Of a stretch of DNA of 64,000 bases, positions 1 to 64,000 are shown piece after piece; the first letter of the stretch is position 1; each line of letters opens with the position of its first letter. Position numbers and translations under genes: made by a program. This DNA is from Fibrobacter sp. (GTDB taxonomy: Bacteria > Fibrobacterota > Fibrobacteria > Fibrobacterales > Fibrobacteraceae), in NCBI GenBank assembly GCA_017475045.1, contig JAFVGH010000043.1, positions 40,823 to 104,822 on the forward strand, written 5' to 3'. Below the pieces are notes generated by a model, which saw only the letters and a program-made list of their open reading frames with translations, did no database searches and was not told the DNA's origin.

Positions 1-458
1 TTACGGAGTAACTTTAAGGCAACGGAAATGTCTTGATGAAGATTCCAAACGGATTTCTCGCCACATTCGAAAGTCTGTATTAGAACCGGATAGATTCCTT
101 TAATCGGGATCCACCAATCTTCGCCTTCTTTTCTATCACATTCATCCTTGCGAGCAGATTCCCTAGCCTCATCACAAGAAACATAAACGCCCTCGTCATC
201 CACCCAGGAACATGCTTCATAATGCATGCAAACATCATTCCATTTCAGCTTACAGACATGACCGAAATCTTGGTTAGATACAAGGATGCTACGAACACAG
301 AAATCATTATGTTCACCTCCCGGTTCATAGAGATTACCCTTTTGTTCTTCTTCCACCGAAAACAATGGAATCCAAACATCAGAAACAAGGCTCTTGGTCC
401 TGAGCCTTTTCATTTCAAACCAATCGGTAAGGCTTGTATTAGAATTATAGAATGACAT
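1..458 (-). CDS. Hypothetical protein, 3' end beyond the window
   Basis: An open frame starts at ATG 458 and stays open for 152 codons to the left edge, so the gene is cut by the window and its stop is not seen. The visible part is rich in Trp, Cys and acidic residues and has no motif I recognise; there is no signal peptide or membrane segment. It starts 10 bp after the stop of the HEPN/Cys-rich gene and is probably the last visible member of the same minus-strand operon. No function is assigned. The plus-strand 77-codon frame over it is a shadow. Confidence 0.6.
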   Translation of the reverse strand, partial: MSFYNSNTSLTDWFEMKRLRTKSLVSDVWIPLFSVEEEQKGNLYEPGGEHNDFCVRSILVSNQDFGHVCKLKWNDVCMHYEACSWVDDEGVYVSCDEARESARKDECDRKEGEDWWIPIKGIYPVLIQTFECGEKSVWNLHQDISVALKLLR

Positions 459-468
459 TTGGTTCCTT

Positions 469-1443
469 TTACAGTTTGAAGTACCCCTCTAAGCAGGTCA
501 GGCAGTAACCATCATAACAAACACTACCCTTACATTCTCTATCACTACAAGACATTCTAAAGACCTCAACTGTATTTCCACATAAGGGGCAAGTAAGTTT
601 CGTTTCGCCAGGTTCTTTCGATGTTAAATATGCAAACTTCAAATCAACGAAATCGCACGCCCCCGCGTCACTCTTTACTAAGCATTTTGGACAACAATAT
701 AGTCTATTTTTTTTATTAAATCCAAAAAATTCCTTTACCAATTTTGGAGGCAATGTATCTATAAGAATCTTAAATTCTTCACAGAGGTCAAAATGAGGGG
801 ATACATTTGAATCAAGCATATACAACATTTCAGATGGGGAACCAGAAATAGATGTCGCTCGACAATCCATCCACTTTTTATTCGGCATAAGTGTGTTGAA
901 CATACAAAGTATATTTTCAATTATTTCATTAGCAAGTTCCTTCAACTTGTCTGGAGTTTCGAACCCTTGTATTTCAAGATGCATTATTTTATTACGCATC
1001 TTACGCATTTTTTCATAGCGTTCTATAAAAGACTGTTCCAAAACACAATCCGACACACCCATATAAACATTCAGCAATTCCGATTCCTGAATAGTTTTAA
1101 ATTCACTGAAATCAATACTTACCTTTTTGCCTTTAGGATTTTTTTCTGGGTTTGCACACCCTTTTGTTTTTTCAACTAGATTGTCAATCAATATATATGG
1201 GGAAACCTCTGCAATTTTCCCTTTTATTATTAGTTCAACGCCCTGAAAGACTTGGGCATAAGCCGACAACAAATTTCTCCTTGAACTCCGCCAAAACTCA
1301 TCAATTTGCCAATCATAAAGTTCTCCTTGATCTTGAGCACTCTTTAATAATTTTAAAGTATCTATTACGATTTGCCATGAAAAATTTAATTGTTCAATTC
1401 CTGAATTACAAAGTAACCCTGGATTAGGTATGTTTTCAATCAT
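469..1443 (-). CDS. HEPN-like protein with C-terminal Cys-rich (zinc-ribbon-like) tail
   Basis: This 324-residue protein is mostly helical in its first 190 residues and carries R-N-K-I-M-H at residues 150-155. That fits the R-x4-H signature of HEPN domains, many of which are RNases in toxin-antitoxin and phage-defence systems. The last 75 residues hold several CxxC pairs (CCPKC, CPLCG, then closely spaced Cys near the end), suggesting one or two zinc ribbons. It starts 17 bp after the methylase stop, so it is very likely co-transcribed with the helicase-methylase operon and could be its effector or accessory. The HEPN call rests on one short motif plus helical character. RNase activity is inferred. 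Confidence 0.6.
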   Translation of the reverse strand: MIENIPNPGLLCNSGIEQLNFSWQIVIDTLKLLKSAQDQGELYDWQIDEFWRSSRRNLLSAYAQVFQGVELIIKGKIAEVSPYILIDNLVEKTKGCANPEKNPKGKKVSIDFSEFKTIQESELLNVYMGVSDCVLEQSFIERYEKMRKMRNKIMHLEIQGFETPDKLKELANEIIENILCMFNTLMPNKKWMDCRATSISGSPSEMLYMLDSNVSPHFDLCEEFKILIDTLPPKLVKEFFGFNKKNRLYCCPKCLVKSDAGACDFVDLKFAYLTSKEPGETKLTCPLCGNTVEVFRMSCSDRECKGSVCYDGYCLTCLEGYFKL

Positions 1444-1460
1444 TTTCTACCTCTTCCTAA

Positions 1461-4400
1461 CTAGTTCATCCTATCCCAGGCTTCGAGGGTGAGGCGCTGG
1501 GTGCGGTATTCGCCGTAGGTGGAGAGTTCGGCGTCGCGGAGGACGCGGAAGGTTTCGCTGGGGTAATCGTCGCCCATGACGGCTTTGGGGTCGAGGATGT
1601 ATTCGAGGTCGCGACGGCTTAAGCCGTAGAGTTTTGCGAAGTAGGCGTCAAGTTCGGCGCGGAGCTTGGCACGGTGCGTGTCTTCGAAGACGATGGGCGG
1701 AATGGCGGCCGGGTCGAAGTCGGAGGCGGCGAGGGTTTCGATGTCGGAGCCGGTGGGCAGATCCTTATGCTGGGCAAGGATGAGCTTGCGGAGGTCCACG
1801 CTAGCGTCGTTCCAGAGAGCACGAGCCCATTCGACGATATCGGTAGCGGTATAGGTCAGGGCGAATACACGCGGTACGATATAGTTAATAGCCGTTTCAG
1901 TGTAAGAGGATGGAGAAAGAACAGGAAGTTGCTTCAAATACCCATAAGTCAAATGAGTTCCACCAATTTTAGTTTTCGTTACATAATCACATACAAGGGA
2001 ATTAACATTTGATATAAAGCAAGCGTTAAACAAAGAACTATTTGGCGAATAACAAACAGGCATCGTATTTGATGTTCCGGCAAATGGCAAAACAGTAAAG
2101 ATACCGGTTCGACTATCAACAGATCGACATATATCTCTAAATCCCATCAAATACTTAGGACTGTATTCTCCGGCGACATGCAATAGATTCTGTACAATAT
2201 CGCAACTCTTGGCTGCATCGAGATACGACTTCTGCAAATTACCATCTTTTTCCGTCATGGAAAGATGCTGGCAGAGTTCTCGCAATCTCAGAGCATCTTC
2301 TTTACGCAATGCACCAACCACAGATGAATCTATACTGGTGGTTCGCAATACTGTTTCAGTATACGGCACCCAGTATTCGGGCTGGACAGCGAAATTCACA
2401 TCAGCTTTCTGCTCAGCAGAGACGTCTTCGGGTTCCTTTTCGGCAAGAAACGTCGCCCAACGATGATCCATCTGGTGCATCATCTTGGCTTCGTACAGCG
2501 GAAGCATCGGCTTGCCATCGGGGCCTTCGCCGGGAGCCTTCGCAAAGAAGTTACTTGCAGATGTCATGTTATACATCTGTTGGAAGGCGACATTCCACGG
2601 ATTACCGTTCTTTTTATCAGCTTCGCGAACAAATACTCCTGCCTTACGGTATATCTTCTTCGCCAATTCAGCATCTTCCTGGCTTCGGAACACGGGGCAC
2701 GTATGCGTATTCGGGTTAATCAAGTCAAAATCATCCGCCGTCATCGAGAAATGGCGTCGTTTGTCTTCGAGTTCGGGCACGTTCTTGAGGAAGAAAGCAA
2801 AGTCGCCCGGCGTATTCCCGGCAGCAATCGTCAGCAAGCAGAACTTGAACATTCGGTGAACATTGGGGAATATGCCTTCCTTGTTTTCGAAGTCATAGAG
2901 ACTACGCAACATTCCCTTGGATGCGATTTCACCAAAGAAATCCTTGGTCGAGTCGTCAGTCGCAATGCCCGACGGGCACACAAACCCAGCTGTTCCCCTT
3001 TCATTGCGAAGATGCAAGTTAAGTTCCGCAAACTTTGAGTACAGATTTACCTTGCCGTATGATGTCAAGGGGAAACGTCCACTATTCCCATAGTAAGTGT
3101 TTTCAGCTTCAAAGGCATGCTTTCTTTCTTCATATAATTTGTAAATATGAGGTCTATCGATTTTCAGCTTGTCAATTGCAAGTTTACGCTCATTACCACT
3201 TAGCATAGCTATTTCTGGCAGAAGATTTGCAAAAAACTCTATCTCGCTTAATTGAGACACATCCCACGGCGGATTACCCACCACGCAGTCAAAGCCACCC
3301 TTGGCGAACACTTCCGGGAACTCCACCGGCCAATGGAAGAACGAGTATTCCTCGCTCAACTTGGCAGCAAGTTCACGAATGCCCTGCTTGGTTTCTGCAA
3401 GGTCATTCATTACGTCGAACAGGTCACGACTAGTCGGCACATTTGCGGCATCGTTCTTCTTGGCAAAGAATGCAGCCGTATAGATGTCACAAGCGAGCTT
3501 ATTCTTCACATAGACGCTGTCTTGCTGTAATTTCTCGTAAAGTTCACGTTTCCATTCTTCTGCCTTGATATCATCATTTGGCAAGGCTTCAATCTGTTTG
3601 GTCAGCGCCACCAGATGGTCATTCGTGATGGGGTTCTTCTTTTCGAAGGCGCTAATCTGTCCCTTGCCACCACGTTCCTTTTCATTTGACTTCTTGAGAG
3701 ACGTGCATACGGCCTTGTCGTCGCCGGTAAGCGCCGTATATGCCGCCGATGGCATACCATTGTTCAAAACCTTGAGGTCGAATACGCCTACAATAGAGTT
3801 GCCCTGCTTGATATGGTGATTCAGGAACGAGAGCGGCTTGCCCGGTTCATAGCCTTCGAGCCAGAGCGCGGTGCGAGCCAGTTCCACGGCCATTTCATTC
3901 AGGTCCACGCCGTAAATGCAGTTGGTAATCACGTCGCGGAGCGCCTTGCGGTAGGTTTCGGCGGTCGCGCTTTCCCCTGTCTTTTCGAGACGCTTTTCGC
4001 TGATGACTTCAGCCAAGCGGCGGCTACCGGCAAGCAAAAAGTGCCCAGAACCGCTGCCAGCGTCAATCATACGAAAATCAAGGATGGCGCGTTCGTAGTC
4101 CGGTTCACGGTTTTCCTTACGGGCAAGGTCTTCTTCGGCCTTGAGCTTCGCTTCGATGGCGGGTTCAAGAGCCGTCTTGATGAGGCTCTGCACAAGGCTT
4201 GCGTCGGTATAGTAGCTACCACTGAGCTTACGGGCGTTACCCTTGGTAGAACCGTCTTCGATAATGCCGTCTTCGTCGCCCACGCCCACGAAGCTGAACG
4301 TTTTAGCCAGTAAATCCACATGGGGCACAAGTTCCAACAGACTCTCGTAAACGGAGCCGAACTCTTCGGTGCCCATATTACGGTAGTCAGTAAAGGTCTT

Positions 4401-5636
4401 CACGCCGTCGATATCGTTCCAGCGGAGCTGACGGATAGCCTTCATCAAGTGTTCGTTATCGAGTTCGCATGCATCCAGTAGCGGACACTGGTCAGCCTTG
4501 AATAGACCGCCAAGCGGCATCAAGTCCAGATTATCGTTGCCTTCCTGGAATGCTTTATAGACTACCTTCACGCCATGCCAGAGGTCGGTATAGCGGTCGG
4601 TACGGATAGCCTTCTTGGCGCGTTCGGCCAAGCGGTGGACGCTGTAGCCGGTCCCGTAGAGCCGATGGGCGTTGCGGAATCTAGGTTCAAGTTCCGCGTC
4701 GGTGCCGGATTCGCTCGGATGGGCAAAAATCAGGCCGCGTTCTTCAATAGTGCTAAGGAAGAGGAATCGGTAAACTTCGCGAAGCAGCGCCTTGTAGAAT
4801 ACCTGAACGGTATAGGGCGCACCGTCCGGGCGCTTGCCTTCGGCAAGGGAGTTTAAAAGCACATTGTTGCCGGGGCCTTCGGTCTTGAGGAATCCAGCAC
4901 CAAGGTATAGGAGCGCATTCGTGACGCCGGTACGCAGACCTTCGCGCACGCGCGTACCCTGCAATATGCCTTCGGTACGCCACTGTTCCCACACGTTCAC
5001 GCGGCTTGCCTGCATAAAGCACCAGAACGCCACGAAATCAGGATAACGGTCTTCCTTGAGGATAGATTCGATATTGAACGAGAGATAGCTGGGACGGACA
5101 AGGCTTTCGCTGTCGCGGAGCAGGCGGAGTTCACGCCCGTTGGTGACAATCGCCCATGTGCAAGGTTCACTTGCGTTCAGGAACATCTGGGCAAGCGCAT
5201 AGCCACTCTTCTTACGCGCGGTCACGCCTTCGATGGTAAAACGGGCGTCGGCCACGTCGAGCGAGAGGTCTGCAGGCACAATAACAAGCGGAACACTCGG
5301 CGTCACGTAGGTCGTCACCGGGTATTTCACGCCGCCGATTACGGCTGGCTGTTCCTCGATAATACCGGTATAGTCGAGAGCGGTACCGAAAAGCTGGAAG
5401 ACGAAATTCTTGAGACTGTCAAACGAGGCATTCTTTGACGCATATTCGGCGTAGAGCGCCCTCGCAATACTGAAGGCGCGGCTGGTCTGGTCGCTGAACT
5501 TGATTCCCGGAGGCAAGTTGTAGTCCTTTTCGGACTGGGCCGAGCACTTGCGCTGGGCAATCTGGGCGATACTGTCACTTACAAAGAGGGAACCGACCAA
5601 GTCAATCGTCGAAAATTCAATCTGGTTCTTTTTCAT
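1461..5636 (-). CDS. Large N6-adenine DNA methyltransferase (DISARM DrmMI / Eco57I-like)
   Basis: This 1391-residue protein has the gamma-class adenine methylase motifs. SAM-binding motif I (DAGSGSGHFL) lies near residue 520, just after a YYTDASLVQ motif. The catalytic NPPW tetrad lies near residue 800. A long C-terminal region could be the target-recognition part. No nuclease motif is evident at the N terminus, so it is more likely a DrmMI/PglX-type methylase than a fused type IIG enzyme. It should methylate adenine in host DNA to mark self. Its ATG overlaps the stop of the preceding ATPase gene by 4 bp, so the two are translationally coupled. It sits in an operon with two large helicases, as in class 1 DISARM. 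Confidence 0.85.
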   Translation of the reverse strand: MKKNQIEFSTIDLVGSLFVSDSIAQIAQRKCSAQSEKDYNLPPGIKFSDQTSRAFSIARALYAEYASKNASFDSLKNFVFQLFGTALDYTGIIEEQPAVIGGVKYPVTTYVTPSVPLVIVPADLSLDVADARFTIEGVTARKKSGYALAQMFLNASEPCTWAIVTNGRELRLLRDSESLVRPSYLSFNIESILKEDRYPDFVAFWCFMQASRVNVWEQWRTEGILQGTRVREGLRTGVTNALLYLGAGFLKTEGPGNNVLLNSLAEGKRPDGAPYTVQVFYKALLREVYRFLFLSTIEERGLIFAHPSESGTDAELEPRFRNAHRLYGTGYSVHRLAERAKKAIRTDRYTDLWHGVKVVYKAFQEGNDNLDLMPLGGLFKADQCPLLDACELDNEHLMKAIRQLRWNDIDGVKTFTDYRNMGTEEFGSVYESLLELVPHVDLLAKTFSFVGVGDEDGIIEDGSTKGNARKLSGSYYTDASLVQSLIKTALEPAIEAKLKAEEDLARKENREPDYERAILDFRMIDAGSGSGHFLLAGSRRLAEVISEKRLEKTGESATAETYRKALRDVITNCIYGVDLNEMAVELARTALWLEGYEPGKPLSFLNHHIKQGNSIVGVFDLKVLNNGMPSAAYTALTGDDKAVCTSLKKSNEKERGGKGQISAFEKKNPITNDHLVALTKQIEALPNDDIKAEEWKRELYEKLQQDSVYVKNKLACDIYTAAFFAKKNDAANVPTSRDLFDVMNDLAETKQGIRELAAKLSEEYSFFHWPVEFPEVFAKGGFDCVVGNPPWDVSQLSEIEFFANLLPEIAMLSGNERKLAIDKLKIDRPHIYKLYEERKHAFEAENTYYGNSGRFPLTSYGKVNLYSKFAELNLHLRNERGTAGFVCPSGIATDDSTKDFFGEIASKGMLRSLYDFENKEGIFPNVHRMFKFCLLTIAAGNTPGDFAFFLKNVPELEDKRRHFSMTADDFDLINPNTHTCPVFRSQEDAELAKKIYRKAGVFVREADKKNGNPWNVAFQQMYNMTSASNFFAKAPGEGPDGKPMLPLYEAKMMHQMDHRWATFLAEKEPEDVSAEQKADVNFAVQPEYWVPYTETVLRTTSIDSSVVGALRKEDALRLRELCQHLSMTEKDGNLQKSYLDAAKSCDIVQNLLHVAGEYSPKYLMGFRDICRSVDSRTGIFTVLPFAGTSNTMPVCYSPNSSLFNACFISNVNSLVCDYVTKTKIGGTHLTYGYLKQLPVLSPSSYTETAINYIVPRVFALTYTATDIVEWARALWNDASVDLRKLILAQHKDLPTGSDIETLAASDFDPAAIPPIVFEDTHRAKLRAELDAYFAKLYGLSRRDLEYILDPKAVMGDDYPSETFRVLRDAELSTYGEYRTQRLTLEAWDRMN

Positions 5637-6916
5637 CTGAGTATTTCCGGGTTCAGCAAAAATTCAATCAGGTTCACGTGAAGGATTCCGTCCGTATCGC
5701 GGAATGTCTCGGGGATGTCGTTCTGGACGATGATTTTCGAGAAGAAATCCTTGGCGAGTTTTAGCGAATCGAGTTCCGCCTTGATTTTTTCGTCGGTGTT
5801 CATCTGCCAAGCCGACTGGATGTAGATACGCTTGTCGCCGTGGTTTACCACAAAGTCGATTTCCTTTTGGACCCTTCCACCTTTATTCCTGTCAACAACG
5901 ACACCCACATCTACCGAGTAGCCTCGCGAAACGAGTTCGTTATAGACAATGTTTTCCATCAAGTGACCGGAATCAATCTGACGGAAATTCAGTCGGGCAT
6001 TGCGCAGCCCCACATCGGTAAAGTAATACTTGTTCGGGTAATCGAAGTAATGCTTGCCCTTGACATCGTAGCGCTTGGCCTCGCTTACGATAAAGGCATC
6101 CTTGCAATGTTCAATGTAATCGCTCACGGTGTTCACGCTCAATTTTTCGTTCTTGACGCTCTTGAGTGCATTCGTGATATTGGTCGGGTTCGTAAGGGAA
6201 CTTATCTGGGAACTGAGATTATCCAGTATGTTTCCAAGAATGTCGGAACGCGCCACATTGTTGCGCTCCACGATATCCTTGATATAGACTTCATCGAAAA
6301 GCGATGCGAGATACTGCTTTTGCTGCTCCGAGTTTTTCAGTTTCAGCAAATAAGGCATTCCACCGTAAAGCATATAGGCGTCGAAATCGTCGCGGATATG
6401 CCCGGCCCTGTACCCGTGAAATTCGGCAAAGCTCAGCGGATAAACGTGTATTTGCGATGCTCGACCACGAAATTCTGTCGCGATGTCCTTGGAAAGCATC
6501 TTCGAGTTGCTGCCCGTGACATAGACATCCAGATTCTCATAGTCCTTGAGTTCGTTCAACAAATCGTAAACGGTGATTTCGTGCCCAGCATTGTCGGGAT
6601 CCGGAACAGAATAGCAGAACTGGATTTCGTCGATAAACAGATAATACTTTTTACGGCGGTCCTTTATTTGCGATTCCACGTATTCGGCAAGGACTACCGG
6701 GTTCCTGAACTTCGCGAACTTGCGCTTGTCCAGTTCAAGCATAATGATGTTCTCTGCCCTGGAGCCATTTTTCAACAGGTAGTCGTAAAAAAGATGGAAC
6801 AGGAGCGTCGATTTTCCACAACGCCTGATACCTGTAATGACCTTGATCTGGCCATCCCACATGTAATCGACAATCTTTTTTAGATACCGTTCGCGATCAA
6901 TCATTAAAGCCTCCAT
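5633..6916 (-). CDS. AAA ATPase with DUF4143 domain
   Basis: The 427-residue protein begins with an AAA_14-type P-loop (Walker A GIRRCGKST near residue 30), followed by Walker B (LFIDEIQ, near residue 95) and a sensor stretch ending in TGSNSKML. The C-terminal half is DUF4143-like, with a nuclease-like-looking EIDFVV near residue 360. Such ATPases are widespread in Bacteroidetes and Fibrobacter and usually lie alone with unknown function. Here the gene sits between the SNF2 helicase (86 bp gap) and the methylase (4 bp overlap), so it is probably expressed with the defence operon. It may be a passenger; no DISARM component of this type is known to me. Confidence 0.85.
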   Translation of the reverse strand: MEALMIDRERYLKKIVDYMWDGQIKVITGIRRCGKSTLLFHLFYDYLLKNGSRAENIIMLELDKRKFAKFRNPVVLAEYVESQIKDRRKKYYLFIDEIQFCYSVPDPDNAGHEITVYDLLNELKDYENLDVYVTGSNSKMLSKDIATEFRGRASQIHVYPLSFAEFHGYRAGHIRDDFDAYMLYGGMPYLLKLKNSEQQKQYLASLFDEVYIKDIVERNNVARSDILGNILDNLSSQISSLTNPTNITNALKSVKNEKLSVNTVSDYIEHCKDAFIVSEAKRYDVKGKHYFDYPNKYYFTDVGLRNARLNFRQIDSGHLMENIVYNELVSRGYSVDVGVVVDRNKGGRVQKEIDFVVNHGDKRIYIQSAWQMNTDEKIKAELDSLKLAKDFFSKIIVQNDIPETFRDTDGILHVNLIEFLLNPEILR

Positions 6917-7002
6917 CCAAGCGACGCCTTGACTGAAAAGTTACGCCAAAAATGGCAAAAGAATTCAGACATAATATAATAAAAAAGACTCGCCACAGGT
7001 CA

Positions 7003-9882
7003 TTATAGGTCGCCTCCGGGCACAAGCACATAACATCCAATCAAGTCCGCCGGTAGGCACGGTTCCACGGTCACGGTTCCGTAACGCTGGGCACTGGCAG
7101 AGCGGACACGCAGATGGTCTTCGGAAAGCACGGCACCGCGTCTTTGGGCAAGGTCCGCAAAAAGCCGGGTGTTATTCCGGTAAAAGTCAAGCGCACGCGC
7201 CACATTGTCACGAATAACGGATTCGCCAAGGTTTCCGGTTGGATTGCCTTCGAGCAACGCGTTTACGTCGCCGTTTTCAAGGATTCGAGGCTCACCAACC
7301 AGGTTGACAGCCACAGCCACGGCCTCCTCGGCCATCATCAGCTTGGGCGTATTCTTGCCAGTATTGCGCAACTGGTAACGAACTCGGAGCAAGTAAATGG
7401 CGGTCAATTCCTTGACCGATTCGGATTCGTAGGCGCCCGAACGAGCCGCAATGTCGTTCTTGCCAGAAAGTGCGCCTTCCAATAGGTAGCTGGATAGACT
7501 TTCCACGATGGGGTTGGTGCGGTGAATAAAGGCGTAGCCTTGCGGTGGCGGGTACGCAAACGATATCTTCAGAGGCTTTTTCAGGTCCTTCTTGGGGAAT
7601 GACGCCTGTAACTGGCTACGGATTTCGGGCGGCAAACTCTTGACATCGAGGGTAAAGGCGTGTTCCGAAGCACGTTCCTTCGCGGCATTCAAGCGCGTCG
7701 TCGCCACATCGAAGAACTTCTGCACATCTTCGGAGTCGCCAAGGGCATCCTTCGTCTTGTCCCATTCCGGCATGATTTCTTCGGGTTTCAAAGACTGCTG
7801 GCTAAAGATGGTGCGGTTACGGCGTTCCTTGTCGATGGCGCGTTGCCAGTTCTTTTCCACATTGTTCACATCAGTAGCGAACTCTTCGCCAAAATCAATC
7901 TCTAGCTGACCGTTCTTATCGGTAGCCACGTATTTCTTGAGCAGAGCAGCTTTCACGAGCGCCACGCGGATGTTGCCGTTGTCTTCGGGCACTGGGACAG
8001 AAATACCAAGGTCTTCCTTGATTTTTTCGGCCTTGCGGAGGATTACATTGAAAATCAGGCCGTCCACCGGATTGTCGGCACCGTAAAGCATGGTGCACCA
8101 GACATTCTTGCACTGCTGACCGAAACGGTCCACACGGCCTTCGCGCTGTTCGTGGCGAGTCGGGTTCCACGCCAAATCATAATGAACGACGGCATTGAAG
8201 TAGTCCTGAAGGTTGATACCTTCGGACAGGCAATCCGTCGCCACGAGAATCGGGGAATCGGATTCAGCCAATTCTCGGACCTGTTCTTCGCGTTCCTCAT
8301 TGGTGAGTTCACCGGTAACGCACGCGACGCTGCACTTGGGGAACTCAGCCTTGAGCTGGTCGGCCACATAATGAGCCGTCGCGATATACTTGCAGAAGAT
8401 GACCGGACGGTATGTGTCGCCCGTCTTCTTTACCATCTTGAGCATATCGTCAAGATGCTTGGCAAGGCACTTGAATTTAGGATCTTCCAGCTTGCCACTC
8501 AGGGATTCGGCCTTCGCTATCAGGCGCTTTACAGCCTCGGAGTCTTCAAGCACCGGGCTTACAAACTGGTCGTTGGCTTCGGTATCGTCTTCGCTGTCGT
8601 AGGTTTCGGTGATGTAGCCTTCCAAGAGAGCCGCATTTTCGGCGGTATCTTCGGCCAATTTGGCATTTTCTTCGATGCTGTTCAAGCGTGTTGTCAGGGC
8701 ACTCTTGGCGGCAAGCGGACTGGACGAAATGCAGCGCAACAAAGCAAGCGTCGCGTACCACATCATGCGTCCCTTGAATCCGTCGGTTATTTCGGCCCTG
8801 TTCGCAATATCCACGCAGTATTCGCGAACCTCGTTAAAGAAGTCGCCCCATTCACCCGTCAGCTTGTAGGTGATTTCCTTGGTTTTGCGGTCAGGGAAAG
8901 CGGCCTTGCCGGGATAGTTCATCACGTCAATTCGGCGGCGCTGTACCAGATGACGGCCCAAGTCTTCGCGGAGCTTCATCTTTTCGCTGGAAGAGTGGTC
9001 CACAGACAGGTCGTCAAGCCCGGCATATTCCTTTTTCAATAGCGAAAGAAGGTTGTTGAAGGCGTGTTCGTCGCCGGAATGCGGCGTTGCCGTCAAAAGG
9101 ATGATATGGCGATCCTCGTTCGCAGCCAAGTCCTGCAACAGGGAGAATCGCAACTGTCGGCCACCGCCCACGCAACAGGTATGAGCTTCATCGACCACCA
9201 ACATTGCATCGTCGATATGGGTCTTGAACCAGTCGCGGTGAGTGTCGCTCTTGATATAGTCCAGCGAAATGACCGCCGCCGGGTAGTGTTCAAAGAACTG
9301 TTCCGTCTTGCTGACCTCCTTTTCGAGGTTAGCAATAGAACGCGCCGTGATACCGACGGCGTCGATATTGAAGTGTTCCTTGAGTTCCGTCACCCACTGG
9401 GTTACCAGATGAGGCGGGCAAAGAACGACAAACTTGGAGATTTCACCGCGTTCGTAGAGTTCCTTCACGATAAGGCCAGCTTCAATCGTCTTACCGATAC
9501 CTACGTCATCGGCAATCAGCAAGCGCACAACAGGCATTTTTAGCGCCATCAGGAGCGGAACCAGCTGGTAGCTTCGCGGTTCAAAGGCCAAATGGCCAAA
9601 ACTGCGGAACGGCCCGGCGGCATTCGTGAGCTTTAGCTTCAATGCATCGCGGAGCAGCTTGGCGGATTCAAAACGCCCGATGTCGGTCGTATTCGGAGCC
9701 GGGAATACGGCACTTTCAAGTCTCGTATCCTCGATGGACGGCATGATAACCTGAGTTTCATCGTCGGTTCCCCCAAGTGGACGGAGCTTGATACAGTCCT
9801 TCAGGTCGCATGGTTCCACGACCCATTCGCGGCCACGCACTTTGACAAGGGAGCCTAAGGGGAAAATAACAGAATCAGCCAT
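7003..9882 (-). CDS. SNF2/RapA-type helicase (DISARM DrmD-like)
   Basis: This 959-residue superfamily 2 ATPase has Walker A DDVGIGKT near residue 125, Walker B DEAH (VVDEAHTCC) near 230 and motif III LLTATPHSGDE near 265. The helicase C-terminal domain follows, with ATDCLSEGINLQ and the arginine-finger motif QREGRVDRFGQ near residues 575-610. This arrangement is RapA/SNF2-like and corresponds to DrmD of class 1 DISARM. It probably moves along DNA and acts with the methylase and the large helicase. It lies 25 bp downstream of the large helicase gene and 86 bp upstream of the ATPase gene. The DrmD assignment rests on motifs and neighbours, not on a search. Confidence 0.85.
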   Translation of the reverse strand: MADSVIFPLGSLVKVRGREWVVEPCDLKDCIKLRPLGGTDDETQVIMPSIEDTRLESAVFPAPNTTDIGRFESAKLLRDALKLKLTNAAGPFRSFGHLAFEPRSYQLVPLLMALKMPVVRLLIADDVGIGKTIEAGLIVKELYERGEISKFVVLCPPHLVTQWVTELKEHFNIDAVGITARSIANLEKEVSKTEQFFEHYPAAVISLDYIKSDTHRDWFKTHIDDAMLVVDEAHTCCVGGGRQLRFSLLQDLAANEDRHIILLTATPHSGDEHAFNNLLSLLKKEYAGLDDLSVDHSSSEKMKLREDLGRHLVQRRRIDVMNYPGKAAFPDRKTKEITYKLTGEWGDFFNEVREYCVDIANRAEITDGFKGRMMWYATLALLRCISSSPLAAKSALTTRLNSIEENAKLAEDTAENAALLEGYITETYDSEDDTEANDQFVSPVLEDSEAVKRLIAKAESLSGKLEDPKFKCLAKHLDDMLKMVKKTGDTYRPVIFCKYIATAHYVADQLKAEFPKCSVACVTGELTNEEREEQVRELAESDSPILVATDCLSEGINLQDYFNAVVHYDLAWNPTRHEQREGRVDRFGQQCKNVWCTMLYGADNPVDGLIFNVILRKAEKIKEDLGISVPVPEDNGNIRVALVKAALLKKYVATDKNGQLEIDFGEEFATDVNNVEKNWQRAIDKERRNRTIFSQQSLKPEEIMPEWDKTKDALGDSEDVQKFFDVATTRLNAAKERASEHAFTLDVKSLPPEIRSQLQASFPKKDLKKPLKISFAYPPPQGYAFIHRTNPIVESLSSYLLEGALSGKNDIAARSGAYESESVKELTAIYLLRVRYQLRNTGKNTPKLMMAEEAVAVAVNLVGEPRILENGDVNALLEGNPTGNLGESVIRDNVARALDFYRNNTRLFADLAQRRGAVLSEDHLRVRSASAQRYGTVTVEPCLPADLIGCYVLVPGGDL

Positions 9883-9907
9883 CTTAAATCCTTCAATTCA
9901 TCAAAAG

Positions 9908-12900
9908 TTAGAGTTCGTCAGTATCGCAACCGGGGAACTTATTCCTATTCTGCATTATGGCTTGTTCCCATTCTTCCGGGGTATTACCGATAACGATAAA
10001 GCGGTAGCCTTTGGCATCAAGATACTCTCGCAAGGATGTTTCCGGCTCATCGGCCAAGAGCACCAGACGAGAAGCCTTCCACATAGCCAAAACCGTATAG
10101 GCGCCGTTATTGATAGCCTTATTGTAGGCATCCGGTTTTACGCAGAAAATCGAGTCCAGAATGTCATCGAGCGACTTGGCGTGTTCATCTTCGCGGACGG
10201 TTGCTTCTGCCTGAGTTTCGACCTTTTCAGCCGTGGCGTTAGCGAGTTCGACCAGAATCTTGAGCGAGTCTTCGTCATGACGGTCAATGACGCTATGCTG
10301 GGGCTGGTTATAGTAGCTCAAAAGGCATCTGTAGCACCCTGCCACGCAGCGTACTTCAAGCTGTTTTGCCTGTTCGAGATCGTTCAGTTCATCGACAGAC
10401 TTTGGCGAAGGTCCTCGACTGGGGTCTTCAGCCGCACTATTCCACGAGAAGTGCATAATCGAAAGCGCACGACGAGCAATTCGGCCAATCGCCTCGCCAT
10501 TGCGCAACAGTTCTGTCAGAACACCGGCTCCGCCTTCGGAAGCCTCGTAGAAAAGCAGACTCGTACATTCCTTCTCGTTAGGCATCTGCTTTACGGAAAG
10601 TTCGGACTGTTCAATCTGGAACTCCTCTTCGATGGCTCGCTGTAGCGCGGAGGCAACCGTCGCCATCGTCGTTTGGGAATAGGGAGCCGTATCAAGCAAG
10701 CCACGCTTGGGTTCATAGACCAGAATGTTTTTAGTGTCTTCGACAAACGGCACAATACGTTGCGGCTGGACCTTGGAATTTTCCTTGTCGTCCTGATCCG
10801 GCACATCCGTATCGCCGGGGTCGGTTTCCCAGCGGCCCGTCATCGGGTTAATATCAAATCCCTTCACGGACATGTTCTTGCGCTTGCGCCAACCGAGGTT
10901 AAGCATCCACAGCTTGGCATTTGGACCGTAAGTCAGTTCACCGACACAGTCGCCATCCAGCATCATCTTTGACTGGTTATAGCAAAGAATACCCTTGTCA
11001 CTGGCAAAGCGGTACACCATCTGAAGGTCGTATCCCTTGCGAAGGCGTTCTTCCTCGTTTGCCGAGATTCGCGTACTGGGTTTGGTTTCAACGGTCTCGA
11101 TCTTGTAGAGCGAATCTATCGTCGTTCCGGCGGTCAACGGCTGACCGCATTTTTCACAGCGTTCAGCGTTCACGCTCACGTGCCCATAACCGCAACGGTC
11201 ACAAATCACCATCGTCTGGGTGGCAAGCTTGTCCGTCGCCGTCGCCTGGCCGTTACCGGAGTTCAGCTTTGCCTTAAACACCTTGTAGCGGCGACCTTCG
11301 TGGTAAATGATGCTCTGGGGACCAAATTCGGATATGGCAAGGAATCGTGGACGGCTCACCATAGATCCGGCGTCATCTTTCTTACCGGCAAGATTGCCTC
11401 TGACCGACGGAATCCACGCCATCAGCGGAAGGCGCGGGAAATCATAACCGGGAAGGAAGCCCTGGCTTGCCAGATAACGATAGGGGTAAAAATCATTGTT
11501 CTTGTTGGCTGATTTACCAATCAAGACATTCAGCTGCTGGCTGGCATCGAAGTAGCGCCTCTTAGCTCGTTCACGTTCAATGGCCGTTATGCTGAGGCTC
11601 TGAACAATCTTATCGGAATCCGCCATCTGTTTCTTGATAGACCGCAACAGAGTGCGCCAACTGTCAAAGGCGGCGTTAAAATCCTTGGCAACATCGTCAA
11701 TGACCTTATCGACGTAGTCATCCTGAACCCAAGGCTGTTTCTGTTCGTCTTCGGAAAGAGCCTTGCGAACATCGGCCAAAACGTTCTTGGCTTCCTTTTT
11801 CGCAGCCTGTTTTACGCGTTCGTCGTTGATTCGTTCCAGCAGGTCTTTTCGAATTTCAAGGCGCAAGCCGGATTCCGGATCCATCACGTTGTCATAGATG
11901 CTCTGACCCAAACCGTAATCGAGTTCCTGAAGCCAGATTGCGTGAATATGGCTCGTTATCAAGTCCTTGTTCGTAATGTCAAGCGTAGGTGCGTTGACAA
12001 TACCGGATACCATATCGGTTCGCTTCTCAAAGAACCACTGGTCATGGGGACTCATAGATGAGCTATAGGTAATCACCAGAGCTGGTTGGCCACTACGCCC
12101 TGCACGTCCACTACGCTGGGCATAGTTGCTCGCCGTGGGCGGCACGTTTCGCATATAGACTGTGTTCAGGCTGGAGATATCTACACCCAGCTCCATCGTA
12201 GGAGAACAGTAGAGAACCGGCAAACGCTTCAGCTCAATCCCCGGATTTTCCTCTTTCCATTCCTCGATATCTTTTTTGGTAAACCTAAACTGACGTTCAA
12301 GTTTCTTGCGGTCTTGGGCATCCACCTGGGCGGTATGTTCATGGGCGTTGTAATCAAAGACATAGCAGCTTTGATTGTCGATTGCTGACTGCACAAGCGC
12401 ATCCTTGACGTTCCTATAGACTGCTCCGAAGTATTCATTTTCTCGGATACCGGCGTTAGAAACATCCGGATTTCGACCAGAATGCCATTCCATGGTATTG
12501 GCATGCAACTGCCAGCCATCAGGTGTCCGGTGAACAATATCGGCGGAACGCGCTATCTCGAACGCTGCTACGACAACATCGCGAATCAGGTCTGCACTCC
12601 CCTTCGCCTTAATCTTGGCTTCAGCCGGAGTTCCGGACCATATACCAGAATTCTTGATTGCCCTAGAAATCTGGGAGTTCTGGGCCAAGGAAACCGTCGT
12701 ATAGTCACGCCTACCTGCGCCACGTGTCTGCTTACGGCCAGAATCGTCAACGTAATTGAACCCATCGGGCTTCTCGTTATAAGCGAAACCCCACTTTTCA
12801 AGCAAGTCAAGATAGGATGATTCCAGAACCTTCTGCTGTTCACTTCTGTTCAGATAGAACGAATCCACGCAGAGCTGAGCCTTCATTATCTGGAACAAGA

Positions 12901-15244
12901 TATGATAGAACTCTAGCCTCTTGGCCTGAGTCAAGCAAGCCAGTTCATCACAGCCTGCAAAGCGGTTGTCATCGCCACAAAGTTCACGCAAACCCTTATA
13001 CTCGATATGGAGCATTCCCAACATTTCGAGCGGCGGATTGTTGTTGTACCAGCCAGATGCCAAATCCTTCATCAGGCGGTAACCGAGGATAAACTTAGCC
13101 TCGTTCTTGACATTTTCGAGTGCGTTGGGCTGGTCTATCTTCGGGTTGACCATGTACTCCTTGAGCACATCCTTGTTACGCGAATCGAAGCCCAGAGCCG
13201 CGAATACGGCACCGGAAAGCTGTTCGTACGGCAATACGCCGCCATGCTGCTCCATCGCGCCAAGCAATGCGGCACGGAGCGTCACGGTGTAAACGAAATC
13301 GTTAAAATGTCCAGCCTGTAATGCCGCATCCTGACGGTTGTCGGTGAAACCCAGCATCTTGCGGACATCGTTATCGCCAACATCCTTGCCATAAGGATTA
13401 TCGCGGAACAGCTGGTTCAACACAGCCAGCGTAAGTACCGTGGTCGCCGACGAACGGCCTTCACCGCTCAAACCTATAAGCTTGTTTCGATCAGAACTGA
13501 ACTGTCTGTATTCGTGACTGCAATAAGGGCAGAAACGGACCTTGCCAGGAATATACCAGAACTCGGTATTATTCGGCTTCTTTTCTATATCGCGAGTACC
13601 GTCTGCCTGAACATACATCGGAACCGGTTGGAACGGAGCATAGTTCTTGCGGACTCTCGGATAGCCGTCCTTGTCCGGCTCCCACCAGCTTTCAGGTAGG
13701 TCATCTGTAGTCTGGAACTTGAAGCTAGATTTTTTCGGAACGAGAAAGCCATTGAAGTCGCTATTATCGTCCGTCGGAACTTCGCCGATATCGCGCGGTT
13801 CGAACACCTTGCGTTCATCATTGAAACGGACCGGAAAGAACTCTTCGCCACATTCACGACAGAAATGGGCATTGAATAATTTTACGCCATCACTACCAGG
13901 GGCATAGACCTGGGCATCTAAGGTTACACGACGCTTTCCCTCAGGTTCAAGGGTACACAGTACGCTGCCGGGGCCGCTGATGAACTGGTGCAACTTGAAA
14001 GCGAACGGTTTACGGCCATTAGGGTTGGTCAAGGCATGGGCCGCCATCAGGTAGTCTTGCAAGGCTCCCAACGCGCTATCCAAAGATACGTCCGCATCTT
14101 TAGCAAGTTTTTCAGCCGCCATACGAAGCGTAATTGGCTTCGCTCTCTTGGCCTTGCCTACAGCCGGTTTGTCAATACCAAGCGTAAGTTCCACCCAGAC
14201 CGACAACGGATCGTTCCTAAACTCATTCAATGATGTAAACGGTGCCACTCCCTTCGCGATACGCGCGTTCAAAAGTGGCCTCACCTTATCCAGATTCAGG
14301 TGTTCATCCGTCGCTTGAGCCAAAGTCTCCGTAATCACATTAGAAGGCGGGATTTCGGCACCGAACAGCTTGGACGCCACCGATGCCACAGCTCGGTTCT
14401 GGTCATCCTCGGTTCCGGTGTTATCCATGGTCGCTGACGTTCCGATGCAGATTAGACTATCAGCCTTAGTTTCACGACGTAGGCGGCGTACCAGCAAGGC
14501 CACATCAGCCCCTTGCCGTCCACGGTAAGTATGCAATTCATCCAGTACAAGGAACTGCAAGCCGTCGCAATGCTCCATCACGGCCTTATCGACCTCGGAA
14601 CCACGAGTCAGAATCAGTTCCATCATCATATAGTTGGTAAGGAGGATATCCGGCGGATTGCTAGCTATGCGCTTTCGCTCGTCATCGGACTCCTGACCGG
14701 TGTACCTAGCGACAGTGAACGAACCTTCGCATCCAAGACGGAACTTATTAATTTCCTCCATCTGGCTATTGGCCAAGGCGTTCATCGGATAGATGATAAT
14801 GGCGCGTGTACGCGGTGTCTTGTCCAGTTCCTTCGCGCGTAAGATGGCATCCACTATAGGGATGAAAAAGGATAGGCTCTTACCGGAACCCGTACCCGTC
14901 GTGACGACATAACTCTTATGTTCCTTGGCGAGTGATATGGCATGTGTCTGGTGCTGGTATAAGGACATCGGCTTGCCGCCCATTCCCTCGTTATCCTTAC
15001 CCACCTTGAATATGTCACGGCACTTCGGAGACAGTACGCCTTCGTCACAAAGTCGGTCAATCGAGGCGCTGGTCTGGTAGTTCGGATTGATTTGAATCAA
15101 AGGATCTGGCCAGTAGCGGCCTCCGGCGTACTCAGCATCGACGACACGCTTGATGTCGTCCGCCGAAATCTTCGTAAAACTGCGAGAAAAGCGGCTATAC
15201 TCGTCGATAACCGCATCACGATAACTGAATACGTTCTGTGCCAT
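9908..15244 (-). CDS. Giant DEAD/DEAH helicase with C-terminal DUF1998 (DrmA-DrmB fusion or DruE-like)
   Basis: The 1778-residue protein has Walker A TGTGSGKS near residue 115, Walker B DELH near 230, motif III GTSAT, and a second RecA domain with SPTMELGVDISSL and QRSGRAGR near 1060-1110. Several CxxC pairs (CRECGEE, CPYCSHE, CDRCGYG, CEKCGQ) suggest zinc-binding insertions. The end carries the DUF1998 signature C-x3-C-x2-C (CVAGCYRC) near residue 1655. In DISARM, DrmA (helicase) and DrmB (DUF1998) are usually separate; in Druantia, DruE joins them. It is the first gene of the operon, so it probably opens transcription. Confidence is high for helicase/DUF1998 and moderate for the system name. 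Confidence 0.85.
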   Translation of the reverse strand: MAQNVFSYRDAVIDEYSRFSRSFTKISADDIKRVVDAEYAGGRYWPDPLIQINPNYQTSASIDRLCDEGVLSPKCRDIFKVGKDNEGMGGKPMSLYQHQTHAISLAKEHKSYVVTTGTGSGKSLSFFIPIVDAILRAKELDKTPRTRAIIIYPMNALANSQMEEINKFRLGCEGSFTVARYTGQESDDERKRIASNPPDILLTNYMMMELILTRGSEVDKAVMEHCDGLQFLVLDELHTYRGRQGADVALLVRRLRRETKADSLICIGTSATMDNTGTEDDQNRAVASVASKLFGAEIPPSNVITETLAQATDEHLNLDKVRPLLNARIAKGVAPFTSLNEFRNDPLSVWVELTLGIDKPAVGKAKRAKPITLRMAAEKLAKDADVSLDSALGALQDYLMAAHALTNPNGRKPFAFKLHQFISGPGSVLCTLEPEGKRRVTLDAQVYAPGSDGVKLFNAHFCRECGEEFFPVRFNDERKVFEPRDIGEVPTDDNSDFNGFLVPKKSSFKFQTTDDLPESWWEPDKDGYPRVRKNYAPFQPVPMYVQADGTRDIEKKPNNTEFWYIPGKVRFCPYCSHEYRQFSSDRNKLIGLSGEGRSSATTVLTLAVLNQLFRDNPYGKDVGDNDVRKMLGFTDNRQDAALQAGHFNDFVYTVTLRAALLGAMEQHGGVLPYEQLSGAVFAALGFDSRNKDVLKEYMVNPKIDQPNALENVKNEAKFILGYRLMKDLASGWYNNNPPLEMLGMLHIEYKGLRELCGDDNRFAGCDELACLTQAKRLEFYHILFQIMKAQLCVDSFYLNRSEQQKVLESSYLDLLEKWGFAYNEKPDGFNYVDDSGRKQTRGAGRRDYTTVSLAQNSQISRAIKNSGIWSGTPAEAKIKAKGSADLIRDVVVAAFEIARSADIVHRTPDGWQLHANTMEWHSGRNPDVSNAGIRENEYFGAVYRNVKDALVQSAIDNQSCYVFDYNAHEHTAQVDAQDRKKLERQFRFTKKDIEEWKEENPGIELKRLPVLYCSPTMELGVDISSLNTVYMRNVPPTASNYAQRSGRAGRSGQPALVITYSSSMSPHDQWFFEKRTDMVSGIVNAPTLDITNKDLITSHIHAIWLQELDYGLGQSIYDNVMDPESGLRLEIRKDLLERINDERVKQAAKKEAKNVLADVRKALSEDEQKQPWVQDDYVDKVIDDVAKDFNAAFDSWRTLLRSIKKQMADSDKIVQSLSITAIERERAKRRYFDASQQLNVLIGKSANKNNDFYPYRYLASQGFLPGYDFPRLPLMAWIPSVRGNLAGKKDDAGSMVSRPRFLAISEFGPQSIIYHEGRRYKVFKAKLNSGNGQATATDKLATQTMVICDRCGYGHVSVNAERCEKCGQPLTAGTTIDSLYKIETVETKPSTRISANEEERLRKGYDLQMVYRFASDKGILCYNQSKMMLDGDCVGELTYGPNAKLWMLNLGWRKRKNMSVKGFDINPMTGRWETDPGDTDVPDQDDKENSKVQPQRIVPFVEDTKNILVYEPKRGLLDTAPYSQTTMATVASALQRAIEEEFQIEQSELSVKQMPNEKECTSLLFYEASEGGAGVLTELLRNGEAIGRIARRALSIMHFSWNSAAEDPSRGPSPKSVDELNDLEQAKQLEVRCVAGCYRCLLSYYNQPQHSVIDRHDEDSLKILVELANATAEKVETQAEATVREDEHAKSLDDILDSIFCVKPDAYNKAINNGAYTVLAMWKASRLVLLADEPETSLREYLDAKGYRFIVIGNTPEEWEQAIMQNRNKFPGCDTDEL

Positions 15245-15321
15245 ATAAGAGCTCGTTCCTTACACTTATAATATAAGAAATGTGTTCGGAATCGTATAGC
15301 GGGTTATGCACCAACGGCAAC

Positions 15322-15371
15322 CCTAGCCAAAATCTTCGCAAACGAGATTTTGACTAGGAGTAGGCCTCCTA
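15322..15371. promoter_or_regulatory. Palindromes upstream of the defence operon
   Basis: Two inverted repeats lie 78-127 bp upstream of the helicase start. Arms at 15322-15335 and 15345-15358 (CCTAGCCAAAATCT against AGATTTTGACTAGG) match in 13 of 14 positions around a 9-nt loop. Directly beside them, TAGGAG 15355-15360 pairs with CTCCTA 15366-15371. The region lies between divergent genes, so a terminator is not needed here. An operator for the defence operon is a reasonable inference. The rest of 15245-15712 is AT-rich with long T runs and no gene I trust. Confidence 0.4.
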
Positions 15372-15712
15372 TTGGAGCTAGATAATAAAGTTCATTATGA
15401 TGTCAATTACTGATTGGATTAACTGTGTATTTTCCATAATCCACCTACAGACAGAACCCGTAAATAATCTGATAACCCATTTTTTCACCTTATTCATCAC
15501 ATTCGCATTATTTTTTTTCATAATAACCTCTTATGGCCTTTTTTTAACTGTTTATATGTGGGGCCAAATTTTTTTCCACCTTTTATTTATAATGGTGGAG
15601 TATGCGTTTTTTGCTTTTTTCGGTTTTTTCTGCCAATCAAGTCATTTCGGGCATAAAAGTGCCGAAAATGGACCATTTTATAAACTAATCTATTGATAAA
15701 TAAACAAATATA

Positions 15713-16171
15713 TTGTATTTTTACAATACAATCCAAACAAGGGCACCCATCATAAATTACGCAGCGAAAATTGAGAAAGACAAGGACATGGGCTTCGTGG
15801 TTTCGTTCCCTGACCTGCCCAACGTGAACGCGTTCGGCGACACGCAGGAGGAGGCCCTCAGGCAGGCGAAGGATGCCCTCGACGGCGCAATGGAATGCGA
15901 CCTGGATCTCGGCAACACGATGATTCTCCCCAAGACGATGCCCGATTCCGACAAGGGGCTCTACCCGGTCGAACTTTCCCCGCGAATCGAGATTGCGTAC
16001 AAACTATTCGAGGCGCGCAGGGGTCAAAAGAAAAGCGATGTGGCGCGTCGCGCAAATATCACCCCGCAAGCGTACCAGCGTTTCGAGACTCCGAAGGGCT
16101 CGCCTTCCGTCGAAACGCTTTACAAGCTGGCACACGCCCTTGGCAAGCAGCTCGTAGTTGAGTTCGTGTAA
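15713..16171 (+). CDS. HicB-family antitoxin, copy 1, orphan with damaged start
   Basis: Residues after the start match a HicB-like antitoxin: a partial RNase-H-like HicB fold (VSFPDLPNVNAFGDTQEEA) followed by a C-terminal XRE-type helix-turn-helix for autoregulation. It is nearly identical to the copy at 18694-19113. There the gene begins ATG-AAT-TAC; here the same place (15752) reads ATA-AAT-TAC, so the normal start is lost. An in-frame TTG at 15713 extends the frame, but it falls within the stretch that is promoter and leader in copy 2. The next in-frame ATG (about 15788) would remove the first strand. No hicA toxin precedes it. It may be poorly expressed or a pseudogene. Confidence 0.6.
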   Translation: MYFYNTIQTRAPIINYAAKIEKDKDMGFVVSFPDLPNVNAFGDTQEEALRQAKDALDGAMECDLDLGNTMILPKTMPDSDKGLYPVELSPRIEIAYKLFEARRGQKKSDVARRANITPQAYQRFETPKGSPSVETLYKLAHALGKQLVVEFV

Positions 16172-16331
16172 TATTTACTCCGCCCTTTTTTTGTTCAATC
16201 AAACCGATTTTCGATATTTTTTATATCAAATTTGCGTTTGGTAGTGACTTTTTTGGCTAATTGCCGCTTTTAGCGAAATTTCGCCATTCACGTATAAAAA
16301 TCGTCAAATTCGTGGCATTTTTAAAGAAAAA

Positions 16332-16356
16332 GCGCCAGAAGGATTCATCCTGGCGC
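16332..16356. terminator. Bidirectional intrinsic terminator
   Basis: GCGCCAG 16332-16338 pairs with CTGGCGC 16350-16356. An A-rich tract lies to the left and ATTCATTTT to the right, so it can stop both the hicB transcript (plus) and the acetyltransferase transcript (minus). Confidence 0.6.
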
Positions 16357-16366
16357 ATTCATTTTA

Positions 16367-16396
16367 GGAGATCCCCGCCTTCGCGGGGATGACATG
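16367..16396. repeat. Palindromic repeat element (GATCCCCGCC...GCGGGGATGAC type)
   Basis: A perfect stem (ATCCCCGC 16371-16378 with GCGGGGAT 16383-16390, 4-nt loop) lies in a 30-bp stretch that recurs identically at 59368-59397 inside rsmG. Its translations give the peptide strings FAGMT and HPREGGD that typify this dispersed palindrome in many genomes. Confidence 0.7.
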
Positions 16397-16431
16397 TGGC
16401 AGGAGCGAGGGGAAGGCGTTCCCCTACGCCC

Positions 16432-17058
16432 TTATCCCAACTGTCCGGGCAGCACGAGTTTTTCCTTCGGCGGGAATTCCGCGTCGTACTTCTCGAATGC
16501 CTCGGGGTTGCGCATGGCGACAAAGTACGGTTCGGGATCGCGGTAGCTGCCGGTGATTCCGTCGAGGAACCCTTCTTGCAGTTCCTTGCAGAGGAAGTAA
16601 GGCGCGTCGCTTTCGGGGTCGTCGGCATAGCGAATTCCCCTGGTGCTCGCGACCTCAAAGCCGCTCTTGCCGTAGAACGCGATGTTCCCGCAAATCAGGA
16701 GGCAGCCCGCGCCCATCTCGGCGGCAATTCGCATGGAATGGTCGAGCAATGTTTTCCCGTATCCCTTGCGCTTGTAGTCGGGGCGGATGCTGATGGGCCC
16801 GAAGGTCATCATGCGGATTTTGCGACCGTCGTCGGCGTCGATGTGCGACCACACGTACATCACGTGCCCGATGATTTCGCCGTCCACTTCCAGCACGAGC
16901 GAGAGTTCCGGCACAAAGTCGGGCTCGCTCCTGTAGCAGTGCAGCACGTAATGCTCGGTGCATCCGGGACGGTACACGTTCCAGAAGGCTTCGCGGGTAA
17001 GGTTTTCGACGGTCTTAAAGTCGCGCGGTTGTTCCGTGCGGATGGTGTAATTTTTCAT
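16432..17058 (-). CDS. GNAT-family N-acetyltransferase (YhbS-like)
   Basis: The 208-residue protein starts with a typical GNAT strand-helix (YTIRTEQPRDFKTVENLTREAF). The acetyl-CoA loop (IRPDYKRKGYGKTLL) is near residues 105-120 and the FYGKSGF motif near residue 150. It should transfer an acetyl group from acetyl-CoA to an unknown amine. A GGAG Shine-Dalgarno lies 8 nt before ATG 17058. A decayed copy of its last 105 residues sits at 20639-20958, so the gene was duplicated with its neighbour hicB. Its upstream leader contains two nested hairpins. Confidence 0.85.
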   Translation of the reverse strand: MKNYTIRTEQPRDFKTVENLTREAFWNVYRPGCTEHYVLHCYRSEPDFVPELSLVLEVDGEIIGHVMYVWSHIDADDGRKIRMMTFGPISIRPDYKRKGYGKTLLDHSMRIAAEMGAGCLLICGNIAFYGKSGFEVASTRGIRYADDPESDAPYFLCKELQEGFLDGITGSYRDPEPYFVAMRNPEAFEKYDAEFPPKEKLVLPGQLG

Positions 17059-17076
17059 TGTTTATCTCCAGGTTGA

Positions 17077-17136
17077 ATTTTTATGACGGGCATAAAAATC
17101 GCCTTGGAAGACGGCCCAAGGAATGTCTCCCAAGGC
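17077..17136 (-). promoter_or_regulatory. Hairpin-rich leader of the acetyltransferase gene
   Basis: Read on the minus strand, a 12-bp stem with one mismatch (arms 17125-17136 and 17101-17112) is followed by GATTTTTATG. That looks like an intrinsic terminator inside the leader. Next to it, 9-bp arms ATTTTTATG 17077-17085 and CATAAAAAT 17091-17099 form a second stem. The T run of the first is an arm of the second, so the two could compete. Attenuation is an inference. Confidence 0.35.
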
Positions 17137-17219
17137 CCTAGACAATGAACCAAGATTTGCTAAACAGCATCCAGTCTCCGTAAGTTGGTACTAGAGGGAA
17201 TATAGAATTTTTTGCCACA

Positions 17220-17248
17220 TTTCAAAATCAAAAAAATTGATTTTGAAA
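17220..17248. repeat. Perfect 12-bp inverted repeat
   Basis: TTTCAAAATCAA 17220-17231 and TTGATTTTGAAA 17237-17248 form a perfect stem with an A5 loop. It lies between the divergent acetyltransferase and ORF6N genes, so it is either an operator or an AT-rich cruciform. No gene is seen in 17137-17428. Confidence 0.4.
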
Positions 17249-17428
17249 ATCTCAAAATTCGTCGAAATTCGCTAATTTTGGAGAAAAAGTCATCTTGATA
17301 TCAAAAATTTTGACTTCAAGTTAGAGCTGCGAAATTGAGCTGCAAGAAATCTTGTGGTGCAAAAATTGCACCGCAAGTTGCCCTGTTTTTTTGTATATTG
17401 CTTCTAGCACCAGAAAAGGTGGTATTAA

Positions 17429-17467
17429 GGATCGTTTCCGCGCAATGCGGGACGATCCATTTTTTTT
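17429..17467 (+). terminator. Terminator just upstream of the ORF6N-PLD start codon
   Basis: GGATCGT 17429-17435 pairs with ACGATCC 17452-17458, with inner CCGC/GCGG pairs, followed by A and eight T. It ends 15 nt before ATG 17483, between any upstream promoter (TATATT near 17395) and the gene. It is either an attenuator or the end of a short RNA. Confidence 0.55.
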
Positions 17468-17482
17468 GCAAAAGGGGGCAAA

Positions 17483-18565
17483 ATGAAGAAAGATGTAACC
17501 GTCGCGCCTAAAAAGCCCGATTTTTCCCTGATAGACGAGAACTTGCTCAAGTCGCGTATATACACCATCCGCGGGGTAAAGGTGATGCTCGATGCCGATC
17601 TGGCGGAAATTTACGGGTATAGTACGAAAAGGTTCAATGAACAAGTCAAGAATAATATCGTCAAATTTGACGAGGATTTTCGGTTTCAATTGAATGAAGC
17701 CGAGATATCGTTATTATCGAGGTCGAAATTTTCGTCCTTGACCACAGAAAAAACTTCGAAAACAGATGAATTTAGCCAAAATGATAACTTGAGGTCGAAA
17801 AAATCGGCCTCAAGTTGGGGTGGCGCTAGGTATGCTCCCTACGCCTTTACCGAGCAAGGCATCTACATGCTCATGACGGTTCTCAAGGGCGAACAGGCGA
17901 CCGCACAGAGCAAGGCCCTCATCCGTCTTTTCAAGCAGATGAAGGACTACATTGCAGCGGAGGATGCGCCGGATATTTCTGCGGGGATGGTCGCCCTGGC
18001 GACGCAGACGAGCCAGAACACGCGGGATATCGCCGAGATTGCCACGGATGTCCGCACGCTTTCGACCAAGGTGGAGCGAAACGAGAGCTTTCTCCAGAAG
18101 GTCATGGCGAATTTCATCGACCCGAGTACCTTCAAGCACTTTTTGATTCTGAACGGGCAACGCCTGGAGGCCGATGTCGCCTACACGCAGATTTACGGCA
18201 TGGCGAAGAAGTCGGTGCTGATTGTAGATGACTACCTGGATGTAAAGACTCTCGATTTGTTGCGGTGCGTGGCAAAGGGCGTTTCTATCAAGATTTTCAG
18301 CGAACAGCACGGCCGTACATATTTAACCGAAAGCATGCTGGCGGACTTCAGGGCCGCACGCCCGGACGTTGAACTTGGCGATGTTCGTGCCACGGGGAAC
18401 ATGTTCCACGACAGGTACATCTATCTGGATTTCGGGACCGACAGCGAGAAACTTTTCCACTGCGGGGCTTCGAGCAAAGACGCGGGGAACAAGATCACGA
18501 CCATCATGCAGCTGGAAGATATCGCTGTGTATCGCCCTTTGTTTGAAAGGCTGTTGCAAGGGTGA
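17483..18565 (+). CDS. ORF6N-domain protein with C-terminal PLD-like domain
   Basis: The N-terminal third (about residues 20-110) is an ORF6N domain (IYTIRGVKVMLDADLAEIYG), a DNA-binding module common in phage and mobile regions. A coiled linker follows (residues 150-210). The C-terminal half resembles phospholipase-D-type folds: VLIVDDYLD, KIFSE, and H309-D-R311-x4-D316, a variant of HxKx4D with Arg for Lys. With only one motif visible, it could act as a dimer, like PLD nucleases, or bind nucleic acid without cutting. The Shine-Dalgarno (AAAGGGGG) is strong. It sits between the two hicB copies, near a defence locus that lacks its own PLD gene. Confidence 0.75.
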   Translation: MKKDVTVAPKKPDFSLIDENLLKSRIYTIRGVKVMLDADLAEIYGYSTKRFNEQVKNNIVKFDEDFRFQLNEAEISLLSRSKFSSLTTEKTSKTDEFSQNDNLRSKKSASSWGGARYAPYAFTEQGIYMLMTVLKGEQATAQSKALIRLFKQMKDYIAAEDAPDISAGMVALATQTSQNTRDIAEIATDVRTLSTKVERNESFLQKVMANFIDPSTFKHFLILNGQRLEADVAYTQIYGMAKKSVLIVDDYLDVKTLDLLRCVAKGVSIKIFSEQHGRTYLTESMLADFRAARPDVELGDVRATGNMFHDRYIYLDFGTDSEKLFHCGASSKDAGNKITTIMQLEDIAVYRPLFERLLQG

Positions 18566-18603
18566 AAATACTGTTTTCTGCTCTATTTCCGTAAATAAAT
18601 ATA

Positions 18604-18632
18604 TTGACAAATAAATAAATATATTGTATTTC
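18604..18632 (+). promoter_or_regulatory. Candidate promoter of the hicAB remnant
   Basis: TTGACA 18604-18609 stands 17 nt from a weak -10 (TATTTC 18627-18632). The same block, with small changes, precedes hicB copy 1 at about 15692-15720, so promoter and gene were duplicated together. Confidence 0.4.
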
Positions 18633-18637
18633 AATCT

Positions 18638-18697
18638 ATGAAGTTTAAAGAAATCTGCGATTACGCAAAGAAAAATGGTTGGGCTCCAAACCTATGA
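18638..18697 (+). pseudogene. hicA toxin remnant (first 19 codons)
   Basis: A 19-codon frame begins MKFKEICDYAKKNGW, which matches the start of HicA mRNA interferases, then ends at TGA 18695-18697 before the catalytic His strand. The stop overlaps the hicB ATG (CTATGA). The toxin is therefore lost, and only its start, still coupled to hicB, remains. Confidence 0.6.
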
Positions 18698-19113
18698 ATT
18701 ACGCAGCGAAAATTGAGAAAGACAAGGACATGGGTTTCGTGGTTTCGTTCCCCGACCTGCCCAACGTGAACGCGTTCGGCGACACGCAGGAGGAGGTTCT
18801 CAGGCAGGCGAAGGATGCCCTCAACGGCGCGATGGAATGCGACCTGGATCTCGGCAACACGATGATTCTCCCCAAGACAATGCCTGATTCCGACAAGGGG
18901 CTCTACCCGGTCGAGCTTTCCCCGCGAATCGAGATTGCATACAAACTATTCGAGGCGCGCAGGGGCCAAAAGAAGAGCGAGGTGGCGCGTCGCGCAAACA
19001 TCACCCCGCAAGCGTACCAGCGTTTCGAGACCCCGAAGGGCTCGCCTTCCGTCGAAACGCTTTACAAGCTGGCACACGCCCTCGGCAAACAGCTCGTGGT
19101 CGAGTTCGTGTAG
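18694..19113 (+). CDS. HicB-family antitoxin, copy 2
   Basis: This 139-residue protein has an N-terminal HicB fold (residues 1-60) and a C-terminal XRE helix-turn-helix (KSEVARRANITPQAYQRFE) for operator binding. It normally neutralises HicA and represses its own promoter. I chose ATG 18694 because it overlaps the hicA-remnant stop by ATGA; an upstream TTG is less likely. It differs from copy 1 at only a few residues. Because hicA is truncated, it is an orphan antitoxin that could still act as a repressor or protect against another HicA. A strong bidirectional terminator follows. Confidence 0.8.
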   Translation: MNYAAKIEKDKDMGFVVSFPDLPNVNAFGDTQEEVLRQAKDALNGAMECDLDLGNTMILPKTMPDSDKGLYPVELSPRIEIAYKLFEARRGQKKSEVARRANITPQAYQRFETPKGSPSVETLYKLAHALGKQLVVEFV

Positions 19114-19116
19114 ATA

Positions 19117-19150
19117 CAAAAAAGTGATGGCAAATACCATCACTTTTTTG
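19117..19150. terminator. Bidirectional terminator between convergent genes
   Basis: A perfect 14-bp stem (arms 19117-19130 and 19137-19150, CAAAAAAGTGATGG type) with a 6-nt loop has A6 on one side and T6 on the other. It serves both hicB (plus) and the DUF4062 gene (minus). Confidence 0.8.
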
Positions 19151-19170
19151 TCATCCTTCAATTTAGATGA

Positions 19171-20364
19171 CTAAAACAGTTCATCCGATCCTTTCACGAA
19201 TTCTCCAATATCAGGAATAATTTCACTTAAATTGACTTTCCTTCTCTCTACATTATATTTTATGGAACACGTTTCTTTAACAGGGGTAAATAAATTATCT
19301 GCATAAATCGTAATCTCAAATTCAATTTTGGCGCTTTCTTTTAATTCAACAAAAAGATATGGATGAACTATTTTCAATCGTTCTTTCTGAAGAGAAGTGT
19401 CCTTATAAGTAAAAGAACATATTCCATCCTCTTTTTTTATGAAACCTTCATTATCAAGTACACTTAATTTTCTCATTACTTCTCTAGAACATACATCACG
19501 ATAATAAATGTAATTTCGATTCGTAGCGCCTCGGCTCTTTACCGCAAATTTTTCATCATCTGAAGAAAATTTGATTTCCACAAGAAAATCTGTCAAATTA
19601 AACTTACTTTTATTAAGCATCCCGAAAACAATTGGGCGTCTTGAATTTATTCCAACATAGTTTTCGCACTCACGGATGATGCTATCCCGATGTTCCTTAT
19701 ATTCTTTCTTTTTAGAAATTTGACTATCTATTTCCTTATAATCCAAGTAAGGAACAACAACTTTTTCCTCTATTTCTTTAGCTTGTAATTTACCATCTTC
19801 AATTGAAATAAAGGATGTATTCATAATTACTTTATCGTCTTCTTTATTTCCCTCTAATTCTCGAACTTTTATCTCAAGTTGTCTTGCTAATTTATCATTA
19901 AAATCAATTATACTAACATATTCCTCAACCAAGGAGTTGCTTCTTATAGACTCTTTAAATTCATTCAGCTTTCTCAATTGCTCCAAATCTATTTGCGAGG
20001 GATCTTGGCCTCTTTTTGAGAAATACAACATAACGGGTTTTCCCGAAGACGACACCCTTTTAATTTCCTCTATAGTGCCACTCTCCTCTTTACCTGTCGG
20101 TGAACCAATTCTTGTCCAAAAGCAGCCGATCAATAAATCACAATTATCAACAATAGCATTATTTATAACTTCTTGAGGGCGCGTTCCGTAATCTGGAGCA
20201 GCATGAGTTTCCCATCTCAACGGCAGCAAAACAATCTTTTTGCTAAATGAATTTAGATTGTTCCAATTCTGAATCGCTTTAGTTATTGCATCTCGTTCTT
20301 CATCAACATCAGAAGGTGTTGCTATCAATATACGATAAACTCGACTTTCATATGACATATTCAA
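19171..20364 (-). CDS. DUF4062 (TIR-like) domain protein
   Basis: Residues 8-125 fit DUF4062: RILIATPSDVDEERDAI at the start, then LLIGCFWTRIGSPTG. This fold is related to TIR/nucleotide-binding modules and often opens NLR-like or defence proteins. Residues 130-190 look like a helical linker. The last 200 residues, beta-rich and without a motif I know, may be a sensor part. The gene is AT-rich compared with its neighbours and lies between hicB copy 2 and the acetyltransferase remnant, which suggests a later insertion. A stand-alone anti-phage role is possible but inferred. Confidence 0.75.
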   Translation of the reverse strand: MNMSYESRVYRILIATPSDVDEERDAITKAIQNWNNLNSFSKKIVLLPLRWETHAAPDYGTRPQEVINNAIVDNCDLLIGCFWTRIGSPTGKEESGTIEEIKRVSSSGKPVMLYFSKRGQDPSQIDLEQLRKLNEFKESIRSNSLVEEYVSIIDFNDKLARQLEIKVRELEGNKEDDKVIMNTSFISIEDGKLQAKEIEEKVVVPYLDYKEIDSQISKKKEYKEHRDSIIRECENYVGINSRRPIVFGMLNKSKFNLTDFLVEIKFSSDDEKFAVKSRGATNRNYIYYRDVCSREVMRKLSVLDNEGFIKKEDGICSFTYKDTSLQKERLKIVHPYLFVELKESAKIEFEITIYADNLFTPVKETCSIKYNVERRKVNLSEIIPDIGEFVKGSDELF

Positions 20365-20638
20365 ATACTTCCTTATTATATTACAAATAAAATATTATTC
20401 CGTAAATATAAATCATCAAGCATGATTCATAACAAATTACGCTAAAAATATTTATTATAAATTCACTACAAGAGTCAATTATGTTGTAAGAAAAAGATAC
20501 ACGTTAAAAAAAGCTAAGATACACGCGTCAACCAGAAGTTTTTCCCGAGTCCGGGGCGTTGCGGGGTGTCCCCGCTAGAAGGGGTAGCGAGCAACAAAGT
20601 GCGAGCGAGGGGAGCGCCCTCCCCTACGCAGGTTCGTT
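20365..20638. other. AT-rich spacer, then GC-rich duplication edge
   Basis: Positions 20365-20520 are AT-rich with no frame or stem I trust. From about 20540 the text turns GC-rich (GCGGGGTGTCCCCGC stem near 20571). From about 20600 it resembles the sequence beside the intact acetyltransferase, so the duplicated segment reaches beyond the gene. Confidence 0.5.
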
Positions 20639-20958
20639 TTAGCCTAGCTGCCCGGGCAGCACGAGCTTTTCCTTCGGTGGGAATCCCGCGTCGTACTTCT
20701 CGAACGCCTCGGGGTTACGCATGGCGACAAAGTACGGTTCGGGGTCGCGGTAGCTGCCGGTGATTCCGTCGAGGAATCCTTCTTGCAGTTCCTTGCAGAG
20801 GAAGTAGGGCGCGTCGCTTTCGGGGTCGTCGGCGTAGCGGATTCCCCTGGTGCTCGCGACCACAAAGCCGCTCTTGCCGTAGAACGCGATGTTCCCGCAA
20901 ATCAAGAGGCAGCCTGCGCCCATTTCAGCGGCGAGTCGCATGGAATGGTCGAGCAATG
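20639..20958 (-). pseudogene. Truncated acetyltransferase copy (C-terminal 105 residues)
   Basis: The frame is almost identical to the last 105 residues of the GNAT protein at 16432-17058, from LDHSMR to the end, including FYGKSGF. Identity stops at 20958; beyond it lies an unrelated helix-turn-helix gene. The acetyl-CoA loop is lost, so no activity is expected. Confidence 0.85.
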
Positions 20959-21427
20959 CCTTGAAAAGGGTGACAAAAAATCGGCTTCGTACGCGAAATT
21001 GTACGAGGCGTTGTCAGCGTTCCTGACGGATTTCGATTTCTTGAAAGATTCCTTTGGCTTGACTCAGCAGGATGTCGCCGAAAAGATGGGCACGACACAG
21101 AGTGCCATCTCGCGCATAGCATCGCTGAAAACGAATCCTTCCTACAAGCAGTTGCAGAAAATGGCGGAGGCTGTCGGCGGCGAACTCCTCGTCACTCCGA
21201 TGAAAAGTATGACCGTCCAGTTGCCTTACGACCTGCAAGAGACCGTGCGCAAGCTGGCCGCAAGCGAGAACAAGTCAACAAACGATTATCTAGAGAGCGT
21301 GTTGCGCAACGCCATAGAACTGGAACGTTCCAGCTACATGCACCGGACACTCGCCTTGAAGAAGGTATGCGAACCGCGGGCCGCATACAATTGCCACGGG
21401 AAAAAAACTAAGCGGAAAATAAAATAA
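20959..21427 (+). pseudogene. 5'-truncated XRE (HigA-like) regulator
   Basis: From the junction at 20958/20959 the plus strand encodes a helix-turn-helix (LTQQDVAEKMGTTQSAISR) and then an Arc/ribbon-like tail with VQLPYDLQETVRKLAASENKSTNDYLES. No good start exists on its own side of the junction (only TTG codons), and the longer plus frame begins in antisense acetyltransferase text. It is probably the end of an antitoxin gene whose toxin and start were deleted. It might still be made from an internal TTG. Confidence 0.6.
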
Positions 21428-21430
21428 TTA

Positions 21431-22693
21431 TCAGATCGAAGTTTTAAATCCGATATGTTCCTGCTTTTTCTCCAGGTACTCGACAAGCATGTCCCTGAAC
21501 TTCTCGTCGACATCCTTGATAAAGGCCTTCTCCACTAGATTAGACGGAATATTTTCTTCGGTAATGGGCATATCCGTCACGGGAATTCTTAGAACGCCAT
21601 CCTCAAACAAGATGGCTCCCGCCTTTACATACTTTTCTATCGTCTCGTTCAAGATCCAGGGCAGGCCCGTCCTGTCGTTAATGAATGTCGCCGCAATGGC
21701 AACGGCCGCATCATAGTCGCCCTGGCCCAGAGCCTTTCTAAATACCCTGTTCACGAGCAAGAGCGGCCCATTGCCTTCCGCAGAGAAGCTTTCGCCTCGC
21801 GCAGTCCGGAAACCGAGCCGGTTGAGCAGTTCAGCCAGTTCCCTAAAGGTTGTCGTAGAAAAACTCTTCTGGTTCTTTAGAGCACGGTCGATAATGAAAT
21901 CGGTCTTCTGGCCTATTCCGGCATCTTCGGCATTTCTATCCGCGTCGTCACTGTTTATGAGCTTGCGGAGCATGTCCACGCTCGACAGAATCGAAGTCTC
22001 ATTAATCCTGGCGGCCCGTTCTTCTATCTGGTCAAGAAGATCGTTCATTTGTTTTTGATTCGGGACCGCCGAGGTCTTCTCCTGGAAGCCGGCCCTTCGA
22101 GAAATCGTGGAAAAGAAAATTCCCTTGTCCGTCAGGAACCTCTCAATGGACTTGTTCTCCACCGGCTTGGTAAATGCGCGGCGGGAAACTGTCCTGAGGC
22201 AGTCATTCCCAAAGAAGAGTACGTGCGTCGGCTTCAGGATATCGATTACCTTGGGGAATGCCTCGATAGCGTAATCAAGATCCGTAGACGACGGGCTTTC
22301 TGATGCCCTGAGCGGGCGCAATATGAAATGGTAATGGGCAACGTCTTCGAGTGTCTTGCCGGGAGATATCGACGCAACGGCCTGCTCGATTTTCTTGCGA
22401 TTCGACTTTACGGGATTATAGTCGGCATGAAGGGTATAGATATCTTCACTGGAATATGCAGGGTAAGATAGCCCTTCGCCCCTAGCGGGCTGTACTTTAT
22501 AAAAATCACTAATGGACAGATCCCTTGCTGCCGCTTCTGACGGTCCATAGGCGCTACAATGAACGACCAGGATTCTGCAGTTGGCATCTGAGCCGTAGCC
22601 CTTCCCTATGTAGGGGGCATTCATAGAAGCAAAAAGTAGACACGGAATCTGCCAGAAGATCTTATCGTAAAGTTCTTGCTGATGGATTGCCAT
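21431..22693 (-). CDS. Hypothetical protein, UDG-fold-like N-terminal half
   Basis: The 420-residue protein is not recognised by name. Residues 40-190 have a pattern like uracil-DNA-glycosylase folds (RILVVHCSAYGPSE early, ILKPTHVLFFGND later), but catalytic residues are not clear. Near residue 290 it has ELLNRLGFRTARGESF, like the helical module of serine recombinases. A related string (ALANAAGFRSKKGQPY) occurs in the small protein encoded just upstream at 22785-23051, so the two may share a module. It lies 91 bp after that gene and may be in its operon. Confidence 0.6.
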   Translation of the reverse strand: MAIHQQELYDKIFWQIPCLLFASMNAPYIGKGYGSDANCRILVVHCSAYGPSEAAARDLSISDFYKVQPARGEGLSYPAYSSEDIYTLHADYNPVKSNRKKIEQAVASISPGKTLEDVAHYHFILRPLRASESPSSTDLDYAIEAFPKVIDILKPTHVLFFGNDCLRTVSRRAFTKPVENKSIERFLTDKGIFFSTISRRAGFQEKTSAVPNQKQMNDLLDQIEERAARINETSILSSVDMLRKLINSDDADRNAEDAGIGQKTDFIIDRALKNQKSFSTTTFRELAELLNRLGFRTARGESFSAEGNGPLLLVNRVFRKALGQGDYDAAVAIAATFINDRTGLPWILNETIEKYVKAGAILFEDGVLRIPVTDMPITEENIPSNLVEKAFIKDVDEKFRDMLVEYLEKKQEHIGFKTSI

Positions 22694-22784
22694 GTCTACC
22701 TCTTGTTCCGCATTTATTTATCAAATATAATTATTATTGTTTTAATCCTAAAAACGAATGTTTTTATGATTAATCATTATTTAG

Positions 22785-23051
22785 CTAGCGTTTCTTCCAG
22801 CGGTAATTCCCATTGGAATCCTGGAACTCGAGAATTTTCCAAGCCCCCGGATCTCCGGACCCGTGCATGTACGCATAGGCATCCGAAACAACGCGGTAAA
22901 ACCCGCGGCCGCCCACGCAGTAAGGCTGTCCTTTTTTTGACCTGAAGCCCGCGGCATTGGCCAGGGCGGTCAAGGCCGGGACCCCCATTGGTTTGCCCGA
23001 ATCCACCCTTTGGTTGGCGACTGAGGCAATGAACTCAAATATGTTTCTCAT
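22785..23051 (-). CDS. Small hypothetical protein sharing a module with its neighbour
   Basis: The 88-residue protein has a good Shine-Dalgarno (AAGGAG, 8 nt before ATG 23051). The central part reads ALANAAGFRSKKGQPY followed by GRGFYRVVSDAY, resembling a small helix-turn-helix as in the C-terminal half of the next gene. No function is assigned. A tiny membrane-protein gene ends 30 bp upstream on the same strand. Confidence 0.65.
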   Translation of the reverse strand: MRNIFEFIASVANQRVDSGKPMGVPALTALANAAGFRSKKGQPYCVGGRGFYRVVSDAYAYMHGSGDPGAWKILEFQDSNGNYRWKKR

Positions 23052-23081
23052 ATTTGGATCTCCTTGGTTTGTGTAATTAGG

Positions 23082-23180
23082 TTAGATTCGACCCGGACCT
23101 CTCCTCGCCTCGGAAACAAGCCTGAGGGCACCGATGGCCAGAGAGCCGAAGAAGATAACCGTGTTGATGATTTTGTCCAT
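23082..23180 (-). CDS. 32-residue single-span membrane protein
   Basis: From ATG 23180 the frame encodes MDKIINTVIFFGSLAIGAL and then a basic tail ending GPGRI. One hydrophobic span covers residues 4-20. The start is supported by AAAGGAG seven nt upstream; longer frames from 23207 or 23267 lack such a site. It could be a small regulatory or toxin-like peptide. Confidence 0.6.
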   Translation of the reverse strand: MDKIINTVIFFGSLAIGALRLVSEARRGPGRI

Positions 23181-23410
23181 GATTTTACTCCTTTTATTTA
23201 TTGGTTCCCTCATAATATAGCATCTTTTTTGTGAATGTGGTATATAAAACTTTAGTTTTCTTATCAATACATTAGTTTTTATACAAAATTTCTAGAAAAT
23301 TGCCGTTTCGTTTCCAAAATTTTACACACAGAGCGCACGCGCTTTCCAGTTCCGGGATAACCTCAATTACACATTATTTTTACGCCGGAGGTTTTATCTA
23401 TCTTTGGCGC

Positions 23411-24559
23411 ATGCCCGAAAAGTTCACGAAATGGGTTGCCTGCTGGGGCAACGCGACCTCCATTACCGACCGCAAGGAAGCGACCTACGCAAAAGATTTA
23501 ACACTACGCTATCCGATCCGCGCATGTTTTTCGGGCAGCAAGCTGCGGTTCCATTTTTCGAACCTCACCGGCACAGAACCTGTGACGATTAGTGAGGCGT
23601 ATGTCGCTAAAGATGCCGCGGCTAAAGATGCGCCGACCCCTATTACATTTGGCGGCCGCACTTCCGGGACAATCCCCGCGGGCGAAGAAATCCTGAGCGA
23701 CGAAATCGCATTTAACGTCACTGCAGGCGAAACGTTTGACGTGAGCCTCTACTTTGCAGGCTTCACGCAGATGAACGCGGGTACGGCAATCACGGGCCCG
23801 CTCTCTGGCGGCAAGTACAGCTACGGCAACTTCGCGAAATCCGCCGAACTCCCCGACGACCTCACGCGCAAAACGAACTGGATTTACTTCCTCAATACAG
23901 TCGACATCCTTACCGAAGAAAAGAACTTCGCGCTCGTCTGTTTTGGCGATTCCATCACGGCGCAGGACTGGCCCGACTATCTCACGCTCCGCTGTGCCCG
24001 AGAAGGCTTCAACAACGTGGCGATTATCCGGCGCGCCGTAAGTGGCACGCGCATCCTGCGAGAATACAGCTGCATCACGTATGCGGCATACGGCCTGAAG
24101 GGTGCAACCCGCTTCCCCATCGAAATGAACGTCGCCGGAGCACGCGCCGTCATTGTCCAGTACGGTATAAACGACATCATCCATCCGGTCGGTGTCGAGG
24201 TCAACAAGTTCCGCCCCTGGAGCGACATGCCCACGGCCGACGACCTCATCAACGGTGTCCGCACGCTCTACATTATGCATGCGCGCAAGCTCGGGCTGAA
24301 AGTTTATAGCGGCACGCTCCTGCCCATTTACGGCTGGCGCACCTATAATGAAAACCGCGACATCATCCGCATCGCCTTCAATACATGGTTAAGGACTTCG
24401 CCGGAATTCGACGGCTGCGTAGATTTCGACATGGCCGTACGCGGGCACGATGACCCGAAACGCTTTGCCGGCGGTTTCGATTCGGGCGACCACTTGCACC
24501 CGAGCGCAAAGGCCTACGAGGCCATGGCCGAATGCGTCCCCGAAGAACTGCTCAAATAA
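23411..24559 (+). CDS. SGNH/GDSL hydrolase
   Basis: The N-terminal half (to about residue 170) is beta-rich, like the jelly-roll part of two-domain SGNH esterases. The C-terminal half has block I FGDSIT, block III QYGINDI and block V DHLHPS, giving Ser, Asn, Asp and His of the catalytic set. It probably removes ester groups from a carbohydrate, in keeping with a fibre-degrading organism. No signal peptide is visible from ATG 23411. Upstream in-frame codons to 23300 exist but lack an ATG, so the exact start is uncertain. Confidence 0.8.
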   Translation: MPEKFTKWVACWGNATSITDRKEATYAKDLTLRYPIRACFSGSKLRFHFSNLTGTEPVTISEAYVAKDAAAKDAPTPITFGGRTSGTIPAGEEILSDEIAFNVTAGETFDVSLYFAGFTQMNAGTAITGPLSGGKYSYGNFAKSAELPDDLTRKTNWIYFLNTVDILTEEKNFALVCFGDSITAQDWPDYLTLRCAREGFNNVAIIRRAVSGTRILREYSCITYAAYGLKGATRFPIEMNVAGARAVIVQYGINDIIHPVGVEVNKFRPWSDMPTADDLINGVRTLYIMHARKLGLKVYSGTLLPIYGWRTYNENRDIIRIAFNTWLRTSPEFDGCVDFDMAVRGHDDPKRFAGGFDSGDHLHPSAKAYEAMAECVPEELLK

Positions 24560-24577
24560 ACTAATTATATTTTGCCT

Positions 24578-24901
24578 ATGATGCAGTACATTCACCAGTT
24601 CGCCAATTTTCTGAGACTCCACATGGATTCCATTTCGGTGGGCCTCGTCGCGACACTGCTCATTATCTACGGCGGCCATATAAACGGCTACTTCAAAAAA
24701 ATTACGAAGAGCCTCCCCTTCCTCGGGCGTTTCGCACTGTTCGTAGTGCTATGCAGTGCGGGTTACGCGTTCATGTCGTCGCAGCTGGTAAAACTGCTCA
24801 AGATGTTCTTGTATGGCCAGGCAGATCTGCCGCTTATCGGGATTATCGCAGGCGCATTTATTCTGCTTGCATTTGCGGCGCGCAGCGGCAAGGACATTTA
24901 A
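24578..24901 (+). CDS. DUF3392-family small membrane protein
   Basis: The protein of about 107 residues has three hydrophobic segments (residues 15-32, 45-65, 78-100) and matches DUF3392 in length and in the IYGGHINGYFKK motif. Function is unknown. It starts 18 bp after the SGNH hydrolase stop and ends only 6 bp from the convergent sbcC stop; no terminator separates the two. Confidence 0.75.
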   Translation: MMQYIHQFANFLRLHMDSISVGLVATLLIIYGGHINGYFKKITKSLPFLGRFALFVVLCSAGYAFMSSQLVKLLKMFLYGQADLPLIGIIAGAFILLAFAARSGKDI

Positions 24902-24907
24902 GTCCCA

Positions 24908-27727
24908 CTACACCTCGATTTTCACGCGGCTGATATTGTTCGCGTCTTTCTGCACGCGCACGTTCTTATCGATCCTGTTCTCGAGACCTTCCACGTGGCT
25001 GATGATGCCCACGAGGCGGTTGCTGCCGGCCAAGTTCTGCAATGTGTCGATGGCGACCCTCAGGATTTCTTCGTCAAGCGAACCGAAACCTTCGTCGATG
25101 AACATCGTGTCGAGTTCGATTCCGCCTGCAGAACTCTGCACCTCGTCGGCAAGGCCAAGCGCAAGCGATAGAGAAGCCAAGAAGCTCTCACCGCCGCTGA
25201 GCGTCTTTACTTCGCGCTGCTTGCCGCAAGTATGGTCGATTACGTTCAGGTCGAGCCCGCTCTGGCTGCGTTTATTGGAAGCCTGCTCGCGGCGCACCAG
25301 TTCGTACTTTCCGTTGGAGAGCCGCAGGAATCGCGTATTCGCCTTGCGCAAAATACGGTCCAGATACGCGCCCTGCACGTAGGTTTCGAGCATCATCTTG
25401 TCCTTGCCCGAAAGCGTGCCGTTCACCGTATCGGAGAGGTTGTCGACCCATGCGCGCTTCTTCAGGAGCGTGCCCAGCTTCTCGGCAACCCCGCGGATTT
25501 CCGTAAGTGCGCGACGGTTCTGTTCGAGCCTTCCCGAAACAGTTTTCCAGGACCCCGTGAGTGCCTGCTGCTCATCGGAAATCGCTTTGCACTTGCTTTC
25601 CAGTTCTTCGAGGTTGTACTGCGGGGCATCTTTCAGCTGGCCTTCGAGCGATTTCACCTGACCTTCGAGTTCCTTCAGGTTTTCCTTGCACTCGTTCAGC
25701 TTATCGGTCGCCTGCTTTATACCGTCTTGAAACGCGGCAACTGCGTCCTGCTTTTCGCGGATGACCTTCTCCGCATCGGCCTTGCCTGCATACGGGAGCT
25801 TTTTCGCCGCATCTCCGGCGTTCTTCTTCAAAACATCGAGTTCCGCTTCGGCAGCCGAAATCTTGTTCGTGAGAGTATCTATCTCGCCGCGGTTCTTCTC
25901 GTGCTGTTCCCGCATTTCGGGGAGAGCCTTTTCCAGTTCTTCCTTGCGAGCGGCTCGCTTGTTTTCGCCGTCGAGTTTTTCCTTGAGGGCCTGCAACTGC
26001 GTTCTCACGCTGTCGAATTCCGCACGGATTTTTTCCTTGCATTCTTCAACAGTGCATTCACCAAAAAGTTCTGCAAGTTTTTTCTCAAGTTCTTCGCGCT
26101 TGGCATCGCGCGCGGCCTTCGCCTTGGAAGCTTTACCCGCCTTGGTATTCCATGCCTCAAGCAATTTTGCGACATTGCGCTTGAGTTCTTCGAGTTCCGC
26201 CTGCGATGGCGCCTCTACCGACTTGCAGGCCTTATGCGGGTGCGCCGTAGACCCACAAACCGGGCAGGGAGCGCCTTCTTCGAGCGTTTCAGCCAAGATG
26301 CCCGCCTGCTCGTTCAAGAAAGCACGATTCTTCGCTTCGTATATTTCGTTACTTTGTCTATACTTCTCGTCGGCATCGAGGTATTCTTTCTGCGCGATGC
26401 GGAGGGCTTCTTCGGCATCATCAAGTTCCTTTACCGTACCGCCCACCTGCACAAGCTGTTTTTTGCGCGTCTCAAGAGTTTCCTGTTGCGCATCAAGTTT
26501 CGCCTTGTTCTCGCCCGCATCCGAAAGCCCCTTGAATTCCTCTTCGAGCTTCTGGATTTCACTGTTCCTTTTTTCGAAATCCACCTTTCTGGATTCAAGC
26601 GATTCCTTGGCTCTCGCAAGCTCGCGCTCCTTGACCTTTATATTACTGCGGGCTTCTTCGAGCTGGCCGTATTCCGGCAACGAGTTCCTTAAAGTCGTGA
26701 CCTCTTCCTGCAATTTTTCGCATTCGGGCCTACGCGCCTCAGCCGCCGTGAGTGCCGCCGTAAGCGGCTCAAGATCCGGCAAACGCTCAGCGTGATTCTT
26801 TTTCGCCTCGTCAAGCGACTTGCGTGCATTCTCTATGTTTTTTGCCTTGCCGAGCTCCTGGTTCATCGCCGTCATACGCGCCGCATAACCGTCAAGTCCA
26901 TTCTTCATCGTATCGACAGAGGCAGAATCTTCGTTCACGACCTTCTCAAGCAAATCGCAGAATTCGCCCCAGTCGGCAATACGCCTTTCCGTAGCAAGAT
27001 TCTTGGCGGACTCAATGTTAGCCGCAAAAGCAGACTTCTCGTCGCATGATACATGCGACACCGCCACGCAGGCGAGCGATTCGCTTTCGCCGCACATGTT
27101 CTTCAATTCCAGGGACTGCTTCTTGATAGCGTCCTGCAATTTTTCGAACTTGTCCGTCTTGAAAAGCTGGCGGAAAATATCGATACGCTCGTCCGTCGTT
27201 GTGAGCAGCAACTTCAAGAAGTCGCCCTGCGCAATCATCGCGATTTGCGAGAACTGCTCGGCATTCACCCTGATGATATCACGCACCGCGTTCGTCACCG
27301 CGGTATCACCGCTTACCGTACGGCTCGCGGGACCAACCTTGCCGCTACCCTCTGGGTAATAGAAGGTCGCCGACGCACTTTCCTTCGTCATGCCCTCGCC
27401 GCGCATCTTGGGCCTTTCGTATTCCGGATTGCGAACCACGCGGTATTCCCTACCCGCATAGGCGAACGTCAGGTCCACAAACGTCGGAGTATCGGGCGTC
27501 GCGTTCAGGCAGCGGAAATGCTTGGCGTAATCACCGCTCGCATTGCGGCTGCTCCCGCTCGCCGTCCCGAAAAGCGCGAAAGAAATCGCATCGAAAATCG
27601 TCGTCTTGCCGGCACCCGTGTCGCCCGAAATCAAGAAGAGCCCGCTCGTCCCAAGCTTATCCAGCTCGATTACAGTCTTTTCGGCATACGGGCCAAATGC
27701 AGAAATCACAAGCCTGGTAGGTCTCAT
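24908..27727 (-). CDS. sbcC: SbcC, ATPase subunit of the SbcCD nuclease
   Basis: The 939-residue protein is Rad50/SMC-like. Walker A GDTGAGKTT is near residue 35. Two long coiled-coil arms flank a zinc hook (CPVCGSTAHP) near 490. The signature TLSGGES and Walker B MFIDEGFGSLDEE are near 840-890. With SbcD it opens hairpins and protein-blocked DNA ends. It starts inside the sbcD stop (4 bp overlap), so the pair is coupled. Length and layout are normal. Confidence 0.95.
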   Translation of the reverse strand: MRPTRLVISAFGPYAEKTVIELDKLGTSGLFLISGDTGAGKTTIFDAISFALFGTASGSSRNASGDYAKHFRCLNATPDTPTFVDLTFAYAGREYRVVRNPEYERPKMRGEGMTKESASATFYYPEGSGKVGPASRTVSGDTAVTNAVRDIIRVNAEQFSQIAMIAQGDFLKLLLTTTDERIDIFRQLFKTDKFEKLQDAIKKQSLELKNMCGESESLACVAVSHVSCDEKSAFAANIESAKNLATERRIADWGEFCDLLEKVVNEDSASVDTMKNGLDGYAARMTAMNQELGKAKNIENARKSLDEAKKNHAERLPDLEPLTAALTAAEARRPECEKLQEEVTTLRNSLPEYGQLEEARSNIKVKERELARAKESLESRKVDFEKRNSEIQKLEEEFKGLSDAGENKAKLDAQQETLETRKKQLVQVGGTVKELDDAEEALRIAQKEYLDADEKYRQSNEIYEAKNRAFLNEQAGILAETLEEGAPCPVCGSTAHPHKACKSVEAPSQAELEELKRNVAKLLEAWNTKAGKASKAKAARDAKREELEKKLAELFGECTVEECKEKIRAEFDSVRTQLQALKEKLDGENKRAARKEELEKALPEMREQHEKNRGEIDTLTNKISAAEAELDVLKKNAGDAAKKLPYAGKADAEKVIREKQDAVAAFQDGIKQATDKLNECKENLKELEGQVKSLEGQLKDAPQYNLEELESKCKAISDEQQALTGSWKTVSGRLEQNRRALTEIRGVAEKLGTLLKKRAWVDNLSDTVNGTLSGKDKMMLETYVQGAYLDRILRKANTRFLRLSNGKYELVRREQASNKRSQSGLDLNVIDHTCGKQREVKTLSGGESFLASLSLALGLADEVQSSAGGIELDTMFIDEGFGSLDEEILRVAIDTLQNLAGSNRLVGIISHVEGLENRIDKNVRVQKDANNISRVKIEV

Positions 27728-28896
27728 GCGTTACCTCCCCAGATGCTGCTGATTAAATCTTGAACAAATTCACTTTCTTCCGGTTTCATCGGGCGGCCGT
27801 TGCGGCCCTCAAAAAACTCACCGAAAAGTTCCATCGGTTTCTTTTCGTCGACAGCTTCCGCAATGCCAACATCCGCCTGGTTGCGCGTACGCTCGTTGTC
27901 GTAGGCGAGCATCATCAAGTTCGGGTAGATGCCGCGAAGCTTCTGCGCCGCATCGGGAACGTCGTTTTCGTCGGTGAGCTTTATGTATACGAAATCGTCA
28001 AGCTTGTTGCCCGCGGCAACCTGCGCATTTCGGAATTCCGGCGAGATTATTTCGGCAAAAGTCCCGCGAATTTCACGCACATCGTGCAACGGCACCAGCG
28101 GGATTTCTCGGAGCACATTCTTGCCCGCGCCCAGTTCCACCACCGTGAGCGACTTCTTGTGAACCGCCTCCGAAAGCGAATACTTGAGCGGAGTGCCGCT
28201 GTAACGCGCACGCACCGTGCCATCGTCGCCCTTCAGCACATTCTGCGGCTTGTGTATGTGGCCGAGCGCCACGTAATCAAACGCGGCAAAAACCGTTGCG
28301 TCTACATTGTCGAGCCCGCCCACGTTCTCTTCGGACTCGCTGCGTTCCGCGCCCGTCACGAACTGGTGAGCAAGCAGCACATTCCTGCGGCCCTGCGTAA
28401 AATGCATCTGCGCAAGGGCCGCCTTCACAGCAGATGTATAATCCTTCACCGCATCGCGCTCCTCGTCGGTCACAAGATTCGCGCGCACTGTCACCGGCCG
28501 CACGAACGGCAACATCCAAACGTCCACCTCGCCTTCACTGTCGCTGAGCGTGACCGGCACAAATTTCCCGCTATAAACCTGCGACACATGCACGCCGCTC
28601 TTTTCCATGAGCCGCCCGCCAAACGCAATACGCTCCGCCGAATCGTGGTTCCCGCTCAGCACGAACGTGCGCACCTTCCTCGCGGCAAGTTCCACCAAGA
28701 AATCGTCAAGCACCGCGACCGCCTCGGCCGACGGCACCGGCTTGTCGTAAACGTCGCCCGCAATCAGCACCGCATCGGGCTTCTCACTGTCCACAGCCTC
28801 CAAAATGCGCGCCAGTATATGCCGCTGCTCGTCGAGCATCGAATGCTCGCACACGATTTTACCAATGTGCAGGTCGGCCGTGTGGATAAACTTCAT
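27724..28896 (-). CDS. sbcD: SbcD, Mre11-type nuclease subunit
   Basis: The 390-residue protein has the calcineurin-like metal motifs in order: HTADLHIGK at residue 5, AGDVYDK near 50, SGNHDS near 80, and GHIHKP near 220. It supplies the Mn-dependent nuclease that works with SbcC. It begins 38 bp after the stop of the kinase-glycosyltransferase-radical SAM gene, so it may be read from that operon as well as from its own promoter. Confidence 0.95.
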   Translation of the reverse strand: MKFIHTADLHIGKIVCEHSMLDEQRHILARILEAVDSEKPDAVLIAGDVYDKPVPSAEAVAVLDDFLVELAARKVRTFVLSGNHDSAERIAFGGRLMEKSGVHVSQVYSGKFVPVTLSDSEGEVDVWMLPFVRPVTVRANLVTDEERDAVKDYTSAVKAALAQMHFTQGRRNVLLAHQFVTGAERSESEENVGGLDNVDATVFAAFDYVALGHIHKPQNVLKGDDGTVRARYSGTPLKYSLSEAVHKKSLTVVELGAGKNVLREIPLVPLHDVREIRGTFAEIISPEFRNAQVAAGNKLDDFVYIKLTDENDVPDAAQKLRGIYPNLMMLAYDNERTRNQADVGIAEAVDEKKPMELFGEFFEGRNGRPMKPEESEFVQDLISSIWGGNA

Positions 28897-28934
28897 CTTT
28901 TTGTCCTTTACTGCTATAATTTAAATAATTGCAG

Positions 28935-31900
28935 CTACCCTTCTTGACGATTATACTCCTTATACAAGCGCTCCCATGTAGGGGAAATTACTTCTCTAAA
29001 CGTGTCCTTTTCACAGCGAGGCAGAAAATCGCCATGAGCATTGGAATAATGCTTGAAATTTCCGCATAACCTGCAGTATTTTTCGAAGTGCTCCTTTATA
29101 ACGGATTCCGTCAATTCTGCAAGCGATTTCACGCCCTCCCCATCACCTAAAACTCTCGAAATTCCTCCACAAACGGAACAACCATAATATCCGTTCTTGT
29201 TCAATCCTATTCCACAATAGGACGCAACCCAACATGCCTTTTGATAATCCTCGTCCTTGAAATTAGGGTCGTCAATAGGAGCGTCGGCGAACGGAGTGAA
29301 ATACCCGATTTCGTTGTCATCTTTCGAAGATTCATAATCTATACGAACGTTCTTGAATGACTTAATCTCTTCACAAATATTTCGTGATTGTTTCGTATAA
29401 CGGTTTGATACAACCTGAATGATTACATCGTTATTGAATGCATCGGCGTATTCCGTTTGCAGAATTCCTAGAATATCCTTGAGTTGGGGGTGCAGCGTCG
29501 GCTCACCGCCTAGAATGTTTATCAATTTCCATTTGATATTGAGCAGCATACTTTCTTTAACGAATCTCTTGATATCCTGAAGATCCATGTGTTCTCTTGA
29601 CGGAGCCAGCCCGCAAGATCTGTTACATCCCTTGCATTTCAAGTTGCAATCAAAGGTGATGTCTATTTCAATTTTGTCCATCTGCGGGAAAAAGGTCTTA
29701 CGCTTCTTGTATACGTTTTGAGGCGAAAGCTTATCCTTTCTAAGTATTTCCTTGATGCAACGTTCCTTTATATCTCTATTCGCATCCCTATTCTCGTAGT
29801 CCCTTTCGTAATAGTAGTTTATGAAGTCCATCTGATATGGGGATTCGCTCATTTCTACGATGGGCACCATAATCGCATAGTCATCACATTTTTCAAACCA
29901 TTTTCGTTGCGAAAACTTAGCTTCGCCATTGTTATACATAAAGTACGATAAAGGTATTGAATCAAAGAGGTATTTCTTGAACGTCTTCAAATGCTGCCAT
30001 ACATTGCCCCCATACTTTCGCGGATTCATAAAGTCTACGGGATAACGGTAATGAGGCTGGATTCTGTAAGTCTGGTGGACTCGACCACAGGTTGTATCCA
30101 CGCCCCACATGGCATATTTCTTGTAAACATCATATAGGGCTTCTTTCCCAATCAAGGCATCATCGGCATCTACCATGACGATTATAGAATCAGGATTACT
30201 GCAATAATTGTGCAGTGCGAGGTACTCGCATTGCAGTTTCTCTAGCCTAGTACGTCCCTTTATGAAGGTTATTCTGTCTGAATAAGGCTTAATCAAGTAG
30301 TCGATAAAATACTGAATCCCATTGTCGGAACAGTCATCATAAAGAATAATGCTAAAATCCTGAAAACGCTGGCTCATTAACGAGCACCAAAAACGAAGGA
30401 ACCTCTCGATAGAAACATTCCTAAAACAAGAGAGAACAACCATTTTCTCATTGCGTTTGGGGTAACTCCAATCAAAGAAGGATCCCTCGCAATCAAAGTG
30501 ATTTATCTGTTTGTCTAGAATATAACCCTGCTCAATCCTGTCCAGTATATTCATCCAGCTATAGGGTTTTGTTTTCCTGTAGTTTTGGGGATGAATGTAG
30601 AAGCTTCTCTTGTCCCCACCACGAATGGAACAATATCCCGTTTGCCTTTGATACTGTTCCATGGACCTATACCAGGTTAGCCTCAATTTGCCGTTTTCAT
30701 CTGTACTATTAGGGTAAGGGCGTAAGCCGAACATTCGCTTCTTATCAAATAAACCCATCCTCACTTCTGGCACAAAGCCACCCTCTTCAAAACCAAAATA
30801 CAGATTACTTTGGGAAACCGGTATGTTGAACCCGACTGAAATGACTTTTTCGTTTGATTCCAGTTCGTTTAACATATCATTCATGAACGAATGACCGTAA
30901 TCGGAGCGACCTATCATTACATCACTATCCATTTGCAGGATGTAATCGCCTTCACAGTTCTCGAAAGCATACAACTGTGACGCAATCGGGACGCCCTTTA
31001 TGGAATGAGTCTCCTTTGTCGCTATTCCGAACCATCGTTGGTTTACCGCTTCGGCCTGGTTAACGTCAAACAGGACGAATCTGTCAATAACGCCTTCATC
31101 CTTTAGCTTTTCTGCAATTGCAATGACACCATTCAAGTTTCCTTCTGCAGTATATTGACGTACAAAATCACATTCGCGACAATCAATAGAAACGACCACC
31201 TCATGGAAATAGTTTGGACAGGACAACTGTCGTACGATATGGCGAATATTGGATTCTATCGTGAATATATCCTGAGCACATGTCTTGATTAGCAGGGAAA
31301 CCTTTTTGCGCAGAGGGCTGATTTTTCTATAGCCGATAGCAATTCTTTGGGGAACAAAGGTATTGTCGCTACTTAATTTCGGTTCGTCAACCTGAATATC
31401 CGATAAGTACAGGTGTTCCCGAATTTTTGAGAAGAACAGATAGTCAAGATTGCAAACTTCGGAGCAGCCGTATATCTCGTAAATTAATCCTGGTTGCTGG
31501 TTAATCTTGAAAGAATGTATTACCGGGCCAGACTCCTCGTAAATGATGTTGGAGAAAATCTTGTTGACGAATTCCCTAAAACCATCCAACTCCGGCAAAT
31601 CGAAGTTGTTAATCGCACTCCGTTGCAATTTCTTTAATCGGGGATTATCCTGCTCATTGATAAAGATAAACATGCGCGCACAGGCATTTAAGAAAAAGTC
31701 GTCATTGTAATACTTGCACCCATCGAGATCTATTAGCTTTATGGTTCCATTTACTCGAATGAAATTTTCCCGCTTGCAATCCTGAATAATCACCTTCTTC
31801 TGCCAGCATTCCGTCAAGAACTGGATTGCGTCTTTTTCTGAGAAATACCCAACAGGTTCTGAGGCCTCATAGGGATACTTTTCAATAAACAGACCTTCAA

Positions 31901-32141
31901 ACTCTAAGACCTCATCCAAATGGTAAAAGGACTTGTATTCTTTTTTGTCAAAGAAGAATGTCAAGTGACGGTAGGTATACCACTTGTCACCGCCCTCAAA
32001 GAACGGAAGGATTACCTTGTATACATAGTTCGCATCATGAAAGACGACTCCTTCATAACCTTGGCCTAAATATTCCAAATCGTCTAGGCCCATTTTTTTC
32101 AAAATTTCTAGTGCACGTTGCTTTCTTTCTTCATTTTGCAT
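28935..32141 (-). CDS. Four-domain fusion: kinase-like, two GT2 glycosyltransferases, radical SAM
   Basis: The 1068-residue protein joins four modules. Residues 20-200 are kinase-like: GQGYEGVVF glycine loop, VYKVI lysine, D121-x-K-x2-N126, and DLDG at 138-141. Residues 275-510 are a GT-A domain with DSD at 405-407. Residues 565-780 are a second GT2 with DADD at 658-661. Residues 825-1068 are radical SAM with C832-x3-C836-x2-C839, a GGEPTLHP motif and a Cys-rich SPASM-like end. It probably builds and modifies a surface glycan or glycoconjugate, but the substrate is unknown. It overlaps the upstream glycosyltransferase by 34 bp, so they are coupled. I know of no named family with this layout. 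Confidence 0.85.
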   Translation of the reverse strand: MQNEERKQRALEILKKMGLDDLEYLGQGYEGVVFHDANYVYKVILPFFEGGDKWYTYRHLTFFFDKKEYKSFYHLDEVLEFEGLFIEKYPYEASEPVGYFSEKDAIQFLTECWQKKVIIQDCKRENFIRVNGTIKLIDLDGCKYYNDDFFLNACARMFIFINEQDNPRLKKLQRSAINNFDLPELDGFREFVNKIFSNIIYEESGPVIHSFKINQQPGLIYEIYGCSEVCNLDYLFFSKIREHLYLSDIQVDEPKLSSDNTFVPQRIAIGYRKISPLRKKVSLLIKTCAQDIFTIESNIRHIVRQLSCPNYFHEVVVSIDCRECDFVRQYTAEGNLNGVIAIAEKLKDEGVIDRFVLFDVNQAEAVNQRWFGIATKETHSIKGVPIASQLYAFENCEGDYILQMDSDVMIGRSDYGHSFMNDMLNELESNEKVISVGFNIPVSQSNLYFGFEEGGFVPEVRMGLFDKKRMFGLRPYPNSTDENGKLRLTWYRSMEQYQRQTGYCSIRGGDKRSFYIHPQNYRKTKPYSWMNILDRIEQGYILDKQINHFDCEGSFFDWSYPKRNEKMVVLSCFRNVSIERFLRFWCSLMSQRFQDFSIILYDDCSDNGIQYFIDYLIKPYSDRITFIKGRTRLEKLQCEYLALHNYCSNPDSIIVMVDADDALIGKEALYDVYKKYAMWGVDTTCGRVHQTYRIQPHYRYPVDFMNPRKYGGNVWQHLKTFKKYLFDSIPLSYFMYNNGEAKFSQRKWFEKCDDYAIMVPIVEMSESPYQMDFINYYYERDYENRDANRDIKERCIKEILRKDKLSPQNVYKKRKTFFPQMDKIEIDITFDCNLKCKGCNRSCGLAPSREHMDLQDIKRFVKESMLLNIKWKLINILGGEPTLHPQLKDILGILQTEYADAFNNDVIIQVVSNRYTKQSRNICEEIKSFKNVRIDYESSKDDNEIGYFTPFADAPIDDPNFKDEDYQKACWVASYCGIGLNKNGYYGCSVCGGISRVLGDGEGVKSLAELTESVIKEHFEKYCRLCGNFKHYSNAHGDFLPRCEKDTFREVISPTWERLYKEYNRQEG

Positions 32142-33736
32142 AAGCCTAAGCCTCGTTGATAAAGTTCCTTTCGTATTTCCAAATAGAGAGCGAGTCTCTT
32201 GTTATCTGCGGTTATTTTTCCATTCAAATTGTAAATCGTCAGTAGCACATCCTCTGCAATAGCGATTTTATAATCGTTATTGCCAAGTAACAAATCAACT
32301 AGAAGAAAATGGTCCTCGGCACTATTCTTTGCAGGATAGTCGCGCAGGCTTCTTTTCGACATAAATACATTACACGACGGTAGTTCTGCTTCGGCAATAT
32401 CATTCGACATATCCCTCAGCCGGTTTATTAAATAATCACTGTCAAGGAGATCCTTCGTAGCGCGATTCACCCGACTTATCACCTTGTTATTCAATCGCAA
32501 GTAGTTTCCGGCTAGTACGACATCAGCTCCGCTCTGTTCTTGAACCTGTTCGATTCTCGACAGAACAAGATTATCTGAATACACGTCATCGCAATCAAGC
32601 CGCCCAATCAACGCAACATTTCCGAAGTATTTCCTGGTATAGGCATGAATATCATTTCTGGTCTTGTACGTAGCATTGTTCTTTACACGGATTACCATCA
32701 CGTTTGTCAAAGCCAAAAGGTCCGAGACTTCTTCTTCCCAGCCATCGTTAGAATCATCGTCCGCAATCAATACCCACAGGTGGCTAGAGAGATTTTCTTG
32801 GTCAAGAATGGACTGAATGCATCGTCTAATGGTTTTTCGTCCATTGTGAAGTGCGATTCCTATCACAAACTTCTTTTCATCAGCCTTCCCATGAACCAGG
32901 TTGAATAACTTGTATATGTTGCTGAAGTCGTTATAGTCAAAAAGCTTCTCGGCGCGAAGGACTGCCTTTTCAAGCAATTCGGGAGTAAAGAGGTGAATGT
33001 ACTTTTCAAAGAATCGTGTAATGCCGAGATGCTTCTTGCCCTTATCGTAAGTAATGCTACCTTCCCATGCAAAATGGTTCACAAGGACCATCGGTGTAAT
33101 TGCAAACCGAATCCTTGGAGATAATTGCAAAAGCCGAATAAGCATATCCCGGTCGGTACAAGAGGGTAACATTTCATCAAAGCCATTAACCCTCTTTAAT
33201 GTACCCAAGCTAAAGAACATATTGCTTCCTTGTATTCCGATATTGCCGCAAAGGAAGTTTTCGATTGTTATGTCGGACTGTTTAAAAATATGCGGTGAAG
33301 GGCAATCACTGCGTTTTAGATACGCGCAGCAGGCTTCAGGAAGACAGCCATTCTTATTGAAGAAGGCGTCAATGGTATTACATTGACATTCCAGATATGT
33401 CGATTCCCAGGAATCGTCGTCATCAAGGAAAGCGATATAGTCGCAATCAATGAATTGACTTGCATACCATTCTATTCCCGAATTCCAAGCCCCAGTACCA
33501 GAACAGCCATGTGTATGGCAATTTTTAAAGTAATGTAGATTCGGATTGTGGTAGAAATTGAGCTTTGCCACTAATTCATCGCTAAAATGAGTATTATCGT
33601 TGTCATCAACGACGAGGACGCAGTCTGGTTTGACGGATTGCGACAAAACGGATGCCAGGGAACGACCGAACAACAGATCGTTCCTGCACATAGATGTGCT
33701 TATAAGGACTCCTATTCTATATTTCTTGGCAATCAA
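32108..33736 (-). CDS. Tandem GT2 glycosyltransferase
   Basis: The 542-residue protein holds two GT2 (GT-A) domains. The first (residues 5-230) has VLVVDDND and the metal motif FLDDDD near residue 97. The second (residues 290-500) has IADDDSND and RLDCDD. No membrane segment is seen, so it is cytoplasmic and probably acts with the fusion protein encoded downstream, whose start lies within its last codons. Its own start overlaps the transporter gene by 20 bp. Acceptor and sugar are unknown. Confidence 0.85.
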   Translation of the reverse strand: MIAKKYRIGVLISTSMCRNDLLFGRSLASVLSQSVKPDCVLVVDDNDNTHFSDELVAKLNFYHNPNLHYFKNCHTHGCSGTGAWNSGIEWYASQFIDCDYIAFLDDDDSWESTYLECQCNTIDAFFNKNGCLPEACCAYLKRSDCPSPHIFKQSDITIENFLCGNIGIQGSNMFFSLGTLKRVNGFDEMLPSCTDRDMLIRLLQLSPRIRFAITPMVLVNHFAWEGSITYDKGKKHLGITRFFEKYIHLFTPELLEKAVLRAEKLFDYNDFSNIYKLFNLVHGKADEKKFVIGIALHNGRKTIRRCIQSILDQENLSSHLWVLIADDDSNDGWEEEVSDLLALTNVMVIRVKNNATYKTRNDIHAYTRKYFGNVALIGRLDCDDVYSDNLVLSRIEQVQEQSGADVVLAGNYLRLNNKVISRVNRATKDLLDSDYLINRLRDMSNDIAEAELPSCNVFMSKRSLRDYPAKNSAEDHFLLVDLLLGNNDYKIAIAEDVLLTIYNLNGKITADNKRLALYLEIRKELYQRGLGLCKMKKESNVH

Positions 33737-34346
33737 TTCTGTTCCTGGTTAGAAGGTAGAAGAACGGAGTATCGCATAGGGCAAGCACGACTTTTGCAAT
33801 AAAGACGCCCAAAACCATGCTCCAGATGTTGGGAACAACGCCATAAAACGCGATAAAGGAAAAGATGATCGTATCTAGAAATTGGCTAATAATTGTACTG
33901 ACATTGTTTCGAATAAATTTGAATCTTGGGGAATAGTTCCTTATTTTGTGGAAAATGTACACGTCGGTACTTTGGCTTATTATATATGCGACAATGCTTG
34001 CAATAAAGATTCTTGTTGACGTGGAAAAAACTTGGCTGAAAGCACTGGAGTCATAAGGTGATGGCAAAAGGAGTGCCAGGCGGGTTAATACACAGGCCAC
34101 AATTAGGCAAATGAACCCGAACTGGACGATCCTGTTCGCGACCTTCCTTCCATATAGTTCTCCTATAACGTCAGTCATCAAGTATGTTAAGGCATAGCCG
34201 ACCGTTGCTGAAGGCATTTCTAGGCCGCATACGCAGATGACTTTCGACGCAAGAAAGTTCGACGAAAGCAAGCCTGCCGTAAATAGGCATGAGCAGGCGA
34301 TGAGGAAATAGATTTGGCGATTTTGGGATGGATTGAGTTGAAGCAT
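33717..34346 (-). CDS. VUT/YhhQ-type queuosine-precursor transporter
   Basis: The 209-residue protein has about six membrane spans and typical YhhQ text: LLSSNFLASKVI, then TYLMTDVIGELYGRKVAN, and STDVYIFHKIR. Members of this family bring preQ0, preQ1 or queuine-type bases into the cell for tRNA queuosine. Its stop lies within the glycosyltransferase gene, so it opens the three-gene overlapping operon. A preQ1 riboswitch was looked for in the 63-bp leader and not found. Confidence 0.85.
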   Translation of the reverse strand: MLQLNPSQNRQIYFLIACSCLFTAGLLSSNFLASKVICVCGLEMPSATVGYALTYLMTDVIGELYGRKVANRIVQFGFICLIVACVLTRLALLLPSPYDSSAFSQVFSTSTRIFIASIVAYIISQSTDVYIFHKIRNYSPRFKFIRNNVSTIISQFLDTIIFSFIAFYGVVPNIWSMVLGVFIAKVVLALCDTPFFYLLTRNRIDCQEI

Positions 34347-34409
34347 ATGTCAATAGGGTAAAAAGGTTATTTTTTTGTAATATATATTTACATTCAGAAA
34401 AGTGGAAGT

Positions 34410-34652
34410 TTAGGCGATGATCACGCCCGTCTGGATGAGGAACGCACGGATATAGTGGTTATATTCGCGCTCGAGCACCTTGAAGGTGTTCCCGTTGCTC
34501 GGTGTTATCGCGACAACCAGCGCCTTACGGCTAGTTGGGGCTTTGTGCTTCAGGATGGAATGCTTGCCACCCCGATAGTAGTTCCAGCGACCGCTCCTGA
34601 TGAGGGCGTTGCAGAAATCGTTGATTCGCTTGTCGGCAGAAATGTAAATCAT
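34410..34652 (-). CDS. Small hypothetical protein, faintly HicA-like
   Basis: The 80-residue protein has a short helix (NDFCNALIRSG), then WNYYRGGKHSILKH and a final helix. That order resembles the HicA dsRBD-like fold, whose G-S-H-H strand would match GGKHS, but the likeness is weak. A GAGG site lies 6 nt before the ATG. No hicB lies beside it. It is 63 bp upstream of the transporter gene on the same strand. Confidence 0.5.
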   Translation of the reverse strand: MIYISADKRINDFCNALIRSGRWNYYRGGKHSILKHKAPTSRKALVVAITPSNGNTFKVLEREYNHYIRAFLIQTGVIIA

Positions 34653-35158
34653 GGTATACCTCGCTTGGGTAAAATTTTTGTGTTGAAGATGTGATTGGAA
34701 ACATCCCGTTCGGTTGGAACGGAATTCTAGGCGTTTGGAGCGGCAGAAATGCAGCTACAGACAAAACGCCAAAAACCACGTCGGTGCTATACCTACGTGA
34801 CTATCCCCTAGTGAGGTTAAGACTGGTTATTCATCATTTTGAACTCCTTGCTGGTTGTTACGAAAAAAAGCAGAGAGTTACAACTAACAGCAGTTCAATG
34901 ATGTATTCGTAATATATAAAAACTTTTTCGGAAAAGCAATAGGGAAAGAAAAAAAATAGAAAAGGCTTGCTTTTTCTTGTTTTAGGGTTTATATTTGAGT
35001 TGTCATTGAAAGAGTTGTTTATCTATCGCTTTTTTTTGGAGACAATTTTTTCAAATGACAAGACATTTTTTTGTTTTTTCGTTTGAAACATCCCTTTTGA
35101 AGAGATGTTTTTGTTGTTTCCAGAAAAGAACTGAAGTTAAACATTCTTTTAAGGAAAT
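34653..35158. other. 506-bp AT-rich intergenic region
   Basis: No convincing gene is present between the divergent small gene and the 950-residue gene. A short stem (CCGTTC/GAACGG near 34708) and a hairpin AAACATC 35086-35092 with GATGTTT 35104-35110, followed by T-rich text, may be leader structures of the plus-strand gene. Long T runs at 34960-35080 dominate. Confidence 0.5.
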
Positions 35159-38011
35159 ATGACTATGAATACTGACAGATTGGCATGGCGCATCGTTAAC
35201 CTGAAGCACTGGGTAAAGAATAGCATTGATTTTGAAGGCTGGTCTTTTGGCTCGGATAACAGCGAATACAAAGAAATGTTCGAGGAAGCTCGGCAAGAAC
35301 TGGTCGGAACGGAGATGCCGGATTACGACGAGAAGAATCCGGACCCGCTTACACTCCACTTTGTGCTGGCAAGTGGTCTTTACCTGGTGTACGACCTGCT
35401 CACGCTAAAGTCTTCCTCGTACCAAACGAAGCGGAATGAATTGGCAAGCCGAGTGAGGGGATGTATCGAAAGAATCCCCCTGCGAAATAAAACTTCTTGC
35501 TCCGATCGCGCGGCAATGGACTTTGGCATCCATGACATACCAGACTCTGAAGAAAAAAGTGACACGAGCATTCCGTACGAATGGCTTGACCATGAAGACA
35601 CTTGGCTCAATAAAAGACTTGGGGCCTTCAAGACGTTTATTGATACAGGCAAGGTTCCCAAAACGGATTTATCTGGATTTCTCTGGCTATTCCTGAATTA
35701 TTGCAGACATTCGCTTCCGGTTAGTTTTGAAAATTTCGATATTGTCGGAGACAAGTGTTTTGATTCCTTAGCAGCCTACTGCGCCTATGCCCAAAATGAG
35801 GCGAAGCTGATGGAAAACGTCAACAACTATTCGCTGAACCTTTTTGCCACTATCAAGGAAAGGGGCCTGCCTTTTGAAAGAGGGCTGCGCAAGTTAAGGT
35901 ACATCTCATACCGTCCGATAGACCTCTCTGTGAAAAAGCGTGATCTGGAAACATTAAAAACTTTACGGAACGAGGCCGAGGAATCGGGAATTGATTTTGA
36001 AACATATTTGAAATCCTGCAACGCATATGGCTCGTGCACGATAGAGCTGGATCGTGAAAAAAGCAACCTCCCGACGACTATAAAGGATAACGAGGAATTC
36101 ATAGACCTGCTAAAGTACCATAACATTGTGAAGGCGTCTAGCAGGGGGTACAATTCTCTGTTTAACAGCCTTCTCAATTTGGTGAATAAGGTTTTTGATT
36201 GTGAAACTGACTGCTTTTTGGAGGATGAATCCAAGCAGGAAAAATTGCGAAATTCTGTAGAAGTTATCTTGAGCCAGAAAATAACTCTCCTGAAGAAGTG
36301 GCCCTTCCTGACAATGTTCTGCTACATGGTGGTCCATTACCTAGAAGAAGAAGAACTGCTCCAACTTTTCAAGAAGCCCGTCGGAGAAGACAAAAGCAAT
36401 CTTGTCTTCAAGGATATCAGGGAATGTCCTGGGCTTCAAGGTCTGTTTTTCTTTACACTGTTCGACATGAGTTATGGTTCAAGAGTCAATGGACGTTATG
36501 AAATCGGTGATGATTTCCTTGCCGCCCTTAAAAGGGGTGACTGGTTTGAACCTGCGGTGCAGAGCAGGTTGTTTACGGACATCCTTGAGCAGAATGGTAT
36601 GAACTGCTCTATTACCGCTGACGAGATGTCGTTTAAGAAATATATCGACAAGCACTTTCCTGCCACTCAGTCGGTTTTGAATCTTATGTATAATGTGGCC
36701 TGCTATTCGGAATCGAAGACTATCCTGAATATCACGCAACAAATCAATAATATCCATGAACACCATTCAGACCTAGTGTACGCCACCGTGAAAGCGGCCT
36801 TTGCGAACGAACCGAAAAAGAACGGCCGGAACAAGGATAAATCCTATACGGACTATACTGCCGATGAACAGAAGAAGATGAAGCAGGAATCCGACAAGAT
36901 GAAGGAAATCGATTGCGGCATCCTTCTTCCGAATTATGTTCAGCAAGTTCCAGGCTGTAATAACCAGTTTTTTTCCAGAAACTTCGAAATGAAACTTTTC
37001 TGGCAGACAGATGTATCCTGCGTGCCTGGCCCCGAAGGGATATTACAGAAGAGGGACTACCATCTGAAAAGAAACCGAAGGATGCTGGAATGCGGGTATT
37101 TGTATTATGCCCGTAATATGATAACGCACAATGATGACCTCTGCCACACGGACAATTTGCTTGATCCGAAGTATTATCCGGACTTGCTGCGCATCCTGTA
37201 TTCGCTTATGAGACAGATGCAGAAGGATTGCTCCCTGCCACCTTCGGAAGAAAAGGAACGCCTGTTCAAATTCAAGCATTCTAGTTTCTCGGACGATGAC
37301 TCCGTATGGACTTCTATGTGGATTTCACTCACAAAGAAATCGTTGGAGGAATCCATTGAAAAGGGCCAGGAAATGGAGTTGCTTGACGGCTTGAAGTCCT
37401 ACGAAAGCATGATTGAGAAATCAACTCTAAACAAGGATAGCAGTAAACCAGCTATAGAATTGTTCAAGTTCTTGGCCGATATTCACAAGAAACTGGAAGG
37501 CAAATTTTCACCCAATGTGGACACCGCTGCAGTGAAGGTGAGTAACGCGGCAAGGGCAAAGATCTTGGCGATGCAGGAGTCCTACGATGCAGTGAGTTAT
37601 GACTTATTCAAGAATGAACCTACTTACGAGTCACCATTCCTGAAGAAGTGCATTTCCCTATTGTTGCAGGTAATCCAATGCGTAACAAGTACGAAAGGCG
37701 TCGTAGACCTATTGAAGAAGAAGTCCGAGTTCAATGAAGAAGGTGTGCAGAGGCCCCTGCTAAACAGCGAAGGCGATGTCACTCTCGAGAATATAGAAGA
37801 GAAGGTTATCTATCCGGAAGCCCTAACAAAGGAACTACGAATCTTCTTGGATACGGTTTTTGGAATGGAACATCTTCGCCAATCCGAAAATGACAGCATA
37901 AACAGGAGTGTATTCCACCTTTACGGGTACAAGATTATGCTCTACCTTATGAAAGTGACGTTGCAGATGACGCGCATGGACTTGAAAGCCATTCACAGCG
38001 GTCAAAATTAA
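35159..38011 (+). CDS. Large protein of unknown function with a HEPN-like R-x4-H motif
   Basis: The 950-residue protein is mainly helical, with no signal peptide, membrane span or ATPase motif. At residues 652-657 it reads R-N-M-I-T-H in the context YYARNMITHNDD, which fits the HEPN RNase signature. A possible weak second site is NRSVFH near residue 905. AAGGA stands just before ATG 35159. The gene is alone on its strand, with AT-rich DNA before it. Size and a HEPN motif recall large RNase defence proteins, but no CRISPR array is present and two clear motifs are not seen, so Cas13 is not claimed. Confidence 0.6.
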   Translation: MTMNTDRLAWRIVNLKHWVKNSIDFEGWSFGSDNSEYKEMFEEARQELVGTEMPDYDEKNPDPLTLHFVLASGLYLVYDLLTLKSSSYQTKRNELASRVRGCIERIPLRNKTSCSDRAAMDFGIHDIPDSEEKSDTSIPYEWLDHEDTWLNKRLGAFKTFIDTGKVPKTDLSGFLWLFLNYCRHSLPVSFENFDIVGDKCFDSLAAYCAYAQNEAKLMENVNNYSLNLFATIKERGLPFERGLRKLRYISYRPIDLSVKKRDLETLKTLRNEAEESGIDFETYLKSCNAYGSCTIELDREKSNLPTTIKDNEEFIDLLKYHNIVKASSRGYNSLFNSLLNLVNKVFDCETDCFLEDESKQEKLRNSVEVILSQKITLLKKWPFLTMFCYMVVHYLEEEELLQLFKKPVGEDKSNLVFKDIRECPGLQGLFFFTLFDMSYGSRVNGRYEIGDDFLAALKRGDWFEPAVQSRLFTDILEQNGMNCSITADEMSFKKYIDKHFPATQSVLNLMYNVACYSESKTILNITQQINNIHEHHSDLVYATVKAAFANEPKKNGRNKDKSYTDYTADEQKKMKQESDKMKEIDCGILLPNYVQQVPGCNNQFFSRNFEMKLFWQTDVSCVPGPEGILQKRDYHLKRNRRMLECGYLYYARNMITHNDDLCHTDNLLDPKYYPDLLRILYSLMRQMQKDCSLPPSEEKERLFKFKHSSFSDDDSVWTSMWISLTKKSLEESIEKGQEMELLDGLKSYESMIEKSTLNKDSSKPAIELFKFLADIHKKLEGKFSPNVDTAAVKVSNAARAKILAMQESYDAVSYDLFKNEPTYESPFLKKCISLLLQVIQCVTSTKGVVDLLKKKSEFNEEGVQRPLLNSEGDVTLENIEEKVIYPEALTKELRIFLDTVFGMEHLRQSENDSINRSVFHLYGYKIMLYLMKVTLQMTRMDLKAIHSGQN

Positions 38012-38161
38012 ACTGCTCGATGCATTACGCTTGAAATTAAAAAAATACGCAATTATATAGTCATTTATATTCTTGAATAGATATTCCTCGTTACTAACAT
38101 AAGCACAGACTTACACTTGTAAATCTATCCTTTTTTGCCTAGGAATGGAGAGCAAAAAAAA

Positions 38162-38192
38162 ACGCATTTCTCCATTCAAAGGAGAAATGCGT
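38162..38192 (-). terminator. Strong terminator after the Cys-repeat gene
   Basis: A 12-bp perfect stem (ACGCATTTCTCC 38162-38173, GGAGAAATGCGT 38181-38192) with a 7-nt loop is followed, on the minus strand, by a T run of nine or more (38153-38161). It ends the maturase/precursor operon. Confidence 0.85.
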
Positions 38193-38221
38193 CGTTCTTT
38201 ATTGCACCTATCTAGCTACAA

Positions 38222-38968
38222 CTAGAGAATGAACGGGCAATAGGGGACGTTCACCAGGCAGGGGCCAAGCTGGCCATCGGCGGCACACGGCCCGACATCA
38301 ACCGCGCAGGCGTTTCCGAGGCAGCCCTGCGCTGCACATGCTCCAGAAGCGGCCGCGCATACATCTCCAGCACAACCTGCGCCAGCACACACATCCGCAT
38401 TTGCGGCACAGGTATCACCTGCACAGCCTTCTCCTGTCCCTGCCCCGGCATGGCCGCCGCAACCCTCGACAGCGCACGCTTCAGCAGCACAGGCATTCGC
38501 GTTCGCAACGCATGCCGCGCCTCCACAAGCATCGCCGCCACAAGTGCTTGCATTTGCTCCACATGCGGCACCGCCACACACATCGGCAGCGCAGGCACCT
38601 GCATTTCCACCGCAGGCATAGCCACCACATGCGTTAGTCGGGCAAGACGTCGAATCGGATCCGCAAGCCGCGCCGGCACACGACCCGCGAAGAGGTGCCT
38701 TGACCATCCTTCGGAAAGGAATCACGACCAGCTTGTTGTCTTCCAGATCCAGCTGGACATTTTTCAGAACAGAAATCAAATCAACGATCTTGTTGATTTC
38801 CCTCAGCTGTTCCATCAAAATGACAGGTGTACCCTTGCAGGTAGCCGTCGTTCCATCCGGAGTAACCGTAAAGCAGATGATTTCGTTTTTGCGGGTACGT
38901 GCGCGAAGGGTCAGGTCCAACCCCTGCGTGATGTAGCCGTTCCTGTCTACACGATTGATTTCCTTCAT
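38222..38968 (-). CDS. Cys-repeat RiPP-like precursor candidate (25 Cys on a 17-residue period)
   Basis: The 248-residue protein has a non-repetitive first part (residues 1-94), possibly a leader or recognition domain. The rest is almost only Ala, Gly, Cys, Asn and Asp. Core Cys lie at 97, 102, 109, 114, 119, 126, 131, 136, 143, 148, 153, 160, 165, 170, 182, 187, 194, 199, 204, 211, 216, 221, 228, 237 and 244. The steps are 5, 5, 7 over and over (period 17); position 177 is Gly and 233 is Gln where Cys would fall. It ends YCPFIL. The start is supported by AAAAGGA nine nt upstream. It follows a radical SAM/SPASM maturase by 16 bp, so modification of the repeats (for example thioether links) is likely. 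An unmodified Cys-rich structural protein is the alternative. Confidence 0.75.
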   Translation of the reverse strand: MKEINRVDRNGYITQGLDLTLRARTRKNEIICFTVTPDGTTATCKGTPVILMEQLREINKIVDLISVLKNVQLDLEDNKLVVIPFRRMVKAPLRGSCAGAACGSDSTSCPTNACGGYACGGNAGACAADVCGGAACGANASTCGGDACGGAACVANANACAAEACAVEGCGGHAGAGTGEGCAGDTCAANADVCAGAGCAGDVCAAASGACAAQGCLGNACAVDVGPCAADGQLGPCLVNVPYCPFIL

Positions 38969-38984
38969 ATCATGATTCCTTTTG

Positions 38985-40322
38985 TTAGTGGTGAAACTTT
39001 TTTAGATAGAGGCGCAGTCTATTTTCCAAATCGAACTTAATCGACGGGCATGGCGTAAGGGCCGAGTTTCCCGAATAGTTTTCCTTGAACAAGAAACGGT
39101 ACGTACACATTCCCATGCAATTTGGCATAATCCTGCAATCCAGGCATTCCTGCTCCACAAAAGGAGACCAAGATGTCCAATCCTTCCCCGCTTCCTTTAG
39201 ATTGAATTTCTCATCACCTATGTTCCCAATTTTGTACCTATCAACAGAAACAGTTTCCCAGCATTTGTGAACGTCACCATTCGGGCAGATAACAAGGCCG
39301 TTCTCCTTGGCAGCCCCGCAGAGCCCCATCAGATGCGGCGGCAGCGAAATGTCGCACAAGCCATTCTTGTGGGCATACGCAATGAGCTTCGTTTCTATCT
39401 CGGCATAGTGAAGGGCTTCCAAGGTATAGGCCGAAACATGCTTGCACATCGTTGTCGACGCATGAATCGGAGCAAAGTACATCGAAATCTTTTTAACACC
39501 CTTCAGTTCACGGGCCACCTCATCAATCAGCCTATAGCATTGCGCTTCGTTGCGGGAATCCACATTCACGCGGAATGTCGTCGCAATAGGCGTTCCTGAT
39601 TGGTATTTCCTCACGTTATCCATAATCACTTCAAAAGACCCGCGATCGTCTGACTTGAAAAAGCGAACCTTATCGTGAACATCCTTAGGCCCATCAAGGG
39701 TTATCTGAATCCAGGAAATTCGGCATTCCCTAAAGGCGTCCATATTTTCGGACTTGAGCAGGGATCCATTGGTGATTATGGAGGCCTTGTACGCGATACC
39801 CTTCTTTGTACACAGGTCAATCATTCGCCTAGATAAACCCCTTATAACGTCCATTCCAAGCGTAGGCTCGCCACCAAACCAGGTCACATTCAGATTTTGA
39901 AGTTCCGTACAGTTAGATTCCAGCCAATGCATAACGCCATCCTGCGTTTTTGCATTCATAATGGAACTTTTCTTGTCGGCACCTTCGAAGCAGTAATTGC
40001 AATTAAAGTTGCACGAAAGAGTCGGGAGAATCGTCATTGTCAATGACTGCTTCCCTGTTTTCACCGACAAAAACTTCTCTTTTATTCGTTCGCGCTCATC
40101 GGCATCGGCGGGAATTATGAAATTATTGATTAGGCACCTATCCAAGAAATCAAGCTTTGAAGCCTCCAAGTCAGCAGGGACGCCCTCACTAACAATTTTC
40201 TCCAGAAAGTCATACTCGTCGTGCGACAAGACCGCAAGGGAGTTGCCCAAAGTATTATACACTGCAATGTCATCGCCTTCGGCGATAAGGATATTGTATC
40301 TTGAAAAGTTGTATTTGGTCAT
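38985..40322 (-). CDS. Radical SAM/SPASM peptide maturase
   Basis: The 445-residue protein has an N-terminal 90-residue winged or RRE-like part (VYNTLGNSLAVL). The radical SAM cluster is C104-x3-C108-x2-C111 (CNFNCNYC), with TWFGGEPTLG near residue 150. The SPASM domain (CPNGDVHKCW, then CLDCRIMPNCMGMC) would hold auxiliary Fe-S clusters. This is the layout of RiPP maturases that make thioether or C-C links on peptides. It is the first gene of a two-gene operon; the Cys-repeat protein encoded 16 bp downstream is the obvious substrate. No transporter or protease gene lies next to it. Confidence 0.9.
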   Translation of the reverse strand: MTKYNFSRYNILIAEGDDIAVYNTLGNSLAVLSHDEYDFLEKIVSEGVPADLEASKLDFLDRCLINNFIIPADADERERIKEKFLSVKTGKQSLTMTILPTLSCNFNCNYCFEGADKKSSIMNAKTQDGVMHWLESNCTELQNLNVTWFGGEPTLGMDVIRGLSRRMIDLCTKKGIAYKASIITNGSLLKSENMDAFRECRISWIQITLDGPKDVHDKVRFFKSDDRGSFEVIMDNVRKYQSGTPIATTFRVNVDSRNEAQCYRLIDEVARELKGVKKISMYFAPIHASTTMCKHVSAYTLEALHYAEIETKLIAYAHKNGLCDISLPPHLMGLCGAAKENGLVICPNGDVHKCWETVSVDRYKIGNIGDEKFNLKEAGKDWTSWSPFVEQECLDCRIMPNCMGMCTYRFLFKENYSGNSALTPCPSIKFDLENRLRLYLKKFHH

Positions 40323-40611
40323 AATAAGTTTAGATGAAAAATTTCGTACAAACTTAATAATATTTTTGTAACGTAATGTAACGAGACAAATAAGCCATTT
40401 TTTGCCAAAAGTTTATCACAACTAAACAATGTTCAACCACAACAAAACATTAACAAGTCATTGTAGTTTATATGTATTACTTTGAACAAGTTAATTTTCG
40501 TCCATAATTATTTTGTAATTTTTTCAACACATTAAGTTTCTTGGGGGATTTTCCATGCCATTTTAAAGGCCAGCCGGGCCAAGGAACCCCCTCTTTTCTA
40601 TATTCGCAGGC

Positions 40612-41241
40612 ATGAACTACCGCATTGCCCTGTTAGCCTGCACCCTGCTCCTTGCCCACGCAAGTGCATCCGAAATCCACCCGTTCGTACGCGGGTTTTT
40701 CCCGGTAGACGTGAGCGTCTCGAAGAGTTTCCAAGGGGTCAGTTCCAGTGCGGACTACTCTACCGACTTTACCGCCGAGGCGGGTGCAGAATTCCTGACA
40801 GGGATGGAATTCGCCCCGTTCTTCTTCGGGGGCGGTATCGGTTTTATGGGTGCACAATGGGATGGCGAGATACAGGTAGCGCCAAGCACCATCCCCATAT
40901 GGGTTTCGCTTTCCCTGAGGTCCCCGAAAAGCTATCAGGACATTACGCCCTACGTGACGCTGCGCGCGGGCTGGCCCATGCCGGCGACTTCCATAGACGC
41001 CTGGTGGGAATCCCCCTCGAACTTCATGGTAGATGCAAGTGTCGGCCTCTTCTTTACGCAGGGCGTAGGTTTCGAGGCTAGCTACACCTTCACGAGCCTC
41101 GAAAAAAGCTACGAGCACAAGGACCTGAGTTACAGGGTCTCCTACGGAAAGCTCGGCCTGGCATTCTTCATGAGCTTCGACATCAGCCACGAACGAACCT
41201 ACGTACCGAACACGACCCCGATTCCCGAAGACGAAGAATAG
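40612..41241 (+). CDS. Outer-membrane beta-barrel protein
   Basis: The 209-residue protein starts with a signal peptide (cleavage likely after ASA near residue 19). Alternating hydrophobic strands rich in Gly and aromatic residues follow, typical of an 8-strand barrel. The tail is acidic (PEDEE) rather than ending in Phe. The gene is monocistronic, and its stop abuts the stop of the convergent 1799-residue gene with no gap. Function is unknown. Confidence 0.7.
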   Translation: MNYRIALLACTLLLAHASASEIHPFVRGFFPVDVSVSKSFQGVSSSADYSTDFTAEAGAEFLTGMEFAPFFFGGGIGFMGAQWDGEIQVAPSTIPIWVSLSLRSPKSYQDITPYVTLRAGWPMPATSIDAWWESPSNFMVDASVGLFFTQGVGFEASYTFTSLEKSYEHKDLSYRVSYGKLGLAFFMSFDISHERTYVPNTTPIPEDEE

Positions 41242-44200
41242 TTACCTGCGCCTGATACCGGTACGAACGGTGCGGGTTTCCTTGTGGCCGTCATCGAACA
41301 GGAACTTGATTTTCCAGATATACACGCCGGTACCGGCTAGGCGGCCTCTCTTAGTGCGCTGATCCCATTCGATGTACCCGAAGTGCGTCGAGTTCTCCGG
41401 GTTCGCCAAGGCGTCGTCTTCCAATTCCCCATTCTTGCCAAATTCGGTGCGGAACTGCGCCATGACATTGCCGATGTTATCGAACACGCTGACGCTTGCA
41501 CGGTATGCCATCTGGGTTTCCGTCCTGATAGCAGAAAGCGTATCGAGAGAAATCGCGGGATAGGGCTTGATGGAATAGAGGTAAATCTGGCTGTCTTCGC
41601 CCTCGATGACAACGCCACCGACTCCAGGCGCGTTCCCGTATTCATCGGCAATGGAGGCCGCAGGATTCGTCATGAGGCAATAGCCGGCACGAGCGTCAGT
41701 TTCCCGAGGCAGCACCATGGTCCAGACACGGCCCGACTTGTCGAGCCTGGGTTCTTCCTTCAGCGTAACGGGATGAACCTTGCCGCTACCACATTCTTCG
41801 GAGTACTGGAACAACTTGCTCCAGGCCTTTTTGTTCTTGCCGAAGGCTTTTTCCACAGGTTCAGACATCGTCACCACCAGCGTATCCAGCGGCAAAACGT
41901 CCACATCGTTCAAGAAGTCTTCTTCCTTCTTTAGGCCAGGGCGCTTCACTGCACGCACAGGCACAGGGCCCACCTTGTCGGACAAGTATACCTTCTGTAC
42001 CGCAGAAGATGTATTCCTGGAAATGTTCACGAATTTTCTGCCCGTAGAATCTACGCCGGTGACGCCATAGCCGAAGGGGCTTTCCAGCGCGACATTGATC
42101 CAGTCGCCTTCATCGGAAATCTCCATGTCTCGGTCGGCTACTCCGCGGCCAATATCCTCGGCGCCTCCCCAGAACAGCGTATCCATCTTCAACTGTTCCT
42201 GGAGAATGGACTTGGCAAAATGCACCCGCACAAAGTCGGCCTGGCCATCCTTATCCTGGTCCTGAATCTCTGCGGAATCCGCCGGAATGAACCCATAGAA
42301 CACCACGATGGAATCACGGCTATCCAGGGCAGACTTGTCCTTCCTTATCTGCATGCGGATAACCACTCGGTTTGTATCTGCATTCAGGTCCATGGCGGCA
42401 TCCAGCAGGTCATCTTTCAAATCCTTTTTGCTCGTCACGAACCTGAAGGAACTATGACCTTCAAACACTCCCGAATAGGCTTCCGTTTCGAAGGCGGGCA
42501 CCCACAAGGTATCGCCAAGGTCTGTAAACAGCGCCACTATGATAGTATCCACCTTGTCGTAAGTGGGGCTAACCATATTCAGGCTGAAGCCAAAGCTCAC
42601 CTCGGTCGTCTCTACGGAATCAATGTCCCTGACAAGGTCATCTTCAAGGAACACGTATTCCAGCGGGACAACGTCGCCAAAGGTAGTCGTATCGCGAGTG
42701 ATGGTCTTGTAGAACGGATCAACGAATTCTGTTACAATCATGTCGTCGCTCGCACAAGTCAACATACTGTCGCCCTTCACGGCCTTGCCCTCGCTCTTCG
42801 CCAGGTCAGATAAGTTGTATACGCCTCCGCCTCCATGAGTCAAGTCCAAGGTTTCTTCATCCTCGCTAAATAGGCAAGACACCTTCACCGGTAACGTCGT
42901 GGCAATCGTGGCGGGGACATCTATCAAGTAAGCATCGTAAGTCCAGATATCGTCAGAAAAGTCCTGAGTCTGCACTTCAATCTTCAATTTTTCAGTCGTA
43001 CGGACAATGGAATCCGAACCTGTTTCCATATCGCTGAGCTTTATGATATCGGGAGCATCCGGATCATGGTACATGAGCTCAGGGCCAGATTGTTCCCAAG
43101 AAAGCGTTTTTCCCGCATAATCTGTATAGACGGCTATGGTATGTTCGTCGCCGTTCAAAATGCCATCGGAAAGAACTCCGCAAGCAACTAGGCCCATATA
43201 GAACGGTTCCGAAGGTCGTTCAACAACAAACGGAAGAGAGTCCGTTCCTTCATATTCCCTTAGAAATTCATTTACGATAGGAACCCAGATAGTGTCGCCA
43301 ACAGCATACAATTGTAGGGTATCGCCATCATAAGTCATTGTAATGTCAGACAACCTGGTGTACGATATCTGCTTGGGACGCCATGCAAAAAAAGTCTGAG
43401 GTTTGGTTGAATCTGCAACGGAGACGTAGTAGCACTGGACCGAGTTGTAATAGCCTATACTAATCAAGCCGATGCCGACATTTGCCGCCGAGTCAGCCTC
43501 ATAAACTCCGTGGTAGCGGCATCTAGAAGAACTGAGCTTTACATGAGCATTTTTATGGGTAGAGGAATCCACTTCGCAATCCCCTTCCATCAGCTTCCAT
43601 TCCTTGAACACATAGCCAGTTAGGTCTTCCGCCTCGATTTGGGCGTTCATGCCATGCCCCACATCGATTGTGGGGCGCTGGATTATCTTACCCGCTAGAT
43701 CGTACTCCACGTCAACATAGTCCGTGGGAACCTTGGAATACTTAACACTGAAGGGCCATGAATAATACGATTGCGAGGAGACTGTCAAATAATTATCTTT
43801 TCCCGAGCTCTTAAAGTAACAGCCCAACCCATCCATTGTGCCGACACAGGAATCAATACCATTGCCCTTCCAGGCATCGGTTCCGAAATTCGTAACGATT
43901 CCTTCATAATCCTCAGGAGAGTTAAATTCCACATAGTACCATGTTGAATCTTCGGTAGCAGCGTGGAATCGAACCCATACGGAAGAGTATTCTCCATTGA
44001 TATAGTGGAAATAATTCTTGAAATCTTCGGTCAATTCAAAATATGGAACCACTACTGGCTTCATTTCACAATCACCATTGACTGTAATAATTACTTTAGA
44101 ACTGTTTATGGTTACAGGACAATTTTGTTCACCGGATATGTATTCAAAGTGGCTAAACTGCCAATCATGGGCAGAGCGATACGGATAAACGTTTATTATC

Positions 44201-46641
44201 TTGCCAATATCAACATATTCATCCCTTGATTCAATATCAATATTTTCTACAGAGTCAATCACAATTCTGGCCTGCTTTCGGAATTTGGCCGTTACAGTGC
44301 AGCCGACTGTCGATAGGGGAAGAACCCTTGTATTTGCGTTGTAATGGTCTTCAATTCTACAATTCGCGCTATTCACCCATTGAAGAAATCTGTAACTTTC
44401 GTTGGGCATGGCGCTAATATTCATGTATTCTTCGGCGTGTCCCTGCATTTCTCCTGAAGGGGAGACCGTACCGCCTTCCTCCGCCACTACGTTTACAATC
44501 GTGCGCATACGCAATTTGGCCGCAACAGAACAATCGCCGTTGACTACCACCTTGGCTGCCGTGGGAGAAGTGGGATTCTCGATCTTACAAACACTTTCGG
44601 ATACGGAAGTTTCTTCTAAAGTAGTGCCATCGATAAATACCCATTTGTCAAAATCGTAATTGCTCGCATTTGGATTGATTACCAACTGGTTCGAGGAGCC
44701 CTCGTCAACAAGGGTTTTCTTATAAAAAGCCGTTAAGCTATACGTTGATGTATAAGTACTAAGTGTATATGTCTTGACAAATCTTGCCGTTACGGTGCAG
44801 GCGCCTTTAACCGTCACCTTCGTCGACGAAGAAGTTGGACCTGCAACAGTACAGTTGGTACTTGAAGAGGTCCATTTGTCAAAGCGATAGCCGGATTTGG
44901 GCGTGGCTGTTATTGTGTTGTCGGAGCCGTCATCCACAGTTTTTGTTCCTGCCGATGCGACGCTTCCCCCCGTACCAGCGGATACCGTCACTTGATAAGT
45001 CTTGATAAAGTTTGCCGTTACGTTGCAATCAGCAGAAACCTTTACGATAGTCGACGCATTGGATACGGCACTTACTTTACAAGATGCATTATCAGTAGTC
45101 CACTTATCAAAGCGATAGCCAGATTTTGGCGTGGCGGTAATCGAATTACTGGAACCCTTGTCAACGGTCTTGTAGCCATACGGAGACGTTGTTCCGCCAT
45201 CTGCAGGTTTCGGGCCAATAGCAAAGGTGTTTCTTTGCACGAAGTTTGCCGTTACAGTGCAGCCACCATTGACAGTCACCTTCGTCGACGAAGAGGTTGG
45301 GTCCGCAATAGTGCAACTGGTACTCGAAGAAGTCCATTTATCAAAGCGATAGCCGTATTGATTTATAGAAGCCGAAATGTCTACCTTTGAACCGGCATCC
45401 ACTGTTTTAGACGTGAAGTTTGTTGACCCGCCTGTCCCTGCAGAAAGTTTCAGTTCATAGGTACGTACAAAGGTGGCCTGTATTTTACAATTTTCACGAA
45501 CATGGACATCCGTGGTTGCGGCAGTTTCATCAAGGACATAACATGCGGTGCCGCCCGATACCTTGACCCATTTATTAAAACGGTAGCCACTTTTGGGCGT
45601 TGCCGTAACACTTACTTCGGCCGAACCGCTCACATAAGTTCTTTTCGAGGTCTCCGTTGTTGTCCCGCCAGTCCCGGCGGTAATTGTGAGTTCTGCAAAC
45701 TTGAGAAAAGCGGGCTTGATAGTACAATCGCCATTTACAGTCACATAGGTGGTTGCACTGCGATTATCATCTACGGGGCAATTGGTGGCCTTGCTCCACG
45801 ATGTAAAGACATGGGTTTCATCCGGAATGGCCGTTATTTTTACCCTGGTGCCAACATCAACAGTTTGCGAGCCTGTGGGCGACGTGGTGCCACCAGTGGC
45901 TGTGCCGATGGTCAACACCGCCGTCTTTACGAAAGACCCCTTGATTGTACAAGCCCCTTCTACGACAGCAAATCCGTTTTCAGGGCTGATATCATAAAAA
46001 GTTTGAAGGTGCCTAGAATCAAAGATTTTACAATTTGAACTTCCCGAAGTTATAGTCCACTTGTCAAAGCGGTAACCGGCACTAGGCGTTGCCTTAAGAA
46101 TTTCGTTACATTTGAGATAAGTATCTGAAGATATTGTATAAGAAGTTGGTTCATAGCGATTGGAAATTTTTTCTTCATATACTGAAATGCCTGGGGTACA
46201 ATTGGACTCCGAACTAACGGAACCTCCAGTTCCAGCATTCAACGTAAGGGCAGTAAGCTTCCTATTCGCCTTGATAGCACATTTGCCCTTGATTTTTAAA
46301 GTTGTCGAAGCTTTACTCGCATCCGTAAAAGAACAATTCGAAGCACCGGACACGACTTTCCAGCCGGCAAACGTGTGTGTGTCCTCCGTTATCGCTCTTA
46401 ACGATATACTAGAATTATTCGACTGTAACATAAAAACATATTCATCAGGTTTAGTTCCATTTGTGAAATAATCAGATCTAGTATAACTAGTATTGGAGGT
46501 TATATTAAAATATGCATTGGACGTAGTAATTGATCCACCACAAGACTGCATAATTGCGGCCTCGTATCTATACCCCGACCAAACCATGCTGCTCAGCAAC
46601 AAAAGGATAAAAATGGCTTTTGTAAATATTATTTTTTTCAT
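41242..46641 (-). CDS. Giant surface protein: InlB-like Cys-pair repeats and T9SS-like FlgD-type tail
   Basis: The 1799-residue protein has a signal peptide (residues 1-22), then about ten divergent InlB-type repeats to about residue 800. Typical units read TATPKSGYRFDKW and end GxCTVTANF, each with two Cys about 18 residues apart that could form a disulfide. The middle (about 800-1650) holds Asp-rich Ig-like segments. The last 90 residues match the FlgD-like sorting tail (VFDNIGNVMAQF, then EWDQRTKRGRLAGTGVYIWKI). It is probably exported by a type IX system and kept on the cell surface, perhaps for adhesion. A stem lies just before its start. Confidence 0.8.
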   Translation of the reverse strand: MKKIIFTKAIFILLLLSSMVWSGYRYEAAIMQSCGGSITTSNAYFNITSNTSYTRSDYFTNGTKPDEYVFMLQSNNSSISLRAITEDTHTFAGWKVVSGASNCSFTDASKASTTLKIKGKCAIKANRKLTALTLNAGTGGSVSSESNCTPGISVYEEKISNRYEPTSYTISSDTYLKCNEILKATPSAGYRFDKWTITSGSSNCKIFDSRHLQTFYDISPENGFAVVEGACTIKGSFVKTAVLTIGTATGGTTSPTGSQTVDVGTRVKITAIPDETHVFTSWSKATNCPVDDNRSATTYVTVNGDCTIKPAFLKFAELTITAGTGGTTTETSKRTYVSGSAEVSVTATPKSGYRFNKWVKVSGGTACYVLDETAATTDVHVRENCKIQATFVRTYELKLSAGTGGSTNFTSKTVDAGSKVDISASINQYGYRFDKWTSSSTSCTIADPTSSSTKVTVNGGCTVTANFVQRNTFAIGPKPADGGTTSPYGYKTVDKGSSNSITATPKSGYRFDKWTTDNASCKVSAVSNASTIVKVSADCNVTANFIKTYQVTVSAGTGGSVASAGTKTVDDGSDNTITATPKSGYRFDKWTSSSTNCTVAGPTSSSTKVTVKGACTVTARFVKTYTLSTYTSTYSLTAFYKKTLVDEGSSNQLVINPNASNYDFDKWVFIDGTTLEETSVSESVCKIENPTSPTAAKVVVNGDCSVAAKLRMRTIVNVVAEEGGTVSPSGEMQGHAEEYMNISAMPNESYRFLQWVNSANCRIEDHYNANTRVLPLSTVGCTVTAKFRKQARIVIDSVENIDIESRDEYVDIGKIINVYPYRSAHDWQFSHFEYISGEQNCPVTINSSKVIITVNGDCEMKPVVVPYFELTEDFKNYFHYINGEYSSVWVRFHAATEDSTWYYVEFNSPEDYEGIVTNFGTDAWKGNGIDSCVGTMDGLGCYFKSSGKDNYLTVSSQSYYSWPFSVKYSKVPTDYVDVEYDLAGKIIQRPTIDVGHGMNAQIEAEDLTGYVFKEWKLMEGDCEVDSSTHKNAHVKLSSSRCRYHGVYEADSAANVGIGLISIGYYNSVQCYYVSVADSTKPQTFFAWRPKQISYTRLSDITMTYDGDTLQLYAVGDTIWVPIVNEFLREYEGTDSLPFVVERPSEPFYMGLVACGVLSDGILNGDEHTIAVYTDYAGKTLSWEQSGPELMYHDPDAPDIIKLSDMETGSDSIVRTTEKLKIEVQTQDFSDDIWTYDAYLIDVPATIATTLPVKVSCLFSEDEETLDLTHGGGGVYNLSDLAKSEGKAVKGDSMLTCASDDMIVTEFVDPFYKTITRDTTTFGDVVPLEYVFLEDDLVRDIDSVETTEVSFGFSLNMVSPTYDKVDTIIVALFTDLGDTLWVPAFETEAYSGVFEGHSSFRFVTSKKDLKDDLLDAAMDLNADTNRVVIRMQIRKDKSALDSRDSIVVFYGFIPADSAEIQDQDKDGQADFVRVHFAKSILQEQLKMDTLFWGGAEDIGRGVADRDMEISDEGDWINVALESPFGYGVTGVDSTGRKFVNISRNTSSAVQKVYLSDKVGPVPVRAVKRPGLKKEEDFLNDVDVLPLDTLVVTMSEPVEKAFGKNKKAWSKLFQYSEECGSGKVHPVTLKEEPRLDKSGRVWTMVLPRETDARAGYCLMTNPAASIADEYGNAPGVGGVVIEGEDSQIYLYSIKPYPAISLDTLSAIRTETQMAYRASVSVFDNIGNVMAQFRTEFGKNGELEDDALANPENSTHFGYIEWDQRTKRGRLAGTGVYIWKIKFLFDDGHKETRTVRTGIRRR

Positions 46642-46660
46642 ACGGACCGAAATTTAGGTA

Positions 46661-46705
46661 TTTAGGACAAAGGTTGTCAGGACCAAAAGTTCCTTTGTAC
46701 CTAAA
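46661..46705. promoter_or_regulatory. Inverted repeat in the leader of the giant surface protein gene
   Basis: TTTAGGACAAAGG 46661-46673 pairs with CCTTTGTACCTAAA 46692-46705, with a one-base bulge. It lies 20 bp upstream of ATG 46641 (minus). It may be an operator, an mRNA stem, or a weak terminator for the upstream lipoprotein gene. Confidence 0.35.
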
Positions 46706-46777
46706 AAAGGCCTGCTAAAAGCGAAACTTTATACGGATTTTTTCAAATAAAAACAGATTCGCTAGGAATCCATCTGC

Positions 46778-47581
46778 CTACTTAAAGATGTAGCCCACGC
46801 CGAATTTTGCGGCATAGTGGCGGTAGTCGGGATTCACGAGGGTCATCGCGACGCCCCCGCTTACTTCCCAGTGAGTATGGAACCGATACCCGGCCATAAT
46901 GTAATGCGTGTCTATCGACGGCGTAGTAAGGCCCTCCTCGCCCGTCTCGACGGGCGGGGAGTACGAGCTCACGCTATAGCTCAAGAAAAAGTCCTCGATT
47001 ATGATAGTCGCATACAGGCCCATGAAAAGCATGGCGTGAAAATCGGTATCCGCCCCGCCGATAGATTTCCAGTTGCCACGGTCGGAGCACGGGTAAACAT
47101 CGCACTCTTCGCCGTCCACGGTTATCGTGGTATACTGGTGGAAGGTCCCCATAAACACGCCCGCTTCGAAAAATCTCGTGTTGAAACCAAGTTTCAGGTG
47201 GTGGTAAATTCCGTCATCGTAACCAACACCCAGGCCCCAAATAAAAAAACTCGTTTTCTGGAACCATTCGAACGATGCGTTCAGATCACTGCCGCCCAAT
47301 TCGTAGATTCCTTTCGCGGTGAATTCCCGAGTGGGCTGCATCAGCGAATCGGCGCTGTAGTTCGAATACGACCCGCTCACCACCATGGTTTCCTTCGGGC
47401 TGAAAATGTACGAACCGGAAAGACGGAATGTCGAGGAATGGGGTTCGAGGTACCCGCGTACGCCTTCGACTTCGGGAGCCTCGGCTGCATCGACGTGGAA
47501 ACTGGTAATACGCGTACGCGTACACCCCGTGGCAAGTAGGCACAGGGCAAGACATACGGATATGTACACTATTCGTTTCAT
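46778..47581 (-). CDS. Lipoprotein with beta-barrel-like body
   Basis: From ATG 47581 the protein (about 267 residues) has a lipoprotein signal with lipobox LLATGC near residue 20. The body alternates aromatic and Gly-rich strands and ends in GVGYIFK, as outer-membrane barrels do. I chose ATG 47581 because GGGAGGAG lies 5 nt upstream; the TTG at 47596 is inside that site. It is divergent from nadA. Function is unknown. Confidence 0.7.
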   Translation of the reverse strand: MKRIVYISVCLALCLLATGCTRTRITSFHVDAAEAPEVEGVRGYLEPHSSTFRLSGSYIFSPKETMVVSGSYSNYSADSLMQPTREFTAKGIYELGGSDLNASFEWFQKTSFFIWGLGVGYDDGIYHHLKLGFNTRFFEAGVFMGTFHQYTTITVDGEECDVYPCSDRGNWKSIGGADTDFHAMLFMGLYATIIIEDFFLSYSVSSYSPPVETGEEGLTTPSIDTHYIMAGYRFHTHWEVSGGVAMTLVNPDYRHYAAKFGVGYIFK

Positions 47582-47658
47582 AGCGGCTCCTCCCAATATT
47601 ATATATTTTTTTTATGACATTGGATAGCCTAGGCGCATTTTCTATATTTGGAACTACT

Positions 47659-48675
47659 ATGACCGCGGACGAACTATTCAACAAACTGAACAAGATCCAG
47701 CCGGGTGCCGTACTCTGCCACTACACCCGCGAAAAAGTCGAACAGATGCTCCCGCTGATCAACGAGATCAACGAGCGCAAAAAAGACCAGGATACTGTCA
47801 TCCTCGCGCACAGCTACTGTGCACCGGAAATCGTGCTCGGCGTTGCCGACTACACGGGCGACAGCTACAAGCTGAGCGAAGACGCCACGAAGGTCCCACA
47901 GAAGACTATCCTGTTCTCCGCAGTCCGCTTCATGGGCGAGACGGCCAAGATCCTGAGCCCCGAAAAGGACGTGCTCATCCCGGGCAAACTCACGGGCTGC
48001 AGCCTCGCCGACTCCATTACCGGCAAGGACGTGCAGGCGCTCCGCGAGAAGTACCCGGAACACGCCTTCATCTGCTACATCAACACCACGGCCGACGTGA
48101 AGGCCGCCTGCGACGTGTGCGTCACGAGCGGCAACGTGATGAAGATCGTGGAAGCCTACCCCAACGACAAGATTTGCTTTGTGCCCGACAAGCTCATGGG
48201 CCAGAACATCAAGAACGAGATGGAAAGCCGCGGCGTCAAGAAGGACATCGTGCTCTACAACGGCAGCTGCTACGTGCACGAGACGTACGATGCCGAACTC
48301 ATCCAGTTCTTCCGCAGTCAGAACCCGGGCCTCAAGGTGGTGAGCCACCCCGAGTGCAACCCGTCTGCGGCATTCTACAGCGATTTTGTGGGCAGTACCG
48401 GTCAGATGGTCAAGTACATCGATGGTCTTCCGCCCAAGAGCAAGGTCCTGCTCCTTACGGAATGCGGGCTCAATGCACGCATGCACTACGAGCACCCCGA
48501 CATGGAATTCATCGGGAGCTGCAGCATGTGCAAGTACATGAAGTCTAACTCCCTCGAGAACATCCTCGAGACACTCCGCCACCCCGAACAGGCGAACCGC
48601 GTGGAACTCGACGAAGATACGCGCGTGAAGGCGAAGAAGTGCATCGACGCGATGTTCCACTACGCTAACCTGTAA
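47659..48675 (+). CDS. nadA: Quinolinate synthase NadA
   Basis: The protein of 338 residues makes quinolinate from iminosuccinate and dihydroxyacetone phosphate, the first committed steps of NAD synthesis. It shows the three cluster cysteines (in LTGCSLAD, SGSCYVHE or DVCVTSGN, and GSCSMCKYM), the AHSYCAPEI strand, and HPECNP. I prefer ATG 47659: the earlier ATG at 47614 lies in probable promoter text (CTATATTTG just upstream of 47659). No nadB lies beside it. mnmA follows after 62 bp. Confidence 0.93.
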   Translation: MTADELFNKLNKIQPGAVLCHYTREKVEQMLPLINEINERKKDQDTVILAHSYCAPEIVLGVADYTGDSYKLSEDATKVPQKTILFSAVRFMGETAKILSPEKDVLIPGKLTGCSLADSITGKDVQALREKYPEHAFICYINTTADVKAACDVCVTSGNVMKIVEAYPNDKICFVPDKLMGQNIKNEMESRGVKKDIVLYNGSCYVHETYDAELIQFFRSQNPGLKVVSHPECNPSAAFYSDFVGSTGQMVKYIDGLPPKSKVLLLTECGLNARMHYEHPDMEFIGSCSMCKYMKSNSLENILETLRHPEQANRVELDEDTRVKAKKCIDAMFHYANL

Positions 48676-48737
48676 GGCGCGCGCACCCAGGAACACGCAG
48701 CGACACAGTCCCACCAAGAACGAAAAGGAACACGCAG

Positions 48738-49829
48738 ATGGCAAAGACGGTTGCAGTCGGGCTTTCCGGCGGTGTCGATTCGGCACTCGCGGCTTACCTA
48801 CTAAAACAGCAGGGATATGAAGTCGTCGGCGTTACCATGGCCACATGGGACGGTTCCCTCAACATACCGCACGTGGAAGGCCGCGAGGGCTGCTTTGGCC
48901 CAGGCGAAGACATAAGCATCGCCGAGGCAAAGACGGTAGCCGACCGTCTCGGAATCCCGCATTACGTTGTCCGTGTTTCCGAGGAATACAAGCGCCAGGT
49001 ACTCGACTATTTCCGCGCCGAATACCGTGCGGGCCGCACGCCGAACCCGTGCGTGCGCTGCAACCAGAATATCAAATTCGGCGCGCTCCACATGGCGGCA
49101 CGCCGCATGGGTATTGACTTCGACTACTTTGCCACCGGGCACTATGCCCGCCTCGAATTCAAGAACCCCGACGAGCCCTTCCTCTATGCGGCGCTCGACC
49201 ACAGCAAGGACCAAACGTATTTCCTCTCGCGCCTTACCGCAGAGCAACTCTCGACAGTCATTTTCCCGCTGGGCGGCATGACAAAGGTACAGGTGAAGGA
49301 ACTTGCAAAAGAAATCGGCTGGGACGACTATGCCACCAAAAAAGAAAGCCAGGACTTCTTGGAATGCGGCGACTACTCCGTGCTCTTCGATGAATCCGAC
49401 AACGTCCCGGGCGACTTCGTGGACATGCAGGGCAAGGTGCTCGGCCAGCACAAGGGCATAGTGCACTACACCATCGGGCAGCGCAAGGGATTAAATATCG
49501 GCGGCCAGCCGGAACCGCTATTCGTCGTGTCCATTGACGCCAAGAAGAACCAGGTGGTACTCGGCCCCCGCAGCGCCCTCAGCTGCACCGAAGTCTCGGG
49601 CGTGGAACTCAACCTGATGGTATCCGAAACCTCGCCGCTCCTGAAAGGCGAACTGACGGCGCACATCAGGCTCGGCCACAGGGGTGCCGTCGCGCGGATC
49701 GAATCGCTCGACACTGCCGCCGGTACCATCCGCGTGCGGTTCGACGAACCGCAGTTCGCCTCCGCACCGGGCCAGATTCTGGTGCTCTACGCCGGCGATG
49801 GCATCGTCGCATCGGCAATTATCGCCTAA
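48738..49829 (+). CDS. mnmA: tRNA-specific 2-thiouridylase MnmA
   Basis: The 363-residue enzyme thiolates U34 of Lys, Glu and Gln tRNAs. It has the PP-loop SGGVDSALA at residue 10, the first catalytic Cys in NPCVRCNQNIKFG near residue 98, and ATGHYAR. The usual second-Cys region (SxxICF) reads ESQDFLECGDYS here, with Cys shifted two places, so the exact second cysteine is uncertain. AAAGGAA stands before ATG 48738. It may be co-transcribed with nadA. Confidence 0.93.
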   Translation: MAKTVAVGLSGGVDSALAAYLLKQQGYEVVGVTMATWDGSLNIPHVEGREGCFGPGEDISIAEAKTVADRLGIPHYVVRVSEEYKRQVLDYFRAEYRAGRTPNPCVRCNQNIKFGALHMAARRMGIDFDYFATGHYARLEFKNPDEPFLYAALDHSKDQTYFLSRLTAEQLSTVIFPLGGMTKVQVKELAKEIGWDDYATKKESQDFLECGDYSVLFDESDNVPGDFVDMQGKVLGQHKGIVHYTIGQRKGLNIGGQPEPLFVVSIDAKKNQVVLGPRSALSCTEVSGVELNLMVSETSPLLKGELTAHIRLGHRGAVARIESLDTAAGTIRVRFDEPQFASAPGQILVLYAGDGIVASAIIA

Positions 49830-49943
49830 AAACACGAAGTTTTCTGTTTTTTTTCGTACGTTTCGGTCTATTTCATAATAAATTTTATACAACGGAACTT
49901 TCTATACGGATTTTCCCGTTTATGTGTATGCTAGAGGTTGTTG

Positions 49944-52109
49944 ATGAAATGGACTTCGATTTCTAAGTCGAGACAGATTCTATGGGCCATGGGGCTCATT
50001 CTTGTCGGTATTCTCATCAATATCATCCCTTCGAAAATAGTCCTCTTTTTTGATATCCCTATTTTCGCGGATTCCATCGGAACCATCCTCGCCGCCATGC
50101 TGGGCGGCACGCTCCCTGCCGTAATTGTCGGGTTCTTCTCCAATGCGTTCAATGGCATTTCCGACCTCACCACCCTCTACTACGGTATCATCAGCATCCT
50201 TATCGGCGTCGCCGCTACGCAGTTCCAGCAAAGGGGCTACTTCCGCAGCGCACTCAAGGCGTGCATCACCGTAATCGCGTTCGCCGCCCTGGGCGGCATC
50301 CTCGGCTCCATCCTCACCTACTTCCTGTACGGCTACGATTTCGGCGAGGGCATCTCGGCGCCATTCTCCATCGCCATCCATAACAACCTCGGATTCAGCA
50401 AGTTCTTCGCGCAGCTCACGGCCGACTTCGTCATCGACATCATCGACAAGTCCATCGTCGTCGCCATCGCGATTATCGCACACAGGAAGATTCCTCTCAA
50501 GCTTAAGCACCTCTACAGCCACGTATTCCTGTTCGACCCGAACCTGGCCGAACACATGCGCCAGATCGGCAGCTACCACATCAAGCGTTCGTTGCTCCGC
50601 AAGGTCGTCTTCATCGTCATCATCGCCGAAATCCTCCTGGGTGCGCTTGCCAGCATTACCGGGTTCGTGCTGTACCGCCAGGTATCGATAGGCAAGTTCG
50701 TGGATATCGCGCACGGCCTTACCGAAGCCGCCTCGGTAGCGATAGACGCAGACCGCGTTGACGAGTTCATAGCGGAAGGCGAAAAGGCTCCGGGCTATAC
50801 CGAAATAGAATCGAAACTGTACAAGATAAGGAACGGGTTCCCGCAAGCGCTCTACCTATACGTGTACAAGATTCTCGAAGACGGCTGCCACGTGGTATTC
50901 GACCTCGATGCGACCGACGGCGAGGAGGGCGGAGAGCCGGGCTCAGTTATCGCGTTCGACCCTACATTCGTGCCCTACCTGCCTAAACTGCTCAACGGCG
51001 AACCCATCGAGCCGATCATCTCCGACGACCAGTACGGCTGGCTACTCACCGTGTACAAGCCTCTCAAGAACTCTGTAGGCAAGACGGTCGCCTATGTCGC
51101 CGCCGACATCTCCATGGGCGAAATCCTCATCGACCAGGCGAAGTTCTTCATCAAGCTCCTCTCGATGTTCTTCGGGCTTTCGATTATTATCATGAGTATC
51201 GTGCTCGAATTCGTGCACCGCGGAATCGTGAACCCCGTAAACCGCATGGCATCAGGCGCCATACACTTCGCCTACAACTTGGAACAGAGCCGCGTGAACA
51301 GCGTCCAGGAACTCGATTCCCTCAACATTACCACGGACGACGAAATCGAATACCTGTACAAGGCGCTCATCAAGACCTGCAAGGACTCGGTGGAATTCAT
51401 CGAAAGGCTCGAGAAGGCGGCCGAGCGCATCACCCGCATGCAGGACGAAATTATTATCAACTTCGCAGAGATGGTCGAAGCGCGCGATACCAGTACGGGC
51501 AACCACATCAAGAAAACCGCATTCTACGTGGAGGCCATCGCGAAGGAACTGCAGCGCGAAGGCAAGTTCAGCGAAATCCTCGACGACGCCTACATCGCAA
51601 AGCTCAAGCGCTCGGCGCCTCTCCACGATATCGGCAAGATTGCCGTATCCGACCTTATATTGAACAAGCCGAGCAAACTCACCGACGAAGAATTCGCCAT
51701 CATGAAGAGCCATACCACCGAAGGCTGGCATATTCTCGAAAAGATCGAAGAAAACGCAAGCGATTCCATGGATGACGATTACCTCAAGGAAGCTACCGAG
51801 ATGGCGCACTACCACCATGAAAAGTGGGACGGCACAGGGTACCCCACCGGAATCAAGGGCAACGGGATCCCGCTGTCGGCGCGCATCATGGCCGTGGCCG
51901 ACGTGTTCGACGCGCTCGTGGCCGAACGCATCTACAAGAAGCCCTTCACCTACGAGAAGGCGATGGCCATCATCACCGAGGGCGCAGGCAAGCACTTCGA
52001 CCCTGTGGTAGTCGAGGCCTTCAGCCACATCTCAGAGGAACTCTACGCCCAGCGCACCGTGCTCGACGATATAGTTACGCACAAGCACGATGATGCCGCA
52101 AAGGGCTAA
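49944..52109 (+). CDS. Membrane HD-GYP phosphodiesterase receptor
   Basis: The protein of about 721 residues has six membrane spans in residues 12-180 (integral sensor). Another span near 215 is followed by an outside domain of about 160 residues (Cache-like), a span near 410, a HAMP-like linker, and an HD-GYP domain from about 500. The motifs HDIGKIAVSD, HHEKWDGTGYP and DVFDALVAER are intact, so it should degrade cyclic-di-GMP. ATG 49944 is preferred over the TTG codons 3 and 6 bp upstream. A terminator follows the stop. Confidence 0.88.
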   Translation: MKWTSISKSRQILWAMGLILVGILINIIPSKIVLFFDIPIFADSIGTILAAMLGGTLPAVIVGFFSNAFNGISDLTTLYYGIISILIGVAATQFQQRGYFRSALKACITVIAFAALGGILGSILTYFLYGYDFGEGISAPFSIAIHNNLGFSKFFAQLTADFVIDIIDKSIVVAIAIIAHRKIPLKLKHLYSHVFLFDPNLAEHMRQIGSYHIKRSLLRKVVFIVIIAEILLGALASITGFVLYRQVSIGKFVDIAHGLTEAASVAIDADRVDEFIAEGEKAPGYTEIESKLYKIRNGFPQALYLYVYKILEDGCHVVFDLDATDGEEGGEPGSVIAFDPTFVPYLPKLLNGEPIEPIISDDQYGWLLTVYKPLKNSVGKTVAYVAADISMGEILIDQAKFFIKLLSMFFGLSIIIMSIVLEFVHRGIVNPVNRMASGAIHFAYNLEQSRVNSVQELDSLNITTDDEIEYLYKALIKTCKDSVEFIERLEKAAERITRMQDEIIINFAEMVEARDTSTGNHIKKTAFYVEAIAKELQREGKFSEILDDAYIAKLKRSAPLHDIGKIAVSDLILNKPSKLTDEEFAIMKSHTTEGWHILEKIEENASDSMDDDYLKEATEMAHYHHEKWDGTGYPTGIKGNGIPLSARIMAVADVFDALVAERIYKKPFTYEKAMAIITEGAGKHFDPVVVEAFSHISEELYAQRTVLDDIVTHKHDDAAKG

Positions 52110-52148
52110 ACCGCAACGCCCTGCGATTATCGCCGAATCAAATTAAAA

Positions 52149-52180
52149 CACCGACCGCTCCTGCGGCCGGTGAATTTTTT
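52149..52180 (+). terminator. Intrinsic terminator of the HD-GYP gene
   Basis: CACCGACCGC 52149-52158 and GCGGCCGGTG 52163-52172 form a stem with one mismatch, then AATTTTTT. Confidence 0.8.
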
Positions 52181-52196
52181 CAATCGGAAGTGTCGA

Positions 52197-53096
52197 CTAC
52201 ATCGTGGACTTCACGAACTTGAGGACATCCTTCTTGACCCTCTTGTATTCGTCTTCCCAGATCTTGGCGACCTTGTCGACGAGGGTAAGGTCGTCCATCG
52301 CGTACTTCTTGTCGACCTTCGGCGCAACGCGGCAAATGTTATCTTCGCCGATGTTCGCGCAGGCCTCGAAGTAGTTCGAGTTGCCAGTACGGGCAATCCA
52401 GTCATCCATGATGTATTCGAGCCAGCCCAGAGCGTTCTTTTTCGCGGGGGCCTTGTTCGGGGTAATCATACCGGTGTTGAACGTGAGGATCTTGATGCCG
52501 TCGGCAAAGAGGTCGCGGTACTTCTTCTTGCTTGCGCAGAGATTCTTGAGGCCGGACTGCAGCACCATGATGGGGTCGTTCGCCCACATGCCGCCATCGC
52601 AGAAGACCTTGCCGTCAAGAGTCAGCGTGTCGAAATAGGTCGGCGCGGAGCAACTCGAAAGGATGGCGTAGGCGCGGTCCATCCAGGTGTCGGTGCGGTC
52701 CCACACCTTCTCGACGCTTTCGCCATTCATGTAGGTGGTCGGGATGTAGATAGGCTTGTTGAACTTGTCCATCTTGCCCGGGAAGTTCTCGTACAGGAGC
52801 TTCTTGAGGCCGGAATTGTCGTAGCGGTAGTAGTTCGAACGGGCAATCGGCGGAAGCGTACCGGATTTCTTCTTGAAAATCTTCTCGAGATTCGCCTTGT
52901 ACAGGTCAAAGAGCGTCTGGGCCGTCATGCCCTCACAAAGTCCACTCGCAATGATCGAGCCGGTAGAAGTGCCCGCGAATGCTTCGCTCACATCAGCGAG
53001 ATTTGCACCCAGATCCTTTTCGAGCAGGCTCATGAACTTGAGGGGACCAATACCGAGGGCGCCGCCGCCACAAACGGAAATGACGAGTTTCTTCAC
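52197..53096 (-). CDS. Patatin-like phospholipase
   Basis: The 299-residue protein has the oxyanion loop GGGALG at residue 10, the nucleophile motif GTSTG near residue 43 and the DGG dyad (FCDGGMWAND) near 167. It should hydrolyse acyl esters of lipids. It has no signal peptide, so it is cytoplasmic or delivered another way. The start is GTG 53096, with AAAGGAGG nine nt upstream. It is monocistronic, convergent with the HD-GYP gene. Confidence 0.88.
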   Translation of the reverse strand: MKKLVISVCGGGALGIGPLKFMSLLEKDLGANLADVSEAFAGTSTGSIIASGLCEGMTAQTLFDLYKANLEKIFKKKSGTLPPIARSNYYRYDNSGLKKLLYENFPGKMDKFNKPIYIPTTYMNGESVEKVWDRTDTWMDRAYAILSSCSAPTYFDTLTLDGKVFCDGGMWANDPIMVLQSGLKNLCASKKKYRDLFADGIKILTFNTGMITPNKAPAKKNALGWLEYIMDDWIARTGNSNYFEACANIGEDNICRVAPKVDKKYAMDDLTLVDKVAKIWEDEYKRVKKDVLKFVKSTM

Positions 53097-53232
53097 TAGT
53101 GTTGCCTCCTTTTATTTTATCGGGAACTTTCCCTTGTTTGCAACTCCGTATAAAATAAATACTACGGATAAACGAGGCAATTATTTTTTTGTAAACAAAT
53201 ACAAACTAAAATGTAATATACACCAAACAAAA

Positions 53233-53259
53233 AAGCAGGGAGCGGTCGGCTTCCTGCTT
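53233..53259 (-). terminator. Terminator of the FecR-domain gene
   Basis: Arms AAGCAGGGAGC 53233-53243 and GCTTCCTGCTT 53249-53259 (one G-U pair) are followed on the minus strand by TTTTTTG. Confidence 0.75.
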
Positions 53260-53281
53260 AAAGTTCTTGGCGGCCTAGGGG

Positions 53282-54796
53282 CTAGCGGAACTCGTAGACC
53301 TTCGTCGCGAGCACGACCTCGCCGCTACGCATGTTGACCTTGATCTTGACCGTGGTCATCTTGCCTCGCGGAATCTGGACCGTCGCACTGTAGCCGATAC
53401 CCGTTTCCGAAGGCACGTACTTCGTCTCGAACTTCTGGCCGGCAACAACAACATCTACGGACCGGATCTGGGACGGGTCGTTGTCGAGAACCTTCTCGAC
53501 ATCGAATATGAGTTCCGGGTACATAGACGCACCCTGCGAAACCTTCTTCTTGATAACTTCCTTGGCGCCGCCGCGCACGCTCACATGCACGCCCGTCTTG
53601 GGGTAGCACTGCAGTTCGCGCTCGATGACTCCATCGAATTCCGGGCTGTTCTCGGGCACAAACTTGTACTTGTGAGTTCCCGGGACAAGCTTGAGGACCG
53701 CCGCCGGATTATCCCTCTCGAGCACAAGTTCCTTCACGAGGCTATCGCGCACATAAATCGAGAGCTTGCCCTCGTTGTCGGTATAGCCGCTGGTGGTGTA
53801 CAGCGCCTCGCACTTGTTTATGTCGGACTTCATGATCTTCACGGTACGGTCAAGCCTGTAGTTGAATGCGATGCTGCCGCATTCGAACGTCGTATGTTCC
53901 ACGGAGCAAAGCGCATCGAACTTCTTTGCGCCAAGCGCGCCACGGCTCCACCTGGGCACGAAGCGCATACGCTTACCGTCGGAGGTGTGGCGTTCAGAAC
54001 CGATAGCCACCTGCATGCCGTCGGTACAGGTCGCGAAGATCTCGATGCTGTCGGCGCCCACCACTTCCGGCACACGCTCGAACTTGCATTCGAACTTGGA
54101 CTTCATTTCCTGATTGCGCTTCTCGATCTTTGCATCGAGTTCCTTGGCCTGCAACTGGATTTCGGCATCGGACTTGTTGGGATCGTCAATTGCAGCCGCA
54201 ATCTTCTTCGCGAAGTCCGGGTCACCGGCGTTCTTGGCCTCGACAACTACGGGCGGCTTGCCCTTACGGAAGGCGACATACTGCTTCGCCTTCACCGAGA
54301 CCTGCTGGCCATTCTCTTCCATCACCATCTCGCCCGAGTTCAAGGCACCGAACGACTGTCCGCCTTCCGTCATGCCCACCGTACCGTCCGTACCGCGAAT
54401 CGATGCGGTCATGGTCCCGGTCCTGAACTTGAACTGGCTCTTCTTGCCGGTCTGCTTCTGCGCGTTGAACCGGAGGAGGCCCTTCTTGATGTTGATTTCG
54501 GAAATCTGCGAATCCTTGATGAACATGACCTGCGTGAACTCGACAAGCGCGTTCTCCTCGATGGAGATCGTGCTGCCTTCGGGCATCGAGATGAGCACAC
54601 CGGATTCAAGGTCCGTCTGGATAAGGTCCTTTTCCTGGACCTTCGCGCCTACACGCAGGCTGGCCCAGTCTCCCTGGCCCTTTTTCTTGAACGACACGTC
54701 GCCAAGAACGGAACGCACCTTGGCGCTCTGCGGCGCCGCCATGGACAGGGTGACAGCCAGGAGCACCCACACAGCTAGACTTTTATTTAGCGTCAT
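53282..54796 (-). CDS. Secreted FecR-domain protein
   Basis: The 504-residue protein has a signal peptide (residues 1-21, ending AAP) and a FecR domain at about 28-175: LGDVSFKKKGQGDW, then DLIQTDLESGVLI, and TASIRGTDGTVGM. An extended basic helical stretch (about 200-235) follows, then beta-rich segments with paired Cys. In Fibrobacter-like genomes such FecR proteins are periplasmic and not tied to iron. No sigma factor gene is adjacent, so classical iron signalling is unlikely. Function is unknown. Confidence 0.8.
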   Translation of the reverse strand: MTLNKSLAVWVLLAVTLSMAAPQSAKVRSVLGDVSFKKKGQGDWASLRVGAKVQEKDLIQTDLESGVLISMPEGSTISIEENALVEFTQVMFIKDSQISEINIKKGLLRFNAQKQTGKKSQFKFRTGTMTASIRGTDGTVGMTEGGQSFGALNSGEMVMEENGQQVSVKAKQYVAFRKGKPPVVVEAKNAGDPDFAKKIAAAIDDPNKSDAEIQLQAKELDAKIEKRNQEMKSKFECKFERVPEVVGADSIEIFATCTDGMQVAIGSERHTSDGKRMRFVPRWSRGALGAKKFDALCSVEHTTFECGSIAFNYRLDRTVKIMKSDINKCEALYTTSGYTDNEGKLSIYVRDSLVKELVLERDNPAAVLKLVPGTHKYKFVPENSPEFDGVIERELQCYPKTGVHVSVRGGAKEVIKKKVSQGASMYPELIFDVEKVLDNDPSQIRSVDVVVAGQKFETKYVPSETGIGYSATVQIPRGKMTTVKIKVNMRSGEVVLATKVYEFR

Positions 54797-54906
54797 TTAA
54801 TACCTCTATAACTACGCGCGCTTGGCGCGACACACACGTAATAAAATCACATCAATAAAATATAATCTGAAAAAGCAAAAAAAACACGGGGGAGATTACT
54901 CCAACA

Positions 54907-54938
54907 GGGCATAATGTGATAATGCCCAACATTTTTTT
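54907..54938 (+). terminator. Hairpin with T run upstream of the barrel-protein promoter
   Basis: GGGCAT 54907-54912 pairs with ATGCCC 54922-54927, then AACATTTTTTT. No plus-strand gene ends here, so it may insulate the downstream promoter or be an operator for the divergent FecR gene. Confidence 0.4.
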
Positions 54939-54961
54939 CTAAAAAAATTTCCCGTGATGGC

Positions 54962-54989
54962 TTGTATTACATTATTAATTTGCTATAAT
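54962..54989 (+). promoter_or_regulatory. Sigma70-type promoter of the barrel gene at 55019
   Basis: TTGTAT 54962-54967, a 16-nt spacer and a perfect TATAAT 54984-54989 stand 30 nt before ATG 55019, which has a strong AAGGAGG site. Confidence 0.7.
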
Positions 54990-55018
54990 TCCATCCATTC
55001 ATACAAGGAGGAAATCCA

Positions 55019-55672
55019 ATGATACGCAAGCTCTTACTTATCACCGCCATCTCTCTGGGCATGGCATTCGCACAGAACCCCTACGAAAGCACCGAAGCTT
55101 CGCAGTCCACCAGCGCTCCGGCACCGGTAGCACCGGCCGACGATCCGGCATGGAACATCAGCATCCACCCGGTGAGCCTCGTCGTGATGACAGCCCTCGG
55201 CCTCAAAACCCTGTTCGTGACCGTCGAACGCTCCGTCACGCCGCACACGTCTGTCATTATCCGCCCGGAAATCATGTACGTGAGCAGCGACTACTACGAT
55301 ATCGACGAAGATGACGCCAGCTTCGACATGCTTGCCCTGGGAATCATCGGCGGCTTCCGCTACTACGTGAACCCCGGTCACAAGGGTCTCTACGTCGAAG
55401 CCGAACTCCAGTTCGCCCACGTCGGTCTCGACTACGACGATGACGATGTCGAGGCAAGCGCAAGCGCCAACGCCTTTGGCCCCTATGTCCTGGTCGGTTG
55501 GAAGTTCCGCACTGGTCGCGCAACGTTCAGCATCGACCTCGGTGTCGGCTACAACATCATGTCTGCAAGCGCCGAAGGCAAGAACAAGGACAACGCCGAA
55601 GAAGATGCCGAAAACCTCGTTTCCAACGGTTTCGGCACCGACATCAACCTGACCTTCGGTCTCGCTTTCTAG
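55019..55672 (+). CDS. Small outer-membrane beta-barrel protein
   Basis: The 217-residue protein has a signal peptide (cleavage after AFA, residue 18) and a short Ser/Pro/Ala linker. Eight likely amphipathic strands follow, ending FGLAF, with the terminal Phe typical of barrels. Acidic loops (DIDEDDASFD, DYDDDDVE) may bind cations. Strong promoter, Shine-Dalgarno and terminator suggest an abundant protein. Function is unknown. Confidence 0.75.
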   Translation: MIRKLLLITAISLGMAFAQNPYESTEASQSTSAPAPVAPADDPAWNISIHPVSLVVMTALGLKTLFVTVERSVTPHTSVIIRPEIMYVSSDYYDIDEDDASFDMLALGIIGGFRYYVNPGHKGLYVEAELQFAHVGLDYDDDDVEASASANAFGPYVLVGWKFRTGRATFSIDLGVGYNIMSASAEGKNKDNAEEDAENLVSNGFGTDINLTFGLAF

Positions 55673-55706
55673 TCTAGCCGCGAAACAGAACTAACGGTTT
55701 TAAAAG

Positions 55707-55734
55707 GATCCGCTGCAAAAGCGGGTCTTTTTTT
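55707..55734 (+). terminator. Terminator after the barrel gene
   Basis: GATCCGCT 55707-55714 pairs with AGCGGGTC 55720-55727 (one G-U pair), followed by a T run. Confidence 0.75.
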
Positions 55735-55861
55735 GCGCATTTAGCGGCCTTCAGTTGTTAGTATAATTGTTACTAGAATGTTATTAGATTGTCAATTAAA
55801 TAATTAGCCGATACATGCTGTTATCACCATAGTTCACCCGTTATCCACAGATGGGATAAAT

Positions 55862-55877
55862 TGTTTCACGTGAAACA
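55862..55877. promoter_or_regulatory. parS centromere site 1
   Basis: A perfect 16-bp palindrome TGTTTCACGTGAAACA, the classic ParB-binding parS sequence, about 4 kb upstream of parA. Confidence 0.9.
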
Positions 55878-56029
55878 TTTCTTTAAAGGGCACTTTGTGA
55901 AAAAGTCGGGGAATTTGTTCAGATGTTATCCACATCGCTTTTTACAGGAAATTATACGCCCGACCATTTTGTTAATAGAATGTTTACAAAAATATCAACA
56001 CGAACGTGAGTTTCACGCAATAAAAAAAG

Positions 56030-56060
56030 GCCCCGACGGCATTCCGTCGAGGCAATTTTT
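56030..56060 (+). terminator. Terminator-like hairpin
   Basis: GCCCCGACGG and CCGTCGAGGC (one mismatch) with A7 before and ATTTTT after. No gene clearly ends here; it may act in both directions. Confidence 0.5.
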
Positions 56061-56070
56061 CATCAATGAG

Positions 56071-56091
56071 ATTCCGGGTCAAGCCCGGAAT
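56071..56091. repeat. Palindromic repeat element, variant 2
   Basis: ATTCCGGG 56071-56078 with CCCGGAAT 56084-56091, followed by GAC: same dispersed family as at 16367 but another stem sequence. A related weaker copy (CATGCCAC GAA GTGGAATG) lies at 56149-56167. Confidence 0.6.
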
Positions 56092-56193
56092 GACGTGCAA
56101 GGTTTTACTGCGCAGGAGCTTGCTCATGCATAGGAAAACCGCAGCAGTCATGCCACGAAGTGGAATGACGAGGGATCCGAGGCAACGACAAGC

Positions 56194-56209
56194 CGCTTCA
56201 CGTGAAACA
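56194..56209. promoter_or_regulatory. parS-like site 2
   Basis: CGCTTCACGTGAAACA, 14 of 16 positions of the parS palindrome, with the CACGTG core intact. Confidence 0.65.
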
Positions 56210-56214
56210 AGTGG

Positions 56215-56613
56215 CTAGAATTTCACGGTGCGGGGAGCCGCCGTAAAGCTGTAGAACGTGGCAACCGCATCCTTGAAGTAGAGCGTCTCAGTGTTGTCGT
56301 CGTCGGGGGAGTACATCGACTTGAGCTCGGGGTAGTGCTCCAGCATGTCGACCTTCGGTTCGCGACGGTCGTCGCGGACCAGAGTACCGGCAACGCGGAC
56401 CCACTCGTTACCCGCGGCGTTCATCGCGCAGATTTCGACCTTGCCGTTCTTCTGGATCTGCTTGGAGCAGTCCTTCGACTTGCCGGTCTGGATATAGAGC
56501 TTGCCCTCGAAAATGTTGGCGGTTCCGAACGGGCGGACGCGCGGCTGGTCGCCGTCGGCCGTCGCGAGGAAATACGCACCACATGCCTTGAGAAATTTTA
56601 CGACTTCTTCCAT
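56215..56613 (-). CDS. Pyridoxamine-5'-phosphate-oxidase-like FMN-binding protein
   Basis: From ATG 56613 the 132-residue protein has a split-barrel fold: FLATADGDQPRVRPFGT near residue 20, LYIQTGKSKDCSKQIQKNGKVEICA, and a WVRVAG strand. It probably binds FMN and reduces a small molecule. AAGGAG six nt upstream supports this start; the longer frame from 56682 begins in a palindromic repeat (MADQVRHD) and is not real. Confidence 0.85.
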   Translation of the reverse strand: MEEVVKFLKACGAYFLATADGDQPRVRPFGTANIFEGKLYIQTGKSKDCSKQIQKNGKVEICAMNAAGNEWVRVAGTLVRDDRREPKVDMLEHYPELKSMYSPDDDNTETLYFKDAVATFYSFTAAPRTVKF

Positions 56614-56661
56614 AATGGACTCCTTATTGTTTTTCAAAAATATAGAAATTAGAAAGGCGTC

Positions 56662-56682
56662 ATGGCGGACCTGATCCGCCAT
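56662..56682. repeat. Palindromic repeat element, variant 3
   Basis: ATGGCGGA 56662-56669 with TCCGCCAT 56675-56682, 5-nt loop, preceded by GTC. Same dispersed family; it falsely extends the neighbouring frame. Confidence 0.6.
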
Positions 56683-56700
56683 CTAAAAATACTTAGACGC

Positions 56701-57195
56701 TTAAATCAACGCACGGTAAATTTTTTCCATATCGGCGGAGAAACAGCAGAAGATGACCTTCTTGACTTTTCGCGCCGGAAAGTTGCGGACAGTCCTGATG
56801 GCAATCTCGGTAGCGGCCTCCCAGGGGTAGCCGTAGACCCCGCAGGAGATGGCGGGGAAGGCGACCGTCTCGCAGCCGTTCTCCTCGGCCAAATCGAGGC
56901 AGCTTTTGTAGCAGGATTCCAGGAGTTCGGGTTCGCCGTGAAGGCCATCCCGATAAACCGGCCCCGGAGTATGGATGACGAACTTTGCCGGTAGCCTGAA
57001 CCCGGGGGTGATTTTCGCCTTGCCCGTCTCGCAACCGTTCAGGGGAATGCATGCCTTCAAAAGATCCGGACCCGCCGCCCGGTGGATGGCGCCATCGACA
57101 CCGCCGCCACCCAGCAGGGAGCAGTTCGCCGCATTCACGATGGCATCCACCGCAAGCTTGGTGATGTCGCCCTGGATAATCTCAATTTCTACCAT
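56701..57195 (-). CDS. Macro-domain protein (O-acetyl-ADP-ribose deacetylase type)
   Basis: The 164-residue single-domain protein has the ADP-ribose-binding macro motifs: [16 protein letters not shown] at residue 9, [14 protein letters not shown] near 30, and [13 protein letters not shown] near 112. It should bind ADP-ribose and deacetylate O-acetyl-ADP-ribose or remove ADP-ribose from proteins. It lies within the parS cluster; no PARP- or DarT-like gene is next to it. Confidence 0.92.
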
Positions 57196-57270
57196 ATAGG
57201 CCTCCGGTATATAATATAATTTCTAGAAAATAATCTATATTATATATAGGAGAAATTTTTGGGGTATTTT

Positions 57271-57594
57271 ATGAGAATTTCCGGTATCGCAGCCCTTTTA
57301 TTGATGGCAGCGTCCATGACGTTCGCTCAACTATTGCCACAGAAGCAGGCCGGAGACTTGCCGAAAATCGACCGCGCCCTGATATTCAAGCTGGACTACG
57401 AACGGGGGATGGCTGCCTCGGATTCATCTTCCAAGAGAATCGACGCATCCATAAAAGAAGGTCGGGAAAAAGGCAATTACTTGAAAAACGCCCTCATCTG
57501 GAACGGGCTCTGCGTCACGGGAGCAGCCCTCTCGGCAGCATTCGGCGGACACGGCCCCATCTGGTGCGACCCAAATTCACCAGCAAGGTTCTAA
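57271..57594 (+). CDS. Small secreted protein of unknown function
   Basis: From ATG 57271 a 107-residue protein has a signal peptide (ending FAQ near residue 20), a charged middle, and a Gly/Pro-rich end with two Cys. A second hydrophobic stretch (NGLCVTGAALSAAFG) may be a membrane hairpin. No family is recognised. A parS site follows 45 bp after the stop. Confidence 0.55.
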   Translation: MRISGIAALLLMAASMTFAQLLPQKQAGDLPKIDRALIFKLDYERGMAASDSSSKRIDASIKEGREKGNYLKNALIWNGLCVTGAALSAAFGGHGPIWCDPNSPARF

Positions 57595-57638
57595 AAACGT
57601 ATTTGTGGATTAATGCAGAATTTTTTGAATCACCTCAT

Positions 57639-57654
57639 TGTTTCACGTGAAACA
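57639..57654. promoter_or_regulatory. parS centromere site 3
   Basis: A second perfect TGTTTCACGTGAAACA, in the spacer before 57869. Confidence 0.9.
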
Positions 57655-57868
57655 TGCGATAGCGAGCGTCGCGACGGGGTGCTCGCACACCGGCATGACC
57701 GAGCATGAGCATGTAGGCTCCGAAGGAGCCCAACACGCAAACCGAGGAAGCGACGAAAAATCTATTTTTCGGCATTTCCGAGGTGCAGCAAGTTGCGATT
57801 GCACAAGCAATCGCCAACCGCACACCAGCTTATTGCTTTCGCTACCACATTTATATATATTTGAATGT
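57655..57868. other. Structured non-coding spacer
   Basis: Several stems follow one another: GGCTCC/GGAGCC near 57718, AAAAAT/ATTTTT near 57765, and GCGATTGC 57795-57802 with GCAATCGC 57807-57814. The in-frame extension of the next gene through here looks artificial. It may be an RNA or a dispersed repeat. Confidence 0.35.
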
Positions 57869-58651
57869 ATGAGGAGAATATTAGCCATACTCGCGCTTCT
57901 TGCGCTAAGCGCCCATGCGGTCGATTGCATCCGCGCCAAGTTCGATATCTTTGTCGCACAGTACGAGGCACTCAACGATAATTACACAGGACTGGTCATC
58001 GACAGCACAAGTTCCGAATATACCCAGGAAAAATATACCTTTTCAAACGACCATACCTACCTATGGACCTGGTACACACGCATGAGTCCGGATGGCGAAT
58101 TCAAGAAATATGAACATCAACAGATGAGTTACAAAGCGGAAATCTCCCAAGAAGGAGACTTCAAGATATATGACCGTGGCCCCCTAGTGTACAGGGTATT
58201 CCACACGGAAGATTCCATTTATGTCGAGAAGTTATCAAACGAACGCTCCGATACGACTATAATAATTTGGCACATCCGGAACGACACCCTCTACGAAAAC
58301 TCCTCATTCATAGTTACATACGATCCCGGATTCAAAAACAGGTGCTTCCAGACCAAGGCGAATGACAGTTCCTATAAGGAACTGTACGAATACGAAACCA
58401 AGGGGGATACCCTCGTGGAATATGATGGTTCACTCCTAGGGAATGTGGGCTATCCTTCGGGACACAGCAAAGCTACCGACAGCGTTTGGACCAAAACCTT
58501 CTACGTACCATTCAACACCGAACAGCCTCTAGGGATTTTCCGGACACCACGCCCGACTAACATCTCTAAAAAGGGAAGACACTTCGACCTCCTCGGACGC
58601 CCCGCCAACAAAAAATATATCATGAGTGTTCCACGTGGAACATCATTATAA
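57869..58651 (+). CDS. Secreted protein with Fibrobacter-style C-terminal motif
   Basis: From ATG 57869 the 260-residue protein has a signal peptide (MRRILAILALLALSAHA). The body is beta-rich and Tyr/Asp-rich, with no known domain. It ends FDLLGRPANKKYIM, a motif common at the C termini of exported Fibrobacter proteins. The longer frame from 57638 crosses parS and structured spacer and is rejected. parS-like site 4 lies within its last codons, so DNA-binding and coding demands overlap there. Confidence 0.65.
   Translation: MRRILAILALLALSAHAVDCIRAKFDIFVAQYEALNDNYTGLVIDSTSSEYTQEKYTFSNDHTYLWTWYTRMSPDGEFKKYEHQQMSYKAEISQEGDFKIYDRGPLVYRVFHTEDSIYVEKLSNERSDTTIIIWHIRNDTLYENSSFIVTYDPGFKNRCFQTKANDSSYKELYEYETKGDTLVEYDGSLLGNVGYPSGHSKATDSVWTKTFYVPFNTEQPLGIFRTPRPTNISKKGRHFDLLGRPANKKYIMSVPRGTSL
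58627..58642. promoter_or_regulatory. parS-like site 4 (inside coding sequence)
   Basis: TGTTCCACGTGGAACA is a perfect palindrome differing from canonical parS only at the symmetric fifth and twelfth positions. Confidence 0.75.
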
Positions 58652-58673
58652 ATGCTGATTATGGAGATTTCAT

Positions 58674-59015
58674 ATGCCCAACATGCTATTAATTATTTTT
58701 TTTAGTTTCTTTCTATTTTTATCCTGCGAAGCAAGTACTGAATGCGGTAAAAGCAAAAAAGATAATTGTCTCGTCAACAAAGAATCATTTGATAAAATTC
58801 AGGAAGGAGATTCCTTAAACATTGTTTTAGATCTGTTGGGTAAACCTTTCGCTTGGATTGATAAAGAAAATGGAATACGCCGATGTTCTTGGTTTAGATA
58901 TTCAATTATCGATGACCCAAGCAAAATAAACATTCAGAAATCCATTGCGATTGACTTTAAAGAAAATAAAGTTGTTAACAAGGAATTTGATGATTATTCT
59001 TTACTTGATAAATAG
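58674..59015 (+). CDS. Small lipoprotein, BamE/SmpA-like fold
   Basis: The 113-residue protein has a lipoprotein signal with lipobox LFLSC (Cys near residue 18). IQEGDSLNIVLDLLGKPF is the usual SmpA/OmlA-type helix-turn, followed by strands. It may be an envelope-assembly accessory. The gene is AT-rich compared with its neighbours and sits 22 bp after the previous stop. Confidence 0.65.
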   Translation: MPNMLLIIFFSFFLFLSCEASTECGKSKKDNCLVNKESFDKIQEGDSLNIVLDLLGKPFAWIDKENGIRRCSWFRYSIIDDPSKINIQKSIAIDFKENKVVNKEFDDYSLLDK

Positions 59016-59080
59016 AACTAAGTTCACAGTATTTCAACATTTATCAAAAACTTATTAACGGATATTTTAAAAAAGTGAAA

Positions 59081-59110
59081 GGGCGCCGACATCGGCGCCC
59101 TCTTTTTTTT
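59081..59110 (+). terminator. Strong terminator before rsmG
   Basis: GGGCGCCG 59081-59088 with CGGCGCCC 59093-59100 and T8 after it. It rules out the upstream GTG 59075 as the rsmG start. Confidence 0.9.
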
Positions 59111-59126
59111 GTGAGATATACTAAAT

Positions 59127-59142
59127 TGTTCCACGTGAAACG
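59127..59142. promoter_or_regulatory. parS-like site 5 at the rsmG start
   Basis: TGTTCCACGTGAAACG matches the relaxed parS consensus TGTTNCACGTGAAACA except at the last base and overlaps the first rsmG codons. Confidence 0.75.
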
Positions 59143-59794
59143 TTCATACAGAACTAACATAGAGCAGCAGAATCTTCTGAACCAGTTCCTGAAGGAGCAT
59201 GGTGTGCAGTTGTCCGAAGAGACGCTGGGCACGCTCTATGGCTTTGCCGACCTGGTGGTAGAAACCAAGCAATTCGGCAACCTGATTTCAGCGAAGGATT
59301 CCGAGAAGTTCCTCAGCCGGCACATCGCCGACTCGCTCGTTCCCTATATATATATAGTGAAGGAATTGGAGATCCCCGCCTTCGCGGGGATGACATGGGC
59401 CGATATGGGTGCAGGTGCAGGCTGTCCGGTCTTCCCGCTCGCCATCGCGATGCCCGAGGTGCAGTTCTATGCGGTGGAACCCCGCCACATGCGTGTGGAG
59501 TTCATGAACTACGCGAAGGAAAAACTCGGACTCAAGAACCTGACCGTAGTAGGCAAGCGCTTCGAAACTTCGGGCCTTGCCGACCTGGACTTTATCAGCT
59601 GCCGCGCCCTCTCGACTTTCGAAAACGACTGGGAACGTGCACAGCCCGCCCTCAAGAAAGGTGGACTATTCCTCACATTAAAAAGTTTCAATAGCATTTC
59701 ACACCTGGAAAACGACCCGGCAGTCAACATCTGGAAATACAAGCTGCCGAACGAAGAACAGGATTACGCCTTAGTCACTCGAGGTAATAAATGA
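59135..59794 (+). CDS. rsmG: RsmG, 16S rRNA (guanine-N7) methyltransferase, with an in-frame palindromic insert
   Basis: The enzyme of about 219 residues methylates G527 of 16S rRNA. It has SRHIADSLVP, a SAM motif DMGAGAGCPVFPLAI, and FISCRALSTF late. Just before the SAM motif, codons from 59368 encode EIPAFAGMT, the translation of a palindromic repeat element; related proteins run straight into the SAM strand here, so this is an insertion tolerated in frame. The start is uncertain: GTG 59135 or TTG 59126, both within parS-like site 5. The stop overlaps the parA ATG by 4 bp. Confidence 0.88.
   Translation: MKRSYRTNIEQQNLLNQFLKEHGVQLSEETLGTLYGFADLVVETKQFGNLISAKDSEKFLSRHIADSLVPYIYIVKELEIPAFAGMTWADMGAGAGCPVFPLAIAMPEVQFYAVEPRHMRVEFMNYAKEKLGLKNLTVVGKRFETSGLADLDFISCRALSTFENDWERAQPALKKGGLFLTLKSFNSISHLENDPAVNIWKYKLPNEEQDYALVTRGNK
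59368..59397. repeat. Palindromic repeat element inside rsmG
   Basis: Thirty bases identical to 16367-16396, with stem ATCCCCGC 59372-59379 and GCGGGGAT 59384-59391, kept in frame in the coding sequence. Confidence 0.85.
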
Positions 59795-60573
59795 GTAAAG
59801 TGATAGCAGTATGCAACCAGAAGGGCGGCGTGGGCAAGACCACGACGGCCGTGAACCTGGCTGCAAGTTTTGCCGCCCTGGAGAAGAAGACTCTCCTTAT
59901 CGACATGGACCCGCAGGGTAACGCCTCGCAGGGTCTGGGATTCATGGAATCGCAAGAAACCGATATCCATGAAATTCTCGACATGGCCGACAATCCGGAC
60001 AACATGACGTTCGAAAACCTGAAGCCGGCCATCGCCGACACGACCCTCGACTACCTGAAGGTCATCACTTCGGGCCCGGACCTCGCCGTCATGGAAATCG
60101 AACTGGTGAACGCGATGAGCCGCGAACACCGCCTCGAACGCATCATCAAGGTGCTGAAGGACGAATTCGAATTCATCATCATCGATGCTCCGCCGAGCCT
60201 GAACCTCTTGACACTGAACGTGCTCACGGCGGCGACGAGCGTGCTTATCCCGGTGCAGTGTGAATACTACGCCCTGCAGGGTATGACCGAACTCTTCAAG
60301 ACTATCCGCGAAGTGCAGAAGAACCTGAACGCGAACCTCAAGATCGAAGGCGCACTCCTCACGATGTTCGCGAACAACAACCTCTCGAAGCAGGTGGCCG
60401 AAGAAGTCCGCGAGAACCTGGCCGACACGGTTTTCCAGACGGTCATCCCGAGAAACGTCCGCCTGAGTGAGGCGCCCTCCCACGGCAAGCCGGTCATCCT
60501 CTACGATGTGCAGAGCTCCGGTTCGCAATCCTACATGAAACTCGCCGAAGAAATCCTGAACAAGGACAGGTAA
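59791..60573 (+). CDS. parA: ParA/Soj chromosome-partition ATPase
   Basis: The 260-residue protein has the deviant Walker A KGGVGKTTT at residue 10, DMDPQGN near 40 and IIIDAPPS near 125. It has no N-terminal DNA-binding extension, as in chromosomal Soj. It forms ATP-dependent dimers on DNA and moves ParB-parS complexes. It overlaps rsmG by 4 bp and precedes parB by 6 bp. Confidence 0.96.
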   Translation: MSKVIAVCNQKGGVGKTTTAVNLAASFAALEKKTLLIDMDPQGNASQGLGFMESQETDIHEILDMADNPDNMTFENLKPAIADTTLDYLKVITSGPDLAVMEIELVNAMSREHRLERIIKVLKDEFEFIIIDAPPSLNLLTLNVLTAATSVLIPVQCEYYALQGMTELFKTIREVQKNLNANLKIEGALLTMFANNNLSKQVAEEVRENLADTVFQTVIPRNVRLSEAPSHGKPVILYDVQSSGSQSYMKLAEEILNKDR

Positions 60574-60579
60574 TATAAT

Positions 60580-61557
60580 ATGGGTAAAAAAGCACTAGGA
60601 CGCGGTCTTTCCGACATTCTCAGATTCCACAACGTGGCGGCACCTGTCAGTGCGCCCGAATCGGAAAACAATTCTGCCGGCAACGAACTCGAAGTCGACA
60701 GCAGCGAGAAGATTGTTGAAATCGCTATCGACCTCATCGACAGGAACCCCTACCAGCCGCGCACGGTTTTCAACGAAGAAGAACTGACCGAGCTCGCGAA
60801 CTCCATCAAGCAGCAAGGACTTATCCAGCCCATCGTGCTGCGCAAGGTGGGCGACCGCTACCAGATCATCAGCGGTGAACGCCGTACCCGCGCAAGCAAG
60901 CTCGCCGGTTTTTCGACCATCAAGGCACAGGTCTACGAGAACCTCGACGACAAGGTGATGAGCGAATGGGCTCTCATCGAGAACATCCAGCGCGTGGACC
61001 TGAACCCAGTCGAAATTGCCAGGTCGTACCAGAAACTTATCGACAATTATAATTACACGCACGAAGACCTCGCGAAGGCTATTGGCAAATCCCGCTCGGC
61101 AATCACGAATGCGCTCCGTCTGCTGAAGCTCCCCGAAGTAGTGCTCACTTGGATAGAAGAAGGCAAGATTGCCGGCGGTGCCGCCCGCGCCCTCTGCAGC
61201 GACAAGATTGCCGACCCGGAAGCGCTGGCCCGCCGCATTATCGAGGAAGGCCTGAACGTCCGCCAGATCGAGGCAATTTCCCGCGGGGAAGATATCAACA
61301 AGCCGAAGGAAGAAATCGAAGAACCGGCAGAAAATGTGGATACGCAGCCTGCAGGCGAAAAGCCCGAAGCCCCCGCGAAGCCCAAGCCGGAACTCAGCGC
61401 CGATATGAAGAACTTCGAGTCCAGGCTCGAGACGTTCTTCGGCACCAAGGTCCAGCTGAACCCGAGCGCCGCCGGCAAGCCCGAAGGCACGATCGTCATC
61501 AAGTACTACAGCATGGACGACCTGACCCGAATCCAGGAAATCATGGAAAACCGCTAA
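60580..61557 (+). CDS. parB: ParB/Spo0J centromere-binding CTPase
   Basis: The 325-residue protein has the N-terminal ParB box: NPYQPRTVF near 58, the CTP-binding motif GERRTRASK near 105, and ENIQRVDLNP. A central helix-turn-helix (LAKAIGKSRSAITNALRLL) follows, then a Pro/Ala linker and a C-terminal dimer domain. It binds the parS sites clustered within 5 kb upstream. Confidence 0.96.
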   Translation: MGKKALGRGLSDILRFHNVAAPVSAPESENNSAGNELEVDSSEKIVEIAIDLIDRNPYQPRTVFNEEELTELANSIKQQGLIQPIVLRKVGDRYQIISGERRTRASKLAGFSTIKAQVYENLDDKVMSEWALIENIQRVDLNPVEIARSYQKLIDNYNYTHEDLAKAIGKSRSAITNALRLLKLPEVVLTWIEEGKIAGGAARALCSDKIADPEALARRIIEEGLNVRQIEAISRGEDINKPKEEIEEPAENVDTQPAGEKPEAPAKPKPELSADMKNFESRLETFFGTKVQLNPSAAGKPEGTIVIKYYSMDDLTRIQEIMENR

Positions 61558-61568
61558 TGGAGTGAACC

Positions 61569-62363
61569 GTGAAGAAGTACTATACAGTACAGATTATCCC
61601 GGAGGATTCTCACGAGATCAAGAAGTTCAGGATATCCACAAAGTGGTTCACATTCCTGAAGATTTTTCTCGCATTGTTTATAGTTGTACTCGGTGTTTTT
61701 GCCTTCCACCTGGCAAAAATCAACGTCATTGTCGCAAAATATGAGAAAATCCGCGTCATGAACGCGCAGCTCATCAAGAAGGACAAGAACTACGAGGAAA
61801 TGTTCATGCGTCTCGATTCCCTGTGGGTAATGGAGGAACGCATCCAGAACATCTTCGAGACGTTCATCGAGAACGACTCCAACAAGATCAATTCCATCAT
61901 CGACCGCAACAGGTTCGCACACACTCCCTCCGAGAAGAACAACATCGACTTTGACGCTCACGGCTGGAAGACCCTCGAGGAAAAACTCCGCGTGGAACAT
62001 GTTCCCGACCTTATCCCCGTGGTCGGTATCGTGAGCAAGAAGTTCTCGGAAGACGCCTCGCACCTCGGTACGGACTTCTCGGCCCAGCCCGGGAACCCGG
62101 TTTTCGCGACCGGAAGCGGTACTGTCGAATCAGCAGGGAAGATGGAGGAACTGGGCAACACCATCGTTATTAACCATGGGAACGGGTACGTGACCACGTA
62201 TTCGCACCTCATGAACATCAAGACGAAAAAGGGGAGCCCGGTCCACAAGGGCGACATCATCGGATCCGTGGGGAATACGGGCAATACGAACGGCCCCCAT
62301 CTACACTATACAATTACAAAGGATGGAGTCCCCCAGGACCCGGAAAGTTTTATAAATTACTAG
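61569..62363 (+). CDS. Membrane-anchored M23 peptidase (LytM)
   Basis: The 264-residue protein has one membrane span (residues 30-52), a coiled-coil (about 55-110), and an M23 domain with HLGTDFSA (His, Asp) and the GPHLHYTI HxH motif, so the zinc site is complete. It probably cuts peptidoglycan cross-links. The start is GTG with GGAG upstream. It is paired with the bactofilin gene 27 bp downstream, an arrangement known in cell-shape systems. Confidence 0.9.
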   Translation: MKKYYTVQIIPEDSHEIKKFRISTKWFTFLKIFLALFIVVLGVFAFHLAKINVIVAKYEKIRVMNAQLIKKDKNYEEMFMRLDSLWVMEERIQNIFETFIENDSNKINSIIDRNRFAHTPSEKNNIDFDAHGWKTLEEKLRVEHVPDLIPVVGIVSKKFSEDASHLGTDFSAQPGNPVFATGSGTVESAGKMEELGNTIVINHGNGYVTTYSHLMNIKTKKGSPVHKGDIIGSVGNTGNTNGPHLHYTITKDGVPQDPESFINY

Positions 62364-62390
62364 ACATAGTTTTTCAATCAGGAGCATAGC

Positions 62391-62762
62391 ATGGCTACAA
62401 AAGAACAGGAAATTACCCAGATCGGCAGCACCGTCAGCATCAAGGGCGATATCAGCGGCAAGAGTGATGTCCGTGTCGCCGGAACAGTGAACGGCAGCAT
62501 CAACATCGAAGGCGAGCTCATTATCGAGCGCAGCGGCTTTATCGAGGGCGAAATCAAGTCCACCAATACCGTAGTCGCCGGTAGCGTCAAGGGTAACATC
62601 GACTGCAGCGAAAAGCTCATACTCGAGAATACTTCCAAGTTCGTCGGCAACATCAAGACCAAGCATCTTATTATCCAGGAAGGCGCAATTTTCCAGGGTA
62701 ATTGCCAGATGGGCGTACCTGCACAGGCCCAGCCTGCTCCCCAGGTCAAGAAGGAGGCCTAA
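62391..62762 (+). CDS. Bactofilin
   Basis: The 123-residue protein is almost entirely bactofilin fold: repeated beta-helix turns such as SIKGDISGKSDVRVAGTVNGSI and SVKGNIDCSEKLIL, with a Pro/Gln-rich tail. It forms polymers at the membrane that position wall enzymes, here most likely the M23 peptidase encoded just upstream. In several bacteria bactofilins also help position ParABS. Confidence 0.93.
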   Translation: MATKEQEITQIGSTVSIKGDISGKSDVRVAGTVNGSINIEGELIIERSGFIEGEIKSTNTVVAGSVKGNIDCSEKLILENTSKFVGNIKTKHLIIQEGAIFQGNCQMGVPAQAQPAPQVKKEA

Positions 62763-63127
62763 TTCACTCCTATATCATAATTATCTTTCTATTTATATAT
62801 AGGAGTATGATTATGGTGCAGTGAATAGTGGATATAATTTGTGGGTTTTATACACAAGTCCATGAGAGTCAAAAACATACAAGTTCGAGAACCTTGTGGA
62901 CAAATGTTGAAAACTCACGAATGAATCCACGACCTTCAACGTGGACAGATGTTGAAAGGTAGTTTTCAATGACTGTGAACAATAAAAGCACAGAAAGGCA
63001 TTGAAAAACTACGGTTTTCTCGTCAGGAATATGAGCAATATCACACTCGTCTAGGTAAAATTGTTTTTTTCTTGATTAGAGCAAATCCATATTTTATATA
63101 TTAAATGAACTATTGCAAGGTGTTAAG
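62763..63127. other. Non-coding region with DnaA-like and direct repeats
   Basis: No gene is seen. It contains TTATACACA 62848-62856 (fits the DnaA-box TTATNCACA), TTGTCCACA on the minus strand near 62897, and two direct repeats GTGGACARATGTTGAAA at 62896-62912 and 62941-62957, 45 bp apart. TTGAAAACT (62908) is inverted as AGTTTTCAA (62961). Replication-origin or regulator-binding functions are possible. Confidence 0.45.
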
Positions 63128-63850
63128 TTGTTGAAGATAGGACAGATATCGGATATCCATATTGGCGAAGATGAAAGTCTTGTGCAGGATATCGACGTGC
63201 GCAAAAACTTTTTGGATGCACTGAATTCTGATTCCATGCAGGAACTAGACCTGCTTGTCCTGTCTGGTGACCTTGCAAACGAGGATGCCGAACCGGGAGC
63301 GTACAAGTTTATCGCCGACCAGATCAAGTCGGTGAGCTGCCCTGTGTGCATCATTCCCGGAAATCACGACAATATCGACGTGATGGCGCAGTATTTCGAC
63401 CTTCCCGTAAAGAACGGCAAGTGCTACTACCGCTTTGACCTCCAGGGCAGGTCTATCTTTTTCCTGGACAGCGCGTGTGGCGAAGTTTCGCGAGACCAGC
63501 TCGACTGGCTAGAGACCGAGATTCCGAAGGTGAAGAACGAGGTCCTGCTGTTCATGCACCATCCGCCCTGCTTCTGTGACCACAAGTTCATGGACCTTCA
63601 CTACCACTTGAAGAATATGCTGGAAGTTCAGGAAGTACTCGCGAAGTACAAGAACCTGAAGCATGTTTTCTGTGGACATTACCACTGCGAATTCGAAGAA
63701 AGTTTCGGAGACATCACCGTGCATGTCGCTCCGGCAACGCAGATGCAGATTGCTCCCGACAGGCCGTACTTCAAGCTCAAGAGCGACAAGCCCGGCTGGC
63801 AGGTGATAAAATGGGGCGAGAATTCTGTGGAAACTAAAGTCCATTATTAG
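63128..63850 (+). CDS. Calcineurin-like metallophosphoesterase
   Basis: The protein of about 240 residues has the full metal set in order: SDIHIG, SGDLAN, GNHDN, FMHHPP and GHYHCEF. It resembles cyclic-nucleotide phosphodiesterases of the CpdA type, but the substrate is not certain. No ATG is available; TTG 63128 has AAGG 7 nt upstream, with TTG 63113 and 63131 as alternatives. Confidence 0.85.
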   Translation: MLKIGQISDIHIGEDESLVQDIDVRKNFLDALNSDSMQELDLLVLSGDLANEDAEPGAYKFIADQIKSVSCPVCIIPGNHDNIDVMAQYFDLPVKNGKCYYRFDLQGRSIFFLDSACGEVSRDQLDWLETEIPKVKNEVLLFMHHPPCFCDHKFMDLHYHLKNMLEVQEVLAKYKNLKHVFCGHYHCEFEESFGDITVHVAPATQMQIAPDRPYFKLKSDKPGWQVIKWGENSVETKVHY

Positions 63851-63908
63851 TTTTTTTTGAGGAAATACCTTGAAAATGCTCGATTACTATGCTATATTTG
63901 CCACACAT

Positions 63909-63980
63909 GGCGGTTTAGCTCAGTGGTAGAGCACTGGAATCATAATCCATTGGTCCGGGGTTCAAATCCCTGAACCGCTA
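63909..63980 (+). tRNA. tRNA with CAU anticodon, probably elongator Met
   Basis: A full cloverleaf: acceptor 63909-63915 with 63973-63979, D arm GCTC/GAGC, anticodon CAT at 63941-63943 in loop ATCATAA, and T arm with TTCAAAT. No CCA is encoded. It lacks the GGG/CCC anticodon stem of initiators. Ile2 (CAU) cannot be fully excluded. Confidence 0.93.
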
Positions 63981-64000
63981 TTAAAAAAAGAGGCGCATAT

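Follow-up and report, generated by a model that had tools for sequence, protein, structure and literature searches.

A radical SAM/SPASM maturase beside a 25-cysteine, 5-5-7-periodic protein in Fibrobacter: a candidate protein-sized RiPP-like substrate

The window, which is the whole 64,000-nucleotide stretch of DNA analysed here, carries on its minus strand two reading frames separated by 16 bp. The upstream frame encodes a radical SAM/SPASM maturase of 445 aa (38985..40322), recognised from its reading frame, its TIGR04463, TIGR04085 and PF04055 scores, an AlphaFold model and fold matches. The downstream frame encodes the target (precursor) protein of 248 aa with 27 Cys (38222..38968), recognised from its reading frame, its homologues and an orthologue in a second genome, G062. 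An intrinsic terminator 3' of the target gene (38161..38193, minus strand) combines a 13-bp stem with a T tail, and the folding energy of this stretch is -30.2 kcal/mol (z -6.1). The initial annotation had placed the two frames at these positions, 16 bp apart, closed by one strong terminator and with no transporter beside them, and all of this is borne out. Pfam scans of 10 neighbour genes, spread over 27.7 to 49.8 kb, matched no exporter family, and neither a protease nor an exporter was recognised among them; two of these genes, of 950 aa (35159-38011) and 272 aa (46778-47596), lack any family match. The transporter-like gene closest to the pair encodes a Vut_1 vitamin-uptake protein (33717-34346). 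Elsewhere in the window, a 1068-aa protein (28935-32141, minus strand) has a radical SAM domain behind a glycosyltransferase-2 domain.

The target is carried by two of 167 genomes of the phylum, the window genome and the same-genus G062, and the enzyme is present in both. A 2.45-kb stretch with the pair is 91.6% identical between the two genomes and the outer flanks are shared, while the G062 pair sits among different immediate neighbour genes; blastn in G062 gave no match to the window's 950-aa, outer-membrane-like or 1799-aa repeat genes. The last of these (41242-46641, minus strand) has eight InlB-type repeat matches and no counterpart at the same place in G062, and the region from about 35000 to 46770 looks like a variable locus. 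Between the two targets, none of the 25 core Cys is changed, compared with 23 of 129 other core residues (Fisher p 0.027). NG86 dN/dS was 0.074/0.328 for the core, 0.097/0.278 for the front part and 0.016/0.215 for the enzyme, which indicates that the target frame is under selection; a wrong reading frame for the target was ruled out by the intact G062 orthologue, with dN well below dS. At E of 1e-40 or better, the enzyme matches one further genome of the phylum, G016, which encodes a 30% relative; its 4.3-kb enzyme locus has no frame with at least three Cys pairs five apart, the sole criterion used. The enzyme and the target are a real, self-contained unit.

The target has Cys at residues 32 and 44, followed by 25 core Cys from residue 97 on, with steps of 5,7,5,5,7,5,5,7,5,5,7,5,5,12,5,7,5,5,7,5,5,7,9,7. 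There are 19 Cys pairs 17 residues apart, compared with a mean of 3.5 in shuffled sequences, and chance spacing was ruled out because none of 20,000 shuffles reached 19 pairs. The 5-5-7 period that the initial annotation had described from residue 97 to 228 is thus upheld for this array (38285..38680, minus strand), in which the unit is Cys-x-x-Asp/Asn and aromatic residues number 2 of 148. The annotation had also counted two replaced Cys within residues 97-228; one expected Cys is indeed absent there (residue 177, Gly), but the second replacement (residue 233, Gln) falls just past residue 228, where the steps become 9 and 7. The conserved front domain (residues 1-94; 38687..38968, minus strand) was defined from a nine-sequence alignment and reads MKEIN..NGYIT.GLDLT.RART..., with GLDLT.RART invariant bar one position in the nine sequences. 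AlphaFold predicts a small beta-rich domain with helices at residues 19-86 (pLDDT about 60-85), for which a structure search of solved folds returned nothing above noise; on the Cys array, pLDDT is below 50 with no confident fold, from an input of only nine sequences. The conserved C-terminal tail (residues 229-248; 38225..38284, minus strand) ends in GPCLVNVPYCPFIL. It was recognised from the alignment and from a like, Pro-rich ending (PYCPFIL, IIPIIPGI, VIPLLPSC) common to 25 of 35 array-type proteins.

The best family for the enzyme is NCBIfam TIGR04463 (rSAM_vs_C_rich), at 461.3 bits and below the curated whole-protein cut-off of 525, while the SPASM domain TIGR04085 (52.6 bits, cut-off 27) and PF04055 (53.5 bits, cut-off 29.5) both clear theirs. 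The second-best enzyme model, the Clo7bot maturase TIGR04334, gives 271.6 bits of the 600 needed, CefB (NF038107) 216.3 of 600, the PapB family (NF047865) 113.7 of 340 and the SCIFF maturase (TIGR03974) 98.4 of 425. The FlmE/OhkG and geopeptide models outscore those of PapB and SCIFF, the dynobactin enzyme model DynA reaches 90.5 bits, and the cyclophane-forming models YhhB, GrrM/OscB and AmcB reach 66, 52 and 50 bits. Among the best 25 of 69 models matching the maturase there are no epimerase models and no sactipeptide-named enzyme models, and PapB and SCIFF are present. Both Cys sets are complete, in agreement with the earlier proposal of a SPASM maturase: the CX3CX2C radical SAM motif (Cys 104, 108, 111; 39990..40013, minus strand) and the SPASM Cys (335, 354, 393, 396, 402, 406, 425; 39048..39320, minus strand) are invariant in 34 aligned maturases. 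The latter are arranged as C-x13-G-x4-C ... C-x2-C-x5-C-x3-C ... C, which we take to be the standard 7-Cys SPASM pattern. The AlphaFold model of the maturase has a mean pLDDT of 93.8, and its best solved-structure match, by fold and by sequence, is CteB (5why/5wgg); TigE and the epimerase EpeE are also among the fold matches. Residues 1-90 (40053..40322, minus strand) are predicted to form a leader-binding, RRE-like part, with modelled strands at 4-6, 10-15, 18-23 and 28-32 and helices after these. The alignment with TigE (8vpo) begins at residue 1 and that with CteB at residue 7.

Two protein searches with the target returned 14 and 22 homologues, 23 distinct proteins in all. Both the front domain and the 5-5-7 period are present in 11 proteins, namely those of the window and G062 and nine database homologues (P0001, P0002, P0004-P0007, P0135-P0137) with 4 to 7 complete repeat starts each, and a 166-aa protein (P0003) has the window-type front and the same opening of the Cys pattern. 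Four others (P0008, P0009, P0138, P0139) have the window-type front and end in a short, Cys-poor tail; P0008 and P0009 share an identical longest-contig size (19,949), perhaps as a paired companion. Since one homologue comes from Anaerocolumna xylanovorans, the family is not confined to the genus of the window. Target-profile searches, which made no use of the enzyme, covered sets of 167, 12, 397, 58 and 391 genomes, with a few genomes repeated and differing thresholds, and matched five genomes: the window genome, G062, G771, G567 and G174. The G567 match (the single hit among 397 genomes of the family of G167) was judged to be a shadow frame overlapping a 499-aa Ala/Glu/Thr-repeat gene, and the G174 match a shadow in the reverse frame of a gene with pentapeptide-like repeats. 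G771 was the single hit among 391 genomes of the class of G167 and matches in the Cys array only; the 58 genomes of the order of G168 gave none.

A radical SAM/SPASM gene adjoins the target in all three genuine genomes (window, G062, G771). The initial annotation had held that homologues mostly lacking such a neighbour would tell against the system, which was not the outcome; on the database side, at least 6 of 14 front-domain homologues lie on a contig identical in size to that of a close maturase (120 of 701 maturases listed). These pairs are P0002/P0016 (6088), P0004/P0037 (1,427,898), P0005/P0038 (10,148), P0006/P0040 (25,301), P0135/P0017 (3432) and P0137/P0042 (4559); the contigs of P0001 and P0017 differ by one base, and P0001 was not counted. 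Of the other eight front-domain homologues, three sit on contigs below 2 kb. Co-occurrence for the 5-5-7 branch rests on the genomes and the matching contig sizes, the scan of distant relatives having missed this branch. Searches of viral contigs (18 pattern matches) gave no confirmed relative, 57 phage records were all below 60% identity with the best-ranked at 30%, and a plasmid search with the target, with the low-complexity filter on, gave no match.

Among distant relatives of the enzyme (80 of 418 listed, filtered by two short patterns, none above 36% identity), 25 of the 80 listed loci have a Cys-periodic frame within 1.5 kb, two of which (L032, L051) are doubtful on visual inspection and resemble CxxC proteins or shadow frames; beyond 3 kb there were none in 2172 frames. 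The periods vary between relatives and are largely constant inside each protein. Period 5 with skips is found in L003, L004, L022 and L027, period 7-9 in L009, L010, L013, L015 and L017, period 7-10 in L014, L018 and L019, a less regular 7-12 in L020, and 5-5-6 in L079, whose array lies 1.3 kb from the enzyme. By target sequence, P0012 and P0142 also have 5-5-6, and the Parashewanella proteins P0140 and P0141 have 7-10. In G771 (locus L095, 7356-11365), two tandem array peptides of 124 and 122 aa with Cys steps of 7,5 precede a CefB-like maturase (574 bits, cut-off 600) and an ABC transporter-like gene. Pfam was run on four Cys-5 proteins, and those of L003, L022 and L027 have, ahead of the array, domains of the ricin-type lectin, beta/gamma-crystallin or fascin families, while that of L005 gave no match. 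The 7-9 frames of L009, L013, L015 (Bradyrhizobium, 5728-10474) and L017 span 534-690 aa with 44-52 Cys, and in L015 two genes of 166 and 303 aa beside the maturase have no Pfam match. A short M-x-x-[IVL]-x-x-P stretch stands at or near the start of 11 of 35 array-type proteins with otherwise unlike fronts (such as L003 9563-11617, L022 8524-11253 and L015 5728-7332) and could be a recognition element.

These periods were compared with a tree of 74 enzyme rows, of which 30 bear a period label. There are eight different labels, and they need 7 changes on this tree, the minimum possible, whereas shuffled labels need 18.1 on average (0 of 200 as low), in a quick tree made with no bootstrap and with near-copies that help such clustering. 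The tree leaves out L021, a long branch, and L079, and keeps the long branches G771, L023, L025, L039 and L019; an earlier quick tree, also with no bootstrap, held 83 of 127 rows, with L079 unlabelled. Eight 5-5-7 enzymes lie on one side of a branch with SH-aLRT 99, six of the eight labels resting on matching contig sizes; P0017, for example, was labelled via P0135, itself 5-5-7 and on a contig of exactly the same size. Five 7-9 enzymes likewise lie on one side of a branch (SH-aLRT 98). Period 5 is spread, with 5 changes compared with 8.0 when shuffled, and the 7-10 label alone is unclustered (3 changes, shuffled mean 2.9). The Cys period thus fits the enzyme family tree with the fewest possible changes.

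A common unit underlies these arrays. In the window target, Asp/Asn stands at Cys+3 in 14 of 24 cases (shuffle mean 3.1, maximum 8 in 2000) and never at +1, +2 or +4. The corresponding counts are 86/171 in the 5-5-7 family, 60/135 in the Cys-5 group (five proteins), 93/110 in the 7-9 group (three of its five proteins, near copies left out) and 41/64 in the 7-10 group, with Asp/Asn almost absent at Cys+1, +2 and +4 in all four. Because Asp/Asn is concentrated at Cys+3 in all four groups, the arrays look like one pentad, Cys-small-small-polar-small, joined to a spacer of 0, 1, 2, 4, 5 or 7 residues. Ten of the 24 window Cys have no D/N at +3, seven of the 24 have none of D, N, E or Q there, and Lys is frequent at this position in the 7-9 and 7-10 groups and in G771.

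At the window locus, a RiPP precursor would account for the conserved front and the adjacent modifying-type enzyme, and the Cys-x-x-Asx unit in the target and the predicted CteB-like fold of the enzyme may hint, indirectly, at ranthipeptide-type thioethers. PapB joins Cys to Asp/Glu and drives the reaction to completion with anything from 1 to 5 residues in between, a range that includes CX2D (PMC9413430). As described in PMC11002830, freyrasin carries S-C(beta) links between Cys and Asp, six in number, and an S-C(beta) link between Cys and Asn occurs in a separate ranthipeptide. On the best reading, the target would be a protein-sized RiPP-like substrate with stapled Cys, the staples probably being Cys-to-Asx thioethers of the PapB kind. 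From gene order, enzyme family, Cys sets, Cys period, the Cys-x-x-Asx unit and the fit of period to tree, we give an even chance to the specific reading that the SPASM enzyme cross-links the periodic Cys of its 25-Cys neighbour, one thioether per Cys-x-x-Asp/Asn. In such a mechanism, the N-terminal region of the enzyme would bind the conserved 94-residue front domain, and the active site would then move along the array. Each Cys sulfur would be linked to the Asp/Asn at +3 through the beta carbon of that residue, with a loss of 2 Da each; in units with no Asx at +3, the Cys would be left free or another acceptor used. Since the neighbour genes scanned include no recognised protease or exporter, and some relatives end in such an array behind lectin or crystallin domains, the product may remain an intact protein in which the stapled array is rigid. 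Against this main reading stand the window Cys that have no D/N at +3 and the frequent Lys at that position in the 7-9, 7-10 and G771 arrays, which would misfit an Asx acceptor. The enzyme also scores far below the PapB and SCIFF cut-offs, with the FlmE/OhkG and geopeptide models ahead of both, and a regularly placed Asx could just as well sit at the surface or in a turn of a solenoid. The unclustered 7-10 label, the spread of period 5 and the six 5-5-7 labels taken from contig sizes would also count against it.

The thioethers might instead not run to +3, with sactionine (alpha-carbon) or other Cys links to Ala/Gly and a purely structural role for Asx. This is unlikely, since CteB, the best match by fold and sequence, is a non-alpha thioether enzyme (PMC11002830), PapB and SCIFF and no sactipeptide-named model are among the best 25 of 69, and D/N is concentrated at Cys+3 in all four groups. 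It is less likely still that the array forms a solenoid of repeats or binds metal, its Cys acting as thiols (ligands or disulfides) and the enzyme altering few or other residues. Strict 12-19-residue periods would suit solenoid turns, and three relatives carry lectin or crystallin domains; the low AlphaFold confidence on the array, though from only nine sequences, argues against such a fold, as does the fit of the Cys period to the enzyme tree, which suggests that the enzyme reads the Cys.

SPASM enzymes perform many reactions (PMC11002830), and the DynA score, near that of SCIFF, and the TigE and EpeE fold matches would be compatible with an epimerase or a C-C cross-linking enzyme, the Cys serving later chemistry. 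Such an enzyme is very improbable here: the cyclophane models all score below PapB, no epimerase model is among the best 25 of 69, and the array is nearly devoid of aromatic residues. An ordinary CefA/CefB system with nothing new would explain the same Cys-x-x-Asx unit and the same kind of tail, the fact that P0010, P0011 and P0012 clear the CefA cut-off, and the presence of CefA beside a TIGR04463 enzyme on a Methylomagnum plasmid. We hold this, too, to be highly improbable, since target and enzyme stay below the CefA, CefB and TIGR04463 cut-offs, the Cys are not at every fifth residue, and the front domain is the target's own.

The initial annotation had known of no named class with this period. 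The exact 5-5-7 period was indeed found with no name, but, judged by sequence, the kind is already named by NCBI (TIGR04463 'rSAM_vs_C_rich', and CefA/CefB, NF038108/NF038107, 'Cys-every-fifth') and the target is a distant CefA relative. As in TIGR04463 systems, a Cys-rich target lies next door to the enzyme; the above-cut-off members L003 and L027 and the Methylomagnum plasmid enzyme adjoin big Cys-array proteins, and the arrays share the Cys-x-x-Asx unit and Pro-rich tail of the window target. The window enzyme differs in scoring under 525, and its target in having the period 5-5-7 in place of 5 and, where those proteins have lectin/crystallin domains, its own front domain. CefA shares the Cys-led pentads with Asx at +3, and P0010, a distant target homologue (32% over 94%), scores 74.7 bits on the CefA model, above the cut-off, whereas the window target scores 16.1 bits (curated cut-off 30). 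The CefB-like G771 differs in its two short 5-7 peptides and ABC transporter-like gene. Clo7bot also has Cys-rich targets, but these peptides are tiny (about 41-53 aa) and numerous, and ABC transporter genes lie close by. FibroRumin (TIGR04136), the family expected first, likewise has a SPASM maturase and a Cys-rich target; membership was ruled out by a score of 68 bits (cut-off 400). The precursors of PapB/freyrasin and CteB/SCIFF are short. Their enzyme models reach 114 of 340 and 98 of 425 bits on the window enzyme, and freyrasin has six rings (PMC11002830). No publication on TIGR04463, CefA, CefB, Clo7bot or Cys-every-fifth was found by name, or by topic as judged from titles and abstracts, in a search whose coverage excludes most subscription journals.

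Three things are new: the 5-5-7 branch, whose front domain is its own, the diversity of periods and its fit to the enzyme tree, and the shared Cys-x-x-Asx unit. A broader and more tentative proposal, which we consider possible though rather doubtful, is that radical SAM substrates of protein size form a widespread class and that every branch of the enzymes would act as a ruler, stapling Cys-x-x-Asx at its own fixed spacing (5; 5-7; 5-5-6; 5-5-7; 7-9; 7-10; 7-12). The products would be long thioether-stapled rods that serve whole proteins, lectins for example, as rigid domains and are not released as small peptides, and the window pair would be the 5-5-7 branch. If so, a single enzyme would introduce up to 25 cross-links into one protein, following a fixed pattern, and comparing enzymes of one family that differ in spacing would reveal how distance along a repeat is read by a radical SAM enzyme. 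'RiPP' chemistry would then extend beyond small peptides and take in structural domains of large proteins.

On the Methylomagnum plasmid (L092, 4873-11832), the TIGR04463 maturase and a 679-aa annotated CefA lie side by side. Next to them are a 2OG-Fe(II) oxygenase and a 'RiPP maturation radical SAM C-methyltransferase', perhaps marking a more heavily modified version.
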